Of a stretch of DNA of 64,000 bases, positions 1-64,000 are shown in pieces. Below the pieces are notes generated by a model that made no database searches, had not been told where the DNA came from, and saw nothing but the letters and a program-made list of their open reading frames with translations. Each line of letters begins with the position of its first letter. Position 1 is the first letter of the stretch. This stretch comes from Jiella mangrovi (GTDB taxonomy: Bacteria > Pseudomonadota > Alphaproteobacteria > Rhizobiales > Rhizobiaceae). Position numbers and translations under genes: made by a program. The DNA is taken from assembly GCF_017815135.1 (NCBI RefSeq), contig NZ_JAGJCF010000001.1, forward strand, positions 310,001 to 374,000, in the 5' to 3' direction.

Positions 1-1
1 A

Positions 2-91
2 GTCCGGGACGCTCTCGCCGAAGCACGCGCCACGGGCGAGCGGCCGGCAGGGGGAGTCATGGAAATGGAAGATGAGGCGAAAGAAGGATGA
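2..91 (+). CDS. C-terminal end of an unidentified gene (partial)
   Basis: An open frame runs from the window edge to a TGA at 89-91 and encodes about 29 residues, rich in Ala, Glu and Arg and ending with an acidic tail (MEMEDEAKEG). An ATG overlaps the stop codon (88-90) and opens a further 28-codon basic frame, which may or may not be used. The family cannot be named from this fragment; it converges on the minus-strand gene that follows. Confidence 0.3.
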   Translation, partial: VRDALAEARATGERPAGGVMEMEDEAKEG

Positions 92-136
92 CCCGCCGAA
101 AGCGCGCCTCATGGAGGCGAGCGCAGAACCGGAAAT

Positions 137-868
137 CTAAAGGTTCAGCGTCTCGAAGCGGTTTGCCGGAATAGGCGTTTCCGCTGCCGGAGCGATGGAC
201 TTGGTGAAGCTGCCTGACAGGTTCGGAATCTGCGGCTCCTCGTAACCGGGCATGTGGCGTTTCACTGCGTCCGGCATCTCGAAATCCAGATCGTCTTTCA
301 TCTGATCGAGGTCGGCCTTGCTGATTCCGTCCTCACCGAGTCTCTCACGCGCGACGTCGAGCTTTTCCTGATATTCGAGCAGTTCGCTGCGCTCGGCTTC
401 AAGGCTCTCCCAATTATCGAGCTGGGCTTTGTACGGCTCCCATTTCGTGTGGAAGTCGGCGATTTCGTCGGGACTGAGGACGCTGGGATCAAGCTCGGCA
501 CCGAACTCATCGAAAACTCGGGTGCCGTCTTCGGTCTTGAAGACCCGGCGTCCGTCTTCGCTCACGTAGGCCTTTGCCAGCATGTCATCGAGCCGCTCTT
601 TCGCCGCATCGAGCTCGACGCGATTTTCTTCAATCGCTTCAACGACAGCCGTGTCATAGGTATCGAGCTGAACTTCGAACTCGGCGATCTCCACGTCCGT
701 TGCCAGTACGACCGCGCTGATGGCATCCAGCGTATCGTCCAAACGGTCGGACGCTTCATCCTTCCGGCGTTGTTTCTCCTGCTGCTGACGAAACTGCACC
801 TGCCGGCGGTGCCATTCGGCGCTCTCCGAAAGGGCCTTGTTCCAGCTCGCAGCAACGTTCAGGTTCAT
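137..868 (-). CDS. Hypothetical coiled-coil protein of the island
   Basis: A 243-residue soluble protein with no signal peptide, very rich in Glu, Asp, Arg and Lys. Long helical stretches with a coiled-coil look cover about residues 10-100 and 140-200. I do not recognise a family. The start was set at the ATG at 866-868 because it overlaps the stop codon of the upstream gene in an ATGA arrangement, which suggests translational coupling; the open frame itself extends four codons further. It probably acts with the exported protein encoded upstream. The position near the edge of an integrated island is compatible with a conjugation or mobility accessory role, but that is only inference. Confidence 0.6.
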   Translation of the reverse strand: MNLNVAASWNKALSESAEWHRRQVQFRQQQEKQRRKDEASDRLDDTLDAISAVVLATDVEIAEFEVQLDTYDTAVVEAIEENRVELDAAKERLDDMLAKAYVSEDGRRVFKTEDGTRVFDEFGAELDPSVLSPDEIADFHTKWEPYKAQLDNWESLEAERSELLEYQEKLDVARERLGEDGISKADLDQMKDDLDFEMPDAVKRHMPGYEEPQIPNLSGSFTKSIAPAAETPIPANRFETLNL

Positions 869-1221
869 TCCGCCCCGCATTCCCGCTTGATCAGAGCGTA
901 GATGATGGCAGCCGGGTATTTGTCGCGGTAATTCGAGTAGGCCGACATCACCTGACGAACGGCCTTCTCATTGTCTGCATAGTACCAGTCGTACATGCAT
1001 TGGACGCGCGGGCTTTCGCCGCCCGCCTGCAAGGCTGTGTGGTACATCAAGCCTTCGAGGATTCCGGAGGTATAGGCGCCCACTTCACGCGATTGCATGT
1101 TGTCGAGAACGACGCCCGCCGTCATCGCGGTGTCGGCCTGAGCCGCGCCGCCCATGAAAAGCATAGCGCCAGCAACGGCGCTGATATTCTGTGTGGCTGA
1201 TGCGGTATTACGACCCCACAT
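865..1221 (-). CDS. Small exported protein, function unknown
   Basis: A 118-residue protein with an N-terminal signal sequence: a hydrophobic stretch AGAMLFMGGAAQA at about residues 17-29 ends in a plausible signal peptidase I site. The mature part has two Cys (in VQCMYDWYY and KRECGAE) that could form a disulfide. The helical pattern with a conserved-looking Y/P-rich end (NYRDKYPAAIIYALI) is loosely like Rap1a/Tai-type immunity proteins, but the resemblance is weak and I do not assign it. It overlaps the downstream gene by 4 bp, so the two form an operon. An AT-rich stretch upstream (1225-1290) can hold its promoter and that of the divergent resolvase. Confidence 0.55.
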   Translation of the reverse strand: MWGRNTASATQNISAVAGAMLFMGGAAQADTAMTAGVVLDNMQSREVGAYTSGILEGLMYHTALQAGGESPRVQCMYDWYYADNEKAVRQVMSAYSNYRDKYPAAIIYALIKRECGAE

Positions 1222-1293
1222 AAAGGACCGTTTTCGTTTATTATTTGCAAGTAGCGCACGAATTTATGTATAATCTTGATAGTAATAGGATTT

Positions 1294-1308
1294 CCGCGAA
1301 TTTCGCGG
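1294..1308. promoter_or_regulatory. 15-nt palindrome between divergent genes
   Basis: The sequence ccgcgaatttcgcgg is a perfect 7-bp inverted repeat around one central base. It lies in the 176-bp divergent region between the exported-protein gene and the serine resolvase, downstream of an AT-rich tract. It could be an operator or part of a resolvase binding (res) site. No partner site was identified, so the role is inferred from position only. Confidence 0.35.
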
Positions 1309-1397
1309 GGTTGCCCGGTCTGACGGGCGCAGAGCACGGAAAGGGTCGATTATGTGGCGCAAATAGCGTCAATCAGCATATCAAATCACTGATTTAG

Positions 1398-2063
1398 ATG
1401 AAAAAGATTGCCTACATACGTGTGTCGACCACCGAGCAGCGTCCCGATCGTCAGATTGATGGGCTGCAGGACATCTGCGACGAGCTTCATATCGAAACCT
1501 TGTCGGCTGTCAGTAAGCAGCGGCCTGTCTTCGACACGGCCCTCCAGCGCCTTGAACCTGGCGACATATTCGTCGTCTGGGACCTTGATCGGGCGTTTCG
1601 CTCGGTCATCGATGCACTCACGGAAGCCGAAAAGCTGCGCGAGCGCGGCGTCGGGTTCCAGATCGCCAATCTCAGTATCGACACGACTTCACCGGCTGGG
1701 ATGTTTGTCTACACAATTGTTTCAGCCTTGGCGGAATTCGAGCGGCGGACATTGTCACAGCGGACCAAAGAGGGACTGGAAGCCGCCCGCCGACGCGGCA
1801 AGCGCCTTGGAAGGCCCCCGAAGATCAGCCCCGAGCAACTTGAGAAAGCCAAGGAACACCTAAAGAATGGAGTTACGCCCAGCAGCGTCGCAAGCGAATT
1901 CGGTGTGGCCCCGTGGAGCCTTCGGCGCGCATTGAGGCGAGGCCCCTTCGCAAATGTCCAATTGCCCTCCGAAGAAGTGGACAATGTTGACCTCACTCGC
2001 TCCGCAAAATCTGAAATAATCCGAAAAGCTGCCAATCTTTTGAAAGAGTCCGCGAAATCATAA
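1398..2063 (+). CDS. Serine resolvase/invertase family recombinase
   Basis: A 221-residue small serine recombinase. The N-terminal catalytic domain shows YIRVSTTEQ with the nucleophile at Ser10, the DRAFRS segment and the QRTKEGLEAARRRG linker helix. The C-terminal helix-turn-helix begins near GRPPKISPEQ and includes NGVTPSSVASEFGV. After the HTH there is a ~45-residue tail not usual for Tn3-type resolvases (about 185 aa). Such enzymes resolve cointegrates or multimers, or invert DNA, at short sites normally next to their own gene; the 176-bp region upstream, with its palindrome, is the candidate. No transposase lies beside it, so it is more likely an island maintenance resolvase than part of a transposon. 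Confidence 0.85.
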   Translation: MKKIAYIRVSTTEQRPDRQIDGLQDICDELHIETLSAVSKQRPVFDTALQRLEPGDIFVVWDLDRAFRSVIDALTEAEKLRERGVGFQIANLSIDTTSPAGMFVYTIVSALAEFERRTLSQRTKEGLEAARRRGKRLGRPPKISPEQLEKAKEHLKNGVTPSSVASEFGVAPWSLRRALRRGPFANVQLPSEEVDNVDLTRSAKSEIIRKAANLLKESAKS

Positions 2064-2149
2064 GCTGATTGCAATGGTGGTCGTAAGAGCATTTCGGCCG
2101 GGCGGGAAGCAGTGACTAGTGCGAGTAAAACGCCCGCCAAGGCAGGTGG

Positions 2150-4147
2150 TTATGTCCCCGCCGGTGTGCAGCAATCGATAATCATCCATCCGCGCGTCGC
2201 AAGCGTGGTTAGCTCTTCTTCGTCGAAGGAGTCCTTACGCATGGCGAGACACAGCAGGTGTGTTGGGCGAGTCATCGCGACGTAGTGGAGCTTAAGTCGC
2301 TCGCGCATGCGGGAGCCTTCGTCGACTCGTTTGCCTCGACGATTTATCCACGAACCACCAGATTTTGTACCCAGCAGCCACGGCTTCAGTTCGCTCAGAT
2401 GATGCCTATGGTAAAAGCTTTCGAGCACGAGTGTCGCCGTGTGTGTTTCGCCTTTTACTGAATGGATGGAGCCTAACCGAATGCGCACTTGCGGCGCGTT
2501 CGGGGGGTAGACGAACAGATTATCTGCACGCGCAACGTTCGTAGGTTCTCCTTCGACGGTGGTCTGCGGCTGAAGGGCCGTCAAGAACGCTATGACATCG
2601 CCGTTCAATTGGGCAGCACCGCTTAGTTGCCTCACCACTGCCTGGATGTGTATCAATGCCTCCGTCTCCCAAATTGGAGTAGAGATATCTCCTTGGTGGG
2701 TCAGGACAACCTCTAATAGCGCTTTGTAGCTTGTCCCGGCATCGTTATCGTCGAGCATTTCCAAGACGCGCCTGTGGGGAGACTTGCGAGAGATACGGCC
2801 GTGCGTGCTGCCAGCGAGCTCGCTTGCGGCAAGCAGCGCCGCCGCAGTTGCGTTGACCAGCATGTCGGTGTTGCCACTGCCCGCTGTCTCAAACCGTGCT
2901 CGCGCAAGATATTGCGCGAAGCTACCCGGAGTGGATTCTTTTCTCACGCATGTCGGATCGTAGCTTGGCACGTAGTGTCCCATAGCTCGCGGAACATTAT
3001 CGTCATCACCGAGCTCGTGTACCCCGGCAACTGCGGTAAACACGCCGGTCGCGAGTGCGTCTGCCTCAAAGTTGTCTAGAAGGTGCTGGCTATACCGCGC
3101 TAGAACCGCTTGCACTGACTCATCATCAAACAGGAAAATCGTTGGCGTCTTCGGGTCGGCATCAAGTTGGTTCGGTGGTCCATCACCGACTAAAGGCTGC
3201 GGTACGACACCTAAGCCCTTCACATGGTCCGCGAGCTCCTGACCGAAGCGATAGCTGCGTGGCATTGGGTGTACGTTTTCGCTAGGGAAGATATCTGTTG
3301 TGGCTCCGCTTTGCTTTGAACTCGCATAGATGGCTTGATTGGAGTCACCGAACCGCTGCCGGCATGAAGGTGCCTCTCCCTCGCAGAATATGCGATGCAG
3401 CAGTGCGGACTGCGCTTCGCTATTGTCCTGAGCCTCATCAATGAAAACGAGAGGAAAGCGCCTACGAAGCGTGGAGATCGCCTCGGGATGCTGGTCGAGC
3501 AACTGGTTCGCCCATATGAACATCTCGTCGAAGCAGAAGTAGCCTTGTTCGCTGCACTCCTGACGTGCTTTCACAATTGCCTGGTAGGTATGCGTATGCG
3601 GCCCGAACTTACCAATCTTTTCGCTGCCGTAGTTTGGCTGTGTGTAGATCAGGCAGGTTTCCGCCAGATTGGCCCGCGCCAATGCCCAACGCGTTTTGCG
3701 CGGCAGTAAGGCCCAACGCTTTGAAAGTGCAATCGGCGTATCGACGCAACGCACCTCGAAACCCTTCGATCGGAGCCAGGGCAGCGCCAGAAACTCATTT
3801 ATGAACGAGTGGATCGTGCCGACAAAGTGAGGGTATCGTGTAAGCGCGATGCCCGCTGCCGTATTGCTGAGCTTCGAGTTGATCTCGTTGCGAGCGGCAT
3901 TGGTGTGCGACAACACGCAAATTCCCTGCTGTCGGTCCGACCAGCGCATAGCTAGCACCGCCAACTTCGCAACCAATAAGGTCGTTTTACCGCTGCCCGG
4001 GCATGCCTCGAAGTCGACGGTGTCGAGCCGCAGCATCGCCTCAAGGCGGCTGCTATCGCTATTAACTGGTGCGAATCCATCCTCACCCAGCCCCATGAGC
4101 GCCGCCGCCCAAGGCACATCCTCTTCGCGAATTAGATTGGCGAACAT
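2150..4147 (-). CDS. gajB: UvrD/Rep-like SF1 helicase, Gabija GajB-like
   Basis: A 665-residue superfamily 1 helicase. Visible motifs in order: Walker A CPGSGKTT (residues 49-56), motif Ia LSHTNAARNEI, FVGTIHSF, motif II FIDEAQD (235-241), motif III RFGDSNQAIY, a motif IV-like PRSYRFG, motif V SIHSVKGETHTATLVLE and motif VI VAMTRPTHLL. It starts 3 bp after the OLD-family nuclease gene, a fixed pairing that defines Gabija (class 2 OLD plus UvrD-like helicase). In characterised Gabija, GajB binds the GajA tetramer and responds to DNA ends to trigger antiphage nuclease activity. This protein is longer than the Bacillus GajB (about 500 aa), so it may be a divergent subtype. Gene symbol given on synteny plus motifs. 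Confidence 0.82.
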   Translation of the reverse strand: MFANLIREEDVPWAAALMGLGEDGFAPVNSDSSRLEAMLRLDTVDFEACPGSGKTTLLVAKLAVLAMRWSDRQQGICVLSHTNAARNEINSKLSNTAAGIALTRYPHFVGTIHSFINEFLALPWLRSKGFEVRCVDTPIALSKRWALLPRKTRWALARANLAETCLIYTQPNYGSEKIGKFGPHTHTYQAIVKARQECSEQGYFCFDEMFIWANQLLDQHPEAISTLRRRFPLVFIDEAQDNSEAQSALLHRIFCEGEAPSCRQRFGDSNQAIYASSKQSGATTDIFPSENVHPMPRSYRFGQELADHVKGLGVVPQPLVGDGPPNQLDADPKTPTIFLFDDESVQAVLARYSQHLLDNFEADALATGVFTAVAGVHELGDDDNVPRAMGHYVPSYDPTCVRKESTPGSFAQYLARARFETAGSGNTDMLVNATAAALLAASELAGSTHGRISRKSPHRRVLEMLDDNDAGTSYKALLEVVLTHQGDISTPIWETEALIHIQAVVRQLSGAAQLNGDVIAFLTALQPQTTVEGEPTNVARADNLFVYPPNAPQVRIRLGSIHSVKGETHTATLVLESFYHRHHLSELKPWLLGTKSGGSWINRRGKRVDEGSRMRERLKLHYVAMTRPTHLLCLAMRKDSFDEEELTTLATRGWMIIDCCTPAGT

Positions 4148-4150
4148 CGC

Positions 4151-6205
4151 TCAGACCGCCGCATCGGAAGTTGCCGGCGGACTTGACTCGCCTGCAACGC
4201 CTTCCTCAGGTGCTAGAAAAATGGGCTCAGTGACATGCTCGATGGCGGCGACAATATATGGCGGAAGCGCCGCGCGTAGCCGTCCAGCATCGAGCACGCC
4301 GTTTGCAATGTCCCTTTCGAGCAATCCGGCGAGATACTGCGCGCCGATTGCCTTAGAAGCACCGTCAGCTTCAAAAAGCGCATAGACGTGCGAGGCAAGC
4401 GTTGATTGATCATAAGCATCATCAATCAACGCCTGATAGGCATTGTCGGCGGCGGTGAGAATGTCGTCTTGATTGGTGATGCCGGCGTTGAGCTTGTCAT
4501 CGGAGAGAGCAAGGGAGGCTGCGCGGTAGACATTCTTGCCGAGTCCGTGAAAGGCGAGGTCATATTCGAGCGTCCATTCGTCGGCGACGAAAGTTTCGAC
4601 CTTCTGACCCGATGCCTTGGCCCTAAGCGCGGCCCGTCGCTTCTCGAGCTCATCGCCTGCAAAATCTGAATTAACCCGCCACCGTCGCCTAGAAGGCGGA
4701 CGTGCCGGTATGGGCTGGTCGGCTTCGAGTTTTCCGACGATCCAAGGCGCGTTGTTCGGCATTACGTCCATGTCCGTGATACAGGCCACAGGAATGTTGA
4801 TGACGCCGTCTCTTGCTTCGTCCTTACGCATGAAGACTCGCGCGAAGCGTCCGAGCCCGACGCCGCCGACATTGACGATTGATACCCCGTGGTAGTGGAA
4901 ATCGCGGCCGAGCAGTCTAGCAATCACGGGCAGCAGAATATTTTCCGCGTCGCCTTCAACAATAAGTACCGCTCGGGCGAAAAATAGGTTCGCTTTGGTT
5001 ACGTCGAGAAAGCGTTCGAGAAATCGATAGTCTGAGGCGCTAAGCTGCGTCTTGCCTTCTGACAGGGGGAACGCACGCCCGCCCTCGATCAACGCAAGAT
5101 TTTTGAGATGTAAGTCGGAAGCAAGGTTGGGGCTATGCGTTGTGACAATGATCTGAATGCGTTGTCCGTCCGCACGCTCCTTCTCCGCCTGTTCCTGTAA
5201 GAACGACATCAGACGAAGCTGACGCTGTGGGTGAAGATGCGCCTCCGGCTCTTCGATAAGCAGAAGTGGGAAACCGTCGCTTTCGGCCGCAAGTAGCAGC
5301 AACTCGCACGCCATAAATAGCAGGTTATTGGAGCCGAGCCCACGAGTATGCGTACTCTCGGCATCCGTAGATGTAGTCAATGCAAGCTCAAGCTTTTCTA
5401 GCAGTTGGCGCAATCTGTAACTGTCTTCGTGACCACCGGCTACACCAATACGCGCCTGCAAAAGATCATTAGCAAATGATAGTGGTTGCAAATATTCTTC
5501 ATTCAGACGCTTCCGAGCCTGCCTAATACCTTCACTCTCCCCAAACAAATGGTTAGCGTAGTCTCCCAAACCTAGCACACTGAGCCCCTTTGGGTCGTCT
5601 GGCGGATCAGCGAGCTTGTTGAACGGGGCGCCAGTGTCGCGAATTTCCGTGGTGTGCTGAAGGATCTGTGACAGCCGTGATCCTCGCCCAGCGCCCATCG
5701 CCCGCTCAGCGTCGCGCAAAGGCCGCAAATAAGTCGCCGTCAACAGGGATCGTGCACCTAGGTCGAGCAGAGGACCGTCGCCTTTGGGGCCGGTGCGCCA
5801 TTCGGGCGGGAGCACGCGGCGCGAACTGCCTTGCTTAGCATTTCGCTTCGCCAGCCACGTTACAATCAATGCGGTATTAGCGCCGCCATTGCTTGCCTCA
5901 TAGGTAAGAAACTCAGCGAAAGCGCCACGATCGGAAGCCGTCAATCCGCGAAAGGTGAGCCGAATTGTAATTTGGTCAGCTCGCTCTCCGCCGGGCGTCG
6001 CCTGATGAAAGTCCATCGGATCAGCGCGTAGTACATCCTGGTCGCGAGTCCCAAGGACTAAACGAAGCGCGTCAATTACCGCAGTCTTGCCGGCATCATT
6101 CTCGCCGACCAGCGCCGTAAGCCCAGGCCGGATTGGAAGAACAAAGGCCTGATCGCCCGCACCAAACGAGCGGAAATTTTCAATTCGAATTTCTGCGATG
6201 TACAC
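4151..6205 (-). CDS. gajA: OLD-family ATPase/TOPRIM endonuclease, Gabija GajA-like
   Basis: A 684-residue protein with an N-terminal ABC-type ATPase and a C-terminal TOPRIM nuclease. Seen: IRIENFRSF at the start, Walker A GENDAGKT (34-41), Walker B LLLIEEPEAHLHP (about 314-326), switch region IIVTTHSPN, then TOPRIM LIVEGDAEN (acidic residue at 417) and ITDMD (478-480). This is the class 2 OLD layout. With the helicase 3 bp downstream it forms a two-gene Gabija operon, in which GajA nicks or cuts phage DNA when nucleotides are depleted. The start codon is GTG at 6203-6205; no in-frame ATG lies just upstream. The operon GC content is lower than the chromosomal core, consistent with transfer. 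Confidence 0.85.
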   Translation of the reverse strand: MYIAEIRIENFRSFGAGDQAFVLPIRPGLTALVGENDAGKTAVIDALRLVLGTRDQDVLRADPMDFHQATPGGERADQITIRLTFRGLTASDRGAFAEFLTYEASNGGANTALIVTWLAKRNAKQGSSRRVLPPEWRTGPKGDGPLLDLGARSLLTATYLRPLRDAERAMGAGRGSRLSQILQHTTEIRDTGAPFNKLADPPDDPKGLSVLGLGDYANHLFGESEGIRQARKRLNEEYLQPLSFANDLLQARIGVAGGHEDSYRLRQLLEKLELALTTSTDAESTHTRGLGSNNLLFMACELLLLAAESDGFPLLLIEEPEAHLHPQRQLRLMSFLQEQAEKERADGQRIQIIVTTHSPNLASDLHLKNLALIEGGRAFPLSEGKTQLSASDYRFLERFLDVTKANLFFARAVLIVEGDAENILLPVIARLLGRDFHYHGVSIVNVGGVGLGRFARVFMRKDEARDGVINIPVACITDMDVMPNNAPWIVGKLEADQPIPARPPSRRRWRVNSDFAGDELEKRRAALRAKASGQKVETFVADEWTLEYDLAFHGLGKNVYRAASLALSDDKLNAGITNQDDILTAADNAYQALIDDAYDQSTLASHVYALFEADGASKAIGAQYLAGLLERDIANGVLDAGRLRAALPPYIVAAIEHVTEPIFLAPEEGVAGESSPPATSDAAV

Positions 6206-6415
6206 GGCATCCCCCTCTACCGTTATTCTACCAGCGAGAGCAAAGATGATAAACCCACTTCTGCAGGTCGCAGCGAAGTCCTAGTGGGCAAAAGATTCGT
6301 CAAGGAAAAAGCAGTAAACAGTCTGACTGAAATGAATCAGCGCCGTCGGCGGGGGTAGTCGCTCACGTTGGCAAAAAATCTCGCGATTTCTGGATATTTC
6401 GGATATCATTTATGG
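6206..6415. other. Intergenic region upstream of Gabija
   Basis: About 210 bp between the divergent Gabija operon and a small plus-strand ORF. It should carry the Gabija promoter. It is AT-richer than the flanks, but no consensus promoter or clear operator palindrome was identified. Confidence 0.3.
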
Positions 6416-6622
6416 ATGTCTCGATACAGCAAAACATCCCGTCAAATTAATAGCCCGACAGATCGCCGCCTTACAGCCTCCCATCTACACGCACTCGAAT
6501 CTAATCCGTTGACAGCGGAAGAAACCGTCATGTTCGAGATGTTTGAACGTAAAGGTTGGGCCGATGCGCGTCGCCGCGCATACATTCGAAATCTAGTCTG
6601 TCCCTGTAGCATCGCCGGCTAG
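6416..6622 (+). CDS. Small hypothetical protein
   Basis: An open frame of 68 residues from the ATG at 6416 (the frame also extends 16 codons upstream). The central part, NPLTAEETVMFEMFERKGW followed by ADARRRAYI, looks like a compact helical module of the kind seen in small antitoxin-like proteins, but no toxin gene follows and the last residues (RNLVCPCSIAG) look like run-on sequence, so it may be a truncated remnant. No strong ribosome binding site is visible. I do not assign a function. Confidence 0.35.
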   Translation: MSRYSKTSRQINSPTDRRLTASHLHALESNPLTAEETVMFEMFERKGWADARRRAYIRNLVCPCSIAG

Positions 6623-6692
6623 GCGCGAGATCGAGTTGTCAGTCTGGAGCCCGGTGAACCACGAAACCCTAAACTCTTCCGCCTGAAACGCA

Positions 6693-7106
6693 TTGGACAG
6701 TCTCACACCTCAGCAACGCAGCAAACGCATGAGTCGGGTCAGGGGCAAGGACACGCGCCCTGAGATGTCGATTCGAAAACTTGTGCACGGCATGGGCTAT
6801 CGTTATCGCCTGCATCGAAAGGACCTTCCAGGCTCGCCGGATTTGGTGTTTCCATCGCGTTCGAAAGTCATTTTCGTGCATGGATGCTTCTGGCACCGTC
6901 ATCCAGACCCCGATTGCAAGCTTGCCCGCATGCCCAAGTCAAAGCTCGAGTTCTGGGAGCCGAAACTCAGTAAAAACCGAGTGCGAGACGTCGGTAACGA
7001 AGAGAAATTACGTAATATGGGGTGGGAATGCTTGGTGATTTGGGAGTGTGAAATTCGAAACACCGCTTCTCTTCGTGAAAAGATCGTGGCATTCTTGCAG
7101 ACATGA
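6693..7106 (+). CDS. vsr: Very short patch repair endonuclease
   Basis: A 137-residue Vsr-family endonuclease. Seen: RMSRVRGKDTRPEMSIRK at residues 12-29, then GSPDLVFP with the catalytic Asp, VHGCFWHRHPDPDC, and the C-terminal LGW/WECEI-like core (MGWECLVIWECEI). Vsr nicks DNA 5' of T in T:G mismatches that arise when a C5-methylcytosine deaminates, and so protects the genome from its own methyltransferase. The start is TTG at 6693, because a TGA lies in frame only nine bases upstream and the first ATG (6729) would remove the conserved N-terminus. It overlaps the methyltransferase gene by 4 bp, forming one operon with the restriction genes. Confidence 0.92.
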   Translation: MDSLTPQQRSKRMSRVRGKDTRPEMSIRKLVHGMGYRYRLHRKDLPGSPDLVFPSRSKVIFVHGCFWHRHPDPDCKLARMPKSKLEFWEPKLSKNRVRDVGNEEKLRNMGWECLVIWECEIRNTASLREKIVAFLQT

Positions 7107-8263
7107 GATCGATAGAATTATTCGCCGGCGCCGGTGGACTTGGGATAGGCCTTCACGAGGCTGGATTCCATCCCGTTAGTGTAATCGAGTGGGATCGGTA
7201 TTGCTGTGATACGATTCGGGAAAACAGCGAGCGGGGGATCGGGGCCGTCGCTGGGTGGGACCTGACCGAAGGCGACGTTCGTTCAGTCGATTTTCGCCCT
7301 TTCGAGGACAGTCTGGACTTGGTCTCCGGCGGCCCGCCCTGCCAGCCGTTCTCCGTCGGGGGAAGACATCGGTCTTATAATGACGCGCGGGACATGTTTC
7401 CCGAGGCGATCCGTGCCGTCCGCCAAACGCGACCAAAAGTCTTCGTCTTCGAGAATGTTAAAGGCCTCACGCGCACGACGTTCCGAAACTATTTCGAGTA
7501 TATAAGACTTCAACTTGAACACCCCGACATACATTCCCACGTCGACGAGACGTGGGCCGATCATTTGTCTCGGCTTGAACGCCACCATACGAGCGGCGTC
7601 CGTAAGGACCTGCATTACCGTGTTGTTACCCGCGTATTGAACGCGGCGGATTACGGCGTTCCGCAGCGCCGCGAAAGGGTCCTGTTCGTTGGGTTTCGTG
7701 ATGATCTCGACATCGAATGGGCTTTTCCCCAGGGCACTCATTCGGTCGACGCACTTTTGTGGGATCAAACGCGAGGTGATTATTGGGATCGCCACCGTGT
7801 CTCCGCAAAGGATCGCGTGCTCGGCCCCCGCATGCGCGAGCGTGCAAATCGGTTAGTAGAGAAGCCTCAAGGATTAGCTTGGCGTACCGTTCGAGATTCA
7901 ATTCACGACCTTCCGGACGCCGAACATGACCCCGATGCCGCCGCTCGCGTACCAAATCATCGCTTCCAACCAGGAGCGCGATCTTATCCAGGACATACAG
8001 GGAGTCCGCTCGACGAGACCGCGAAGACCTTGAAGGCGGGGGTACACGGCGTCCCCGGTGGCGAGAACATGCTGTTACGCCCCGATGGCGCGGTGCGCTA
8101 TTTCACGGTTCGCGAAAGTGCGCGGTTGCAGACTTTCCCTGACGAATTCCGCTTCCATGGCTCATGGAGCGAAACCATGAGACAGCTCGGAAATGCCGTG
8201 CCTGTTCAGCTTGCTCGGACAGTCGGAGAGAGCGTGGCACGCCATCTGGAGTCGGCAGCATGA
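7103..8263 (+). CDS. C5-cytosine DNA methyltransferase (Type II RM)
   Basis: A 386-residue DNA (cytosine-5)-methyltransferase. Motif I ELFAGAGGLGIGLHEAGF (residues 5-22), motif IV GGPPCQPFSVGG with the catalytic Cys, motif VI FENVKGL, motif VIII YGVPQRRERVLFVG, motif IX around AKTLKAG and motif X GNAVPVQLA are all visible. The target recognition region sits between motifs VIII and IX. It is coupled to vsr upstream and to the endonuclease downstream (ATGA overlap at 8260-8263). Its partner belongs to the Eco29kI family, whose founding member recognises CCGCGG, so that is the predicted target; the specificity itself cannot be read from sequence. Confidence 0.93.
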   Translation: MRSIELFAGAGGLGIGLHEAGFHPVSVIEWDRYCCDTIRENSERGIGAVAGWDLTEGDVRSVDFRPFEDSLDLVSGGPPCQPFSVGGRHRSYNDARDMFPEAIRAVRQTRPKVFVFENVKGLTRTTFRNYFEYIRLQLEHPDIHSHVDETWADHLSRLERHHTSGVRKDLHYRVVTRVLNAADYGVPQRRERVLFVGFRDDLDIEWAFPQGTHSVDALLWDQTRGDYWDRHRVSAKDRVLGPRMRERANRLVEKPQGLAWRTVRDSIHDLPDAEHDPDAAARVPNHRFQPGARSYPGHTGSPLDETAKTLKAGVHGVPGGENMLLRPDGAVRYFTVRESARLQTFPDEFRFHGSWSETMRQLGNAVPVQLARTVGESVARHLESAA

Positions 8264-8952
8264 CAAAGGGGAAATCTTACAATCCCCTCGACAAGATCAA
8301 CATCGCCAAGAGCATCGAGACTGAGCTTCTGAAGCGTGATCCGCTCGCCCTCTCCGCCGTGGACAAGATTGCCGGAGCCGGCATGTACGTCATCTACTAT
8401 ACAGGTGATTTTCCTGCCTATGCGCCACTGGCCCAAGCTAACAAGGATGGCGGGCTGCAACGGCCAATTTATGTTGGCAAGGCAATTCCAAAGGGCGGAC
8501 GCAAAGGGGGCCTCTCGAAGGACGTCGCCGCTGGCGGAAGGGCTCTTGCCGACCGGCTTCGTCAGCACGCCTCGTCCGTCTCGGAAGCCGATAATCTTGA
8601 GTTGGCGGATTTTTATGTACGCCATTTGGTGGTGGATGATATTTGGATTCCGCTTGGCGAGAATATGTTGATCGAAACGTTCAAGCCGGTCTGGAACCGT
8701 GCGATTGACGGATTTGGTAACAAGGACCCTGGCCGTCGACGGTCTACGCAGTACAAATCGCCATGGGATGTGCTGCATCCCGGCCGCGCATTCGCCGAAA
8801 AACTTGCCGAAAGCCCCTTAACGCAAGAATTCTTGTTGCAACGGGTTGAAGATTATTTCGCGGATCGGCCTCTCGAAAAGTTACCGAAGGCCGTTGCACG
8901 TCAGCAGGCCGAAGAAGAAAAAGAAGACGAGGAGGCCGCCGACGAGGCTTGA
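8260..8952 (+). CDS. Eco29kI-family GIY-YIG restriction endonuclease
   Basis: A 230-residue Type II restriction endonuclease with a GIY-YIG nuclease core. Seen: GMYVIYYTG (41-49), PIYVGKA (69-75), ADRLRQH with Arg99 and His103, and LIETFKPVWN with Glu139. The order and spacing of these residues match the Eco29kI family of dimeric GIY-YIG restriction enzymes. The start at 8260 overlaps the methyltransferase stop; the open frame extends further upstream, but that part lies inside the methyltransferase in another frame. The last 20 residues are a run of Glu/Asp/Ala/Lys. With the methylase it forms a complete cassette that destroys unmethylated incoming DNA and can stabilise the island by post-segregational killing. 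Confidence 0.85.
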   Translation: MTKGKSYNPLDKINIAKSIETELLKRDPLALSAVDKIAGAGMYVIYYTGDFPAYAPLAQANKDGGLQRPIYVGKAIPKGGRKGGLSKDVAAGGRALADRLRQHASSVSEADNLELADFYVRHLVVDDIWIPLGENMLIETFKPVWNRAIDGFGNKDPGRRRSTQYKSPWDVLHPGRAFAEKLAESPLTQEFLLQRVEDYFADRPLEKLPKAVARQQAEEEKEDEEAADEA

Positions 8953-9067
8953 TCGAGATACGCCGCGTCGCGGCCGCGATTCAGCCGGAGATGGACCACG
9001 AGCGTGACGACGCGGACCATGAGCCGGACCGGTCGGTCCGGCGCGATTTTTCCTCGGATCGCCCGCT

Positions 9068-9694
9068 CTACGCCTTCCGGTAATCCGGCAGGATAGCCAC
9101 CGGTTTCCCCTTCAATTCCTTCTCGACATACGCGGCGATGACCTTCTCCGCGAACGTGTCCGGCGTCAGGCCGGGGGCGGGCTCGGCATGAATCCCCAAG
9201 AAAGTGCGATAGCCGGTCTGCGAAATGAAGGGCCTGTTCCAGTCCACGGCATGGGCGGCGAAGCCGGGCCATGTGGAGAATCCAGCTCCAATCCCGAACA
9301 GCCCGCTCATTTCAATGCGGGCGCGGATGCCGTGGGTCTCGATAATAAAGCTGCCCGTCTGGCCCCAGAGCGGCACGGTGCCGTCCTGCGACGCAGTCAG
9401 CCGTTCGAGCCTGCAGCCGGGCGCATCCGGCCCAGCGAGAATGCCGGGCCCGCCGTCGTTGAGCTTTTCCGCGAGACGGTGCGCGTCGCCACGAAGGCGC
9501 AGGGCTTCGTCGATATCGGCGGCCAGCATCGCCGCGTGGTGCGCAGCGATGAGATCGAAGAGATAGGGAACGGCGGCCTCCATGGAGCCGGGCAAATGCC
9601 CGGTCTCCCGTTCGAATGCGGCCTTGCGGTTGGTTTCGGCGGCCTCGGCGAGAAGTTCGTCGAAACCGAGTTGCGGGGCAGTGTGGATTGTCAT
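9068..9694 (-). CDS. Hypothetical protein in the ardC operon
   Basis: A 208-residue soluble protein, start at the ATG 9692-9694. It opens with a helical segment (PQLGFDELLAEAAETNR) and carries an apparent beta-rich C-terminal half (GFSTWPGFAAHAVDWNRPFIS). No catalytic motif was recognised. It lies 10 bp downstream of the ArdC-like gene on the same strand, so the two are probably cotranscribed, and a role in plasmid or island antirestriction or maintenance is possible but not shown. Confidence 0.6.
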   Translation of the reverse strand: MTIHTAPQLGFDELLAEAAETNRKAAFERETGHLPGSMEAAVPYLFDLIAAHHAAMLAADIDEALRLRGDAHRLAEKLNDGGPGILAGPDAPGCRLERLTASQDGTVPLWGQTGSFIIETHGIRARIEMSGLFGIGAGFSTWPGFAAHAVDWNRPFISQTGYRTFLGIHAEPAPGLTPDTFAEKVIAAYVEKELKGKPVAILPDYRKA

Positions 9695-9704
9695 GGCCGT
9701 CCCC

Positions 9705-10640
9705 TTACGCCGCTGCCTGCCGCGGCACGGCACCGGCCTCGGTGTCCTCGTCGCCTTCTTCGCCCGCCGCGCTGAACGCAACCAGATAATCAGCGGCTTT
9801 CTGCGCATGGGCGGCAGCGGTGAAGATCGCCCGGCTGTCCTGTTTCAGGACCTTGAGCCAGTGGCCGATATAGGCGGCATGGTCTTCCCGCACTTCCGGG
9901 GTCAGTTTGAGATCGGCACAGAGAAACGCCGCGCCAAGCTCGGCAACGAGTTCCTCGGCGGCATAGCCCGCATCGCCCCAGCGCTTGCGGCCCAGATCAC
10001 GGTCCAGCCGGTCCTTGTGCTTGGTCCAGTGGGTGGCCTCATGGGCGAGCGTGGCATAGTAGCTTTCGGCATCCCGAAACGCCTCGAAAGGCGGCATCTG
10101 GATGTGATCGGTCCCGCCGCAATAATGCGCGGAATTCCCGCCATGCCGAATGTCGGCGCCGGTCGCGGCGAAGAAGGCGTCCGCTTCGGCGTTGCGCTCG
10201 ACCGGATCAAGCTGCGGGCTCGCCAGCTGATAGAAGCGCTCCGGCAGGCCTTCGATCTGCTCGGTATTAAACACGGTATAGCCCTTCATGAAGGGAATAT
10301 CCCGCTCGGTCTCCTCGCCGCTCTTTTCGTCCGTCTCGGTCTTGGAAAAGGTGCTGGCATAGACCACCGGGCTGCCCCGCTCGCCTTTCTTCACATGCCC
10401 GCCCAGCTCCTGCGCCTGTTTGAAGGTCATCCAGATGGGAGCCGCGAAGCCTTTGGTCACGGCCTCCGACCACAGCATGATGATGTTGATGCCGCGATAG
10501 GCCTGCCCGTTTGCCCGCAAGGGCCTCGTAATCCGCCCGGCGGCATGCTCGCCGCTCCATGGCTTCATCCATGGCCGGACGCCCTGTTCCAGCTCGGCAA
10601 TGATGTGATTGGTGATCTTCGAATAGATGTCCTGTTTCAT
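9705..10640 (-). CDS. ardC: ArdC-like antirestriction protein with zincin peptidase domain
   Basis: A 311-residue protein. The N-terminal half matches the ArdC ssDNA-binding domain (MKQDIYSKITNHIIAELE, PWMKPWSG, YRGINIIMLW, GGHVKKGERGSPVVY). The C-terminal half is a zincin-like metallopeptidase with HEATHW (HExxH) and a downstream EELVAELGAAFLC segment that can supply the third metal ligand. ArdC proteins of conjugative plasmids protect incoming DNA from host restriction in some recipients. The start is the ATG at 10638-10640; the longer open frame upstream overlaps structured, non-coding-looking sequence. Finding an antirestriction gene next to a restriction cassette suggests that the island both defends its host and evades defences on entry. 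Confidence 0.85.
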   Translation of the reverse strand: MKQDIYSKITNHIIAELEQGVRPWMKPWSGEHAAGRITRPLRANGQAYRGINIIMLWSEAVTKGFAAPIWMTFKQAQELGGHVKKGERGSPVVYASTFSKTETDEKSGEETERDIPFMKGYTVFNTEQIEGLPERFYQLASPQLDPVERNAEADAFFAATGADIRHGGNSAHYCGGTDHIQMPPFEAFRDAESYYATLAHEATHWTKHKDRLDRDLGRKRWGDAGYAAEELVAELGAAFLCADLKLTPEVREDHAAYIGHWLKVLKQDSRAIFTAAAHAQKAADYLVAFSAAGEEGDEDTEAGAVPRQAAA

Positions 10641-10811
10641 GGGATGCCCGCATTTCGGTGCAAGGGTTGTCGCTACCGGCGAAGCCCACCCCGTCCGAAG
10701 GACGGAACAGTCTCGCGCCTGAACCCCTGCCCAGCGGCGAGCGACCCGAAAAACCCAAAAGCAAAGAGACGCGCGCTTGCGCGCGGCCACATTCGGGGCG
10801 TTCGATGGAAT
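10641..10811. promoter_or_regulatory. Probable leader region of the ardC operon
   Basis: About 170 bp between the ardC start and the compound palindrome. It includes a short inverted repeat gcgcgcttgcgcgc (about 10776-10790) and no convincing gene on either strand. The ardC promoter is expected here or within the palindrome; no clear -35/-10 pair was identified. Confidence 0.3.
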
Positions 10812-10926
10812 TCCGGGGATGGGTCAACGGTCTTCTCGGGAGACCGTTAGGCGGGCTTGGCGAGGGACGAGCCCTAGTCCCGCCTTACGGCGGAAGGCCG
10901 TTGACCCACAGCGAAGCGTCCCCGGA
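10812..10926. repeat. Compound palindrome / candidate structured RNA or recombination site
   Basis: A nested set of inverted repeats. Outer arms tccgggga (10812-10819) and tccccgga (10919-10926); main arms tgggtcaacgg (10820-10830) and ccgttgaccca (10898-10908), 11 bp perfect; inside, ggtct...agacc (10829-10844), aggcggg...cccgcct (10849-10885) and a small acggc...gccgt hairpin (10887-10901) that competes with the main stem. As RNA it can fold as a branched, cloverleaf-like structure. It lies upstream of the ardC operon, about 170 bp from the ATG. It could be an RNA leader, an origin or a recombination site; position alone does not decide. Confidence 0.6.
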
Positions 10927-10928
10927 TT

Positions 10929-11117
10929 TCATGTAAGCTGGAATGAGGGGTTCCCGGCGTGTGTAAACGCGCCAAAGACAAAAGCCGGGCACCGCCAAGG
11001 GCGGAGACCGTCTATCTTCTCTCCCTGCCATGTGATCGTCACCGACAGGCCGAAACCGCCTCTTTCGGCGGGTTCGGTGGAGGCGGCCCGCCGCCGGAAT
11101 AGAGCGCGGTGCGCCAA
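10929..11117 (-). CDS. Possible small ORF upstream of ardC
   Basis: A 62-codon open frame whose second half (GGFGLSVTITWQGEKIDGL, then PAFVFGAFTH) has a protein-like hydrophobic pattern, while the first 15 residues are Arg/Ala-rich. There is another overlapping minus-strand frame, so the call is uncertain. No family recognised. If real, it would be the first gene of the operon containing the palindrome and ardC. Confidence 0.25.
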   Translation of the reverse strand: MAHRALFRRRAASTEPAERGGFGLSVTITWQGEKIDGLRPWRCPAFVFGAFTHAGNPSFQLT

Positions 11118-11243
11118 AGGCGCAGGCAGCCCAACGACAAATCTTCATCCGCCATTCACGCGTATGCGAATTGCGCCCGGATTGCCCTTTTGGGTTGTTG
11201 GTGCGATTCTCGCACCTGCTTCGGAGAACATCGGGAGGAGATC

Positions 11244-12188
11244 ATGCCGAGACGTTTGACAGCCTTGTTCGCAGCGGCGGCTTTTCTCTGCCCCGGTTCC
11301 GCCATGGCCTGGTGGGATGGCGGCCATATGCAGATCGCGGCGGTCGCCTACGACCGCCTGTCCACCGATATCCGGGTCAAGGTTGATGCTCTGATACGCC
11401 TCAATCCGGATTATGAACGCTGGGTGGCAGGCGTAAGGGGCGATCTGGCCGCACAACACGCCTTCGTCCGCGCTTCGGTCTGGGCTGACGATATCAAATC
11501 GGATTCCGCCTATACGCGAAGCGGAGACCGGCCGGATGGTCGGCATGCCGACCGCAATGCGGGCTATTACGATCATCTCGTTCACGACTACTGGCACTAC
11601 AGGGACGTGGGTTTTTCGCCCGACGGAACAGCGGTCGACGACCCCGATCCGGTCAACGCCCTAACCCAGATCAAGCTCCTGACCGAGGGCCTGTCGGAGG
11701 CCTCCGGCCTACCTGACGGTGTGCGGTCCTATGATCTGGTCTGGCTGCTCCATCTGGTTGGTGACGCGCACCAGCCGCTTCACGCGACGGCCCGCTTCAC
11801 GGCCGTCGATTCCAACGGCGACCGGGGCGGCAACGATGTCGATGTGATCGATGCAACCGGCGTGACCATGAGCCTGCATGCCTACTGGGACAGCCGGTTC
11901 GGTGGCTATGTCACACCGCAGGGTGCCATCCGCGATGGCCTGAGCGATCAACGCACGAAACTGCCGGAACCCGATGCCGCCCGCGCGACCATCGCCGATC
12001 CGGAACAATGGTTCGCGGAAAGCCGCGATTTCGCAATGCAGTTCGCATATGCCGCGCCGGTCGGTCCCGCCAAGGGGCCTTACAAGCTCGACCGGGAATA
12101 CGAGACGAAGGCGCGCGATGTCAGCCGAGAGCAGGCCGCCGTCGCCGGAGCGCGGCTCGCCAATCTGATCACCGCCGCTCTGAAATAA
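11244..12188 (+). CDS. S1/P1-family secreted nuclease
   Basis: A 314-residue exported zinc nuclease. A signal peptide (residues 1-22, LTALFAAAAFLCPGSAMA) is followed directly by WWDGGH, so cleavage exposes the N-terminal Trp that ligates zinc in this family. Other ligands are visible in WADDI, in HDYWHY and in LLHLVGDAHQPLH, with GGNDVDV and LHAYWD completing the core. Such enzymes degrade single-stranded DNA and RNA and remove 3' phosphates, here probably in the periplasm for nucleic acid scavenging. A good Shine-Dalgarno (gggaggag, 11233-11240) fixes the ATG at 11244; the open frame extends upstream without support. It stands alone on the plus strand between minus-strand genes. Confidence 0.9.
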   Translation: MPRRLTALFAAAAFLCPGSAMAWWDGGHMQIAAVAYDRLSTDIRVKVDALIRLNPDYERWVAGVRGDLAAQHAFVRASVWADDIKSDSAYTRSGDRPDGRHADRNAGYYDHLVHDYWHYRDVGFSPDGTAVDDPDPVNALTQIKLLTEGLSEASGLPDGVRSYDLVWLLHLVGDAHQPLHATARFTAVDSNGDRGGNDVDVIDATGVTMSLHAYWDSRFGGYVTPQGAIRDGLSDQRTKLPEPDAARATIADPEQWFAESRDFAMQFAYAAPVGPAKGPYKLDREYETKARDVSREQAAVAGARLANLITAALK

Positions 12189-12199
12189 CCCGCGCCGCC

Positions 12200-12627
12200 T
12201 CAGTCCGGTGTCATCGCCATGATCGCCTGCGTGCCGTCGAAGACTTCGACGAGCTTCGCGAACCGATTGCCTTCGAAGGTCCACCAAGGGCTGACCCAGG
12301 TATGAGCGACCTTGCCGGTGGCCTTCGCGCGAACCCTCGCGACCGAAACACGGCGACTTCATTGTCTTGTTCGATGAAGGTCTGCGGCTCATAGGAGAGC
12401 GGTTCCCAATCCCGCTCCATGGCGTCGAAATAGGCGCCAATCTCCTCGCGTCCGCGATAGACGACCGCGATTGAAACGGGAGGTTCGGACCTCTCGGTCT
12501 GCAGGGAATGGAGAACCGGGTTATCGGCGGCGAATTCCAGCTAGACATTGCGGTCCGTGCCGCAACAATCCACCCAGCATTGAAAGGCATGCCGCAAGAT
12601 CGCAATGCGCTCGCTCTCGGCAATCAT
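12200..12627 (-). pseudogene. Decayed NTF2-like (SnoaL/ketosteroid isomerase fold) gene
   Basis: Read on the minus strand from an ATG at 12627 (preceded by gggagga) the frame encodes MIAESERIAILRHAFQCW, then meets an in-frame TAG at 12541-12543. After it the same frame continues LEFAADNPVLHSLQ ... YRGREEIGAYFDAMERDWEP ... NEVAVFRSR. Near 12331-12338 the frame must shift to go on as KATGKVAHTWVSPWWTFEGN and LVEVFDGTQAIMAM before a TGA at 12200-12202. The pattern GREEIGAYF...W...W.F is typical of NTF2-like proteins of about 140 residues. One nonsense and one frameshift mark it as a pseudogene, unless a sequencing error is involved. Confidence 0.7.
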
Positions 12628-12700
12628 TTCCTCCCAGGCTCGCCCGACCAAAGCGTACAACCACAGGGGAACATGCGCCACGCAATTCTCGAACCGCGCC

Positions 12701-12961
12701 TCACGGCTTCAGGTAGCGTGTCGCGGTGTCGGGCTGGTGCCGATAGCCGGTATCGTCTTCGATCCGGCGCATCACGGCATTCCAGTGCTGCGCGCGCTCG
12801 GCATCGCCGCGATCACGGCAGGCTTGCCGCCGCTCCCGCGCCTTGATCCAGGCGGCCTGTGGCAGCTCGCCACTCAGGAGCACGGCGGCATCGCGAACAA
12901 CGTTCGCGCCGGGCGTGCGTTTGAAGAAACGAACAAGGACGTGCAGGAGCGATCCAAACAA
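12701..12961 (-). CDS. Small hypothetical protein
   Basis: An 86-codon frame, rich in Arg and Ala, with a C-terminal part DAERAQHWNAVMRRIEDDTGYR that resembles short conserved proteins of alphaproteobacterial islands. The frame begins with TTG and the true start is uncertain. It lies on the same strand as the decayed NTF2-like gene, 74 bp upstream of that gene. No function assigned. Confidence 0.45.
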   Translation of the reverse strand: MFGSLLHVLVRFFKRTPGANVVRDAAVLLSGELPQAAWIKARERRQACRDRGDAERAQHWNAVMRRIEDDTGYRHQPDTATRYLKP

Positions 12962-13051
12962 GGTTTCGGCGATCCGCTTTGAAGAACGATGCCGCCACTA
13001 TAGACCAACAGTTAGGCCGGGGTATCGAGGGAGTCGGCACGCCCCTTCGAT

Positions 13052-13164
13052 CGATGGGGTGCCGGGGAGAGCCGACATCTCACCCGGCTCGATGGGGTCC
13101 AGGGGAAACGCGAAATCTCCCCTCGGTCATGGGGTGTCGGGGAGCTGGAACGCGCCCCGACTGG
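13052..13164. repeat. Three imperfect 38-bp direct repeats
   Basis: Units at 13052-13089, 13090-13127 and 13128-13164 share the head c(g)atggggt and an inner gggga, with a C-rich tail. The second unit contains agggga...tcccct and can form a hairpin. A weaker fourth copy may precede at 13025-13051. Period 38, 38 and 37 bp. There are no spacers, so this is not CRISPR-like. Confidence 0.6.
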
Positions 13165-13649
13165 CGATGCAACGGCCAGACGTTGCGATGGTGCAGGAGA
13201 CGGTTCAATGCCGGTTCATGCACCAAAAGCCGGGGGGATGGAACGGGGGCGCGCAGCGGGCCCCCTTCCCAAGATGGTGCGGCGTATTACGCCCGCACAC
13301 ATCTTGCATCACGGGTCTTCCGACCACAGTTCGCATCGCGAGGTCTTCAGACTACGACTCCCTTGGCGGACCTCCGAAACCTAACCGGATACCCTTACAT
13401 CGGTCTAACGCAAGCGCTGAACTCGAATCCTCGTAGAGTTTCAGCGAGTGACCACTTGCAAGTCCAAACCACGTTATAATTGTAACATTACCTTATTGCC
13501 GTCAGCTCGAATAGCCAGAACATCGACTCTCATACTCAAAAACGGTTACCGGCGCTCCGGAAATCTCCGCCACTTACTTGAACACGCAGAAAATGTGTGT
13601 TTCCATATCTCTCACAGCCGTTGAAAAACGGTGCGCGGGAGGTTGTTAG
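13165..13649. other. Gene-free region before the peroxidase
   Basis: About 485 bp without a credible gene. GC content falls from high to low across it, marking a composition boundary at about 13.3-13.5 kb. AT-rich sequence near 13470-13500 could hold the peroxidase promoter, but no clear -35/-10 pair with normal spacing was found. Confidence 0.4.
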
Positions 13650-15401
13650 ATGCTTTTCTTTATGCACCACGGACGAGGCTCACGTTCCGAACGCTCGGAA
13701 AGAGAGACTTGGGATTCAGGCGCTCATCGGTGCAGAAGGAAAGATGCCACCGCAGACTGCGACCCGGATGGAAATCCCTTTGGCTATTTGTTTGATGCTG
13801 AAGATACACCAACACACACTGCAAGTCAGATTAAGCAGCTTGCAAACGAAATCACGGCCAACGCGGTTGAGCCAGCGGAACGTGACAGCAACCTCCCTCC
13901 CGTCTTTACATATCTGTCGCAATTCATTGATCACGATTTAACTGCTAACACGGATCGAGATACGAGTTTATCTGAGATTGGTCCGGAAGATGCGGATCTG
14001 ACGCCGCTACCGCGAGATAAGGTTTTGTGTTTTCTTGGAAACTTACGCAAAGGATCGCTTGGGCTTGATAGCGTATATGGGGACGGTCCCGAACTGTCCC
14101 TCACGCCGGAGCAGCAAGAAGTTGTCCAAAAACTACAAAGCGCGATGCGATGGATGAGTGGACCTTTTGTAGGGAAGCTCCGATTGGCTCGACCCGGCTC
14201 GAAAAGCCATCAAGGCGCGGTAGACATTCCACTCCCAGCAGACGACGGCATACAAGCGGCCGATCTGCTGCGGCTCGGCAACATTATTGGTGAATTGATT
14301 AGCGCAGATGACCTTCGCAAACTGCCAAACGAAATGGCCAAGATTTTCTTCGTAGATGAGACCCTGAATGAGCCTCAAAAGGCGAGAGCAATCATTGGTG
14401 ACATGCGCAATGACGAGAACTTGATCGTTGCGCAACTTCAAACTGCTTTTATACGACTCCACAATGTTATTGTGGACTGGTTACGCTCCCAGGGCATGGC
14501 GGAAGACGACCTGTTTAGTGAGGCGCGGGAACTTGTTCGCTATCACTATCAATGGTTAGTTCTTAATGTTTTTCTACCCACCATTTGCAATAAACATATA
14601 GTTCAGCGAGCAATAAACAACGCGGCCCCGCTATACACGCAATTCCTTAAGCAATTTGATGGTGTGAGCCATGCCTCAATGCCTATGCCATTGGAGTTCT
14701 CCGTAGCCGCCTATCGCTATGGACACTCAATGATACGTGAGAGCTACGATTACAATCGAAATTTTGGACTGGAAGCGAACGCTGCACCCGAACTTACATT
14801 CAGGGAAGCATTCCAGTTTACAGGCGGTGGCGGCCTCAATGGTGTAAACGACGGTAATCTCCCCGCCGATCTGCTCATTGAATGGGTTCGATACGTAATG
14901 CCAATAGCAAGTCAGCCCCAGCCTTCCGGAAAAACACCAAGACGTGCAGCCCGCAAAATCGACAGCCACCTCAATTTTGAACTTAATAATATGGTCAACG
15001 AAGAAAATGTTGGGGTTTTTCAGAGATTAGCTGAGCGAAATCTACGCCGTGCACAACGACTTAATGTAGGGACCGGGCAGCAGTTATTCAAAGCGCTGGG
15101 TTCGAGTGCATATTCGGACTTAATTGAAGCAGTTGATACGTCCGAAATTATGCCACCTTTCGACAATCAAACTCCGCTTTGGCTATACGTCCTAAAAGAG
15201 GCGGAGAAAAAGGGTGGTGATCGACTAGGATCAGTCGGTAGCGCTATCGTGGCCGACACGTTGGTTGGACTTGTGATTAACGATCCGAAGTCATATTGGC
15301 AAGTGAAAGGCTCTCAATGGCACCCCCGTGATGGAGCGAAGCCTAACGGATTCGAGCTTTCTTCTCTGGAAAATCTATTTTGCGCCACCGGACAAATTTA
15401 A
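13650..15401 (+). CDS. Animal-type haem peroxidase family protein
   Basis: A 583-residue member of the peroxidase-cyclooxygenase superfamily. Distal His is in FIDHD (His95), the catalytic Arg-x-x-Glu is in GDMRNDEN (Arg253, Glu256), followed by LIVAQLQTAFIRLHN, and the proximal His is in YRYGHSMIRESYDYN (His359). No signal peptide is seen. Bacterial members oxidise halides, lipids or phenolics with peroxide; the substrate here is unknown. The ATG at 13650 has a strong Shine-Dalgarno (ggaggt, 13638-13643). GC content is clearly lower than that of neighbours on both sides, so this gene was probably acquired separately. It is monocistronic. Confidence 0.85.
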   Translation: MLFFMHHGRGSRSERSERETWDSGAHRCRRKDATADCDPDGNPFGYLFDAEDTPTHTASQIKQLANEITANAVEPAERDSNLPPVFTYLSQFIDHDLTANTDRDTSLSEIGPEDADLTPLPRDKVLCFLGNLRKGSLGLDSVYGDGPELSLTPEQQEVVQKLQSAMRWMSGPFVGKLRLARPGSKSHQGAVDIPLPADDGIQAADLLRLGNIIGELISADDLRKLPNEMAKIFFVDETLNEPQKARAIIGDMRNDENLIVAQLQTAFIRLHNVIVDWLRSQGMAEDDLFSEARELVRYHYQWLVLNVFLPTICNKHIVQRAINNAAPLYTQFLKQFDGVSHASMPMPLEFSVAAYRYGHSMIRESYDYNRNFGLEANAAPELTFREAFQFTGGGGLNGVNDGNLPADLLIEWVRYVMPIASQPQPSGKTPRRAARKIDSHLNFELNNMVNEENVGVFQRLAERNLRRAQRLNVGTGQQLFKALGSSAYSDLIEAVDTSEIMPPFDNQTPLWLYVLKEAEKKGGDRLGSVGSAIVADTLVGLVINDPKSYWQVKGSQWHPRDGAKPNGFELSSLENLFCATGQI

Positions 15402-15836
15402 TCCCGAAATGAGCGTTCATTTCAGTTTGTGTAGAAAAGCGTTGGGCGCGTACAATGACATGGGATTTTCTTTAATTTTTAGAAGTGTGCTTTCGAGATG
15501 GCGGAATACCCGACGGTGACGCCCCTCGTCAAAGCGCATCATATTTCGTGCGTTGCATTTTGTGAAGAAATCCCTTGACGCTAAGCGAATATTTTGGGAT
15601 AATAATCCTGCATACGCCAATAGTGCGTTTTTTCACTCGATCGCATTCGCGATTGGTGGTAATTATCCTTAAATAAATTCAGCTGCGGGTAACGTGCGCT
15701 TTCTGCGCCGGCTGAACGGCGCATTGCAGCTGTATTTTCGCTGCACGATTCACCACCGATTCGGCGAACATCTCGAAATTGCAACTATAGTACGGGACGT
15801 GGACGCTATTGCTGCGTTCGCGAATTGGTTTTCGTC
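15402..15836. other. AT-rich gene-free region
   Basis: A 435-bp stretch with no convincing gene; short open frames in it overlap each other and lack ribosome binding sites. Its right half should contain the promoter for the recombinase operon. No inverted repeats typical of insertion sequences were noticed. Confidence 0.4.
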
Positions 15837-16124
15837 ATGCCTCCAGATTTCAACAAGTACCGAAAATATGTCGATCGCTTCGACCTGCCCGCCGACGCCC
15901 AGCAGGAACTTGTCCTAACCGTCTGGCGGATCATGGAGAACTTTGTCGATCGAGCCTTCTGCTTCGATCCGACCCAACAAGTCCGCGCTGGCTGGGTCGA
16001 CAAAGATGCAAATAGGGCCCAGCCCATGTTAGAATTCCGGCAGGAACATCAGCCAAAAGGGAAAACCGTTTCCGGCACGTTTAGGCGAGCCTCCGCCGTA
16101 CATTGTCGGACCAAGGAGGAATAG
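15837..16124 (+). CDS. Small hypothetical protein upstream of recombinase
   Basis: A 95-residue protein, start at ATG 15837. The N-terminal half ([21 protein letters not shown], then a helix with [13 protein letters not shown]) is regular and helical; the C-terminal half is basic and less ordered. It ends 4 bp before the recombinase ATG, so the two are cotranscribed. A small partner immediately before a large serine recombinase could be a recombination directionality factor or DNA-binding regulator, but I see no diagnostic motif. Confidence 0.6.
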
Positions 16125-16128
16125 TGCC

Positions 16129-17922
<1,794 letters not shown>

Positions 17923-17941
17923 CCGATGAAAGCCCCTCCCA

Positions 17942-18520
17942 ATGCCCTTATTCTCCAAAGACAAGACCACCGCCAGAACTGCCGCGGCTCTTGCGGCCGG
18001 GGTTGGTGTCGCCCTGATCGCCGGCTTTGCGATCGCCGGCCCGAAGCGGATCTGGAGCTGGACCGCCGGGCCGGCGGATCAGGGATCGGTCGACTTTGCG
18101 ACACTGAAGCGGCGATCCGCGCCCAATGATTCTCTTGCCTGCTCGCCCGGCGTCTGCCGCGAGCCGGTCGATTTCGACCTTCCGACTTATGGCGTTTCCG
18201 CGGAGGCGCTGATGGGACGGCTCGATCGCGTCGTCGAGGCGATGGGCGATGTCAGACGGGTCGATGACGGACGGGACGCCCGTTACCGGCGCTATGTCTT
18301 TCGATCCCGCATCCTGAAATTTCCCGATACGCTCGACGCGAGGGCCTTCGGTGTCGGGGGCGGGACGACCGCGCTCGCGCTCTATTCGCGTTCGCTCCTT
18401 GGACGCGGTGATTTCGGCGTCAACGAAAAGCGCCTGCGCGCCATCGCATCGGCTCTCGCGGCTCCGTCCGCCGTCGAGGGATCGAGCGATCGCCAGACCG
18501 GCCGGGCTGTTTCCGGCTGA
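17942..18520 (+). CDS. DUF1499 family membrane-anchored protein
   Basis: A 192-residue protein with an N-terminal hydrophobic anchor (AALAAGVGVALIAGFAIAG, about residues 15-33). The DUF1499 signature is visible as PNDSLACSPGVC, followed by a fold with two segments around RYRRYVFRSRILKFPD. Proteins of this family are widespread in alphaproteobacteria; their function is not established. It is the first chromosomal gene after the tRNA-Arg boundary and is transcribed on its own or with the transporter that follows. Confidence 0.82.
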   Translation: MPLFSKDKTTARTAAALAAGVGVALIAGFAIAGPKRIWSWTAGPADQGSVDFATLKRRSAPNDSLACSPGVCREPVDFDLPTYGVSAEALMGRLDRVVEAMGDVRRVDDGRDARYRRYVFRSRILKFPDTLDARAFGVGGGTTALALYSRSLLGRGDFGVNEKRLRAIASALAAPSAVEGSSDRQTGRAVSG

Positions 18521-18677
18521 CGGTTCGCATGCGCCGCGCGGCGCGGGTGGCCTCGCCACTTGCGGTCCGACGGGCATGCGGCCGGTTGGGATTTTGCGGA
18601 CGGCTTGCCTATCGCCGCGGGCGAAAACTTTCTATGGAAGGCGCTCCTTCCACCAGACGATCCGCAGAACCCCGCCC

Positions 18678-19571
18678 GTGACCCGCTTTCGCGCCAATCT
18701 TCTCCTTCTGTCGGCCGGGGCGTTGTGGGGCATGGGCTTCATTGCCCAGTCGACGGCGATGGACGAACTTGGACCCTGGGCTTTCACGGCCGCAAAATTC
18801 GGCCTTGCGTCCCTCGCCCTCCTGCCGCTCGCCGCTGTCGAGGCACGCCGCGCCACGACGTCCCTTCCCATGCGGACGTTTGCCGGTTTCTGCCTCGTCG
18901 GCGGGGCGATCTTTCTGGCGGCGATCGCGCAGCAGATCGGTATCGTCACCACGACCGTCACCAATTCGGGCTTTCTCACGGGCCTTTACGTCGTTCTGAC
19001 GCCGCTGCTGTGCCTTGCCCTTCTGCGCGAGCGCCCGCACTGGATCGTCTGGCCGGCGGCCTGCGCATCCTTTGCCGGGATCGCGCTTCTGGGCGGCGGC
19101 AGCCTTTCGGCGTTAAACACGGGCGATCTGTGGACGATCGTCAGCGCCATGTTCTGGGCGCTGCAGATCATGCTTCTGGGACAGTTCGCGGCCTCGTCCG
19201 GCCGGCCGTTCACCCTCTCCCTCGTCCAGTTCGCCGTCACCGCCGTCGCCGCGACGATCGGCACCCTCGCCGTGGAGGAGCCGACGGTCGCGTCCCTCGC
19301 CGGGGCCTTGCCGGAGATCGTCTATGGCGGAGTCGTGGCGACGGCACTCGCCTTCACGCTCCAGGTCTTCGGGCAGAGCCATACGACGCCGGCACAGGCC
19401 TCGATCCTCCTGTCCTCCGAAGCGGTCTTCGCGGCGCTCTTCGGCGCGATCTTTCTCGCCGAGCGAATCGGCCCAATCGGCTATTTCGGCTGCGGGCTGA
19501 TCCTGTGCGCGATGCTTGCCGTCGAACTGGTGCCGAAGCGGGAAGACACCGAAGCATCGCTCGAAACGTGA
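18678..19571 (+). CDS. EamA/DMT-superfamily transporter
   Basis: A 297-residue inner membrane protein with ten predicted transmembrane segments in two five-helix EamA repeats. The first repeat opens with LLLLSAGALWGMGFIAQ, the second near DLWTIVSAMFWALQIMLLG; the terminal helices contain SSEAVFAALFGAIFLAE, a typical EamA end. Such proteins export metabolites; the substrate is unknown. The start is taken as GTG at 18678, giving a normal N-terminus; the open frame runs far upstream through the DUF1499 gene without a plausible start. It converges with ureG. Confidence 0.82.
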   Translation: MTRFRANLLLLSAGALWGMGFIAQSTAMDELGPWAFTAAKFGLASLALLPLAAVEARRATTSLPMRTFAGFCLVGGAIFLAAIAQQIGIVTTTVTNSGFLTGLYVVLTPLLCLALLRERPHWIVWPAACASFAGIALLGGGSLSALNTGDLWTIVSAMFWALQIMLLGQFAASSGRPFTLSLVQFAVTAVAATIGTLAVEEPTVASLAGALPEIVYGGVVATALAFTLQVFGQSHTTPAQASILLSSEAVFAALFGAIFLAERIGPIGYFGCGLILCAMLAVELVPKREDTEASLET

Positions 19572-19607
19572 CGGCGCAGCGCGCCGCTCCGGTTCAGGCC
19601 ATGCAAG

Positions 19608-20236
<629 letters not shown>

Positions 20237-20240
<4 letters not shown>

Positions 20241-20965
20241 GACCGAAAAAGCCTCGTGGCGAGTGTTTCATGTCGCATTGCAGCGATGTCCGAGACTATT
20301 GCGGCAGACCCCAGATCGTCCAGCGTCGAAACGCTCGCCCGCTCGGCGGTCTCGACGATGGTCGGCATCAGATCGCGGATGATGACCACCCACTCGCTTT
20401 GACCAAGCGGGACGAGGCGCACGGTTGCGGAGACGAGAGAGCTTGCAAAACTCTGGGCGTAGCCGACCAGCGAGGGCGATAGAGGCAAGCCCGCAAGCGC
20501 CGCTACGGCGCCGGATGCGACCGGCAGCGGTGCCGTATCGGCGTCGCCGATACCGGCCTTCGGCATCGACGCGGAGCCGGTCCAGGGCGAGGCGGCGGCC
20601 AGGAACGCCGCCCCGAGACTCATCATCTCGTGGCGCCGCTCGGCGCTGCCGCAAAGCGCCGTCGCGAGCGTTGCGAGCTCTTCGAGCGCCACCGCATCCT
20701 CGTTCTTCACCGCTCGATGCGCGAGCGACATCAAGACGAGATCGTTCCAGCCGCTGCCGCGCGAAAGCAGGACGGCGAGCCAGTCGCGCACGTCCCCTGC
20801 CGTTTGCACCCGCCCTTCGGCGACGGCCGCCTCGAGCCCGTGGGAAAAGGCGAAGCTTCCGATCGGAAAGGCCGCGGAGAAGAGCGTCATCAGGGTTGCG
20901 AGATCGGCATTGGCCGTGACGGGCGGTGCGAAAGCGGCGGGTCGGGCCGCGTCGGTTTCACGCAT
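20237..20965 (-). CDS. ureF: Urease accessory protein UreF
   Basis: A 242-residue all-helical protein of the UreF family. Landmarks: [21 protein letters not shown] near residues 29-49, [17 protein letters not shown], and the C-terminal [10 protein letters not shown] with [13 protein letters not shown] at the end. UreF forms a complex with UreD and UreG that loads nickel on apo-urease. It lies 9 bp after ureE and overlaps ureG, so all three are translated from one message. Confidence 0.93.
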
Positions 20966-20974
20966 CGCGACGGC

Positions 20975-21418
20975 TCAGTGCTCGTGATGGTGGGAATGGT
21001 AGGCGCCACCCTCGGGATCGAAGGCCGCCTCGATTTCCCGGACATCACCGCCGAGCCCCTCCACCATGCTCCTGATCACGGGGTCCTGGCGGATGACCAG
21101 CCGATCCTCGAAGATCTGGGCAGCCAGGTGCCGGTTGCCGAGCTGCCAGGCGAGTGCCACCAGATGGGCCGTGTCGCGCCCCCTGATCTCGTAGAGCGGC
21201 TCGGGCTTTGCCTTGACCAGGATGCGCTGCCCGTTGTCCAGGAGGATCGCGTCGCCATCGCGAAGCAGGGTCGCCTCGGACAGATCCAGCAGAAAGGCGA
21301 TGCCGCCGTCCGATACCATCGCCATCCGGCGGCGATGGCGGGATGTCTCGTCAAGTGTGATCGTGTCGGCCTCATCCGACCACGCGCCGCGCCGCAGAAC
21401 ACTCGTTCCAACGATCAT
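20975..21418 (-). CDS. ureE: Urease accessory nickel chaperone UreE
   Basis: A 147-residue UreE. The N-terminal peptide-binding domain (LDETSRHRRRMAMVSDGGIAFLLDL) and the metal-binding domain (AWQLGNRHLAAQI) are present, and the C-terminus is a His-rich tail GAYHSHHHEH that binds nickel. The start is the ATG at 21418; the frame extends 11 codons upstream. It is the first gene of ureEFG, and no urease structural gene (ureA, ureB, ureC) or ureD is next to it in this window. Confidence 0.93.
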   Translation of the reverse strand: MIVGTSVLRRGAWSDEADTITLDETSRHRRRMAMVSDGGIAFLLDLSEATLLRDGDAILLDNGQRILVKAKPEPLYEIRGRDTAHLVALAWQLGNRHLAAQIFEDRLVIRQDPVIRSMVEGLGGDVREIEAAFDPEGGAYHSHHHEH

Positions 21419-21629
21419 GACAATGCCTTTCGATGCCGATTGACGGCGCAAACCTCAGGAATATCCGAAATCGCAAGATAGGACCGATGGCGGGAGAACG
21501 AAAGCAAGGGCTCGCCGATCGTTTGGTTTGCAACACAAAATCTGCCCTATCGTTAGATGCGAAACGAAATCTTATGCCAACGGCTGGATACTGACTGCTG
21601 ACGAAGCTGCGTGAGGGGAGCGCAAGACA

Positions 21630-22142
21630 ATGACCTGCATCGACCGCCGGACTGCGCTTGTTGGACTATGTGCCGTTTCGTTGTACCCGCGCATGACCAT
21701 CGCAGGCAGTCTTGGCGGTATCGACGATCCCGCCACCAAGGTCGTCGAGATAACCGACAACAGCGGCAGGAGCATGTCTTACAGCCGCAACGATCTGCTT
21801 CAGATGAGGCAAACGCGTTTCAGGACGGCAGCTCCGTTCATGCAGCCGGCCAGCCTGATGGAAGGTCCGTCCGTCGCAGAACTCCTCGATGTCTTCGCGC
21901 CCGGCGAGAGCTTCAGGCGCATCGAGATCGCGGCCCTCGATTCCTATGTCGCCACCGCGGACGTCACGAAGCTCGTCGCGGATGGGGCCATCATAGCCGT
22001 CAAGCGTGACGGAGCGCTGCTTCCCATCGCGGACAAAGGCCCGGCTTGTCTGATCTTTCCCTTCGACGACAGACCGGCCTTGAAGGACAAGCGCCATTAC
22101 GGCCTGTGCATCTGGCAGATCGTGGAGATCCGACTGTCATGA
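21630..22142 (+). CDS. Exported molybdopterin-binding (Oxidored_molyb-like) domain protein
   Basis: A 170-residue protein made of a single domain like the sulfite oxidase/YedY molybdopterin-binding fold. An N-terminal export signal (DRRTALVGLCAVSL, with an RR pair) is followed by VVEITD, the FRTAAPFMQPASLMEGPSVAELLD core and the family ending ADKGPACLIFPFDD...GLCIWQIVEI. A cofactor-ligating Cys like that of YedY was not found, so it may be a binding or sensor module rather than an enzyme. It is translationally coupled to the GGDEF gene (ATGA overlap at 22139-22142), which suggests a periplasmic sensor feeding c-di-GMP signalling. Confidence 0.72.
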   Translation: MTCIDRRTALVGLCAVSLYPRMTIAGSLGGIDDPATKVVEITDNSGRSMSYSRNDLLQMRQTRFRTAAPFMQPASLMEGPSVAELLDVFAPGESFRRIEIAALDSYVATADVTKLVADGAIIAVKRDGALLPIADKGPACLIFPFDDRPALKDKRHYGLCIWQIVEIRLS

Positions 22143-23317
22143 GCAGGCGCTGGTGGAACGCCATTCGCGGTCTCGACCGCGCAACCACGTCGCTGTTGCT
22201 TGCCACCGCCGCGCTTGCGCTCTTTGCCGTCGTGACGAGCCTGCAGATCCAGCGAAGTCAGCGGCAGATCGTCGAGGTCTCGCACTACGATCTCGCCTAT
22301 GTCTACACGCGCACGCAGATCGAGGTGCTTCGGCTGCAGAGCGCGATCAGCGACGCACTTCTCAGGGGAACGAGCGCAAGAGCGCCGAAGCTCAGATGGG
22401 CCATCGTCAAGAGCCGGGTCTCGACGATCCCGATCTCCTTCGGCCCGATCGACGTTCCCGAGGCCGTGGTTGCCCGCCGCAATCTCGATCGGACGCTGGA
22501 CACGATCGAGCCGCTCATCGCGACCATGACATCAAAAGACGCACTCGAGGCCATGCAGCGCCTCGATCGCTGCGTTCAGGAGTTCACACGGCTGACCGCG
22601 ATCGCCAATATCCGGCAGACGCAGATCTTCGCGCGCGAGCAGGAGGTGCTGTCGCGGGCCATGTTCTGGCTCAGCGCCAATCTTCTCTTGCTTTGCCTGA
22701 TCGGGTTCGCGCTCCTGACCCTGATCTTTCAGCGAAAAAACCATCTCAGGCAGGCCGCTCTGACGGATGTTTTGACCGGCTTGCCGAACCGGGCGGCCAT
22801 CCAGATCTTTAGACCGTCGAAAGGGTGGCCTGCTGCGATGGCCTTGGCGCTGGTCGATGTCGACCGCTTCAAACAGGTCAACGACCGGCTCGGCCATGCT
22901 GCCGGAGACAAGCTGTTGCGCCAGCTGGCGGACACGATGAGAGCGCAGATGGGCGATACCGCCTTTGCAGCGCGTCTCGGCGGGGACGAGTTCGTGCTGA
23001 TCTTCACCGGAAGCGACGCAAGGCAGACGGCGCAGGGCCGGTGCGCCGCGATCGAGCGGGCTTTTCGTCGAAGGGTGGCGGCGACACAGTTCGCGGACGT
23101 GACGCTCAGCATCGGCATCGCCGAAGGTGCCGTGGCTTGCGCGGCCGACATCACGGCGCTCATGAACCGGGCCGACGATGCAATGTACGTCTCGAAGCGC
23201 GATGGCGGCGACGGGCAATCACTCTTCGCCCATGGCAAGCGGAGGGATGGGGCGCGCGAAGAGTGCGCCCCGGCCGATGACGGTTCGCTTGTCGTCGGAG
23301 GCCACCTTGCCTGTTGA
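22139..23317 (+). CDS. Membrane-bound diguanylate cyclase (GGDEF)
   Basis: A 392-residue protein: one N-terminal transmembrane segment (TSLLLATAALALFAVVTSL), a periplasmic helical region to about residue 175, a second membrane segment (MFWLSANLLLLCLIGFALL), then a GGDEF domain starting LTDVLTGLPNRAA with DVDRFKQVND and an intact LGGDEFVLIF. No RxxD product-inhibition site is found at the usual place before GGDEF. It should make c-di-GMP in response to a periplasmic signal. The upstream coupled gene encodes an exported molybdopterin-domain protein, its likely input partner. Confidence 0.88.
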   Translation: MSRRWWNAIRGLDRATTSLLLATAALALFAVVTSLQIQRSQRQIVEVSHYDLAYVYTRTQIEVLRLQSAISDALLRGTSARAPKLRWAIVKSRVSTIPISFGPIDVPEAVVARRNLDRTLDTIEPLIATMTSKDALEAMQRLDRCVQEFTRLTAIANIRQTQIFAREQEVLSRAMFWLSANLLLLCLIGFALLTLIFQRKNHLRQAALTDVLTGLPNRAAIQIFRPSKGWPAAMALALVDVDRFKQVNDRLGHAAGDKLLRQLADTMRAQMGDTAFAARLGGDEFVLIFTGSDARQTAQGRCAAIERAFRRRVAATQFADVTLSIGIAEGAVACAADITALMNRADDAMYVSKRDGGDGQSLFAHGKRRDGAREECAPADDGSLVVGGHLAC

Positions 23318-23460
23318 TCGGAAAAGACGCAGACCGGCTTTGCGCTCCAAACCCGCTGGAACAGCCAGGCGACGACAATGATCACTCGGCCGATCGGACG
23401 CCATTCACCGCCCGATCTGAGCACGCTTCCGCGATAACAGCCGGTTGCCGGCTCTCCGCC

Positions 23461-23658
23461 TCAGCGCTCGTCGTTGTCCGTCGCTTCGTCGAGGCCGGGG
23501 CCCGGAATGACGTAGCTCCCGGAAAGCCAGCGGTTGAGGTCCACGGCCTTGCAGCGCGGCGAGCAGAAGGGAAAGGTCTCGCGGTTCGAAGGGCGAGAGC
23601 ATTCGGGACATTTGCGGGTGGGCCGCATCGGCGTCGGGCGAGAACTGTCGTCGCTCAT
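23461..23658 (-). CDS. yacG: DNA gyrase inhibitor YacG, zinc-finger protein
   Basis: A 65-residue protein with the YacG zinc site: CPECSRPS then [23 protein letters not shown]. coli YacG binds GyrB and inhibits gyrase. The length and the C-terminal acidic tail fit. It overlaps maf by 4 bp, in the infA-maf-yacG order common in Rhizobiales. Confidence 0.93.
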
Positions 23659-24557
23659 CGTTCATCCGTCTCCAGCTTGTCGAGCCGAGGGCCCGCCTCA
23701 CCGTTCCCGGTTGTTGTGTCGGTCCCTGCCGGCACGCTGCGAGCGTCGCGGCGTGGCTCCTCGTCGGTGCCCGCGTCCGGCTCTGGCAGAGGTTCGACGT
23801 CGTCGGCTCCGGGCTCGCCCTCGCCTTCGTCGCCCTTGCCTTCGTCACCGTCATCCAGCGCGCTGTCATCGAAGCGCGAGTCTTCTTCTACGGGATCTTG
23901 CGAGGCCGCAGCGGCCGCGTCGTCGTCGTCGATTGCCATGCGCGGCTCGCGCCACGTCGCATAAATATCGTAGCCCTCGCCGGCAAGCAGAGCGAGGGTC
24001 TCGGCAAGCGGCAGGCCGACGACATTTGTATAAGACCCCACCAGCCGCACGACGAAGCTGCCGGCCAGACCCTGGATGGCATAGCCCCCTGCCTTGCCGC
24101 GCCATTCATCGGAGGCGACGTAGCTCTGGATGTCGAGCCGCGACAGACGCTTGAAACGCACCCGCGTCTCGATCAGCCTCTGGCGCAGGGCGCCCGTTGG
24201 GCCGATGACGCAGACCCCGGTATAGACCCGGTGGGTGCGGCCGGAGAGCGATCTCAGATTGGCCAGTGCATCGTCGGCGAGTTCGGCCTTCGGCATGACC
24301 TGGCGGCCGACCGACACGACCGTGTCGGCGCCAAGGATCGTGGCCGGACCGTAGTCAAGCTCACGGAGCCTGCGCGCCGCGACCTCGGCCTTTCCCTTGG
24401 ACAGGCGCTTGGCGAGCGAGCGGGGATGTTCGCCCTTGTGCGGCGTCTCGTCGATGTCGGCGGGCATCAGCCGGTCCGGCTCGACACCGGCCTGCTGCAG
24501 AAGCGCCAGACGCCGCGGCGAGCCGGAGGCGAGGACCAGACGTTGGGAAGTGGCCAT
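23655..24557 (-). CDS. maf: Maf-like nucleotide pyrophosphatase with acidic tail
   Basis: Residues 1-205 are a Maf domain: [17 protein letters not shown], the ADIDETP segment, [19 protein letters not shown], and [15 protein letters not shown]. Maf proteins hydrolyse modified or canonical nucleoside triphosphates to the monophosphate. The protein then continues for about 95 residues that are almost entirely Asp, Glu, Gly and Pro ([15 protein letters not shown] onwards), which is not part of the family; usual length is about 200 aa. The tail is probably disordered. It overlaps yacG by 4 bp and follows infA by 16 bp. Confidence 0.9.
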
Positions 24558-24573
24558 CCGGAACGCTTGGGGC

Positions 24574-24792
24574 TTACTTGAATCGGTAGGTGATGCGACC
24601 CTTGGTCAGGTCGTAGGGGGTCATCTCGACCAGCACCTTGTCGCCCGTCAGGACGCGGATGCGGTTCTTGCGCATGCGCCCTGCGGTGTGTGCGATGATC
24701 TCGTGGTCGTTCTCGAGCTTGATCCGAAATGTCGCATTCGGCAGGAGCTCGGTCACGACGCCCGGAAATTCGAGAACTTCTTCTTTTGCCAT
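24574..24792 (-). CDS. infA: Translation initiation factor IF-1
   Basis: A 72-residue OB-fold protein: [19 protein letters not shown], then [20 protein letters not shown], and [20 protein letters not shown], the canonical IF-1 sequence. It binds the A site of the 30S subunit during initiation. The start at 24792 gives the normal N-terminus; the longer open frame is not supported. It is the first gene of infA-maf-yacG. Confidence 0.97.
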
Positions 24793-25176
24793 ACGCTCTT
24801 TGATCCTAGACTTCGTTCTGCTGCGGCTCGCGTCAGCGGCCGCGCGTCGGTGCGATGGTCGGCTCGGCAGCCGCGACAACGCGTTGATATTGCATTTCGT
24901 CGAGACGGCGGGCGAACCGGCGAAGGAAACTCCTCCGGACTCATCCCCGCAGGTCGCCAGAAAGCCGTGTTCGCGCCACGCCGGGCACGGTCAACCGGAA
25001 AACGCCCCTTAAATCGGCGCAAACGCTGCAAATTGCAAGCCGGTGCGAGATTGTCAGGGCAAGAACATGTCGCCGCATTCGGGCAGCTCGGTGCCGGCAC
25101 GCGAAGGCTCCGGCAAGAGGCGGGCTGGCAGCGCTCGTCGCGAACGACCGGAAGCGCCACCTGTCATCGGTTGGCG
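24793..25176. other. Gene-free interval between infA and murA
   Basis: 384 bp with no credible gene on either strand; the only open frames are shadows. The infA promoter is expected within it. In many Rhizobiales the interval between murA and infA contains hisD and small genes, and here they are missing. Confidence 0.5.
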
Positions 25177-26466
25177 TCAGCCCGAGATCCGCTCGACCTC
25201 CGCGCCGCAATTGCCGAGCTTTTCCTCCAGCCGCTCGAAGCCGCGATCGAGATGATAGACGCGGTTGACGAGCGTATCACCTTCGGCGGCAAGCCCTGCG
25301 ATGACCAGCGAGACCGAGGCCCGCAGATCCGTCGCCATCACCGGCGCGCCCTTCAGCTTCTGGACGCCCTCGACATGGGCGACCTGCCCCGACAGCGAGA
25401 TCTTCGCGCCGAGACGGGCCAGCTCCTGAACGTGCATGAAGCGGTTTTCGAAGATCGTCTCGGTGATCGAAGCGGTGCCGTTGGCCATGGTCATCAAGGC
25501 CATGAACTGCGCCTGGAGGTCGGTCGGAAAGCCCGGGAAAGGATCGGTGGAAACATCGACAGGGGCAATGCCGCCGCCATTGCGATAGACGCGAATGCCG
25601 CCCTCGACGGGTGTCAGCACCGCCCCGGCCCGCCCCAGCGTCTCGGCCGCCGTCGGCAGGAGATCGGCGCTCGTGCCGGTCAGCGTCACGTCGCCACCGG
25701 TCATCGCGACGGCCATGGCATAGGTTCCGGTCTCGATCCGGTCCGGAAGGACGCGGTGGCGGGCGCCCGACAGGGCCGGCACGCCGTCGATGCGGATGGT
25801 CGAGGTTCCGGCGCCCTCGATCTTGGCGCCCATCGCCTTCAGGCAGGTGGCGAGATCGACGACCTCGGGCTCGCGGGCGGCATTTTCGAGAATGGTCTCG
25901 CCCTTGGCGAGCGTCGCCGCCATCATCAAAACATGGGTCGCGCCGACCGAGACCTTGGGCATGCGGAACCTGTTGCCGACGAGGCCGCCCCTGGCCGAGG
26001 CGACCGCATAGCCGGCCTCGATCTCGATATCGGCGCCGAGCGCGCGCAGGCCGTCGATGAAGATGTCGACCGGCCGCGTTCCGATGGCGCAGCCGCCCGG
26101 CAGCGAGACCCGCGCCTGGTGCATGCGGGCAAGCAGCGGCCCGATCACCCAGAAGCTCGCCCGCATCTTCGAGACGAGTTCGTAGGGCGCCGTCGTATCG
26201 ACGATGTTGCGGGCGTTGAAATGGATCGTGCGGCCGCGTCCCGCATCCTGTCCGAGCCGCTTACCGGCCACCGAGAAATCGACGCCGTGATTGCCGAGGA
26301 TCCGGGTCAGATTCTCGACGTCGGCGAGATGTGGCACGTTCTCCAGCGTCAGCGTGTCGTCGGTCAGAAGGGAGGCGATCATCAGCGGCAGCGTGGCGTT
26401 CTTCGCCCCGGAAATCGGAATGATACCGTTGAGTTCGTTGCCGCCGCGAATGCGAATGCGATCCAT
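25177..26466 (-). CDS. murA: UDP-N-acetylglucosamine 1-carboxyvinyltransferase
   Basis: A 429-residue MurA, the first committed enzyme of peptidoglycan synthesis, which adds enolpyruvate from PEP to UDP-GlcNAc. Seen: [24 protein letters not shown] at the start (Lys and Asn of the substrate loop), the active-site loop around [12 protein letters not shown] with the fosfomycin-target Cys in [22 protein letters not shown], and the C-terminal [20 protein letters not shown]. Length and domain order are normal. Its upstream neighbour is the inverted-repeat element. Confidence 0.97.
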
Positions 26467-26734
26467 AGAGCGCTCCTGATGGCCGTTTCTGCGGCCGGAT
26501 TATCGAGTTCGGGTGGGATCACTGTGGGGGAACCGCACCACAGTTCCTTGCCATTGTGGCGGCAAAAAGGGAGGCGCCCCTTCCCGCCTGGCGATCCACA
26601 AGGCCGTCAGTCGTTCGCGGCTGTCTCTACACCAGTGAATGCAACCTTACAAATCAGTGATCAAAAGAGGCTTAAGGCGACTGGAAAGTTCGAGATGCAG
26701 TGCTTGTGCCGACGGCTGGCTAAAGGTGAAGCGG

Positions 26735-26937
26735 AGGCCTACCCCCCTCTGCCCTGCCGGGCATCTCCCCCACAAGGGGGGAGATCCAACCTGCATCTAC
26801 GCTCTGCCCGTCTTTCGATCAGCGCGTCTCTCTGCACTCCGCTACTCTCGCAAATCGCCCACCGAATAGGCGCGGCGGCAAAACAGCCAATCCCCCCCTC
26901 GTGGGGGAGATGTCCGGCAGGACAGAGGGGGGCGCCT
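26735..26937. repeat. MITE-like inverted-repeat element
   Basis: Left arm 26735-26785 and right arm 26891-26937 are about 46-bp imperfect inverted repeats with roughly four mismatches. Both contain the C-rich run acccccctctg..cctgccgg and then catctcccccac followed by a G-run; each arm can itself fold as a hairpin. About 105 bp of AT-richer sequence lies between. There is no coding capacity, so it would need a transposase in trans, or be a palindromic intergenic repeat family of Rhizobiales. It sits between the starts of two core genes, murA and the cysS end. Confidence 0.7.
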
Positions 26938-26970
26938 CGCTCGGCGACATCCGAACCAGCACCGGCATCC

Positions 26971-28494
26971 TCAGCGCTTGACCTCCCACGTCGTCACCCG
27001 CTCGCCGGTCTCTTGATCCTTGCCGTCCTTGAGCTGGATGCCCTTTGCCGCGAGTTCGTCACGGATGCGGTCGGCTTCCGCCCAGTTTTTAGCACGAATG
27101 AAAGCGAGACGCTCATCTATGACAGCATCAATGACGTCAGCGGAGATCTGTCTATGCTCATCAATAATCGACGCAATGAGACTCTCGAAGCCGAGCGCCA
27201 CCAAAGCCGCAAGAAGCGGAGATGTATCAGGCTTGTAATGTGTCCAGTCGGGTCCCTGCCTGAAGTGCCATTTTAGGTTCCCGCTCAACATTTGGACAGC
27301 CGACGGAGTGTCAAGATCGTTAGATAGAGCCTCAACAAACTCCGGTGCCAAAGCCATGGCATTAACGTCGGGAATCAATTCGATCATCTTCGTTTGAACG
27401 TAGGAACTGACTGCGATCCGCCAGTTCCGGATTATATTCTCCGCCTCCTCCAGCCGCTTCACCGAAAAGTCGATCGGCTCGCGGTAGTGGGTCATCAGCA
27501 TGGCGAGGCGCAGCACTTCGCCGGGCCATTTACGGCCGCCGAACTTTTCCGTCTCCAACAGCTCGCGGATGGTGACGAAATTTCCGTCAGACTTCGACAT
27601 CTTCTTCCCCTCCACCTGGAGGAAGCCGTTATGCATCCACACCTGCGCCATCGCCGCCGTGCCATGGGCGCAGCGCGACTGGGCGATCTCGTTCTCGTGG
27701 TGCGGGAAGATCAGATCGAGCCCGCCGCCATGGATGTCGAAAGTCTGCCCCAGAAGCGCCTCGGACATCACCGAGCATTCCAGATGCCAGCCCGGACGGC
27801 CCCGGCCCCAGGGGCTGTCCCAGCCCGGCTCTTCGGGCGAGGACAGCTTCCACAGGACGAAATCGCCGGGGTTCTTCTTGTGGGTATCGACGGCAACGCG
27901 GGCGCCGGCCCTCTGGTCCTCGAGCTTGCGGTTCGACAGCTTGCCGTAGTCGACCATGGAGGTGACGTCGAACAGGACTTCGCCGCCGGCCTCGTAGGCA
28001 TGCCCCTTGTCGATCAGAGCCTCGATCATCGCAATCATGTCGTGGCCGTCGTCGCGGGTGACATAGGCGGTGGCGCGCGGCTCGAAGGTGGGCGCAAGGC
28101 AGCCGAGCGCGGCGGCGTCGGCGTGAAACTGCTCGGCGGTTCCGCGGGTGAGTTCGCCGATCGCCTCGTTCAGCGGCAAGCCGGGATAGTCCCTTGCCGC
28201 GCGCGCGTTGATCTTGTCGTCGACGTCGGTGATGTTGCGGGCATAGATGACCGCTTCCTCGCCGTAGAGATGGCGCAGCAGCCTGAACAGGACGTCGAAG
28301 ACGATGACCGGCCGCGCATTGCCGATATGGGCGAAGTCGTAGACGGTCGGGCCGCAGACATACATGCGCACCCGCCGATCGGAGGTCGGAACGCTCCCGT
28401 CCCGCCAGTCGAGCGGGTGAAACGGCTCTTTCGTCCGCGTCATGGTGTTGAAGAGCGTCAGCCCGCGAAAGCCGCCGTCATCCGTCATGTCCAT
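26971..28494 (-). CDS. cysS: Cysteinyl-tRNA synthetase
   Basis: A 507-residue class I synthetase. HIGH-type motif in [11 protein letters not shown] (about residues 53-63), zinc ligands C48 (CGPTVYD) and later GWHLECSVM and HHENE, ligand KMSKS in [11 protein letters not shown]. Length agrees with the alphaproteobacterial family. The ATG at 28494 is used; a second in-frame ATG lies at 28488. The coding sequence for about residues 350-470 (27085-27445) is visibly AT-richer than both flanks, suggesting replacement of a segment by recombination. The frame is intact, so the enzyme should be functional. Confidence 0.95.
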
Positions 28495-28951
28495 GCTCCC
28501 TTGCCGGCGGCACCATCACCGCAGCCGGCCTGTGATTTGGAATGGAACGTCGCCTTACAGGATGTCGCGGTTCATGGCGATTCCCTCAAACGACCGGAGG
28601 CTCGAAGCCCTCATGGCAGGCGCCTCGCGCCGGATCGCCTGTGACCTCAACGAGGCGGTCGCCGCCCCCTGTCATCGAATCGTCATCTCGCATGCTGACA
28701 GCGAACCACCCGCGAATTGGCGGTAGCGGAATCAGCGGGCTGATCGCCTGCGGAACGTTATGCCGCGCAAGGCGCCATCAGACGAAATTCTTGCTCTTTG
28801 TCAAAGCGATCGCTGTCACTCCCAAGACACGATCGCCGGGCCTAGATAAAATTTTCACGACGAGGGAAGGCAAGCGTCAGACACGGTCTTCAAAGTGGCA
28901 CAATCGACCGCCTGAAGTCGGTTCGCCCAACCCATCCAAGAGCATGAAAAA
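28495..28951. other. Gene-free region between cysS and a small gene
   Basis: 457 bp with no supported gene. It should hold the promoters of cysS (leftwards) and of the small plus-strand gene at 28952. No clear regulatory palindrome was identified. Confidence 0.4.
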
Positions 28952-29137
28952 ATGACCAAGGACACGCTGCAATTCCGCTCCAGACGCGAACGCGAGAACG
29001 AGATCGATCTCGTCCGCAACTATCGCGACATCGGCCATCCGGCGATCGCCGCGGCCAGCCAGGCCGCCCGCAAGGCCGTGCCGGCTCCCGCCATGGCGCG
29101 GCGGGCGGAGGATCAGACGCTCATCGCTGCCGAATAA
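28952..29137 (+). CDS. Small conserved-looking hypothetical protein
   Basis: A 61-residue protein with the sequence MTKDTLQFRSRRERENEID at the start and a short NYRDIGHPAIAAA segment; basic and Ala-rich. There is no transmembrane segment. The charged N-terminus and compact size suggest a real small protein, perhaps one of the short alphaproteobacterial conserved families, but I cannot name it. Confidence 0.5.
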   Translation: MTKDTLQFRSRRERENEIDLVRNYRDIGHPAIAAASQAARKAVPAPAMARRAEDQTLIAAE

Positions 29138-29281
29138 GCGCTCACCAAGCATTTTCGGGAGCAACGCCGCAGGGAATCGTCTCGAGCGCCCCTTGATCCG
29201 CGTGGCAAGTCCGGGATCTGCGGTCGCACCCTATCGCGACCCCCACACGAATCGTCGCGCCTGCCTTCACGGGGCGCGGCA

Positions 29282-29935
29282 TCAAAGGCTGGCGTCGATT
29301 GCCAGCGACGAAAGGTCCGGCGCGACGAGAAGATCGGCGATGTCGCCCGGCCCGTGAGATCGGCAGTCGAGCCAGCGGGAAACCCCGTCTTTCGAAATGA
29401 TGACAGGCAACCGGTCTATGACGTCCAGATCCGGCAATCGGGCGGGTGCGGTGAGGATCGCCGCGGTGTCGATCTCGCTGCCGTCGGGAGCCATGTAGCT
29501 TTCCATCAGCGCTGCCATCGCAAACACCGGCTCACCCGGCAGAAAGAAGCGATCGAGCTGTCCACCCCTCGCTTTTGCGTCCCGTCCTCCTCTGCCTGTC
29601 TTGCGGAAGAAAGAACTGGCGGGAACGAGGCAGCGACGATGGCGAAGGGCGCCGCGAAAGGCCGCGTTTTCCGCCGCCGTCTCGGCGCGGGCATTGAACA
29701 GGGCCGGCAGGGCGTCCTCGCCGCGAAACCATCCCGGAATCAGCCCCCAGCGCACCAGCATCGCCGCGCGTCCCGTGTGGGAGGCATCAAACCGCCCCTC
29801 GCTGCCTGCAATGACCACCAGGATCGGCTGGGTCGGCAAAATCGCCGGGCGCGGCGGAAAGCCGTCGATCGCGGCGAGGCCGAAAAGCCCCGCCACCTCC
29901 TCGGGAAGCGCCTCAAGCGCAAATCGTCCGACCAC
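29282..29935 (-). CDS. SRAP/YedK-family protein lacking catalytic residues
   Basis: A 217-residue SOS-response-associated (SRAP, HMCES/YedK) fold. Family landmarks remain: GRFAL, LVRWGLIPGW, FNARAET, HRRCLVPAS, DTAAILT, DRLPVII and RWLDC. However the invariant Cys2 that crosslinks abasic sites is Val (the start reads MVGRF instead of MCGRF), the GFYEW motif is SFFRK, the catalytic His of the IHDRMP motif is missing (VIDRLP), and the C-terminal VSxxVN segment is absent. The start codon is GTG. It should not form the usual DNA-protein crosslink and may be a pseudoenzyme or a DNA-binding regulator. Located in the usual cysS-SRAP-Nudix neighbourhood. Confidence 0.85.
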   Translation of the reverse strand: MVGRFALEALPEEVAGLFGLAAIDGFPPRPAILPTQPILVVIAGSEGRFDASHTGRAAMLVRWGLIPGWFRGEDALPALFNARAETAAENAAFRGALRHRRCLVPASSFFRKTGRGGRDAKARGGQLDRFFLPGEPVFAMAALMESYMAPDGSEIDTAAILTAPARLPDLDVIDRLPVIISKDGVSRWLDCRSHGPGDIADLLVAPDLSSLAIDASL

Positions 29936-30015
29936 GTCCGGCCATCCCCTCTGGTTTCAGCCTTGCGACCGTCGTAGCACGAGACCGGTATCGGACAAGG
30001 AGGCGGCGAGGCAAA

Positions 30016-30447
30016 ATGGAAGACCGCAAAAGGCCGTTGCTCGGCGTTTCCGTCTGTCTGTCGAACGAAACGGGCGTCCTCCTCGTTCGGCGCGGCAAGG
30101 CGCCCTACCGGAACTTGTGGAGCCTGCCGGGCGGACGTGTCGAATTCGGCGAAGCCCTCGCCGACGCTGCCCGGCGCGAACTCGCCGAAGAGACGGGACT
30201 GGATATCCGTTCCCTTTCCTTCGCGACGCTGCACGAGGCGATCGGGGACGATGCCCATGCCGTCATCGCCGTTTTCACAGGCTCCCTGCCGCAGGGCGCG
30301 CTGCCACAAGCCGGCGACGATGCCGCGGCCATCGCGTTACTGACGCTGGCCGAGATCACGGAGCGCGAGACACGAGGCGAGACGACGCCCGGCCTGACCG
30401 GGGTCATCGCTCGCTGCGGCTTAACCATGCCTGACGAGAATCAATGA
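30016..30447 (+). CDS. Nudix hydrolase
   Basis: A 143-residue Nudix protein with the complete box GG-x5-E-x7-REUxEExGU: GGRVEFGEALADAARRELAE then ETGL at about residues 40-62. It opens with LLGVSVCLSNETGVLLVRRGK. The compact form and LWSLPGG suit an ADP-ribose or (d)NTP pyrophosphohydrolase; substrate not decided. It is divergent from the SRAP gene and followed by the TIGR02301 gene, an arrangement often seen in Rhizobiales. Confidence 0.9.
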   Translation: MEDRKRPLLGVSVCLSNETGVLLVRRGKAPYRNLWSLPGGRVEFGEALADAARRELAEETGLDIRSLSFATLHEAIGDDAHAVIAVFTGSLPQGALPQAGDDAAAIALLTLAEITERETRGETTPGLTGVIARCGLTMPDENQ

Positions 30448-30567
30448 CATGCCACACGGGTCGCGTGCATAACATCGGAGCTGCCGTGACTGGTTTGTTG
30501 CCGCAGGGACGCAGGGCGGCAAATAAAGCACGTGCCACGACTGTCACGCTTGCGGCAAAGTTACTGA

Positions 30568-31014
30568 ATGATGAATTCTCACGCCATGCAAGCGAACAGA
30601 CTCACAGCCGCCGCAGTCGCGGTGGCCCTCGGCCTGGTCTTTTCTGTGCCGAGCGGGAGCTTGGCGCAGGAAGAGCCGCCGCAGGACCCTCTTCCCGAGC
30701 GAATCGGGGCCGAGTCGGCGTATATGCAGCCTTTGACCAGGCTGGCGATGATTCTGGGTTCGATGCATTTTCTCCGCAAGCTCTGCGGTGATGATGAGGC
30801 CGAGGTCTGGCGCGACAAGATGCAGGAACTGATCGAGGCCCAGGAGCCGGCCGAAGCCGAAAAGAAGCAGCTGATTGCCAGCTTTAACAACGGCTACCGG
30901 ACTTTCGCGGCGACCTATCGCAGCTGCACCAGCGCGGCGCGGATCGCCGTCAACCGCTACCAGAAAGAAGGAGCGGCTCTGGCGCGAGAGATAGGCTCAA
31001 GGTACGGCAGTTAA
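30568..31014 (+). CDS. TIGR02301 family exported protein
   Basis: A 148-residue protein with a signal peptide (LTAAAVAVALGLVFSVPSGSLAQ, about residues 11-33). The mature region shows the TIGR02301 pattern YMQPLTRLAMILGSMHFLRKLCG, EVWRDKMQELIEAQ, and GYRTFAATYRSCTSAARIA; two Cys may pair. This family is restricted mainly to alphaproteobacteria and its function is unknown. It follows the Nudix gene in the same orientation. Confidence 0.85.
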   Translation: MMNSHAMQANRLTAAAVAVALGLVFSVPSGSLAQEEPPQDPLPERIGAESAYMQPLTRLAMILGSMHFLRKLCGDDEAEVWRDKMQELIEAQEPAEAEKKQLIASFNNGYRTFAATYRSCTSAARIAVNRYQKEGAALAREIGSRYGS

Positions 31015-31117
31015 GGTTCGATTAACGATTGCCGGGAAATCGCCCGGTCATCAGCCCCGGATCATGCTAGGTCTTAACGACTGGTGAAATCGGGGACGAA
31101 AGTTTTAAGGGGGTCAT

Positions 31118-31378
31118 ATGATCGATGTACAAGGCGCCGAACTGGAAGAGATGATCCAGGCGGAAAAGAAGCAGGTGGCCCTCGAATATCACAACGAAGC
31201 CTGGGCCGACGGCATGTCGGACGGCATCGAGGCGGAGATTCTCGCCGAAACCGCGATCTCGACGGCTCTCACCGAGCTCGTGCGTCTGCACGGGGAAGAC
31301 GACGTGCTGACGCTCATGGAGACATTGAGGAAGCGCCTCGAATATGGTGAGTTTCGCCCCGACCGCACGATACAGTAG
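31118..31378 (+). CDS. Small hypothetical protein, acidic and helical
   Basis: An 86-residue acidic protein (DVQGAELEEMIQAEKKQ, LTELVRLHGEDDVLTLM) with no signal or membrane segment; the helical periodicity is strong. The start has a G-rich ribosome binding site (aaggggg) 5 bp upstream. Cotranscription with the flanking genes is possible. Function unknown. Confidence 0.65.
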   Translation: MIDVQGAELEEMIQAEKKQVALEYHNEAWADGMSDGIEAEILAETAISTALTELVRLHGEDDVLTLMETLRKRLEYGEFRPDRTIQ

Positions 31379-31475
31379 CGTTCCGCGCGCCTTTCGATCC
31401 CATTTTCGGCGAGGCAGGATCGTTGAGGCCCCTCTTTCCCGGGCCGCCCTTTCGCAAGCAGAGGCAGCCGCACCG

Positions 31476-32477
31476 ATGCGCCCCTTCCCGTGTCTGCTCC
31501 TTTGTTCAGCCCTGATCGCCGGCTCGTCGAGCGTCGCCGGCAACGCTCTGGCTTTCTCCCAATTCGAGGACAGTAACGGCAGCTATGGCGGCAGCAAGGA
31601 CGGCATCATCGCCGTTCCGCTGCCACCGCTTCCCGGCAGCAAGCGGGAGCGCGCCGGCCCCAACCTCCCGCCCGACACGAAGACCAACCAGCCGCCGCAA
31701 AACGAGGAGCGTCATCGCACCGGTCAGCCGAAAGGATCCGGCAGGACGGGCGAGGCCATCGAGGGCACCGACCAGGGCGAAGTCCCGATCTCGCCGGAAG
31801 ACGAAGACGCCATCGCCCCTGCCCCGGCCCCGGCAAGAAATGCTCCCCCGGAGCGGCGGCGCGAGGACCCGTCGGCTTCGACACCGGCGGGCTATCAGGC
31901 GGACACGGGCACCAGAGAGCAACCGGGAACCGGGCCGAGAGTCGGCAGGCCGTCCGCGGCCGGGACCGCCGCACCCCGGAGCGAAGCGGACGCGCCGGCG
32001 ATACCGCTGGCCTCCGACATCGGCTACGGCGAGGACAAACTCCCCGCTCCGGTTCGCGAAACCCGGCGCAAACTGATGGAGGCGGCGCGGACCGGAGAAA
32101 TCGAACGCCTGAGGCCGCTGATCGAGACCGGCGACGACGGCACGCTCCTGAGCTTTGCCGACACACCGGCAGATCCCATCGAATTTCTTCGGCAGGGCTC
32201 GGGTGACGGCGCCGGCATCGAGACGCTGGCGATCATGCTCGATCTTCTCAGATCAGGCTATTCCCGCCTCGAACCGGGCACCGACGACGAAATTTTCGTC
32301 TGGCCGTATTTCACCCAGGTCGACATCGCCAAATTGACGAAGCCGCAAATGGTGGAGCTGTTTCAGATCGTGACCGCCGGCGACTATCAGGCCATGCTGG
32401 ATTTCGGCGCCTACAACTTCTATCGGATCGGCATCACGCCCGACGGCAAGCTGCAGTTCTTCGTCGCCGGCGACTGA
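31476..32477 (+). CDS. Exported protein with long Pro-rich linker
   Basis: A 333-residue protein. Signal peptide at residues 1-25 (LLLCSALIAGSSSVAGNALA), then a disordered Pro/Ala/Arg-rich linker of about 140 residues (PPLPGSK, APAPAPARNAPPERRR), then a folded C-terminal domain from about residue 190 (PVRETRRKLMEAARTGE ... IFVWPYFTQVDIAKL ... YRIGITPDGKLQFF). The C-terminal domain ends in a beta-rich part and looks like a conserved periplasmic domain, but I cannot name the family. Confidence 0.7.
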   Translation: MRPFPCLLLCSALIAGSSSVAGNALAFSQFEDSNGSYGGSKDGIIAVPLPPLPGSKRERAGPNLPPDTKTNQPPQNEERHRTGQPKGSGRTGEAIEGTDQGEVPISPEDEDAIAPAPAPARNAPPERRREDPSASTPAGYQADTGTREQPGTGPRVGRPSAAGTAAPRSEADAPAIPLASDIGYGEDKLPAPVRETRRKLMEAARTGEIERLRPLIETGDDGTLLSFADTPADPIEFLRQGSGDGAGIETLAIMLDLLRSGYSRLEPGTDDEIFVWPYFTQVDIAKLTKPQMVELFQIVTAGDYQAMLDFGAYNFYRIGITPDGKLQFFVAGD

Positions 32478-32536
32478 CGCGATCGCAGCGACGCCTGTTC
32501 GACGGGGGCGGTTTTCGAAGCAATGTCGAATGACGC

Positions 32537-33796
32537 CTACGAGACCCGGCGTGTTGCGTGTTCGCAAACGGCCGGATCGAGGTCAGTGCAGACCTTCCGC
32601 TCGACGCGGCCGCGGCCGGCGCGCTTTGCCGCATAAAGCGCAGCATCGGCGTCGGCGACGACCGTTTCCAGATCAGGCCTTGCGCCCGTCCTGACATAAG
32701 TCACTCCCGCGCTGATCGTCGTCAGCCCCGCTCCGTCGGGACGGGCGGCGTGGGGAATTGCAAGAGCTGCCACGGCATCGAGCAGCTGATTGGCGCGCAG
32801 GAGCGCGACCTGCTCGCTGACGCCACGGATCAGAACCGCGAATTCCTCGCCGCCATACCGCAGGACAAGATCGTCCTCCTTGCGCGTCACGCTCGCCAGC
32901 GCCTCGCCGATCCTGCGCAGGCAGACGTCGCCAGCAAGATGGCCGTAAAGATCGTTGTAGGTCTTGAAGTAATCGACGTCGACCAGGACGAAGGCGAAGC
33001 ATCCTCGGCCGGCCCGCGCCTGCTCGAGCCATTGCGGCAGGACCTCGTCGAGGCATCGGCGGTTGCCGAGCCCCGTCAGGGCGTCCGTCATCGAAAGCTC
33101 GGCGAAGCTCTGGCGCGAAATTTCGAGTGCCCGGGATTTTTCGATCTCGCGCAAAGTGGCAAGATAGGCCATGCGATCGCCGCGTTGCACCAGCCAGCTG
33201 CTGAGAAGCAGGAAGTAGCTCGCCATCGCAAGCTCGGCGGAAAGAGCGATGCGCACTTCGTAGGCCAGCTCCGGCCGAAGCACGACTGCTGACACGCCTC
33301 CGATCAAGCATAGCCCTGTCAGAACGACGGCCGCGGGAAACCGGAGTCTCAGAATCACGATCCCGTACACGATGGTCAAAAGGAAATCGATGAAGCTGAA
33401 GGCGCCGTTCGCGGAGCGCGTCGCGTAAAACAGGTAGAGGGGCACGACACATGCCGCCAACATGGCCGCGAGCAGTGCCGCTTCGCGGGTGAGAGACGAC
33501 AGTTTCGGCAACACTGCGTAGATCGCGATGGCCAGAACCGAGACAACGAGGCGCAGCACGACCCCGAGAACCAGAACGTCAGGGGCGATCAGAAAGCCCA
33601 GCAGGCCGTAGCAATTATAGCTGACGACCCCTGCCACGATCGCCAGGCGCAGATGCTGGATACGCGCATCGCGGGAATCACTCTCGTAACGCCGCTGCAC
33701 GTTGGGAGAAAAGTTGAGGAAGGCGCCCAGCGGCTCGATCCCCACCGAGCTCGTCGCCACTTCCGTATTCCAGCTCGTTTCGCTCTTTGGAAACAC
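32537..33796 (-). CDS. Multi-pass membrane diguanylate cyclase (GGEEF)
   Basis: A 419-residue protein with about six transmembrane segments in residues 45-205 (for example SYNCYGLLGFLIAPDVLVLG and YFLLLSSWLVQ) and a C-terminal GGDEF domain: LTGLGNRRCLDEVL, DVDYFKTYND and an intact YGGEEFAVL. The residues at the product-inhibition site read KEDD instead of RxxD, so allosteric inhibition may be weak. The membrane part resembles a MASE-type sensor without a named family. A perfect 10-bp palindrome lies 35 bp upstream of the start. Confidence 0.85.
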   Translation of the reverse strand: MFPKSETSWNTEVATSSVGIEPLGAFLNFSPNVQRRYESDSRDARIQHLRLAIVAGVVSYNCYGLLGFLIAPDVLVLGVVLRLVVSVLAIAIYAVLPKLSSLTREAALLAAMLAACVVPLYLFYATRSANGAFSFIDFLLTIVYGIVILRLRFPAAVVLTGLCLIGGVSAVVLRPELAYEVRIALSAELAMASYFLLLSSWLVQRGDRMAYLATLREIEKSRALEISRQSFAELSMTDALTGLGNRRCLDEVLPQWLEQARAGRGCFAFVLVDVDYFKTYNDLYGHLAGDVCLRRIGEALASVTRKEDDLVLRYGGEEFAVLIRGVSEQVALLRANQLLDAVAALAIPHAARPDGAGLTTISAGVTYVRTGARPDLETVVADADAALYAAKRAGRGRVERKVCTDLDPAVCEHATRRVS

Positions 33797-33830
33797 CGAT
33801 AACTCTGCCCGCTCCGCTTCGGGCTACGAG

Positions 33831-33840
33831 GTTACGTAAC
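33831..33840. promoter_or_regulatory. Perfect palindrome gttacgtaac upstream of GGEEF gene
   Basis: The 10-bp perfect palindrome is centred about 40 bp upstream of the start codon of the minus-strand diguanylate cyclase, where an operator is expected. The flanking sequence is AT-richer than genes on either side. The binding regulator is not known. Confidence 0.35.
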
Positions 33841-34039
33841 AACCCTTACAAACATGCAAATACGGAGCGGGAAGTTTTTCGCGTTCATCACAACATCTTC
33901 AACGACAACCGCACTCTACCCTGAGGAATCAATGCATAATATACAAACCTTATCTTTCGGCCCTGTGTTGCAATCCTTGATGACCCAAGGGAACCAAACC
34001 GGCGCATCTCGCCGAGACCAACCACAAGCCATTGCAGTT

Positions 34040-35419
34040 TCAGCGAAAACGGACCGCCGCCCTGCCGTGCGCCTCGCGCAATGCGTGTAGGTCGATACCG
34101 ATCGGATAGCCGTCGACAACCCGCCAGCGCCCACCGACCATGACGCGATCGGCGCCTTGCGCGCCGCACAGGACGAGCGCCGCGATCGGATCATGGGCGC
34201 CGGAAAACCGCAGATCGTCGAGGGTGAACAGCGCCAGATCGGCCTGCGCGCCGACCGCGATGCGGCCAAGCTCCGGCCGGCCGAGGCAGGCGGCCGACCC
34301 GGTCGTCGCCAGCGAAATCGCATCGCGGGCGGAAAACGCCGCGGCGGAACGCAGCTTCAGCCTCTGCACCATCAAGGCGCTGCGAAGCTCCGCGATCATG
34401 TTCGAGCCGTCATTGGACGCGGATCCATCGACCCCCAGCCCGACCGGGGACCCGGCATCCTGCAACTCGCCGACGGCGCAAAAGCCCGAGGCGAGAACGG
34501 CGTTGGAGGATGGACAATGGCAGATGCCGACCTTGTGCCGACCGAGCTTGCGACATTCCTCCGTGGTGAAATGGATGCCATGGGCGAGCCAGGTCCGCGG
34601 CCCGAGCCAGCCCGCTTCCTCGAGATAGTCGAGCGGCCGGCAGCCGAATGTCTCCTCGCAGAAACGGTTCTCGTCTTCGGTCTCGCCGAGATGGGTGTGC
34701 AGCCGGCAGTCGTGCGTTTCCGCAAGCGCCGCCGTCTCGCGCATCAGCGCCTTGGTGACGGAGAAGGGCGAACAGGGCGCCAGGGCGATCTGTACCATCG
34801 CTCCCTCGGAGCGGTCGTGATAGCGGCCGATCAGGCGCTCGGAATCGGCAAGGATCGTATCGGCATCCTGAACGACGTGATCGGGCGGCAGGCCGCCGTC
34901 CTTCTGCGACAGGTCCATCGAGCCGCGCGTCAGCGTCACCCTTATGCCGAGCGCTTCGGCCTCCTCGACCTCGATGTCGATGGCCTCGTCGAGACCATCA
35001 GGAAAGAGATAGTGATGATCGACGGCGGTCGTGCAGCCCGACATCAACAGCTCGGTCAGCGCCAGGCGCGCGGCAAGGCGCATGCTGTCGGGATCGAGCC
35101 TGCCCCACAGCGGATAAAGACTCTGGAGCCAGGGAAAGAGTTCCTTGTCGATCGCCGCCGGATGGGCTCTTGTCAGCGTCTGGTAGAAGTGATGATGGGT
35201 GTTGATGAGACCCGGCAGCACGACGTGGCGGCCGGCATCCATCACCTCGTCGACCGGCTCGCTCGGTGCGGCGCCCGCCGGCACGATCTCCACGATGCGC
35301 TGGCCCGCAACGACGATGCCGCCGCCGGCACCTTCCGCAAGGATCGCAAGCGGGTTCTTCAGCCAGAGCCGGCGAGGCTGCGCCCCGGCATCGCCATCTG
35401 TTTCGACGCCGTCCGTCAT
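34040..35419 (-). CDS. Amidohydrolase, 8-oxoguanine deaminase-like
   Basis: A 459-residue amidohydrolase of the cytidine/guanine deaminase-like group. Metal ligands: VLPGLINTHHHFYQTLTRA (HxH), LHTHLGETEDEN (His), WLAHGIHFT (His) and LGVDGSASND (Asp). The THHHFYQTLTR and GSASNDGSNM segments are those of 8-oxoguanine deaminases and related ATZ/TRZ-type enzymes. It probably deaminates a purine-type base in the cytosol. Start at the ATG 35417-35419. It follows the creatininase gene by 13 bp on the same strand, so the two form a purine or creatinine-type catabolic operon. Confidence 0.85.
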   Translation of the reverse strand: MTDGVETDGDAGAQPRRLWLKNPLAILAEGAGGGIVVAGQRIVEIVPAGAAPSEPVDEVMDAGRHVVLPGLINTHHHFYQTLTRAHPAAIDKELFPWLQSLYPLWGRLDPDSMRLAARLALTELLMSGCTTAVDHHYLFPDGLDEAIDIEVEEAEALGIRVTLTRGSMDLSQKDGGLPPDHVVQDADTILADSERLIGRYHDRSEGAMVQIALAPCSPFSVTKALMRETAALAETHDCRLHTHLGETEDENRFCEETFGCRPLDYLEEAGWLGPRTWLAHGIHFTTEECRKLGRHKVGICHCPSSNAVLASGFCAVGELQDAGSPVGLGVDGSASNDGSNMIAELRSALMVQRLKLRSAAAFSARDAISLATTGSAACLGRPELGRIAVGAQADLALFTLDDLRFSGAHDPIAALVLCGAQGADRVMVGGRWRVVDGYPIGIDLHALREAHGRAAVRFR

Positions 35420-35432
35420 CAGCCCTCTCCGC

Positions 35433-36230
35433 TCAGGCGAGATCCCCAAGGTCAAATCCGAGAATATCGCGCAGGAATGCAACGAAGCCGCCGGCCTGAT
35501 GGTCGGCGATCGCCCGGCCGATCTCGGCGGTGGCCAGCGTCGCGTCGCCGACGACGCCCCTTACGTTGAGATCGCCAGCCATCCAGCCAAAGCCGAGCCG
35601 GCCATGGGCGCGCAGATGGGTGTGGCTCTCGGCGAGCCTCGACTGGAGGCTCGCAAAGCGCGCAATCTCGCCCTTTCGCACGAGTTCGGGCCGAAAATGC
35701 AGCATCAAGGCCGTCTCGACGGCACCGCCGTGAATGCCGAGATCGATCTCCTCGCCCGGCAAGAGGCCCTGCGGATAGCCGAAGCGCAGCCAGGAGCATG
35801 TCCCGACGAGAAGCTTGTGCGTCTTGCGCAGCTCCAGCGCGGCCGTGTCCATCACGGGCGTATTGCCGCCATGGGCATTGACGATGACGAGCCGCCGGAA
35901 CCCGGCATCGGCCAGACCCTCGCCGATCTCGATCAGCGCCGAGGTGACTGTTCGCCAGTCGAGGCTGAGCGTGCCGGGAAAGTCGGTGTGCTCGGTCGAT
36001 TTGCCGAGCCGGAAGACCGGCAGGAAGGTCGCCCCGACCTCCGCCGGCAGTCGCGCGATCACGCGTTCCACCATGGCATCGGCGAGAATGGCGTCGGTGC
36101 CGAGCGGCAGATGCGGGCCGTGCTGCTCGATCGCCGCGATGGGCAAAACGGCGACCGCATCCTGCAGATCTTTCCGGACGCCGCCAAGGTCCTCGGACGT
36201 CAGTTCCTCAAAGCGCCGGCAAATTGCCAT
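35433..36230 (-). CDS. Creatininase family amidohydrolase
   Basis: A 265-residue creatininase-fold protein. Metal-binding and active-site segments: EQHGPHLPLGTD (about residues 35-46), VNAHGGNTPVMDTAA, and DLGIHGGAVETALML. The family includes creatininases, formamide hydrolases of riboflavin/mycofactocin pathways and others, so the substrate is uncertain. It is the first gene of an operon with the amidohydrolase. Confidence 0.88.
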   Translation of the reverse strand: MAICRRFEELTSEDLGGVRKDLQDAVAVLPIAAIEQHGPHLPLGTDAILADAMVERVIARLPAEVGATFLPVFRLGKSTEHTDFPGTLSLDWRTVTSALIEIGEGLADAGFRRLVIVNAHGGNTPVMDTAALELRKTHKLLVGTCSWLRFGYPQGLLPGEEIDLGIHGGAVETALMLHFRPELVRKGEIARFASLQSRLAESHTHLRAHGRLGFGWMAGDLNVRGVVGDATLATAEIGRAIADHQAGGFVAFLRDILGFDLGDLA

Positions 36231-36411
36231 GTCAGTCCGATTCCGCCCAATCCCACCAGGATCCGCAGGTTGCCCCGCAGTCGGTCTTCACGGGATGTGG
36301 ATAGCCGAACCCGCCGTATTTTACCACGAATCCTTTGAAAAGACGTTTGCAACTTTACACAAGCCAGCGGCTCGATCATGCTCCCGGCAATTCCGTCAAC
36401 CGAGAGTCGCA

Positions 36412-36876
36412 ATGGCCCGCAAGAAAAAGAAGGGATATGTCACGGGTCAGCTCGTCCTGGCGGCCAGAATTGCACGAACTGCACTTTTGCATAACCTCGA
36501 CACGGTCGAACTTTATCCTGGGCAGGACGCTGTTCTCTTGGCCATTGGCACCAGCGACGGAATTTCCCTGCGGGATCTCGCGGAAAAGCTTTCCGTTCGT
36601 CCTCCAACCGTTACGAAAACCATCACGCGGCTCGTGGCACAGGGGCTCGTCGAAAAGCGCCTCTCCAAGACCGACCTTCGCCAGAGCATGGCGTATCTGA
36701 CGCCGGAAGGCGCAGCTCTCGTTGAAAAGGTGCGGTCGGCGCAAAAGGCGCTGGAGCGCCGCGCGCTGGCAAATTTCACCGACCGCGAACGAAAGGTCTT
36801 CCGCCGCTATCTGATGCGTGTTCAGGAAAATCTCGCCGATGCGGACGGTGGCAACGAGGGCGCAAGCAAGATGTGA
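36412..36876 (+). CDS. MarR-family transcriptional regulator
   Basis: A 154-residue winged helix-turn-helix protein of the MarR family: a basic N-terminus (MARKKKKGY), the dimer helix LVLAARIARTALLHNL, the HTH ISLRDLAEKLSVRPPTVTKT, the wing LVEKRLSKTDLRQSMAYLTP, and a C-terminal helix. It is divergent from the creatininase operon (181-bp gap), the place from which a MarR protein usually regulates a neighbour, and converges with the aminotransferase gene. Confidence 0.88.
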   Translation: MARKKKKGYVTGQLVLAARIARTALLHNLDTVELYPGQDAVLLAIGTSDGISLRDLAEKLSVRPPTVTKTITRLVAQGLVEKRLSKTDLRQSMAYLTPEGAALVEKVRSAQKALERRALANFTDRERKVFRRYLMRVQENLADADGGNEGASKM

Positions 36877-36960
36877 CCGGCCGCAGCGGCGCCCCGGCCG
36901 GATCGCAGGGCAAAGAGCCCGGGCGAGGCGGAACCGAGCCCCGCCTCGCCGACGCCGGGT

Positions 36961-38412
36961 TCAGCCGAGCTGCGTCTTGACGAAATCCTTGACGATCGAG
37001 ACGATCCCTCGTCCGAGCAGGGCATCGAGCGCATCGCAGAACTGGTCGACATGCTCCTCGCCGCAGATCAGCGGCGGCTGGATGCGGATGACGTTGCGAT
37101 TGTACTCGGTGAAGGCGACGAGGACGTCGTAATCCCGCAAAAGCAGCGCGCCGACGAAGCCCGAGAGCGAGCCCTTCAGCTTGTCGTCGAGGATCGCCAC
37201 CATCGGCCGAAGCGCCAGCGGCAGGGTCTGCGAGAAGTCGTGGAACTCCAGCCCGATCATCAGGCCCTGGCCACGCACATCCTTGACGATCTTGGGATAT
37301 TTCGCCTGGATCGCCTTGAGGCGCGAGAGGAGATAGGCGCCGGTCTCTGTGGCGTTGCCCATCAGGTCTTCGTCATAAAGGACGTTGAGGCCCTCAATGG
37401 CGGTGATCGAGGCTTCGCCGATGCCGCCGAAGGTCGCCTGGGCATGGATCATCGCCGTCTTCGGCGTGCCATAGGCCTTCATATAGACGTCGCGCCTGGC
37501 GATCATCGCGCCGACGGCTGCCTTGCCGGCGCCCAGCGATTTTGCCAGCGCCGTCACGTCGGGAACGACGCCGTGATGTTCGAAGGCGTAGAACTTGCCG
37601 GTCCGGCCGTAGCCGCACTGCACCTCGTCGGCGACCCAGATGACATTGTGCCGGTCACAGAGCGCGCGAACGCCCTGCCAGTATTCGGTCGGCGCGCTGA
37701 TGATGCCGCCGCCGCCTTGCACAGTCTCCAGCACCACGACACCGATGTCCGAGTCGTTCTCGATCGCGCGTTTGAGGGCGTCGAGATCGCCGAATGGCAC
37801 CTTGACCCGGTTGTCGACCAGCTTGAAATCGCCCTGATAGAGCGGCGAGTCCGTTACCGAGAGAACGCCCTTCGACTTGCCGTGGAAGGAGTTCTCTGCG
37901 TGGACAATCTTGCAGTTCCTGCGGCCCGAAGCGCGCTCGGCGACCTTGATCGCCGCTTCCATCGCTTCCGACCCTGTCGAGCCGAGGAACACCATGTCGA
38001 GCTCGCCGGGCGAACAGGCGGCGAGGTTCTTGGCCAGCGCCGAGGCGTATTGCGACAGGAAGGCGATGGCGATCTCGTGGCGCTTCTCCTCCTGGAAGCG
38101 CTCGCGTGCGGCAAGAACGCGCGGATGGTTGTGACCATGCGCCAGCGAGCCGAAGCCACCGAAGAAATCGAGGATTTTCCGACCGTTCTGGTCGGTCATA
38201 TACATGCCTTCGGCGCGCTCGATCTTCACCTTGTGGAAGCCGAGCAGCTTCATGAAGTGGAACTGGCCTGGATTGATGTGATCCTTGAAGAGATCGGCCA
38301 TCGTCTCGACCGACATCGCCTTGGCATCCTCGACGGAGAGGAGCTTCGGCTTTCTCGGGCCGCGGCGAAGCGAAGGATCGGAGGTGACGGCATCCACGGG
38401 ACGGTCGAGCAT
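36961..38412 (-). CDS. Class III PLP-dependent aminotransferase
   Basis: A 483-residue class III (fold type I) aminotransferase. PLP-binding landmarks: FLGSTGSEAMEAAIK (phosphate), ENSFHGKSKG, WVADEVQCGYGRTG (DEVQ, ring Asp), and the Schiff-base Lys in TALAKSLGAGKAAVG. The protein starts LDRPVDAV; the ATG at 38412 has a Shine-Dalgarno agaggaag, whereas a GTG at 38430 overlaps the previous stop. It is the last gene of the HAD-UbiA/oxidase/SMR/epimerase operon. Acetylornithine and gamma-aminobutyrate transaminases are related, as is the hopanoid aminotransferase HpnO; the context favours a sugar or lipid-linked substrate. Confidence 0.85.
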   Translation of the reverse strand: MLDRPVDAVTSDPSLRRGPRKPKLLSVEDAKAMSVETMADLFKDHINPGQFHFMKLLGFHKVKIERAEGMYMTDQNGRKILDFFGGFGSLAHGHNHPRVLAARERFQEEKRHEIAIAFLSQYASALAKNLAACSPGELDMVFLGSTGSEAMEAAIKVAERASGRRNCKIVHAENSFHGKSKGVLSVTDSPLYQGDFKLVDNRVKVPFGDLDALKRAIENDSDIGVVVLETVQGGGGIISAPTEYWQGVRALCDRHNVIWVADEVQCGYGRTGKFYAFEHHGVVPDVTALAKSLGAGKAAVGAMIARRDVYMKAYGTPKTAMIHAQATFGGIGEASITAIEGLNVLYDEDLMGNATETGAYLLSRLKAIQAKYPKIVKDVRGQGLMIGLEFHDFSQTLPLALRPMVAILDDKLKGSLSGFVGALLLRDYDVLVAFTEYNRNVIRIQPPLICGEEHVDQFCDALDALLGRGIVSIVKDFVKTQLG

Positions 38413-38426
38413 GATCGTTCTTCCTC

Positions 38427-39440
38427 TCACTCTGCCGGCTGCGCGTGGCTGGCGACCTTGCCGGTCTTGCCCGCGAGCTTGGCGCGATATTCGCTATAGG
38501 CGGCGATCAGCATGTCCTCGTCGCGATATTGCGGCACCCAGCCGAGCTGGCGCTCGCCCTTGGTGACGTCGAGGACGCATTCCTCGTCGGCGATCAGATA
38601 CTGCTCCGGGTCCATCAGCGGCATGTTGACGGCGTCGAGAAGGTCGAGCGTCTTTTTCACCGCCCAGCCGGGCGTCGGGATGAGGATCGATTTGGAGCCG
38701 GCATGCTTGATCAGGTCGCCAAGCAGCTTCTTCACCGGCGGCGGGTTGATCGAGCCGAGATTGTAGGCCTCGTTCGGAACGCCGGCCTTCCAGGCGAGAC
38801 GCGCCGCCTCGGCGCAGTCGAAGACCGAGATGAACTGATAGGGGTTCTTGCCCGAGCCGATCATCGGAACCGGCAAGTTGTGGTCGATCAGCTTGAACAG
38901 CTTTTCCAGAATGCCGAGACGGCCGGGGCCGATGATCAGACGCGGGCGGAACAAGGAGATGTTCATCCCCTTCTCGCGCCATTTCTCGGCGAGGATCTCG
39001 GTGTCGAGCTTCGACTGGCCGTATTCGCCGAGCGGCGAGACCGGATGCTCCTCGGTCATCGGATAGGTGACCGTGTGGCCGTAGATCATGTCCGTGGTGA
39101 AGTGGACGAGCTTTCGGGCGCCCGCCTTGTCCATGGCATGGATGATGTTCTCGGTGCCGAAATAGTTCACCGGATAGAAGAAGTCGTGGCGCTTGGCCCG
39201 CACCTGGATCGGCGAGAGCATCTTGGCCGACAGGTTGTAGACCATGTCGTCCGGCGCGATCGCGACAGCCTCGACAGCCCCCAGATCGGTGACGTCGCAG
39301 TCGATGAAACGGGCGGTCGCGTAATGTGGCAGATCGCTCTTGACGATGTCGGCGACGACGACCTCTTCGCCGTCTGCGACGAGGGTCTTGGCGAGATGGC
39401 GACCGACGAAGCCGTCACCGCCGAAAATCACATGTTTCAT
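38427..39440 (-). CDS. NAD-dependent epimerase/dehydratase (extended SDR)
   Basis: A 337-residue extended short-chain dehydrogenase/reductase. Rossmann motif FGGDGFVGRHLAK (GxxGxxG, residues 6-18), DIVKSDLPH for the adenine ribose, VHFTTDMIYG for the catalytic Ser/Thr and YGQSKLDTEILAE for the Tyr-x-x-x-Lys pair, then RPRLIIGPG. It acts on nucleotide or lipid-linked sugars. The start at 39440 removes an unsupported upstream extension. It lies between the SMR transporter gene and the aminotransferase gene in the same operon. Confidence 0.87.
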   Translation of the reverse strand: MKHVIFGGDGFVGRHLAKTLVADGEEVVVADIVKSDLPHYATARFIDCDVTDLGAVEAVAIAPDDMVYNLSAKMLSPIQVRAKRHDFFYPVNYFGTENIIHAMDKAGARKLVHFTTDMIYGHTVTYPMTEEHPVSPLGEYGQSKLDTEILAEKWREKGMNISLFRPRLIIGPGRLGILEKLFKLIDHNLPVPMIGSGKNPYQFISVFDCAEAARLAWKAGVPNEAYNLGSINPPPVKKLLGDLIKHAGSKSILIPTPGWAVKKTLDLLDAVNMPLMDPEQYLIADEECVLDVTKGERQLGWVPQYRDEDMLIAAYSEYRAKLAGKTGKVASHAQPAE

Positions 39441-39468
39441 TGCGAGAGCCTCTTGAGACCTTTGGTAT

Positions 39469-39912
39469 TCAGGAATTTTCGGGTGCCGTGTCCGGCGCAA
39501 CGGCCTTGACCGCGTCGATGGCCGGGTCGGCATGGGCGCTGCCGCCGCTCTGAGCGATGAAGATCGTGCCGCCGCAGATGAGCGCGATGCCGATGATGCG
39601 CATGGCGTTCACTTCCTCCTTGAAGAGGAAATAAGCGAAGATCGCCACGACGACATAGGCCAGCGACAGGAAGGGATAGGCGAAGGACAGATCCACCTTC
39701 GAAAGCACGAAGAGATGCGAGGCCATCGAGATCACGAAGGTGCAAAGCCCCAGGAAGACCCACGGGCTGAACACGATCTGCAGGATCTTCAGGATCGGGT
39801 TGACGCCGGCAAAACTGAGCGCGCCGAGCTGCATCATGCCGTATTTCAGCATCACCTGCGCCGCCGCATTGGTCAGCACGGTGAAGAGAATGAACGGGAT
39901 ATATTTCGTCAT
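39469..39912 (-). CDS. SMR/EamA-type small membrane transporter
   Basis: A 147-residue inner membrane protein with four hydrophobic segments (PFILFTVLTNAAAQVMLKYG, ILQIVFSPWVFLGLCTFV, LSFAYPFLSLAYVVVAIFAYF, IIGIALICGGTIFIAQ). This is the small multidrug resistance topology; in polyisoprenoid-sugar operons such proteins (ArnE/ArnF-like) act as flippases for lipid-linked sugars. A 30-residue Ala/Asp-rich tail follows. Its place between the DprE1-like oxidase and the epimerase supports a flippase role. Confidence 0.75.
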   Translation of the reverse strand: MTKYIPFILFTVLTNAAAQVMLKYGMMQLGALSFAGVNPILKILQIVFSPWVFLGLCTFVISMASHLFVLSKVDLSFAYPFLSLAYVVVAIFAYFLFKEEVNAMRIIGIALICGGTIFIAQSGGSAHADPAIDAVKAVAPDTAPENS

Positions 39913-39996
39913 CGGCCTGATCTTTCAGTCGAGGCGTCGTAATTGACGGAAGGTCATAGCGCCTGAAGTTCAGTGTTGAGTTAAGACGACACCCGA

Positions 39997-41451
39997 TCAG
40001 GTGCCTGCCGCAACGATTCCATCCGCCATGGTAAAGGGATCGACGCTTTGACCATTCAATTTGTCGGCATCGCCCTCACCGGCCCCGGCGACGGCTGTCA
40101 GGCGCATCGCCGTGCGACGCCAGAAATTCGACATCATCGCCGGGTCCCGCAAGGCTTCGAGCCGGTGCCAGTCCGCAAAGGAGGCCGCGAAGGTCTGCGC
40201 GGACATGCGCGCATCCTTGTAGGGATTGACCGCACCGCCGGCTTCGACGGTGATTCGGTCGAGCTCGGCCAAGAGTGCGAGCGTCCTCGGACCCTTGTGC
40301 GGAAAGTCGAGCGTCAGGGTGTAGCCTGGCCTCGGGAAGCTGGTCAGCCCGGGGCTTTGCAACGCCCCGAAGCGCTTCAAGACGGTCAGGAACGAGCCAT
40401 GGCCATGGCTCCGTGCGCATTCGAACAGGGCGCGAACGACCGCCTCGGCGTCGGCATAGGGGACGACACTCTGATGCTGGAAGAGCCCTCTCGGCCCGTA
40501 GAGTCGGTTCCAAGCTCCGATCCGGTCGAGGGGGTAGAAGAAGCCGGCAAAGGGTACGGTCTCGACGTGAGTGCCCGCGCGGGCCTTTCGGTAATAGGCC
40601 TCGTTGAAGGCCTTGAGGAAAGGCCCTGCGAGCGGGCTGATCGGCGGGGTGAAGGGTATGCCCGCAAGCTGCCCGGATGCTTCGCCGGACATGTCGCCCG
40701 TCTCGGCGTGATCGCCGCAGATGAGATGGCCCCGCCCGAGATTCTTGCCGCTGGCCAGCGAATCGATCCAGGCGACGGCGTATTCGTGGCGTTCGTCCGC
40801 CGCTTCGGCGACGTCGAAATAGTCCGACAGGGTGTCGAACCGCGTCGTCGTCTGGACGATCGACAGCGACGGCACCTTCATCAGCCGGATCGTCGCGCGG
40901 CGGATGAGCCCGGTCAGCCCCATGCCGGAAATGGTGGCGGCGAAGAGGTCGGCGTTCTGATCGGATGTCAGGGTCAAAAGGCCCCGGTCGGAGCGCTGGA
41001 GTTCGATGGCCTCGACCCAGCGCCCGAACGTCCCCCTGCGATGATGGTTCTTGCCGTGGATGTCGTTGGCGATCGCTCCGCCAAGGGTGACGAACTGCGT
41101 GCCGGGCGTGACCGGCAGGAACCAGCCGTGTCTTGCGACATGGCGGGTGATCTCACTGAAGAGCACGCCGGCGTCGGCCGTCAAAAGACCGGTCACGGGA
41201 TCGAAGTCGACGATCTGCGGCTTCATGCCCTGGCGCGCGTCGAGAAGCACGCCTTCGTCGTTGTGGCAGCTGTCACCGTATGACCGGCCGTTGCCGAAGG
41301 GCAGAAAGCCGCCCCTGGCGCGCTCGTGCCCGTCAGGGGCTGCCTGCGCAGGCGCCTTGCGCCACGGCCCGGCATCTGCCGGCACGGCCGAGCGCTCGCC
41401 GCGCTTCAGCCGGCCCCAGCTGTCATGCCCGTGGCCGGCGACGTCACGCAT
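39997..41451 (-). CDS. FAD-linked oxidase, DprE1-like
   Basis: A 484-residue vanillyl-alcohol-oxidase-type FAD enzyme. Seen: PFGNGRSYGDSC (FAD pyrophosphate), VTPGTQFVTLGGAIANDIHG, HHRRGTFGRWVEAIEL, and the C-terminal substrate half with PRPGYTLTLDFPHKGPRT and AGGAVNPYKDARMS. These are the hallmarks of decaprenylphosphoryl-ribose 2'-oxidase (DprE1), which oxidises a polyprenyl-phosphate-linked ribose. ATG at 41451 was chosen over a TTG at 41460. It overlaps the UbiA-like gene stop by 8 bp. The active Cys position of mycobacterial DprE1 was not assessed. Confidence 0.85.
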   Translation of the reverse strand: MRDVAGHGHDSWGRLKRGERSAVPADAGPWRKAPAQAAPDGHERARGGFLPFGNGRSYGDSCHNDEGVLLDARQGMKPQIVDFDPVTGLLTADAGVLFSEITRHVARHGWFLPVTPGTQFVTLGGAIANDIHGKNHHRRGTFGRWVEAIELQRSDRGLLTLTSDQNADLFAATISGMGLTGLIRRATIRLMKVPSLSIVQTTTRFDTLSDYFDVAEAADERHEYAVAWIDSLASGKNLGRGHLICGDHAETGDMSGEASGQLAGIPFTPPISPLAGPFLKAFNEAYYRKARAGTHVETVPFAGFFYPLDRIGAWNRLYGPRGLFQHQSVVPYADAEAVVRALFECARSHGHGSFLTVLKRFGALQSPGLTSFPRPGYTLTLDFPHKGPRTLALLAELDRITVEAGGAVNPYKDARMSAQTFAASFADWHRLEALRDPAMMSNFWRRTAMRLTAVAGAGEGDADKLNGQSVDPFTMADGIVAAGT

Positions 41452-42991
41452 AGGCGGCAAGCAGGAACATGATGGCGCCGATGGCGATCATCATCTGGCT
41501 GCGCCAATCCTGCAGGATGAACACGACGGGGTCGTCATGCATCTGGCCGCGGCGGGCGAGCACCCAGATGCGCACGATGATGTAGAGCAGGATCGGACAG
41601 AGCGGCCAGACCATCGCGGGCATGTTGTAATGGACGAGCACCTCCGGGCTGTTGATGTAGAGCGCGAGCACCATGACCGAGGCAAAGCCCGACGCCATGC
41701 CCGCCTGGGCGAGGGTCTCGAGGTCGGCGTCGACATAGCCGCGACCGGTCTTCGACCGTTCGGCGCCGCTGCCGAAGTCCATCAGCTCGGTGTAGCGCTT
41801 CACCAGCGCCAGCGACAGGAAGAAGAACAGCGAGAAGGCGAGAAGCCAGAACGAGACCGAGACGTCGGTCGCGGCGACGCCCGCCATGATCCGTGTCGTG
41901 TAGAGCCCCGCAAGCGTCAGGACATCGATGAGCAGCATCCGCTTGATGAACATCGAATAGGCCGTCGTCGCGCAGAGATAGGCGACCAGCACGCCGAGGA
42001 ACGTCCAGGGTAGAAGAAGGCTGAGCACAAGCGAGCCCGCGAACAGCCCCGTAGCAAGCTTCAGCCCGTGCGGGATCTGCAGCGAGCCGCTGGCGAAAGG
42101 CCGGTTGCGCTTGGTCTTGTGCTTGCGGTCGGCGGTCAGATCGACGAGGTCGTTGAGGATGTAGACGGCGGAGGCCGCGAAGGAAAAGGCGAAGAACGCA
42201 ACCAGCGCACTCAGCAGCATGGAGACGTTGAAGAATTCATGGGTCAGGACGACCGGCACGAAGACGAGGACGTTCTTGGCCCATTGGTGCGGCCGCATCG
42301 CCTTCAGCGCGGCCCGGGCGGGGTTTCCGCCGGCCTCGATCAACTCGGCCCCGGTGCGCCGCTGCCATCGTCGCGCGGCGCGGTCGGGGGCGACGACGGT
42401 CGCGTCCGCGGCCGCGTCGAGCAGACAGATATCCTCGTGGGAATTGCCGAAATAATCGAAACCGTCCTCGCCGCAGTCGGCGGTGATCCGCTCCAGCTTG
42501 CGGCTCGAGGTGAGGTTGACGTCGTCGCAGGAGGCCATCACCGCGTCGAACAGGCCGAGATGATCGGCGACGGCGTGGGCGAGGCGCTCGTTGGAGCCGG
42601 TTGCAAGCACGATCCGCCGGCCGTCGGCCTTCGCCTCGCGCAGCGCCTGCAAAACCTCCTCGCGATAGGGCAAGAGCGCCGGATCGAAATCGACGTCGCG
42701 CGCCAGCTCCGCCTTCAACCGCGCCTTGCCGGAGGAAAGCCAACCGGGAAGTCGCAACAAACGGACCGGCGCCTGGCGTGCCGTCAGAAAGAGCGTTTCC
42801 CACAACAGGTCACTCTTGATCAGCGTCCCGTCGAGATCGACGAAGATCGGCCGATCTTTCTGGCCAATTCTGGCGTCCAAGGATCCGTCTCCCGTTCGGA
42901 ACCGAAGAACCGGCCCCATTTCCTCGCTCACGCCATTCTGGACGCTTACGGTTTCGAGGGAGTTGAAGCCCTCTCCCTTGCGGTAGTTCAT
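41444..42991 (-). CDS. HAD-UbiA fusion prenyltransferase (DPPR-synthase-like)
   Basis: A 515-residue two-domain protein. Residues 45-235 are a HAD phosphatase: FVDLDGTLIKSDLL (DxD nucleophile), LATGSNE, and DYFGNSHEDICLLDAA. Residues 240-515 are a UbiA-type membrane prenyltransferase with about nine helices; the first Asp-rich motif is NDLVDLTADRKH, the second lies in VKRYTELMD. UbiA-family DPPR synthases attach phosphoribose to polyprenyl phosphate, and a phosphatase then removes the 5'-phosphate; this protein appears to combine both steps. It is the first gene of the operon that contains the DprE1-like oxidase. Confidence 0.88.
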   Translation of the reverse strand: MNYRKGEGFNSLETVSVQNGVSEEMGPVLRFRTGDGSLDARIGQKDRPIFVDLDGTLIKSDLLWETLFLTARQAPVRLLRLPGWLSSGKARLKAELARDVDFDPALLPYREEVLQALREAKADGRRIVLATGSNERLAHAVADHLGLFDAVMASCDDVNLTSSRKLERITADCGEDGFDYFGNSHEDICLLDAAADATVVAPDRAARRWQRRTGAELIEAGGNPARAALKAMRPHQWAKNVLVFVPVVLTHEFFNVSMLLSALVAFFAFSFAASAVYILNDLVDLTADRKHKTKRNRPFASGSLQIPHGLKLATGLFAGSLVLSLLLPWTFLGVLVAYLCATTAYSMFIKRMLLIDVLTLAGLYTTRIMAGVAATDVSVSFWLLAFSLFFFLSLALVKRYTELMDFGSGAERSKTGRGYVDADLETLAQAGMASGFASVMVLALYINSPEVLVHYNMPAMVWPLCPILLYIIVRIWVLARRGQMHDDPVVFILQDWRSQMMIAIGAIMFLLAAYA

Positions 42992-43126
42992 GCTGCCATA
43001 TTATCGCGCGTGGCAAACGAAGGATGAAGAATGCCACCAACATGGCATGCGATTAAGCAGTTGTCTTGATTTCCGGGCGCCCGGGGCCTTCACCGCGCCG
43101 GTCCCTTTCCTTCGATCGTCAGCCTG

Positions 43127-43591
43127 TCACTTTGCTCCCGATCGTCGCGAACGGCGCCAGCGAGCAAAGCGCGTCTCGACACGGCGCCGCCAACGACGCA
43201 CGAGCGGCGAATCGACGGACAAAACGAGGAGTCCCAAAGGAACCATCCAGAAGCCGAGGATCGGAAGGAAGCCGAGAATACCGCCGGCGAGGAGTGCGAC
43301 ACCGAGGACGATGCGCCCGCGCCGCGATCCCGGCAACGGGAACTCCCGCCCGAAAAGTTTCAAGGTCCGGCGCTGCGTCGGCGCTGCCCCCTCTTCCGCC
43401 GCAAAGACCGCGCCCGCCGCTTCGCGCCGCTCCGCCGGATCGTCGATGCGCATCTCTGCCTCGCCGCGACCTGCGCCTGAAAACCGCAGGTCGCCTCCCG
43501 GTGAATTCGCCGGGCGACGCATGGGGGCGGCCCTGTCGTCCACGGAACCCGGCCCTGCCGGGCGATCGTCGCGACCGGTCTTGAGAGCCAT
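43127..43591 (-). CDS. Small membrane protein (PGPGW-like)
   Basis: A 154-residue protein from the ATG at 43591 (the open frame extends 50 codons upstream). The N-terminal 90 residues are polar and disordered-looking, followed by a hydrophobic hairpin IVLGVALLAGGILGFLPILG and FWMVPLGLLVLSVDSP, then a basic tail RRWRRRVETRFARWRRSRR. The pattern resembles the putative transmembrane PGPGW family. It stands between the UbiA operon and tRNA-Asn. Confidence 0.65.
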   Translation of the reverse strand: MALKTGRDDRPAGPGSVDDRAAPMRRPANSPGGDLRFSGAGRGEAEMRIDDPAERREAAGAVFAAEEGAAPTQRRTLKLFGREFPLPGSRRGRIVLGVALLAGGILGFLPILGFWMVPLGLLVLSVDSPLVRRWRRRVETRFARWRRSRRSGAK

Positions 43592-43734
43592 GCATCGTCT
43601 CCATCTGGCTGGGGCCCCACGGAACAGAAGATGGGCCGGCGGCCCGCGACCTGCAATCTCCGCCTTCGAGCCACCCATATTGCGTCCGCTTCGGGTCCTT
43701 TCGAAGGCCAGAGCGGTTTTTTCCACGCAAGCGC

Positions 43735-43763
43735 TTGGCAAAAGGGGAAGGGCTTTGCTATAG
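43735..43763 (+). promoter_or_regulatory. sigma-70-type promoter of tRNA-Asn
   Basis: -35 ttggca (43735-43740), a 17-bp spacer and -10 ctatag (43758-43763), about 25 bp before the tRNA 5' end, so transcription would start near 43770. The hexamers and the spacing fit the housekeeping sigma consensus. Confidence 0.65.
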
Positions 43764-43788
43764 GCCTCGCCAACGCGCTCAAGCGTAT

Positions 43789-43863
43789 TCCCCGGTAGCT
43801 CAGTGGTAGAGCACTCGACTGTTAATCGATCGGTCGCTGGTTCGAATCCGGCCCGGGGAGCCA
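43789..43863 (+). tRNA. tRNA-Asn (anticodon GTT)
   Basis: A 75-nt tRNA: acceptor stem tccccgg/ccgggga, D arm agctcagtggtagagc, anticodon loop with GTT (ctgttaa), TψC loop gttcgaatcc and an encoded CCA. Its last 14 bases are repeated at 54794-54807, so it is the integration site of the phage-satellite-like element, which keeps the tRNA functional. Confidence 0.96.
43850..43863. repeat. attL core of the satellite-like element
   Basis: The 14-bp sequence ggcccggggagcca forms the 3' end of tRNA-Asn and is repeated exactly at 54794-54807. Sequences diverge on both sides of the repeat. It marks the left boundary of the integrated element. Confidence 0.85.
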
Positions 43864-43875
43864 GTTTTTAGAGAT

Positions 43876-43912
43876 AAAGGCCTGAAATCGCTGCGGTTTC
43901 AGGCCTTTTCTT
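43876..43912 (+). terminator. Rho-independent terminator after tRNA-Asn
   Basis: A strong hairpin aaaggcctgaaa / tttcaggccttt with a 9-nt loop, followed by ttctttt. It lies 13 bp after the tRNA 3' end, inside the element. It would end tRNA-Asn transcription and may also serve as the terminator of minus-strand element genes in reverse. Confidence 0.85.
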
Positions 43913-44040
43913 TTCTCCGAACACACTTTTGTTCATAACGGAGACGACCGGTAGGATGAGGCATCCCGCCGGTGTTCTCAAGCCTTGCGCTAGAGCCTCT
44001 TCCCCGCAATGGTCGTCTCTCGACATCCAAGAGGTGAACG

Positions 44041-44319
44041 ATGACAAACGACAACCTTGTTGAAGTGCCTTCTTTCCCGGGTCGGTTTCTCGATGAAGTC
44101 CGGTACACGGCTCTTGTGAAAACCTTAGGCCAGATTTCAATCTCGCTTGCCACTATGTTGGAATTGGCTGAGAAGTTAGACCCGGCCACGTTTAAGGAAT
44201 CCCTTGAGATTATCGATCGCGATACCGTTGAGGCTGTTGCATTTTCTGACATCAAAGAAGATGAATTGCAGCGCCTTAATAAGGCTTTACTTTCCGCACT
44301 GAAGGTCGAAATACGATGA
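44041..44319 (+). CDS. Small AT-rich hypothetical protein of the element
   Basis: A 92-residue helical, acidic protein (LDEVRYTALVKTLGQISISLATM, LDPATFKESLEIIDRDT, EDELQRLNKALLSALK). A good ribosome binding site (gaggtg) precedes the ATG. It is the only plus-strand gene of the element, at its left end, and its GC content is far below that of the other genes. It overlaps the minus-strand zinc-finger gene by 33 bp tail to tail. A cargo or regulatory role is possible; function unknown. Confidence 0.65.
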   Translation: MTNDNLVEVPSFPGRFLDEVRYTALVKTLGQISISLATMLELAEKLDPATFKESLEIIDRDTVEAVAFSDIKEDELQRLNKALLSALKVEIR

Positions 44320-44730
44320 TACATACATTTTTTGACGTCTTTTCTTTGCCCATTCCCTCGATGCCCTACGATGCTCAGCCCGAACGCACTCGGCGCACCG
44401 GAGCGAGTCCCGACGCCTGACGCCCAATATGGGGCCGCCGCAGTCGATGCAGCGAATCGCGCTGATTGGGCCTTTCGTCCGCAGAGTGCGCGCCGCCGTC
44501 CGGCATGGGATGCAGCAATATTTGGCGTCCGACTTCTTCGCGTTCCGAATTGGCTTCTGGCAGTGACGGCAGATGAGCGCAGCCCGCTTTGCCCCTCGAA
44601 TCTGCTTGTCAAAGGCCGCTGCCGAGGCATGGCGGCACTCCGTCGAGCAGTACTTTTGCGCGATCGATTTCGGATCGAAGGGTTGCTCGCACCAAGCGCA
44701 CCGCTCGTCTTCGAGATCGTCAAGGTTCAT
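44287..44730 (-). CDS. Protein with three tandem zinc-finger modules
   Basis: A 147-residue basic protein with three similar Cys modules in a row: CAWCEQPF...KYCSTECRH, CRHCQKPI...KYCCIPCRTA and CIDCGGPI...LRCAECVRA. The spacing is CxxC then about 12 residues then CxxxC or CxxC, as in treble-clef or zinc-ribbon modules. DNA or protein binding is likely. It overlaps the upstream gene by 4 bp and is the last gene of the head operon; a role in regulation, packaging or capsid control is inference only. Confidence 0.6.
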   Translation of the reverse strand: MNLDDLEDERCAWCEQPFDPKSIAQKYCSTECRHASAAAFDKQIRGAKRAALICRHCQKPIRNAKKSDAKYCCIPCRTAARTLRTKGPISAIRCIDCGGPILGVRRRDSLRCAECVRAEHRRASREWAKKRRQKMYVSSYFDLQCGK

Positions 44731-45314
44731 CCCGCCTGTCTCCGATCCACTTGCGAGCAGTGATAGCTACAGAAAGTCTGCCCCTTCCGGTTTGGCTTAA
44801 ACGGATCGTTGCAGGTCGGGCATCGCTGCTCCGGTTGCCGCGCCTTCCAAGCGGCTTTTCCGGCCTTCCAAGCGGCATAGGATTCTTCGTCCCATCGTTG
44901 CCGCTGGCGATCCATCTTGGCGGCATGGGCGCATACGTCGCCACACCACAGGCGATGACCATCAGGGAGCGGCTTGTTGCACCGGGCGCACCGCTCGCGA
45001 GGAACCGGCAGGGCGCCGGGCTGGGTCCACTCCGGCTGCCCTTCGTACCAGTTCGGACGTTTGGCCCGAACGATGTTCAGAGCGCCGAGCGTGACTTCTA
45101 AGGCGACCGCATCGGCAGCTCGCCAAGACCAGCCCTGCAGGCATAGGGATGCTCGAATGCCGGCGCGGCATGGACCCTCGAATGAGAACGCCGTTGGTTC
45201 GGCTTCACGCATCAGATCGGCAATCCGCTCCATTAGAACGCGCTGTCGATCGCGATTGAGACGACGCGGCTTCGTCACGCGGAGCGGCGCGACCCATGGG
45301 ACGCGAGCAAGCAT
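44727..45314 (-). CDS. Protein with C-terminal zinc-finger modules
   Basis: A 195-residue basic protein, start at the ATG 45314, 3 bp after the portal stop. Residues 1-100 are a helical region (RQRVLMERIADLMREAEP, ASLCLQGWSWRAADAVALE); then two Cys modules CARCNKPLPDG...LWCGDVCAHAAK and CPTCNDPFKPN...TFCSYHCSQ of the same type as the following gene. Both genes may descend from one finger array. Function unknown. Confidence 0.6.
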   Translation of the reverse strand: MLARVPWVAPLRVTKPRRLNRDRQRVLMERIADLMREAEPTAFSFEGPCRAGIRASLCLQGWSWRAADAVALEVTLGALNIVRAKRPNWYEGQPEWTQPGALPVPRERCARCNKPLPDGHRLWCGDVCAHAAKMDRQRQRWDEESYAAWKAGKAAWKARQPEQRCPTCNDPFKPNRKGQTFCSYHCSQVDRRQAG

Positions 45315-45316
45315 GA

Positions 45317-46405
45317 TCAGGCCGCCTTGTCGTTTTCGCCCCAATTCACCATCGTCAGCGCCGCGTTGAGATCGCCGGGCGCAAGGCCAGCCTCCTTCGC
45401 TTGAGCGAGCGCCTGGACGATCGTCGCGAGCGCGCGAGCCCTGCCCCCGACATCGAACGCCTGGACCGGCCGCAACAGGTCGATCATCACCTCACTGCCG
45501 AGCTTTTTCGTCGCTTCCTCGGCGAGAAGCATGGCGATCGGCTGGAGGGTCCAACTCGCAAGATGCCGCTGCGCTTCCCTGACGAGCGGTCCTTGCGCAT
45601 TGCTGGCAAAGAGAGCCGGAAGCACGCCGAAGGCACCACAGATCGAATTGCGGGCCGCTGAGAGGCTTTCCGCGATCTGAGAGCGCGAGAGATCGGGAGA
45701 TACGTCCTGCGGCCTCCAGTCCTGCACAGGAGCCGGGCCGCCGGCTGCGGTGACGTTGACGCTCTCGCGCAACAGGACGCGGCCACGGCGCCCGCGGAAG
45801 CCCCTGCCGAGCGTTTCAAGATCGGTGTCGGTGCTTTCCGGGAACGGGACGATCTGAGAGCCCAGCGGGGCATTTTCATAGACCTCGGCAAGCGCGGTCT
45901 CGATGGCCTGGAGCGTGCCGGCGGTGATTGATGCTCGTTTGAGCGGGGCGGTGCCATAGTAGGGCGCGACCGGATCACAGCCGATGCGGAGGTGAAGCAC
46001 CTCGCCGGCAAGGGCCGTCATCGATTGCCCGCCCCCGGCTTCGGAGACACTGACGCGATAGGCGGTCGGCTTGCCATTGCGAGTTCGCAGATCCCAATCG
46101 GCGCAGGGAACAAGGCCGGCGTCGTCGATCAGGAAGACGGCCTCGCCGCGAAGTGCGACAGAGCGGCCAATGAGCGCCAAGGACGCGCGATCAAGCAAAT
46201 CGGTGCCGGAGACATCAGCGAGCGCGAAAGCGCCTTCCCAGAGGCTTATACAGCCCTGCGCGGTGGCAGTCAGTTCGGCGATCCCGCTCCGACCGGAGAT
46301 ATACGCCTCGCGCGCCGCCATGATCTCAGCGGTGAACCCAGAGGCCGCCGACCGCTTCTCGATACCGTTCCCGCCGAAAACGGTTTTCAGCCATCCGAGC
46401 ATCAC
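45317..46405 (-). CDS. Phage portal protein
   Basis: A 362-residue HK97-type portal: WLKTVFGGNG start, FLIDDAGLVPCADWDL, a conserved MTALAGEVLHLRIG, RGRVLLRESVNVTAAGG and NSICGAFGVLPALF with LLAEEATKKLGSEVMI at the end. The portal forms the dodecameric ring through which TerL pumps DNA. It lies between the connector and the zinc-finger genes and overlaps the connector by 4 bp. It is shorter than the usual 400-430 aa, but the domains are in order. Confidence 0.82.
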   Translation of the reverse strand: MMLGWLKTVFGGNGIEKRSAASGFTAEIMAAREAYISGRSGIAELTATAQGCISLWEGAFALADVSGTDLLDRASLALIGRSVALRGEAVFLIDDAGLVPCADWDLRTRNGKPTAYRVSVSEAGGGQSMTALAGEVLHLRIGCDPVAPYYGTAPLKRASITAGTLQAIETALAEVYENAPLGSQIVPFPESTDTDLETLGRGFRGRRGRVLLRESVNVTAAGGPAPVQDWRPQDVSPDLSRSQIAESLSAARNSICGAFGVLPALFASNAQGPLVREAQRHLASWTLQPIAMLLAEEATKKLGSEVMIDLLRPVQAFDVGGRARALATIVQALAQAKEAGLAPGDLNAALTMVNWGENDKAA

Positions 46406-46935
46406 GCCCTCCGATATGGCCGGAGCAAATCACCGGCGCCGCTGTTCTGGACTGCACTCGCCAGCCACGACGGCGAGCGGCGGTGTGTGAGGGTAATCGA
46501 GCCGGCGGTGACGCTCTCGCTTGCAGCGCCAGCCTTGCCGGGCTTCGCGGCCATGTATTCGGCGAGCCGGCGGAAGGCTTCGGATACGACGGCCGGAACG
46601 GCGTCGGTTCCGACGGTGCCGGTGAAGCGGTAGGGACCGCAGCCGGGAAGGACGTAGCCGCCGAAGGGGGAAGGGCTTACTAAGGCGTCAATCCACTCGC
46701 CATCGTCCCACACCTCGATTGTCGAGATGGTCGCCGGGGTGAGCGGCGGGGACCATTCGCCGGAGCCCTCGACGATCCATTCAATGTCGCGAACGCCGAA
46801 GCGATGGGCGACGTAGGCTTCCATCCGTTGCCAGATCATCGTTGCGTCGAGCGCCGCAGCGGCTGCCGAGAGGCCAGCGGGAGCGTCGGGATAGCTGTCG
46901 GGTGTGCCTTCCGACCTGCGGACGGTGACTGCCAT
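46402..46935 (-). CDS. Head-tail connector protein (gp6-like)
   Basis: A 177-residue protein with the pattern of HK97 gp6-type connectors: an N-terminal helix (LSAAAAALDATMIWQRMEAYVAHRFG), a beta-rich middle (WSPPLTPATISTIEVWDDGEW) and a long last helix (VVSEAFRRLAEYMAAKPG). Such proteins form the ring beneath the portal. The assignment rests partly on context: it lies between prohead protease and portal. Overlaps both neighbours by one to four bases. Confidence 0.7.
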   Translation of the reverse strand: MAVTVRRSEGTPDSYPDAPAGLSAAAAALDATMIWQRMEAYVAHRFGVRDIEWIVEGSGEWSPPLTPATISTIEVWDDGEWIDALVSPSPFGGYVLPGCGPYRFTGTVGTDAVPAVVSEAFRRLAEYMAAKPGKAGAASESVTAGSITLTHRRSPSWLASAVQNSGAGDLLRPYRRA

Positions 46936-47555
46936 CAGAGCCTCCAGCGATTGAGGGGGACGATGCGCCGCGTCCCCAAAATCGGGGACACGTTCCAGCT
47001 CCGCTGTTCCTCGACGTTCGCCTCGTCGTAGGCGGGGCGGGTGACGATCGAGAGTTCGAAGAGGATCGCCTGAAGGATGGTCCTGATCAGCGCGCGGCCG
47101 AGGCGCGGATTCTCCTCCTCGACGATCTCGGCATGGTCAGGCGGCACGGCAGCCGGAGGCGGAATGCGGAAGCCCGGCGAGAGACCGATCGCGAGACCGG
47201 AGCCGATGAGCGCGAAGGCGTCCCGCGCATAGGACGTATCGGCCACCTCGGGGACGATCTCCGCGTCCAGCGTCAGGGCCTCGGGGGTGTCGGTAAACGT
47301 CAGGGTGCCGTTGTTCTTCGATGCGAGCGGCTTGTCGAAGGAATGCCCGACAAGCAGGTGAATATCGGCCGGCGACTCCAGCGAGTAGGTGAAGGCGCCG
47401 GGCGCGAATTGCTCTTTCTTCGGACGGCCCGTCTTCCCGCCATCCGAGAGCACGGCCTTCCGATTGTAGGGAAACCGCCCGCGAATGCGGCGCCCTCCCT
47501 TTCGAGAGGACGCGCGCACCTCGAGCGTCGAGTTATCGAAGCCGCCGAACAGCAT
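46935..47555 (-). CDS. HK97-family prohead protease
   Basis: A 206-residue serine protease of the phage U35 family. It starts at ATG 47555, overlapping the capsid stop (ATGA); the longer open frame upstream is a shadow of the capsid gene. Seen: RGRFPYNRKAVL, the catalytic His in HLLVGHSFDKPLASK, and the Ser in LAIGLSPGFR with a final segment ILFELSIVTRPAYDEANVE. It cuts the capsid N-terminal scaffold during maturation. Confidence 0.88.
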   Translation of the reverse strand: MLFGGFDNSTLEVRASSRKGGRRIRGRFPYNRKAVLSDGGKTGRPKKEQFAPGAFTYSLESPADIHLLVGHSFDKPLASKNNGTLTFTDTPEALTLDAEIVPEVADTSYARDAFALIGSGLAIGLSPGFRIPPPAAVPPDHAEIVEEENPRLGRALIRTILQAILFELSIVTRPAYDEANVEEQRSWNVSPILGTRRIVPLNRWRL

Positions 47556-48811
47556 CACTGAATGCCCGTCAGAACTTCGGCCTGGACCGGACGCGCGACC
47601 GTGACATCCATGGTCGCGAGCGCGGTGATCCGAAGCCCGCCGGAGGCAGCATCGCTGTAAGGGTCGCGGATCAGATCGACGGCGCCCCACGTCGCGACGA
47701 AAAACGGCGGAACGCCGCCCGCGGTGACAGTCAGGAGCGCCTTGCTCGCGGCCGGAGTGCCGGTAGGAGCGGCGAGCGCGTTCGTCGCCATAGTGACGTT
47801 CGGAATGTTCTTCGTCAGGCGGTCCCATTCGGTGACTGCCGAGCCGGCATCGACATAGGTTCCGTCCATCGCGTCCCAGACTTCCGGCCGCAGCAGGAGC
47901 CGCACAGCCGAGGGCGAAGCCGCCGCGTTCGCCAGCATGAACCGCGTCACCGCGGCCCGGAACGCCGACCACGACGCGGCCGCGTTGACTGCCGTCACCG
48001 TGATGCCGTAGCCCGCCGCATCGGCAATGATGCCGTCCGGCTGCCCCGAAGCGCCGGAGCCGAGGAAGATTGCCCGATCCATCTCCTGTTCGATCGCGCC
48101 GTTCATGTCGCGGCGCACGGCCTGTTCCAGCGCATCCCCCGACTGCTTGAGCGTCTTGCGGGTGATCTTCATCTGAATGCCCAGGGTGTGATCCGGGGCG
48201 AGCGGCTTGTCGGTCGTAGTGTAAGCTTGCGGCGCACCAACGGAGCCGGTTTCCGAGGACTGCCATCCGGCCGTCACCTGCGAGGTCGTGACCGGATATT
48301 CGATCTCGCCGGAACCGATGTTGATCATCGATCCGCCCATGCGCGCCGCGACACTAGCCGGAAACAGTCGGTCGATGATCGGTCGCGTCTGGATCGGGTC
48401 GGGCGTGCCGCTGGAAACAGTCTCGCCAGCGCGCTTTTCGAGCGCCGCCCAAGGCACGGGAACGCCACGATAGCCGCCCTGCGAACGAAGCTCCTGGACG
48501 ATCTCGGCAGTGACGCCGCTAAGTTGCCGGCCTTCGTCGAGAGCAAGCGCGACCTGACGAAGTTCGAACTTGCCGACCATCTCCGAAAACTCGCGTTCGG
48601 AGCGGGTCTCCAGATCGTCTTTCGCCTCCCGGCGTTCGGCGTCCTCGGTGATCAGCGCCGCGCGATAGCGGGTCTCGTTGGTCCGATATTCCGCATCGAG
48701 GGTTTCCATCGAGCGGGTTTCGTCCTCGGATGGGGATTCCTTTCCGACGAGCCCGGCGAGGGCCTGGCGGATCTCGGACTGACGCCGAGAGATTTTCACA
48801 CTGTCGAGCAT
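47555..48811 (-). CDS. HK97-fold major capsid protein
   Basis: A 418-residue HK97-type capsid precursor. Residues 1-100 form the coiled-coil delta/scaffold region (SEIRQALAGLVGKESPSEDE, TRSMETLDAEYRTNETRYRA), removed by the protease. The mature fold follows: GSMINIGSGEIEYPVTTSQ, GWQSSETGSVGA, LGIQMKITRKTLKQSG, DRAIFLGSGASGQPDGI and a final IRDPYSDAASGGLRITALA. The start at 48811 overlaps the HNH stop by 16 bp. With the protease downstream, a self-sufficient head is expected. Confidence 0.92.
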   Translation of the reverse strand: MLDSVKISRRQSEIRQALAGLVGKESPSEDETRSMETLDAEYRTNETRYRAALITEDAERREAKDDLETRSEREFSEMVGKFELRQVALALDEGRQLSGVTAEIVQELRSQGGYRGVPVPWAALEKRAGETVSSGTPDPIQTRPIIDRLFPASVAARMGGSMINIGSGEIEYPVTTSQVTAGWQSSETGSVGAPQAYTTTDKPLAPDHTLGIQMKITRKTLKQSGDALEQAVRRDMNGAIEQEMDRAIFLGSGASGQPDGIIADAAGYGITVTAVNAAASWSAFRAAVTRFMLANAAASPSAVRLLLRPEVWDAMDGTYVDAGSAVTEWDRLTKNIPNVTMATNALAAPTGTPAASKALLTVTAGGVPPFFVATWGAVDLIRDPYSDAASGGLRITALATMDVTVARPVQAEVLTGIQ

Positions 48812-49128
48812 TGGGTGCCTCCTTTGGGGGTCAGCTCGTTCACAAGGTCGCGCCATGCCTGGCGCCGTGGGTCGATCTCGGCGAGACCGATTTCAACGCG
48901 GGTTTTCCGCGAATGGCAGGGGACGCAGAGCGTCTGGAGATTGGAGAGATCGAAGGCGAGTTCGCGGTGCGTCCGCACCGGCTTGATGTGATCGACTTCG
49001 AGATCGCCGGCCGCGCCGCATTGGACGCAGCGATAGCCGTCCCGACGCTTCGCCAGCGCTCGGAGAGCCTTCCAACGGGGCGTGCGGTAAATGTCCGCCC
49101 CGGCGCGCTTGTATGTCTTCACGCCCAT
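48796..49128 (-). CDS. HNH endonuclease (phage packaging type)
   Basis: A 110-residue HNH nuclease: YRTPRWKALRALAKRRDGYRC start, zinc Cys pairs CVQCG and CVPCH, and the core LEVDHIKP...LSNLQTLCVPCHSRKT (H, N, H). HNH proteins next to TerL are required for cos-type packaging in HK97-like phages. It sits between terL and capsid, the usual place, and overlaps terL by 10 bp. Confidence 0.92.
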   Translation of the reverse strand: MGVKTYKRAGADIYRTPRWKALRALAKRRDGYRCVQCGAAGDLEVDHIKPVRTHRELAFDLSNLQTLCVPCHSRKTRVEIGLAEIDPRRQAWRDLVNELTPKGGTQCSTV

Positions 49129-50732
49129 ACCGCGCCCCTCGATTGTCGCGCCGGCCTTGCGACCTGTCGCGCCCCCTCAGCAACAGCGAGGACAGAGGCC
49201 GCCGCAGCGTCGATCCTGCCGAGCGAGCGGGCCTTGGCGAGCTTGTGATTGCCAGCGGGGTCAATCAGTGTGATCGCATCGGAGAAGGCAGACCGGAGAA
49301 GCAGCGAGGGACGGGTTTTCACGCATCCATCAAACAGCGCACGGCGGAAGCGCTCGATATCCTCGCTGCCGTCTTTCCAGCCGAAGCCTCGCCAGATGAA
49401 CGGCACGCGAAGATTGGCTTTCGCCATGGCTTCGGAGAACTCGGCGTAGCGGAAGCGGTCGCCGACAATGCAGGTGATTGCCGAGCCGCCAGCGAGCTTG
49501 ACGACTTCGGCAAGCCATGGACCGGGCGGGACCGTATTCGATCCCATCACCGTCAATTCGCCGCGATCGTTCATCTCGGAATAACGCCGCCCGACGCCAT
49601 CAGCCGCGCCACGATCGGCGAGGGACGGGACCGCGGGGAACGTGCCGACCGCCTCCAGACGGCCCGTCTGCGGCCAGTAGAACGCCGCCGCCGACATGGA
49701 GCGAGAGCCGCCGAGATCGACGCCGAGAATGCACGGCCCGTCCCGGTCCGGGAGATCGTCGGGCGCCACCTCGGCAGTCAGCCACTCGTCAACGGTGATC
49801 AGAACCGACCGATCTTCCGTCGATACTCGTTCGTTGCGATTGAGATTGCGGAAGGAAGAGAGCGCTGAGCCGCCGCGGGCGATGGCGCGCCGAGCTTGAG
49901 TCTGGAGCCATTCGAGCGAGGCGCCGATGCCTTCGGTTGCACCGGGGTTCGCGATCAAGAGCGAATCGGCGTCATCGGCCGGAAGGCCGAAGGCCGGGCG
50001 ATGCTCCTGGACGTATGTTCCGGCCGGAGGCTCGTCGAGCCATCGGCTGAAGGTGTTGGCGTCATCGGGCGCGCTCGTCGAGATGATCAGAGCCTTGCCG
50101 TTGCGCTTGCCCAGGCCAGAGAGGATTGCATTCTCCAGCGTGTCGCCCTTGTCGCGTTCCCAGGCAGCCCGTTCGTCGAGAATGGCGAGGGTCGGCGCGC
50201 CGCCGAGGATCGATCGGCCATCGGCCGCAATACTGCGAGCGAGCCCGCCGCCCTTGTCGAGATATTCGACCTCAAGCCGGGAGCCACGCCGAATGATGAA
50301 CCGCTCGCGCTTGGCTTTCGGCAGGCTTTCGACGAAGCCCACAATGAAGTTGAAGGCGGTCTTTGCTTGATCGCGATTTCGAGCCGCCAAGAGAACGTCG
50401 CGCTTTGGCTGCGCATCCCATTCGCCCATGATCGAGCCGAGCGCGAGGCCGGCCGAAAGCGCCGTTTTGGCATTGCCGCGACCGATCGAGAGCACGGCCA
50501 CCATGTTCGCGGGATCGAGAGCGCCTTCAACGAACTTTCGTTGGAAGCCGGCGAGCTTCAGCCGCTTACCCGCCTTCGGTCCTTCCGGGATTTTCAGAGC
50601 CTCAAGGAACCGGATCGCCTTTTCGGCGGTCGATTTTCCCCGGGCAATCTTGGGAGAGAGAGAAGAACAGCCCGCCCCCTCGAAGCCTCCCCCACCCAGA
50701 CGGCCCGGCATTGGCACCACTTCGGCACTCAT
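49119..50732 (-). CDS. Terminase large subunit
   Basis: A 537-residue packaging motor. ATPase: adenine/arginine-finger region FQRKFVEGALDP, Walker A-like LSIGRGNAKTALSAG (about residues 81-95), Walker B TLAILDERAAWER, and STSAPDD (coupling motif). Nuclease: GVDLGGSRSMSAAAFYW, VIGD-like ITCIVGDRF and C-terminal GRIDAAAASVLAVA. The degenerate Walker A GRGNAKT is normal for TerL. A small terminase subunit was not certain; the 69-residue HTH protein upstream is a candidate. It overlaps the preceding head-closure gene by 4 bp. Confidence 0.92.
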   Translation of the reverse strand: MSAEVVPMPGRLGGGGFEGAGCSSLSPKIARGKSTAEKAIRFLEALKIPEGPKAGKRLKLAGFQRKFVEGALDPANMVAVLSIGRGNAKTALSAGLALGSIMGEWDAQPKRDVLLAARNRDQAKTAFNFIVGFVESLPKAKRERFIIRRGSRLEVEYLDKGGGLARSIAADGRSILGGAPTLAILDERAAWERDKGDTLENAILSGLGKRNGKALIISTSAPDDANTFSRWLDEPPAGTYVQEHRPAFGLPADDADSLLIANPGATEGIGASLEWLQTQARRAIARGGSALSSFRNLNRNERVSTEDRSVLITVDEWLTAEVAPDDLPDRDGPCILGVDLGGSRSMSAAAFYWPQTGRLEAVGTFPAVPSLADRGAADGVGRRYSEMNDRGELTVMGSNTVPPGPWLAEVVKLAGGSAITCIVGDRFRYAEFSEAMAKANLRVPFIWRGFGWKDGSEDIERFRRALFDGCVKTRPSLLLRSAFSDAITLIDPAGNHKLAKARSLGRIDAAAASVLAVAEGARQVARPARQSRGAVWA

Positions 50733-51085
50733 TGCCGCGCCTGCACGATGAACAGCGCACCGGATGCGTCACGCCCTGCGGTGATGACTTCGTAGGTCTC
50801 TCCGCCGACCGTGATGGTGTCTTGCTGCGATGGGATGATGGCAATGGTGGTAACGAGGATGACGATCTTGATGTCGGTATCGCCGATCACCTGCCCATCG
50901 CGGTCGCGGTCCTCATAGAGTTCGATCCATCCGCGCCCCTGATACTCGACCGAGCCGCCCACGTCGTCAGGATCATACGGATCGCCTGGCACAGTGCGCG
51001 TTACCGTCACGTCGCGCGGGACGTTGGCATCCGTGAGCGCCTGTGTGACTTCCGCGGCGAGTTCGCTTTCAAGGATCGAGACCAT
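50729..51085 (-). CDS. Probable head-closure/head-tail joining protein
   Basis: A 118-residue mostly beta protein (VSILESELAAEVTQAL, DPDDVGGSVEYQGRGWIELY, KIVILVTTIAIIPSQQDTIT, EVITAGRDASGALFIVQAR). The barrel pattern ending with a YEV-G-Dase stretch fits head-completion stoppers such as HK97 gp7-like proteins. It comes directly before terL. The family is suggested by pattern only. Confidence 0.55.
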   Translation of the reverse strand: MVSILESELAAEVTQALTDANVPRDVTVTRTVPGDPYDPDDVGGSVEYQGRGWIELYEDRDRDGQVIGDTDIKIVILVTTIAIIPSQQDTITVGGETYEVITAGRDASGALFIVQARQ

Positions 51086-51130
51086 GCCGAGTGTATGCGG
51101 GAACCGGCATGGCCCATGCCATCGGGCGCT

Positions 51131-51340
51131 TTAGGCTGCTTTGGGGTTCTTTGGGGTTGCCCGGTTTTCGGCCCTGCGCATCCAGTCCGAAAGCTCGTCT
51201 TCGAAGGCATAGAGCCGGCCGCCGGCTTTGTAGATCGGCGCATCGCTGTCGCGTGCCAGCGCATAGACGCCATCGGCTCCCATGCGCAGGAAACGCCCGA
51301 TCGCGCCCGCTGTCCAGATGATCGGCAAGGGTGTCGTCAT
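51131..51340 (-). CDS. Small HTH DNA-binding protein (possible TerS or excisionase)
   Basis: A 69-residue protein with a winged-helix or HTH start (AGAIGRFLRMGADGVYALA, then DSDAPIYKAGGRLYAFEDELSDWMR). This is the compact MerR/excisionase-type fold: helix, turn, recognition helix, hairpin with a Tyr/Phe-rich end. It lies between the DUF1376 gene and the head-closure gene. It could control the late genes or, given the position two genes before terL, act as a small terminase. Confidence 0.55.
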   Translation of the reverse strand: MTTPLPIIWTAGAIGRFLRMGADGVYALARDSDAPIYKAGGRLYAFEDELSDWMRRAENRATPKNPKAA

Positions 51341-51347
51341 CGCGCCC

Positions 51348-51995
51348 TCACTGCATCATGATCTGATCGAGGATGGATTGATCGAGCCGACCTTCCATCA
51401 GCATCGGCAATGCTCTCTCGACCTGACGCGGCTGAAGATCATGGCGACGAAGGAAGGCCCGCCCCTCACTGTCAGTCTCAGGGATCGAGAAGCATCCGGG
51501 CCGGCTCTCTCGCGTGCGCGCGTACGTGCGTGTAGGTGCTAACCTTTCTTCGTAGCGTACTTCATCTGGCGCTGGTGCTGGTGGCCATTGGTTATCCATT
51601 GGTTCTGTCATTGAGCCTGCCATGCGTTTGCCAATGGCATTCGCATTGGTTCTGCCAATGGTCCTGCTATCCTTCGACCATCGCTTGTCAGCGCCCTTTC
51701 GTCCCGCCGCGACTTTGCGTTCGCGCTTCTCGGCGGCATCGGCCCTCATCTCGTCCAGCTTGGGGAGATGCCAGCCGTCATCGAACAGATCGCAGATCCC
51801 GGAGCGGACTTCCGTCCATCGATCGGGAGCAACGCCAGTCACTCGCATCAGTCGAGCGTCGTCGTTCGGCAGACCGCCATGCTGCCAGTAATGTCGGCGA
51901 AGGCGCTCGTAAGCGCCGAACTCCTCGGCAGTGAGGTGGCCCGTTAAGGCCGCCTCGTCACCGATATATGTTTTCATCCAAGCGAGGTCCGTCAT
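51348..51995 (-). CDS. DUF1376 (YdaU-type) replication-associated protein
   Basis: A 215-residue protein. The N-terminal DUF1376 domain shows DLAWMKTYIGDEAALTGHLT, EFGAYERLRRHYWQHGGLP, and LMRVTGVAPDRWTEV; a basic linker and a variable C-terminal part (RRHDLQPRQVERALPML) follow. DUF1376 proteins stand in phage replication regions and are thought to help origin unwinding or helicase loading. It is the only replication-like gene in the element. Overlaps the next upstream gene by 4 bp. Confidence 0.8.
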   Translation of the reverse strand: MTDLAWMKTYIGDEAALTGHLTAEEFGAYERLRRHYWQHGGLPNDDARLMRVTGVAPDRWTEVRSGICDLFDDGWHLPKLDEMRADAAEKRERKVAAGRKGADKRWSKDSRTIGRTNANAIGKRMAGSMTEPMDNQWPPAPAPDEVRYEERLAPTRTYARTRESRPGCFSIPETDSEGRAFLRRHDLQPRQVERALPMLMEGRLDQSILDQIMMQ

Positions 51996-52234
51996 AGCGC
52001 CCCCGCATTGAGGCCGATCAAGCCTTCATCGGAGAGCCGGCGCCGTTCGCGGTTCAGCGCCCCCTCGGTTTCGACGCGGATCGTTTCAACAGGCTGGCCA
52101 CGCCGATGGATTATGAGGACGTAGCCGCGGCCTGATGGCTCGAACGTGAAGTGAGACTTTGCGCCGATGGCTTCTGTCGGGTTGGCGCGCTCGAAAGGCT
52201 TCCTGCCTTGGGACAGGTCGCGAGGGCCGCTCAT
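51992..52234 (-). CDS. Small hypothetical protein of the element
   Basis: An 80-residue protein from the ATG at 52234 (overlapping the preceding stop by 4 bp). Core sequence GAKSHFTFEPSGRGYVLIIHRRGQP is beta-rich and the end is a charged helix. No family recognised. Confidence 0.6.
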   Translation of the reverse strand: MSGPRDLSQGRKPFERANPTEAIGAKSHFTFEPSGRGYVLIIHRRGQPVETIRVETEGALNRERRRLSDEGLIGLNAGAL

Positions 52235-52566
52235 TCGCCGTCCTCCGGCTCGCCTTCGTCCTCGACGTTCAGCTCGCCATCGACGATCCAACAGGAGGCA
52301 TAGCTTGCCGCGCCCTGGTGGATCGTTTCCAGCCTGCCGAGCGATGGTTCCTTGTCGGACGGGTCTTCTTCCAAATCGTGTTGGAAGCCAGCCTCGGTCC
52401 AATAGCCGCTACCGCCGAGGTCCGGCTCGTTGTCGCCGCCGTCCTCGGCATCGGGCTCAAATTCGAGGTCGGGATCGCCGTCCATCTCGTCGAGAACGTT
52501 GATCAGGGCTTCTATCTTGGCCTCAGTCTTTCGGCGCTGCTCAGTCTCGATAACCGCCCCCATCAC
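52231..52566 (-). CDS. Small very acidic protein of the element
   Basis: A 111-residue protein with about one third Asp/Glu (EMDGDPDLEFEPDAEDGGDNE) and few basic residues. Such acidic phage proteins can be DNA mimics or anti-host factors, but no family is recognised. It overlaps alpA by 4 bp. Confidence 0.6.
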   Translation of the reverse strand: MMGAVIETEQRRKTEAKIEALINVLDEMDGDPDLEFEPDAEDGGDNEPDLGGSGYWTEAGFQHDLEEDPSDKEPSLGRLETIHQGAASYASCWIVDGELNVEDEGEPEDGE

Positions 52567-52778
52567 GCCACCTCGCGATTGCGGTCGGCGATGCGGTCAC
52601 GAATCCAGTCCTCGACCTCGGCACGGACGAACGCCACGCGCTTGTCGCCGAGGGGGACGGCTTTGGGAAACTTGCCTACGCCACGCCAGCGATTGATGGC
52701 GGTGCGGCTGAGCGAAGTCAGCCGGCAGGCATCATTGAGACTGATCAGATTTGGGGTGTCGGGCATCTGCCGCTCCAT
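52563..52778 (-). CDS. alpA: AlpA-family transcriptional regulator
   Basis: A 71-residue AlpA/MerR-type DNA-binding protein: NLISLNDACRLTSLSRTAIN, WRGVGKFPKAVPLGDKRVAF and VRAEVEDWIRDRIADR, the characteristic AlpA order. In PICIs and P4-like elements AlpA switches on int and other genes. The ATG at 52778 was used; a TTG one codon upstream is possible. A gap of 108 bp upstream contains its promoter. Confidence 0.9.
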   Translation of the reverse strand: MERQMPDTPNLISLNDACRLTSLSRTAINRWRGVGKFPKAVPLGDKRVAFVRAEVEDWIRDRIADRNREVA

Positions 52779-52886
52779 CAAATGAGCGGCGGGTTTGACT
52801 ATGCCGCTCGGGTTGAACGGCCCCTCTAGTAACCAGATCTATCAGCCGGTCACGCCTGTGAAATCTCCAGAAACCCCACTCTCAGT
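52779..52886. promoter_or_regulatory. Probable promoter region of alpA-head operon
   Basis: The only gap larger than 100 bp within the minus-strand array. It likely holds the promoter for alpA and the downstream genes and a binding site for its regulator. No certain -10/-35 pair was identified. Confidence 0.35.
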
Positions 52887-53456
52887 TTATGCAGATGGTT
52901 TCTGCCGAAATTCTTCTTCCCAAGCGTAGATGGATTTTGGCGAAGGGGGTTTCCCTCCTACCGCTGCTTCCATCTCCCTTTGGAGTTCCTTGATGCTACG
53001 TCCCTTTCGATCGCAGCCCTGTTGGAAGTACCAATGCTTGGCGGGATGCTGCGGACGCCCGCCCTTGTCATTTGGCGGCAAGAGTTCGTCCAACGCCTTG
53101 CGGATCACTTCCTCGGCATGCCTGTCATCAATCAGAACTCGCGCACCATGCCATTCGGAAAGATGGGCGATGTGGTGGTCCATAGGGTCAAAAACGCTGC
53201 ACTGCAGTCGCGATGCAGGAACATAATGAAGCTCGTCAGGAGACAGTCGCGCTTCTCGCCGGTCAGGATGCTGTAAGATCGCCCCGTCTCCATGCTCGCG
53301 GAGCACATCGCAACAAACGCCTTTGATCGTGTTCTCGATATGAAAAATCCAGTAGAGGCGACCGGATGAATAAAGATCCATCTTGTCCCACTTCGGAATG
53401 TTTTTCGCCCGAAGCTTTTCGTTAACTTGCTCAAATATCCATCCAATGTACTTCAT
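52887..53456 (-). CDS. Hypothetical protein downstream of integrase
   Basis: A 189-residue protein beginning YIGWIFEQVNEKLRAKN, with a central HIAHLSEWHGARVLIDDRHAEE and a basic C-terminus (EKHWYFQQG-like, RSIKELQREMEAA). It overlaps the integrase stop by 4 bp, so it is cotranscribed with the integrase. AT content is higher than in the head genes. No family recognised. Confidence 0.6.
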   Translation of the reverse strand: MKYIGWIFEQVNEKLRAKNIPKWDKMDLYSSGRLYWIFHIENTIKGVCCDVLREHGDGAILQHPDRREARLSPDELHYVPASRLQCSVFDPMDHHIAHLSEWHGARVLIDDRHAEEVIRKALDELLPPNDKGGRPQHPAKHWYFQQGCDRKGRSIKELQREMEAAVGGKPPSPKSIYAWEEEFRQKPSA

Positions 53457-54667
53457 GAGCCTGCCGCCATGAGAACAATGTTGTCAGCAAATCTGGCCAT
53501 GCAATAGCCCGCCCATGCATCCATCAGCTTCCGCCGCTTCTCCAATGCATCGCCGCGTCGATAGGCGCGCTCCACTGCATCGCCGACCGAATGCGCGAGC
53601 GCGGCCTCGGCGACCTCGCGCTGGAAATTGGTTTCCTCGGCGACCCAATCGCGGAAGCTGGAGCGGAAGCCGTGAACGGTGAACTCGCCAGAGCCGGCCG
53701 ACTTGAGCGCCTTGGCAAGCGACATATCGGAAAGTGGACGGCCTGTGCGCTGCCCCGGGAAAACCAGATCATTGACGGCGGTAGCCTTCATCGTCCGAAG
53801 GATTTCGACGGCGCGCGCAGAAAGCGGAACGCGGTGCGCCTTGCCGGTCTTCATTCGCTCGGCGGGGATGGTCCAGAGCGCAGCCTCTAGATCGATCTCT
53901 TGCCATGTCGCGCCCCGCGCCTCGCCGCTGCGAACGGCAGTCAAAACCGTGAACTCCAATGCCCTTGCTCCGACGCCCTGCACTTCATGGAGTCGCTGGA
54001 GGAATGCAGCGACTTCGGCGAAGGGCATGGCGGCGTGATGCCCTCGCGATAGCTTTGCGGGCGCCGGAAGGATCTGATCAAGATGGCCCTTCCATTGCGC
54101 AGGATTCTCGCCAGAGCGCAGCCCTCGCGCCTTGGCGTGATCGAGCACAAGTTTGGTCCGCTCCCGGACCTTCGTCGCCGTCTCCGGCTTGTCATGCCAA
54201 AGCGGGCGAAGGACACGGAGAACGTCTTCCGTCGTCAGCTTATCGATCGGCACTTTGCGAATGGAGGTGACGTAGCTTCCTGCGAACCGCTCCCACGCGG
54301 CAACTGTCTTGGCACCACGCCACTTCGGCCGCATCGTCGTGATGTACTCGTCTGCGACTTGGCCGAATGTGATCACGCGAGCCGCGGCCTTGCGCTCTGC
54401 CATGTCGGTTTTCGGATCACCGCCGGAGCCGACGATCTCTCGGGCTTCATCTGCCTTCGATCGAGCCGTAGCGAGTGAGACGTGAGCCGTTCCAGAGCCG
54501 TAGGGTCCAAGGCCGATCTCTCGCCGAGTGCCGAAGCGCCTCCAGATGAAAACCCATGATCGCCGGCCTGTCGCCTGGACACGCAGGTAAAGCCCATCAC
54601 CGTCGCCGTAGATGCCCGGCGTGGTTAGACTCCTGATTTTGCTGTCCGTCAGCTTGTGACGTGGCAT
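53453..54667 (-). CDS. int: Tyrosine integrase, P4 type (DUF4102 N-terminus)
   Basis: A 404-residue tyrosine recombinase. N-terminal arm-binding domain (LTDSKIRSLTTPGIYGDGDGLYLRV, RREIGLGPYGSG), SAM-like core-binding domain (ITFGQVADEYITTMRPKW) and catalytic domain with Arg in LTAVRSGEARGATW, His-x-x-Arg in FTVHGFRSSFRDW, a further His in ALAHSVGDAVERAY and nucleophile Tyr in AYRRGD. It integrates the element in the tRNA-Asn 3' end. It lies 127 bp from the right att site and is transcribed inwards. Confidence 0.93.
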   Translation of the reverse strand: MPRHKLTDSKIRSLTTPGIYGDGDGLYLRVQATGRRSWVFIWRRFGTRREIGLGPYGSGTAHVSLATARSKADEAREIVGSGGDPKTDMAERKAAARVITFGQVADEYITTMRPKWRGAKTVAAWERFAGSYVTSIRKVPIDKLTTEDVLRVLRPLWHDKPETATKVRERTKLVLDHAKARGLRSGENPAQWKGHLDQILPAPAKLSRGHHAAMPFAEVAAFLQRLHEVQGVGARALEFTVLTAVRSGEARGATWQEIDLEAALWTIPAERMKTGKAHRVPLSARAVEILRTMKATAVNDLVFPGQRTGRPLSDMSLAKALKSAGSGEFTVHGFRSSFRDWVAEETNFQREVAEAALAHSVGDAVERAYRRGDALEKRRKLMDAWAGYCMARFADNIVLMAAGS

Positions 54668-54681
54668 CCATAACGCCTTTC

Positions 54682-54740
54682 ATAACCGGCTTGGCTGTCA
54701 CTCGGGATAACCTGTGCGACCACTTTGCCATGGCGGTTAT
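54682..54740. promoter_or_regulatory. Candidate integrase arm-type sites inside attR
   Basis: The hexamer ataacc occurs at 54682-54687 and 54707-54712 and in reverse (ggttat) at 54735-54740, in the 127 bp between the integrase start and the att core. Repeated short motifs beside the core are the usual layout of arm-type sites. The promoter of int must also lie here. Confidence 0.4.
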
Positions 54741-54793
54741 GAAAATCAATATGATGAGTGCAATAAAGTCATTAGTTTCAGCGGCTTGGATAA

Positions 54794-54807
54794 GGCCCGG
54801 GGAGCCA
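54794..54807. repeat. attR core of the satellite-like element
   Basis: Exact copy of the 14-bp ggcccggggagcca at the tRNA-Asn 3' end (43850-43863). Right end of the element. Flanking bases differ from those of the left copy. Confidence 0.85.
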
Positions 54808-54837
54808 ATTCGGTTGCATCGATAACCCGTTCATCCC

Positions 54838-54866
54838 TAGAAACCCCACGGTTTCTGGGGTTTTTT
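54838..54866 (+). terminator. Rho-independent terminator beyond attR
   Basis: Hairpin aaacccca (54841-54848) with tggggttt (54856-54863), followed by a T run. It lies 31 bp beyond the att core and would be the original terminator of tRNA-Asn before the element inserted. Confidence 0.7.
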
Positions 54867-54899
54867 CGTTTCCGGCCTTCGCTCGACCCGGTCAATTTG

Positions 54900-54929
54900 G
54901 GTTACAAATCAGGTTACAAAACGGGCTAC
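54900..54929. repeat. Three 12-bp-spaced ggttac-type direct repeats
   Basis: ggttac at 54900-54905 and 54912-54917 and ggctac at 54924-54929, exactly 12 bp apart. They are 90 bp outside the element. Such repeats may be binding sites for an integrase, an HTH regulator or the remains of another element. Confidence 0.45.
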
Positions 54930-55165
54930 CCGAAAATCTGCACCATGGCAGATCTCATTTCTCTCTCTGCGCAAAATGGCGGAAACCTGTCGAATGCAGC
55001 CTCGAACGATCGGTCCCTCCGAGGCGCAAGATCGACGAGACCATTCTCAACCTCGCCAGTGTTTTGAGATTGATAAGCCGCCGGTGTTTCTCGATTCACA
55101 GGGCCTTTTGCCCTATATTGAGGGCGTCGACAGGGCAATGAAGCCCGCCAGTCTTGGAGATCGAC
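54930..55165. other. Gene-free region right of the element
   Basis: 236 bp with overlapping short open frames on both strands and no convincing gene. It may keep fragments of an earlier insertion at this tRNA locus. A promoter for the small gene at 55166 should be present. Confidence 0.35.
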
Positions 55166-55342
55166 ATGAGCGAAGCTGAATTGCAAAAGACCCTTTCGGA
55201 GATCGACAAGCTTCAAGCGGAGACACGCAAGCTAGTCGCCGAGGCGGGAAAGCTGAAGGTCGAGACCTTCCTTTATCCATTTATCGCCAGCGCCACCTTG
55301 ATCGGCGCGACTGCCGCGGCCATGCGTCTACTCCTCGGATGA
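55166..55342 (+). CDS. Small membrane protein with coiled coil
   Basis: A 58-residue protein: residues 1-35 form a heptad-like coiled coil (ELQKTLSEIDKLQAETRKL), followed by one transmembrane segment FLYPFIASATLIGATAAAM. A ribosome binding site ggag precedes the ATG at 55166. The stop overlaps the next gene's ATG. Function unknown; similar small pairs occur near phage-related loci. Confidence 0.6.
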   Translation: MSEAELQKTLSEIDKLQAETRKLVAEAGKLKVETFLYPFIASATLIGATAAAMRLLLG

Positions 55343-55536
55343 CACCGACAGAATTCAGGCAGGCCCGGCGCCAGCTGGGCCTTTCCGCGTCTCAGCTCGG
55401 CGAGATCCTCAACACCGACCCGCGCACCATTCGCCGGTGGGAGCAGGATGACGAGACACGCCCGCCGAACCCGGTAGCGGTGCGCGTCATGCGCTGGATG
55501 CTGGAAGGCTTTCGCCCGCCGGAATGGCCTGTCTGA
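55339..55536 (+). CDS. Helix-turn-helix protein
   Basis: A 65-residue XRE-like DNA-binding protein: TEFRQARRQLGLSASQLGEI, then LNTDPRTIRRWEQ, a textbook HTH with a Trp in the recognition helix, and a short tail ending in a Pro-rich stretch. It is coupled to the coiled-coil membrane protein (ATGA overlap). It may regulate that gene. Confidence 0.75.
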   Translation: MTPTEFRQARRQLGLSASQLGEILNTDPRTIRRWEQDDETRPPNPVAVRVMRWMLEGFRPPEWPV

Positions 55537-55847
55537 TCGGGTTGCTTTTATCGGGATAAAGTGGGTTGGATTTTCAAGACCCGGGGCACCTGCCACCTCT
55601 CAAGCCATCGACTTTTCTATAGTTTTAGGGTCTCCGCTAAAACGCCAGCCCCGGCGCCGGGGAGCCACTCCTCACCTTTTCGATGTCCCGATGATTGGGC
55701 CGGTCCCTCAGATCTCGGCCTCCGTGCTTTGGTCCGATAGCGAAACCCGGCCGGTGCGGTCTCCCCGCGCTGCCGGCCGAGATTTGCCGAAACGGCTCGG
55801 TGCGCCAACTGTCTCTTCCCGTGACGAAGCGTTCCAGCGGAGATAGC
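55537..55847. other. Gene-free region
   Basis: 311 bp without a supported gene between the HTH gene and the phosphatase. It includes the promoter region of the phosphatase operon. No clear regulatory feature seen. Confidence 0.35.
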
Positions 55848-56330
55848 ATGAGTGAAAAGCCCGCCATTCTCTTCGTATGTCTCGGCAATATCTGCCGGTC
55901 GCCGCTGGCGGAGGCCGCCTTTCGCGCCGCAGCCGAGCGCGAGGGCCTCGATGTCCATGCCGAATCGGCCGGGCTCGGCAAGTGGCATCTCGGCTATCCG
56001 CCGGACCCGCGCGCCCAGGCCGTCGCCCGGCGCAGCGGCATCGAAATGGGCGACAAGCGCGCCCGGCTCGTGACGACGGACGACTTTCGCCGCTTCGATC
56101 ACGTCATCGGTCTCGACGCCGACAATCTGGCCGGTCTCCGCCGCCTCGCTCCGGCAGACGCTCATGCCACGGTCAGTCTGCTGCTCGATCATGTGCCGGG
56201 CCGCGAAGGTCAGTCGGTCACCGATCCCTATTACGAAGACGATTCGGCCTTCGACGACGCCTGGAACGACGCCTGCGAAGGGGCGGAGGCTCTCGTGGCG
56301 CGATTGAGGGGCGAAGCGGCGCAGCGATGA
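55848..56330 (+). CDS. Low-molecular-weight protein tyrosine phosphatase
   Basis: A 160-residue phosphatase with P-loop VCLGNICRS (CX5R, residues 10-18) and the general-acid motif DPYYEDD near the end; GLDVHAESAGLGKWH is typical of the family. It dephosphorylates Tyr-phosphorylated proteins or small phosphates. It overlaps the kinase-like gene downstream by 4 bp, so the two may form a functional pair. Confidence 0.93.
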   Translation: MSEKPAILFVCLGNICRSPLAEAAFRAAAEREGLDVHAESAGLGKWHLGYPPDPRAQAVARRSGIEMGDKRARLVTTDDFRRFDHVIGLDADNLAGLRRLAPADAHATVSLLLDHVPGREGQSVTDPYYEDDSAFDDAWNDACEGAEALVARLRGEAAQR

Positions 56331-57133
56331 GCGCCATGGCCGAACGGGCCGCGCGACTACTCGGCGGCAAGATCGCGGAATGGTCGCGCTTTGCCGGCGG
56401 CTCGCTTTCGAGCCTCGACCTCGTCCGCCTCACGGATGGCCGCGAGATGCTGGTCAAGTCCGGCCCCTCCCCGAAAGTCGAGGCGCGGATGCTTCGCGCC
56501 ATCCGGGCAGCCGGCGTGCCGGCGCCGGAGGTCTTCGCGGCCGACGACACCGTCCTTGCCATCGAACGGCTGCCGGACGATGGCGGCCTGTCCGGCGCCT
56601 GGGGCGATCTTGGTATGGTTTTGCGCCGTCTGCACGAGGAGACCGGCGATCGCTATGGCTTCGAAGACGACTACGCCTTCGGGCGCCTTGCCATCCGCAA
56701 CACTTCCGACGACGACTGGCCACGGTTTTTCGCGCAGAACCGTCTGATCGCCGCAGCCACGGGCACCGGTTCCGACATCGAACGCCGCGTCGAGGCGCTT
56801 TGCGGCCGGCTCTGCGACATCCTGCCGCGACGGCCGAAAGCCTCGCTGCTTCACGGCGACCTGTGGAGCGGCAACGTGCTTACCTTTGCCGGCAAGGTCT
56901 CCGGCCTGATCGATCCGGCCTGCTATTTCGGCGACGGCGAGGTCGACATCGCGATGCTCGGCCTGTTCGCCAGCCCGTCCTGCGCCTTCTTCGACGCCTA
57001 TGGCCCCTTGCCGCCGGGACATCGCGAGCGCGCGCCCGTCTATGCGCTGTGGCCGGCGCTGGTGCATCTCAATCTCTTCGGTTCCAGCTATCGCGGCATG
57101 GTCGATGGCTATTTGCGCCAGACCGGTCATTGA
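56327..57133 (+). CDS. Fructosamine kinase family protein
   Basis: A 268-residue protein kinase-like (APH-fold) enzyme of the fructosamine kinase family. Seen: KSGPSPKVEARMLRAIRAAG for the ATP lysine and helix C, LLHGDLWSGN for the catalytic Asp, and LIDPACYFGDGEVDIAML for the metal-binding Asp. Bacterial members repair ribulosamine or erythrulosamine adducts on proteins. It overlaps the phosphatase gene by 4 bp, an arrangement well known from fructosamine-kinase-related protein repair operons. Confidence 0.9.
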   Translation: MSAMAERAARLLGGKIAEWSRFAGGSLSSLDLVRLTDGREMLVKSGPSPKVEARMLRAIRAAGVPAPEVFAADDTVLAIERLPDDGGLSGAWGDLGMVLRRLHEETGDRYGFEDDYAFGRLAIRNTSDDDWPRFFAQNRLIAAATGTGSDIERRVEALCGRLCDILPRRPKASLLHGDLWSGNVLTFAGKVSGLIDPACYFGDGEVDIAMLGLFASPSCAFFDAYGPLPPGHRERAPVYALWPALVHLNLFGSSYRGMVDGYLRQTGH

Positions 57134-57220
57134 AGCCGGGGGCTTTCTTTCGAGCGAAGTCTCATCCCTTCGAACCGCGAAAGCCTTTCCGTTCGCACCT
57201 TGCCGGCCAGATATGACGGG

Positions 57221-58051
57221 ATGACCGAGCCCTGCATCATCACCGTCGCCATCACCGGGTCGCTGCCGAAAAAGGCCAACAATCCGGCCGTGCCGATCAC
57301 CGTCACCGAGCAGGTCGAATCGACCCACGCAGCTTTCGAGGCCGGGGCCAGCCTCGTTCACTGCCACGTGCGCAACGACGACGAGACCCCCTCCTCCGAT
57401 CCGGAGAAATTCGCCCGGCTGATGGAGGGCGTGCTCAAGCACTGCCCGGGCATGATCGTGCAGTTTTCGACCGGCGGGCGGTCTGGCGCCGGCCGCGAGC
57501 GCGGCGCCATGCTGTCGCTGAAACCGGACATGGCTTCGCTGTCGACCGGCTCCGTCAATTTTCCCACCAGGGTCTACAAGAACTCGCCCGATCTCGTCGA
57601 CTGGCTGGCGGAGGAGATGCGGCGCTACGGCGTCAAGCCGGAGATCGAGGCCTTCGATCTCTCCATGATCTTCAAGGCCGCCGAAATGGCCAGGGCCGGG
57701 ACGATTGCCGGGCCCCTCCACGTCCAGTTCGTCATGGGCGTGAAGAACGCCATGCCGGTCGATCGCGAGAGCTTTGCCTTCTTTGTCAGAACGCTGAAGC
57801 GCCTCGCCCCGGACGCGACCTTCACCGGCGCCGGCATCGGCCGGCACCAGACGACCCTTGCGGAATGGAGCCTCGAGGAAGGCGGCCACTGCCGCACCGG
57901 GCTGGAGGACAATATCCGCCTCAGCCGGGAGGAACTGGCCCCCTCCAACGCCGCGCTCGTCGCCCTCGTCGCCGAAGCATGCGCCCGGCGGGGCCGCCGC
58001 CCCGCCACGCCGGACGAAGCACGGCGCCTCCTTTCGCTTCCCGCCGCCTGA
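57221..58051 (+). CDS. BKACE family (beta-keto acid cleavage enzyme)
   Basis: A 276-residue TIM-barrel protein of the former DUF849. Seen: CIITVAITGSLPKKANNPAVP, ASLVHCHVRNDDETPSSDPE with the zinc His pair, and GPLHVQFVMGVKNAMPVD. Members condense a beta-keto acid with acetyl-CoA to give acetoacetate and a CoA ester. The specificity pocket cannot be assigned here. An ATG at 57212 nine bases upstream is an alternative in another frame. Confidence 0.88.
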   Translation: MTEPCIITVAITGSLPKKANNPAVPITVTEQVESTHAAFEAGASLVHCHVRNDDETPSSDPEKFARLMEGVLKHCPGMIVQFSTGGRSGAGRERGAMLSLKPDMASLSTGSVNFPTRVYKNSPDLVDWLAEEMRRYGVKPEIEAFDLSMIFKAAEMARAGTIAGPLHVQFVMGVKNAMPVDRESFAFFVRTLKRLAPDATFTGAGIGRHQTTLAEWSLEEGGHCRTGLEDNIRLSREELAPSNAALVALVAEACARRGRRPATPDEARRLLSLPAA

Positions 58052-58100
58052 GCACCAAGCGCCATCCATTCCGCCCTCCAGACCGACGGCCGCCAGACAC

Positions 58101-58949
58101 ATGAACCCGAAGAAACTGACACCAAGCCGCCTGCGCCGCCTCTCCCTGTGGCTCTGGCAAAGGGTGGAAATCTGGACGCTTCTCGGCGCGCTCTTGATCG
58201 CGGGGGCGATCTGGGCCTTCGTCTCCATCGCCGGCGAGGTGGTGGAGGGCGATACCAAGGGGCTGGATCGGGAGATCCTGCTGTCTCTGCGCTCCGCCAG
58301 CGACGTTTCGGATCCGATCGGCCCGCGCTGGCTGGAGGAATTCGGTCGTGACGTCACGGCGCTCGGCGGCACCGGCATCCTGATCATGATCACGACCTTC
58401 GTCGCGATCTATCTGTGGATCTCGGGCAAGCGCCGCTCCATGGTCATGGTCGTGGCGGCGATCGCCAGCGGCTTTGCCATGAGCCAGATCCTGAAGCGCA
58501 GCTTCGACCGGCCACGGCCCGATCTCGTGCCGCATGGCGACTACGTCTATACGGCGAGCTTCCCGAGCGGCCACGCGATGATGTCGGCGATCACCTATCT
58601 GACGCTCGGCATCCTGCTCGCACGCGTCGAGCCGAAGCGGCGGGTGCGCGCCTTTCTCCTCGGCCTCGCCGTGTTCCTCACCGTGATCATCGGGATCAGC
58701 CGGGTCTATCTCGGCGTCCACTGGCCCTCGGACGTCCTCGCCGGCTGGACGGCGGGCGCTGCCTGGGCGCTGATGTGGTGGCTCGTCGCCACCTGGCTCG
58801 AACATCGCGGCGCCGTCGAGCCGAGCCCGCAGAATGTCGCGGGGCCAGAGACGATCGGTCTGCCCGATCGAACCGAACGCGACGCGATCGAACGGGACCT
58901 CGCCGAAAAGGGCACCCCGGCCCGGAACACGGCGGCACGACACGACTGA
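58101..58949 (+). CDS. PAP2 superfamily membrane phosphatase
   Basis: A 282-residue six-helix membrane protein. PAP2 motifs: KRSFDRPRP, FPSGHAMM and SRVYLGVHWPSD. Such enzymes dephosphorylate undecaprenyl pyrophosphate or other lipid phosphates. A 50-residue hydrophilic C-terminal tail follows the last helix. The first 10 residues are basic. It is separate from the BKACE gene by 49 bp. Confidence 0.9.
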   Translation: MNPKKLTPSRLRRLSLWLWQRVEIWTLLGALLIAGAIWAFVSIAGEVVEGDTKGLDREILLSLRSASDVSDPIGPRWLEEFGRDVTALGGTGILIMITTFVAIYLWISGKRRSMVMVVAAIASGFAMSQILKRSFDRPRPDLVPHGDYVYTASFPSGHAMMSAITYLTLGILLARVEPKRRVRAFLLGLAVFLTVIIGISRVYLGVHWPSDVLAGWTAGAAWALMWWLVATWLEHRGAVEPSPQNVAGPETIGLPDRTERDAIERDLAEKGTPARNTAARHD

Positions 58950-59264
58950 CCGCTGGCCGCGCCGCTTCGGGCCATACGACTTTCGTCGTAGGCCCTATGG
59001 GCCGGCCTGGCGCGGCGACGCGGGTCCTCCCGGCGACAAGGCGCCGGCCGCGCACCGAAAAAGGGTCGGCAGCTCACCCAAGGCGATCTGCGTTCCAGCT
59101 CCGGCAGAGGCCCGGCCTGCGCTTTGCCGACCAATTTTTTCACGGCCTAGGCTTGCCACGCCCGTCCCTGCTATGGAATTCATCATGCTCATGGACGCGG
59201 CGTTCCTGACACCAGACCGCGCCATGCTTCGCAATGACGAATAAGAACCGACACAAGGCGGTCG
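58950..59264. promoter_or_regulatory. Leader region of the liv operon
   Basis: 315 bp between the PAP2 gene and livH. It has to contain the promoter and regulatory sites of the transporter operon. No certain hexamer pair was found. Confidence 0.35.
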
Positions 59265-60182
<918 letters not shown>

Positions 60183-60186
60183 GAAC

Positions 60187-61644
60187 ATGACCGATACGAC
60201 AAGCTCCGCCAGCGCCAACCGTCCGGAAGGCGCCGAGAGACTTTCCGAAGAACGCCGGGATGCCATGCGCGGCGAGCCGCCATTCGCCGAGGCACCCTCG
60301 GACGACTCTCGCCTCGTCCGAGCCCTCAAGGAAGCCGCGATCACCGCCGGGCTCGTCGCCCTCCTGACCGTCTTCTTCTTCCTGTTCCGCACCGACATTG
60401 CCGTCGGCGGCCTTGCCCTGACGCTCGATCCGGCGCTCTGGATCATCGCCGTCGCCATTGCCTTCGTCGGTCGCTTCCTGCTGACCTATTTCGTCTTTGC
60501 CGGCGAGAAGCCGACGATCGGCGGATGGAAGAAGGTGGCGTCGACGGCTGCCAGGTGGCCCATCGGCAAGGCGCTCGGCATCGTCCTCCTCGCGATCGCC
60601 TTCACCCTGCCCTTCCTTCTGGCGATCTTCCTGCCGAGCCAGAACCGCTATCTTCTCGATCTGGCGATCCTGATCCTCACCTATGTGATGCTCGGCTGGG
60701 GTCTCAACATCGTGGTCGGCCTCGCAGGTCTCCTCGATCTCGGCTATGTCGCCTTCTATGCGGTGGGTGCCTATTCCTTCGCGCTGCTGGCCACCAATTT
60801 CGACCTCGGCTTCTGGGTCTGCCTGCCGATGGCGGGCCTGTTCGCCGCGCTCTGGGGCATCGTGCTCGGCTTTCCGGTGCTGCGTCTTCGGGGCGACTAT
60901 CTCGCCATCGTGACGCTCGCCTTCGGTGAGATCATCCGCGTCGTTCTCTTGAACTGGTCGGACTTCACCGGCGGTCCCAACGGCTTGCTCGGCATCCCCA
61001 AGCCCACCTTGTTCGGCCTCGAGTTCAGCCGCGGCGAAGGCTCGTTCTCCGACTTTTTCGGCCTCGACTATTCGTCGACCCAGCGCTTCGTGTTCCTCTA
61101 CTACATCATCCTGGCGCTGGCGCTTTTGACCAACTTCGTGACGATGCGCATGCGCAAGCTGCCCGTCGGCCGCGCCTGGGAGGCGCTCCGCGAGGACGAG
61201 ATCGCCTGCCGCTCGCTCGGCATCAACACCGTCAACGTCAAGCTGACGGCCTTTGCCACCGGCGCGATGTTCGGCGGCTTCGCCGGCTCGTTCTTCGCCA
61301 CCCGCCAGGGCTTCATTTCGCCCGAAAGCTTCACCTTCATCGAATCGGCGATCATCCTGGCCATCGTCGTTCTCGGCGGCCTCGGCTCGCAGCTTGGCGT
61401 CGCCATCGCGGCGGTGGTGATGATCGGCGGCATCGAGCTCTTGCGCAATCTCACCTTCCTGCAGGCGATCTTCGGCGCCGGCTTCGATCCGACCCAGTAC
61501 CGCATGCTGATCTTCGGCCTCGCCATGGTTCTGATCATGGTGTGGAAGCCTCGTGGCCTCGTCTCAACGCGATCGCCCTCGGCGGTCTACAAGGAGAAGA
61601 AGGCGATCGGCGGCGATCTCGTCGCACAGGGCGAGGGTCACTGA
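60187..61644 (+). CDS. livM: Branched-chain amino acid ABC permease LivM
   Basis: A 485-residue permease. Residues 1-55 are a hydrophilic, acidic N-terminal part; a short membrane domain of the LivHM N-terminal type follows ([18 protein letters not shown]), then the conserved permease core: [43 protein letters not shown] and [16 protein letters not shown]. Spacing of 4 bp from livH and 1-bp overlap with livG. It is longer than typical LivM (about 420 aa) because of the N-terminal part. Confidence 0.95.
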
Positions 61645-62603
61645 TGCCGTACGAAAACCACAACTGGGCTGCCGATCCCGTCCTTTCGGTCGAACATCTG
61701 ACGATGCGTTTCGGCGGCCTCGTCGCCGTCGACGACCTGTCCTTCGATGTCGGCCGCGGCGACATCACCGCCCTCATCGGCCCGAACGGCGCCGGCAAGA
61801 CCACCGTCTTCAACTGCGTCACCGGCTTCTACAAGCCGACCGAGGGGCGGATCGCGCTTCGCCGGAACGGTAAGGTTCCAGGCGACGTCATCGCCGACCT
61901 GACGAAGAGCGGCCGGCAATATGACGAAACCAAGGAACACGCCGTCTTCCTGCTCGAGCGCATGGCCGACTTCAAGATCACCGAGATCGCCGGCGTTGCG
62001 CGCACCTTCCAGAACATCCGCCTGTTCGGTGGCATGACCGCGCTCGAAAACCTTCTGGTCGCCCAGCACAACAAGCTGATGCGGGCGTCCAACTACACGA
62101 TCGGCGGGCTCTTGGGTCTGCCCGGCTATCGCCGGGCGGCCGCGGCTGCCAAGGAGATGGCGGTCGAATGGCTGCGCCGGGTCGATCTACTCGACCGGGC
62201 CGACGATCCGGCAGCTGATCTGCCCTATGGCGATCAACGGCGGCTGGAAATTGCCCGCGCGCTCTGCACCAATCCGGTGCTCCTGTGTCTCGACGAGCCG
62301 GCGGCGGGTCTCAACCCGCGCGAATCGGCCGAACTCAACGGGCTCTTGCGGTCGATCCGCGACGATCATGGCGTCTCCGTGCTGCTGATCGAGCACGACA
62401 TGGGCGTCGTCATGGGAATTTCCGACCACATCGTCGTTCTCGACTACGGCAAGAAGATTTCCGACGGGACAGCATCCGAGGTTCGCAGCGATCCGAAGGT
62501 CATCGCGGCCTATCTCGGCGTCGACGACGAGGAGGTCGAGGAGGTCGAGCGGGATCTCGAAGTGACGAGCGGCGCGACGGGCGCCGAAGGAGGCGCCCGG
62601 TGA
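61644..62603 (+). CDS. livG: Branched-chain amino acid ABC ATPase LivG
   Basis: A 319-residue ABC ATPase. Walker A ALIGPNGAGKTTVFNC, Q-loop FQNIRLFGGMTALENL, signature DLPYGDQRRLEIARAL, Walker B LLCLDEPAAGLNP, and H-loop LLIEHDMGVV. The insertion VIADLTKSGRQYDETKE and the Glu-rich C-terminal tail (GVDDEEVEEVERDLEV) are extra to the usual 255-260 aa. ATG at 61644 overlaps the LivM stop by one base. Confidence 0.95.
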   Translation: MPYENHNWAADPVLSVEHLTMRFGGLVAVDDLSFDVGRGDITALIGPNGAGKTTVFNCVTGFYKPTEGRIALRRNGKVPGDVIADLTKSGRQYDETKEHAVFLLERMADFKITEIAGVARTFQNIRLFGGMTALENLLVAQHNKLMRASNYTIGGLLGLPGYRRAAAAAKEMAVEWLRRVDLLDRADDPAADLPYGDQRRLEIARALCTNPVLLCLDEPAAGLNPRESAELNGLLRSIRDDHGVSVLLIEHDMGVVMGISDHIVVLDYGKKISDGTASEVRSDPKVIAAYLGVDDEEVEEVERDLEVTSGATGAEGGAR

Positions 62604-63358
62604 GCGCGGTGGAAACGAGCAAAACCCAGCCTGGCGGTGAGCCACTGCTCGCGGTTCACGGCGTCGAGACCTTCTACGGCAAGATCCAGGCCCTGCGCGG
62701 CGTCGACATCGAGGTCCATCGCGGCGAGATCGTCACGCTGATCGGCGCCAACGGCGCCGGCAAGTCGACCCTGATGATGACGATCTGCGGAAATCCGCAG
62801 GCCCGGTCCGGCCAGATCGTCTACAATGGGACGGACATCACCAATCTGCCGACCCATGACATCATGTCGATGTCGATCGCCCAGTCGCCGGAGGGCCGCC
62901 GCGTCTTTCCGCGCATGACGGTGATGGAAAACCTGCAGATGGGCGCGATCCTCGAGGATGAAGGCTATTTCGAGGACGATCTGCGCAAGGTGTTCGAGCT
63001 GTTCCCGCGGCTGAAGGAACGTCAGGGCCAGCGCGGCGGTACGCTTTCCGGCGGTGAGCAGCAAATGCTGGCGATCGGCCGCGCGCTGATGAGCCGGCCG
63101 AAGCTCCTGCTCCTCGACGAGCCCTCGCTCGGTCTCGCGCCACTCGTCGTCAAGCAGATCTTCGAGGTGATCCGCGAGCTCAATGCCAACGAAGGCCTCA
63201 CCGTCTTCCTCGTCGAGCAGAACGCCTTCCACGCCCTTCGCCTCGCCCATCGCGGCTATGTGATGGTCAACGGGTCGATCACCATGGCCGGCACCGGGCG
63301 GGAGCTTCTCGCCAGGGAAGAGGTGCGCAGCGCCTATCTCGAAGGGGGAGCGCACTGA
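62600..63358 (+). CDS. livF: Branched-chain amino acid ABC ATPase LivF
   Basis: A 252-residue ABC ATPase: Walker A TLIGANGAGKSTLMMT, Q-loop SPEGRRVFPRMTVMENL, signature LSGGEQQMLAIGRALM, Walker B LLLLDEPSLGLAP and H-loop VFLVEQNAFHAL. It starts with GTG at 62600, overlapping livG by 4 bp, after a good ribosome binding site aaggaggcg. It pairs with LivG on the permease dimer. Confidence 0.95.
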   Translation: MSAVETSKTQPGGEPLLAVHGVETFYGKIQALRGVDIEVHRGEIVTLIGANGAGKSTLMMTICGNPQARSGQIVYNGTDITNLPTHDIMSMSIAQSPEGRRVFPRMTVMENLQMGAILEDEGYFEDDLRKVFELFPRLKERQGQRGGTLSGGEQQMLAIGRALMSRPKLLLLDEPSLGLAPLVVKQIFEVIRELNANEGLTVFLVEQNAFHALRLAHRGYVMVNGSITMAGTGRELLAREEVRSAYLEGGAH

Positions 63359-63359
63359 C

Positions 63360-63713
63360 ATGACGCCGGAAATGGGCATCATCTGGGAAGTCTCGTTCTG
63401 GGAATTCCTGTTCGTAACCGTGATCCTCGGCGGCGGCGGCGCCTGGATGATCGGCCGATCGACCGCGCTGACCTGGAGCGGGTGGGGTCTTCTCGCGTTT
63501 TACGTGGCGCTTCTGGCGATCGCCGTGCGTTTCATTCATTTCAGCCTGTTCAACGGGACGTTCCTCTTGCCGGTCTCGACCTTCGGCACCGGCCTATACT
63601 ACGGTATCGTGGATTTCATCGTCCTGTTTGCCATCGCCGCGGCCGGCCGGATCTTTGTCAGGAACCGGCAGATGGCACTGCAATACGGCTTTCTCGGCCG
63701 GGCGGATGTTTAA
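63360..63713 (+). CDS. DUF6867 small membrane protein of liv operon
   Basis: A 117-residue protein with about three hydrophobic helices (FLFVTVILGGGGAWMIG, GLLAFYVALLAIAVRFIHF, GIVDFIVLFAIAAAGRI) that lies between livF and livK, the place of a small membrane protein (DUF6867) in Rhizobiales. It follows livF by one base. Its function in transport is not established. Confidence 0.8.
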   Translation: MTPEMGIIWEVSFWEFLFVTVILGGGGAWMIGRSTALTWSGWGLLAFYVALLAIAVRFIHFSLFNGTFLLPVSTFGTGLYYGIVDFIVLFAIAAAGRIFVRNRQMALQYGFLGRADV

Positions 63714-63810
63714 GCCGCGAGAAAAGCTTGCGAAATTGGCCGGTTCCGCTTCCATGACGGAAGATTCCGGGCTTTAATCCCCGTCAGGTAGGGGGAGGTC
63801 GCTACCTGGT

Positions 63811-63835
63811 GCGGCGGGTTCGCCGCAATTTTGTT
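63811..63835 (+). terminator. Hairpin with U-tract before livK (attenuator-like)
   Basis: Stem gcggcg (63811-63816) with cgccgc (63821-63826), then aattttgtt. A longer arm pair caggtag / ctacctg lies just before it (63784-63807). These hairpins between the permease genes and the binding-protein gene could limit readthrough or protect the livK mRNA end. Confidence 0.5.
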
Positions 63836-63854
63836 CAACACAGGGAAGGTTCGT

Positions 63855-64000
63855 ATGAAGAAGGCACTTCTTACAGGCGCAGCGCTCAATCTCGTTTTCG
63901 CGAGCGCGGCCTTTGCCGACATCACGATCGGCGTCGCCGGTCCGATGACCGGTCAGTATGCAAGCTTCGGCGAACAGCTGAAGATCGGCGCCGAGCAGGC
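63855..64000 (+). CDS. livK: Branched-chain amino acid binding protein (N-terminal part, cut)
   Basis: The N-terminal 48 residues of a periplasmic binding protein: signal peptide [20 protein letters not shown] with a cleavage site after FADITIG, then the mature start [20 protein letters not shown], the family hallmark of LivK/LivJ. The gene is cut by the window edge. Its place after livHMGF and the hairpins fits a binding protein of the same transporter. Confidence 0.88.

Follow-up and report, generated by a model that had tools for sequence, protein, structure and literature searches.

A family of small, tail-less elements with their own phage head genes, found in Jiella mangrovi and related bacteria, that probably spreads by borrowing the tails of other viruses

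In a 64,000-nucleotide stretch of the Jiella mangrovi genome (contig NZ_JAGJCF010000001.1, positions 310,001 to 374,000; here called the window), a tRNA-Asn gene lies next to a block of phage-like genes on the opposite strand that ends in a tyrosine integrase gene. The block is bounded by two copies of a 14-bp direct repeat, GGCCCGGGGAGCCA, composed of the tRNA 3' end plus one base. The span between the two repeats (10,944 bp) is filled by 16 intact minus-strand genes (Table 1). An earlier note, made from the letters of the window, had described 14-bp repeats of the tRNA 3' end bounding a 10.9-kb, almost gap-free array. Both copies were located and the tRNA was called as tRNA-Asn. Nearly all of the 16 genes do overlap or abut, but the description needs amending in two small respects: a 92-aa ORF lies on the plus strand, and orfA and the AlpA gene are about 100 bp apart. 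The gene functions read in that note (int, alpA, DUF1376, TerL, HNH, capsid, protease, portal and connectors) are borne out by Pfam, PHROG and structural matches, and the tail and lysis genes that it reported as missing were not found in the element by Pfam and PHROG scans either.

Table 1. Features of the element and its integration site (positions in the window)
Feature	Position	Strand	Evidence or remark
tRNA-Asn(gtt), integration target	43789..43863	+	ARAGORN; vacant site in six congeners
att direct repeat, tRNA side	43851..43864	.	GGCCCGGGGAGCCA; repeat match
92-aa ORF between orfE and tRNA	44041..44319	+	No family match
orfE, 147 aa, zinc-finger-like phage protein	44287..44730	-	phrog_1333/2308
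orfD, 205 aa, Cys-rich, zinc-ribbon-like	44727..45344	-	CxxC motifs
Portal protein, 362 aa	45317..46405	-	PF04860 E 3.5e-14
Head-tail adaptor (Ad1-like; most likely), 177 aa	46402..46935	-	No sequence match; structural model, pLDDT 89
Prohead serine protease S78	46935..47555	-	PF04586 E 8e-18
Major capsid protein, HK97 fold	47555..48811	-	PF05065 E 9e-17; alignment; model and fold search
HNH endonuclease, packaging type, 110 aa	48796..49128	-	PF01844; phrog_144
Large terminase TerL, 537 aa, HK97-like	49119..50732	-	PF03354, PF20441; phrog_9 E 5e-55
Hc1-like head-closure protein, 118 aa	50729..51085	-	phrog_161 E 4e-15
Small helix-turn-helix protein, 69 aa	51131..51340	-	Weak HTH_17 match
DUF1376 protein, 215 aa, primosomal/replication-initiation-like	51348..51995	-	PF07120; phrog_3992 primosomal protein
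orfC, 80 aa	51992..52234	-	No family match; dN/dS 0.08
orfB, 111 aa	52231..52566	-	No family match; kept in congener, dN/dS 0.16
AlpA, 72 aa, excisionase/transcription regulator	52563..52781	-	PF05930 E 5e-12; phrog_66
orfA, 189 aa	52887..53456	-	No Pfam or PHROG match
Tyrosine integrase, 404 aa	53453..54667	-	Arm-DNA-bind_3, Phage_int_M, Phage_integrase
att direct repeat, integrase side	54795..54808	.	Repeat match

The element's own head genes are all present: major capsid, protease, portal and head-tail connectors. The capsid start was placed at a conserved MLxSVKI (the ORF itself extends to 48856). The predicted structure, together with a fold search, gives a helical N-terminal region followed by the HK97 fold, and this helical region is predicted to be cleaved away. 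For the 177-aa protein between protease and portal, a model was built from an alignment of 58 relatives. Its top eight structural matches are all phage neck proteins (best E 0.003, TM about 0.5), from T5-like phages, the Agrobacterium phages Milano and 7-7-1, and Mycofy1, and the modelled protein is for this reason most likely a head-tail adaptor. The gene set of the element thus extends as far as the neck and then ends. Packaging genes comprise TerL and HNH. No small terminase was recognised in the element by Pfam and PHROG scans, and the small helix-turn-helix protein is a positional candidate for this subunit or, alternatively, for a second excisionase. A PICI in the strict sense is induced by a helper phage and has alpA and a primase-type replication gene; the element has AlpA, and a DUF1376 gene takes the place of a primase as the replication gene here. 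Some relatives do have primases. Homologs of orfD sit after the portal gene in some relatives.

To examine the integration site, we used the right-flank host genes, which were found in nine congeners. In six of these the site is vacant: one repeat copy is present, and the same right-hand gene comes immediately after tRNA-Asn, with no element between them. The repeats are therefore not a chance match. A seventh congener (G400) carries a related element at the same tRNA-Asn, in which the integrase-side att region (54631-54810) is 95-100% conserved. Comparison of the two elements gives dN/dS values of 0.03-0.26 in 10 of 11 genes, which adds to the statement of the earlier note, confirmed here, that all frames are intact. 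The eleventh, the small helix-turn-helix gene, is nearly identical even at synonymous sites, and the DNA over 51120-51390 is about 96% conserved.

Searching with the capsid returned 25 loci in GTDB genomes, at 54-74% identity; IMG/VR added at least 80 contigs, mostly of 4-14 kb. The head block is shared by 105 loci, 96 of which show at least five of the six head genes. Whether gene order is conserved in relatives had been proposed as a check: the order TerL-HNH-capsid-protease-(adaptor)-portal is found in 94 of these 96 loci, and the remaining two have the same order when read across a circular or tandem junction. Named hosts include members of the Rhodobacterales (Rhodovulum, Roseovarius, Paracoccus, Shimia and Marivita), the Rhizobiales/Hyphomicrobiales (Aurantimonas, Consotaella, Methylosinus, Methylocystis and Methyloceanibacter) and the Sphingomonadales (Sphingobium, Erythrobacter and Altericroceibacterium), as well as the gammaproteobacterium Salinisphaera. 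Sixteen relatives are bounded by exact direct repeats at the 3' end of a tRNA gene, with eight kinds of target (Lys, Asn, Glu, Ser, Arg, Met, Leu and Cys). Together with the window, these repeat-bounded elements measure 8.5-11.2 kb (mean 10.36, SD 0.62). In addition, the head block is carried by contig L119, whose 127-bp end overlap closes it into a circle of 10,231 bp. No integrase was detected in this circle or in its kin L078; the latter was considered as a perfect tandem repeat, which was rejected as its two head blocks are only 83% identical.

Linkage of int and alpA to the head module in relatives had also been set as a test. The integrase stays linked: one is present in all 15 integrated elements scanned, and BLAST places one near the head block in 45 of the 61 loci that are 9 kb or longer, which is a minimum count. 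AlpA occurs in the window and in several relatives but not in all. The integrase, the att sites and the discrete insertion are all present in the element itself. Neck genes vary among relatives (for example, Hc1 precedes TerL in the window and HNH in others), pointing to the tail interface as the part of these elements that is swapped. One relative, L021, carries a protein that we judge by eye to be gp10-like.

Tail and lysis genes were sought in the 118 non-core ORFs of 16 relatives (15 att-bounded elements and the circular L119), since their presence there had been named as an observation that would count against a satellite. The complete Pfam list for these ORFs (21 families) contains no tail, baseplate, holin or endolysin family; it includes integrases (15 proteins), AlpA/HTH proteins, replication initiators, primases and a gp6-like connector. 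PHROGs adds head-tail adaptor and Hc1 proteins, with no tail or lysis family among the 25 listed of 81. Likewise, 18 further loci gave none among the 25 listed of 44 families. Small ORFs are easily overlooked by such scans, which would also fail to pick up a tail gene that has diverged strongly. Outside the head block there is only about 5 kb per element, mostly integrase and replication genes. The longest virus contig (L122, 42 kb) contains such an element, whose own integrase marks its end beside a region that bears a CI repressor. Two loci with distant TerL proteins (L164 and L167) show no tails among the families listed and are uninformative as a positive control for tail detection.

We then asked whether homologs are confined to full prophages, another outcome that had been named as counting against a satellite. 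A search of 50,697 phage records revealed no full phage with the same head lineage: identity reaches no more than 28% for the capsid and 30% for TerL (HK97/HK022 group), the portal has no tblastn match and Hc1 no match. In a class-wide genome sample, TerL identities drop from 61% to 33% with nothing between. In the TerL tree, every member sampled falls into a single clade with a support of 100; the branch leading to it is 2.66 changes per site long, and the TerL proteins of HK97 and Sp7 lie outside this clade. HK97-type siphophages (HK97 and HK022) resemble the element in having the nearest TerL of any isolated phage (29-30%), an HK97-fold capsid and their own protease, portal, adaptor and head closure. 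They differ in being 39.7-kb phages with tails and lysis genes, and nothing close to the element's capsid or portal was found.

These results bear directly on whether the element is a decaying remnant of a full temperate phage whose tail and lysis genes have been deleted. Such a deletion could leave tail-less head genes, and a minority of relatives are indeed decayed or broken (two, L030 and L043). Against this, the tail-less, integrase-bearing form of 10.4 +/- 0.6 kb recurs across several alphaproteobacterial orders and in Salinisphaera, its genes are intact and under purifying selection, and its head lineage occurs in no full phage of the set searched. A decaying prophage was rejected on these grounds (family-wide size, intact frames, purifying selection and no tailed relative) and we consider it very unlikely.

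The reading we prefer, with a probability of roughly 85%, is that the element is an integrated capsid-forming phage satellite that makes its own head and takes tail and lysis functions from a helper phage. This draws on the gene set, the intact and selected frames, the att and empty sites, the tight size and the absence of detectable tail or lysis genes, all established at the level of sequence. The earlier note had proposed a cf-PICI-like satellite in an alphaproteobacterium, and the occurrence of the head block in relatives, the tight size and the lack of tails support this.

We compared the element with a prophage of E. coli Sakai. Sp1 and Sp2 were initially considered as the cf-PICI reference and dropped (Sp2 is P4-like); Sp7, which by its gene content we take to be EcCIEDL933, was used instead. 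As in the element, the Sp7 capsid gene lies ahead of the portal gene. The overall orders differ: the element has Hc1-TerL-HNH-capsid-protease-adaptor-portal while Sp7 has int ... primase ... capsid, protease, portal, adaptor ... TerS, TerL. Identities between the two are 26% for TerL and 30% for the protease, and capsid and portal are not significant. Judged from these sequences, the head lineage of the family is deeply separate from that of Sp7, the one E. coli element compared, and this single comparison gave no sign of specific kinship between the two.

More generally, cf-PICIs as described in PMC10690885 have genes of their own for capsid, protease, portal and connectors, for the large and the small terminase and for HNH, and tails are all that they need from elsewhere. 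The element likewise combines an integrase and a regulator with a capsid, protease, portal, connectors, TerL and HNH of its own, and is tail-less, but TerS was not recognised in it. According to the same paper cf-PICIs work by borrowing tails, and the family would work in the same way. The family is also smaller (about 10.4 kb) than cf-PICIs, for which PMC10803314 gives an average of 14 kb and, as main sources, enterobacteria, Pasteurella, Morganellaceae and Firmicutes; alphaproteobacterial hosts are absent from its list. In PMC11389934, cf-PICI capsids are reported in three separate clades, so that kinship with one clade is not a strict requirement for a cf-PICI.

Other satellites share some of these properties. 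The Streptomyces satellites MulchRoom and MiniFlayer have their own capsid and packaging genes, and MulchRoom integrates and appears to use the tail of its helper (PMC10690885). By description they are set apart by their size (14.8-17.4 kb), direct terminal repeats, virulent helpers and actinobacterial hosts (PMC10690885). The marine VEIMEs and tycheposons, and the PICMIs, are, again by description, similar in being small phage-linked satellites or mobile elements with an integrase, but PICMIs lack capsid genes and their concatemers are packaged in helper heads (PMC10803314).

A complete head and neck, with two Cys-rich proteins encoded after the portal, might also belong to a tail-less virus whose heads infect alone by means of a vertex structure in place of a tail. 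We regard this as highly improbable: together, the portal, the Ad1-like adaptor and Hc1 make up a neck, a structure known to serve for docking a tail, and no lysis or receptor-binding gene was found in the element.

Alphaproteobacteria also carry gene transfer agents with HK97-fold head genes, and this host has an RcGTA-type cluster, at a separate locus on another contig. A domesticated head module, serving as a gene transfer agent or as a host defence device, is nevertheless hardly to be credited, since the element is mobile, is absent from six congeners, has its own integrase and att sites, and has a size that matches unit-length self-packaging. Identity with a gene transfer agent was rejected: such agents have tails, lack an integrase, are a fixed part of the chromosome and package random DNA, and the real one of this host is the separate cluster. 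Just as hard to credit is a capsid-forming satellite whose heads take the tails of the gene transfer agent rather than those of a phage; the host cluster does encode a tail, and a search of the PF05065 family finds such capsids in this host only in that cluster and in the element, but relatives live in Salinisphaera, where RcGTA-type agents are not expected, and the element and the agent have no demonstrated common connector.

As a capsid-forming satellite of a helper phage, the element would follow a simple cycle. A helper in the same cell would induce it, and the integrase with AlpA would excise it from tRNA-Asn. The DUF1376 protein would start replication on the host machinery. TerL and HNH would then package DNA of unit length, by way of the portal that the element encodes, into a small HK97-fold head made by the element itself and matured by the S78 protease. 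The adaptor and Hc1 would complete the neck, and the helper would supply tail and lysis. A search for a helper through Hc1 gave no phage; besides satellite relatives it hit a single weak match (G109, 29%), and thus identified no helper. The family as a whole is widespread and probably spreads in this way, by borrowing the tails of other viruses.

The size of the head can be estimated from HK97, whose 39.7-kb genome is packaged in a T=7 head. If capacity scales with T^1.5, a T=3 head would hold about 11.1 kb and a T=4 head 17 kb. By volume, the elements (8.5-11.2 kb) would fit a T=3 head and the 15.5-kb Sp7 a T=4 head. Taken further, the clade may have arisen independently of the described cf-PICI radiations, as capsid-forming satellites based in alphaproteobacteria that have spilled over into Salinisphaera. 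On this reading an approximately T=3 head, among the smallest HK97-type DNA heads, would hold one genome of about 10.4 kb, and a fixed head core would be combined with necks that are swapped to fit different helper tails; we judge the chances of this reading as a whole to be evenly balanced.

If the satellite reading is confirmed, capsid-forming satellites extend to a major bacterial class of marine, soil and plant-associated habitats for which the literature cited here lists none, and they would have evolved there from a head lineage carried by no isolated phage among the records searched. The family, with its more than 100 loci, many of them sharply bounded at a tRNA, and its nearly constant length, would be a good system for studying head-size control and how the neck of a satellite chooses the tail of its helper. 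In virus databases and alphaproteobacterial genomes, 'short prophages' of about 10 kb can then prove to be complete satellites and not fragments.

Divergence between the element and the related element at the same tRNA-Asn site of the congener is uneven. One short interval (see table) is approximately 96% conserved at the DNA level, compared with approximately 85% in the surrounding DNA, and this conservation extends to synonymous sites of its small helix-turn-helix (HTH) gene. It is a candidate for a packaging site, an origin or a trace of recent recombination. Conversely, HNH (73%) and capsid (69%) match their counterparts in the congener's element less closely than TerL (89%) and protease (80%) do, as if the HNH-capsid block had been exchanged.

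Integrase was not detected in two loci carrying the family's head block (TerL-HNH-capsid-protease-(adaptor)-portal), L119 and L078, which possibly represent a sub-lineage that does not integrate. L119 is a circle of 10,231 bp, while L078 includes two head blocks, 83% identical to each other and with a spacing of 10.2 kb. Both loci also carry a 1033-aa RepB-primase-like protein.

In a 42-kb virus contig (L122), the family member directly adjoins DNA that encodes a CI repressor and a protein with a Toprim domain. This neighbouring region may be a complete prophage integrated in tandem at the site that the family member uses, and might act as its helper. The genome carrying the element also contains an RcGTA-type gene transfer agent cluster. 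At the left end of the window, most of the DNA before a tRNA-Arg has a GC content of 49-58% (the exception is 9-13 kb), compared with approximately 65% beyond this tRNA; the low-GC stretch is possibly another island.

Features and their coordinates
Feature	Sequence	Position	Strand	Content
Conserved interval	window	51120-51390		
HTH gene	window	51131-51340	-	
HNH-capsid block	window	47555-49128		
Left end	window	1-18000		
tRNA-Arg	window	17645-17721		
Gene transfer agent	L175 (G000 C13)	28-48 kb		tape measure, baseplate hub, megatron
Head-only element	L165 (G682 C2)	3844-12804		integrase, HNH, TerL, capsid, Ad1 adaptor, protease, portal; then host-like genes
TerL-related locus	L166 (G710 C3)	7772-14707		TerL, 1215-aa ORF, orfD homolog

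In L166, a TerL at 30% identity is followed by a large ORF, which might be a fused head protein, and a homolog of orfD (the Cys-rich, zinc-ribbon-like gene after portal). Another alphaproteobacterium carries a second head-only element (L165), apparently unrelated to that of the window, which suggests that several lineages of head-only satellites exist within the alphaproteobacteria.
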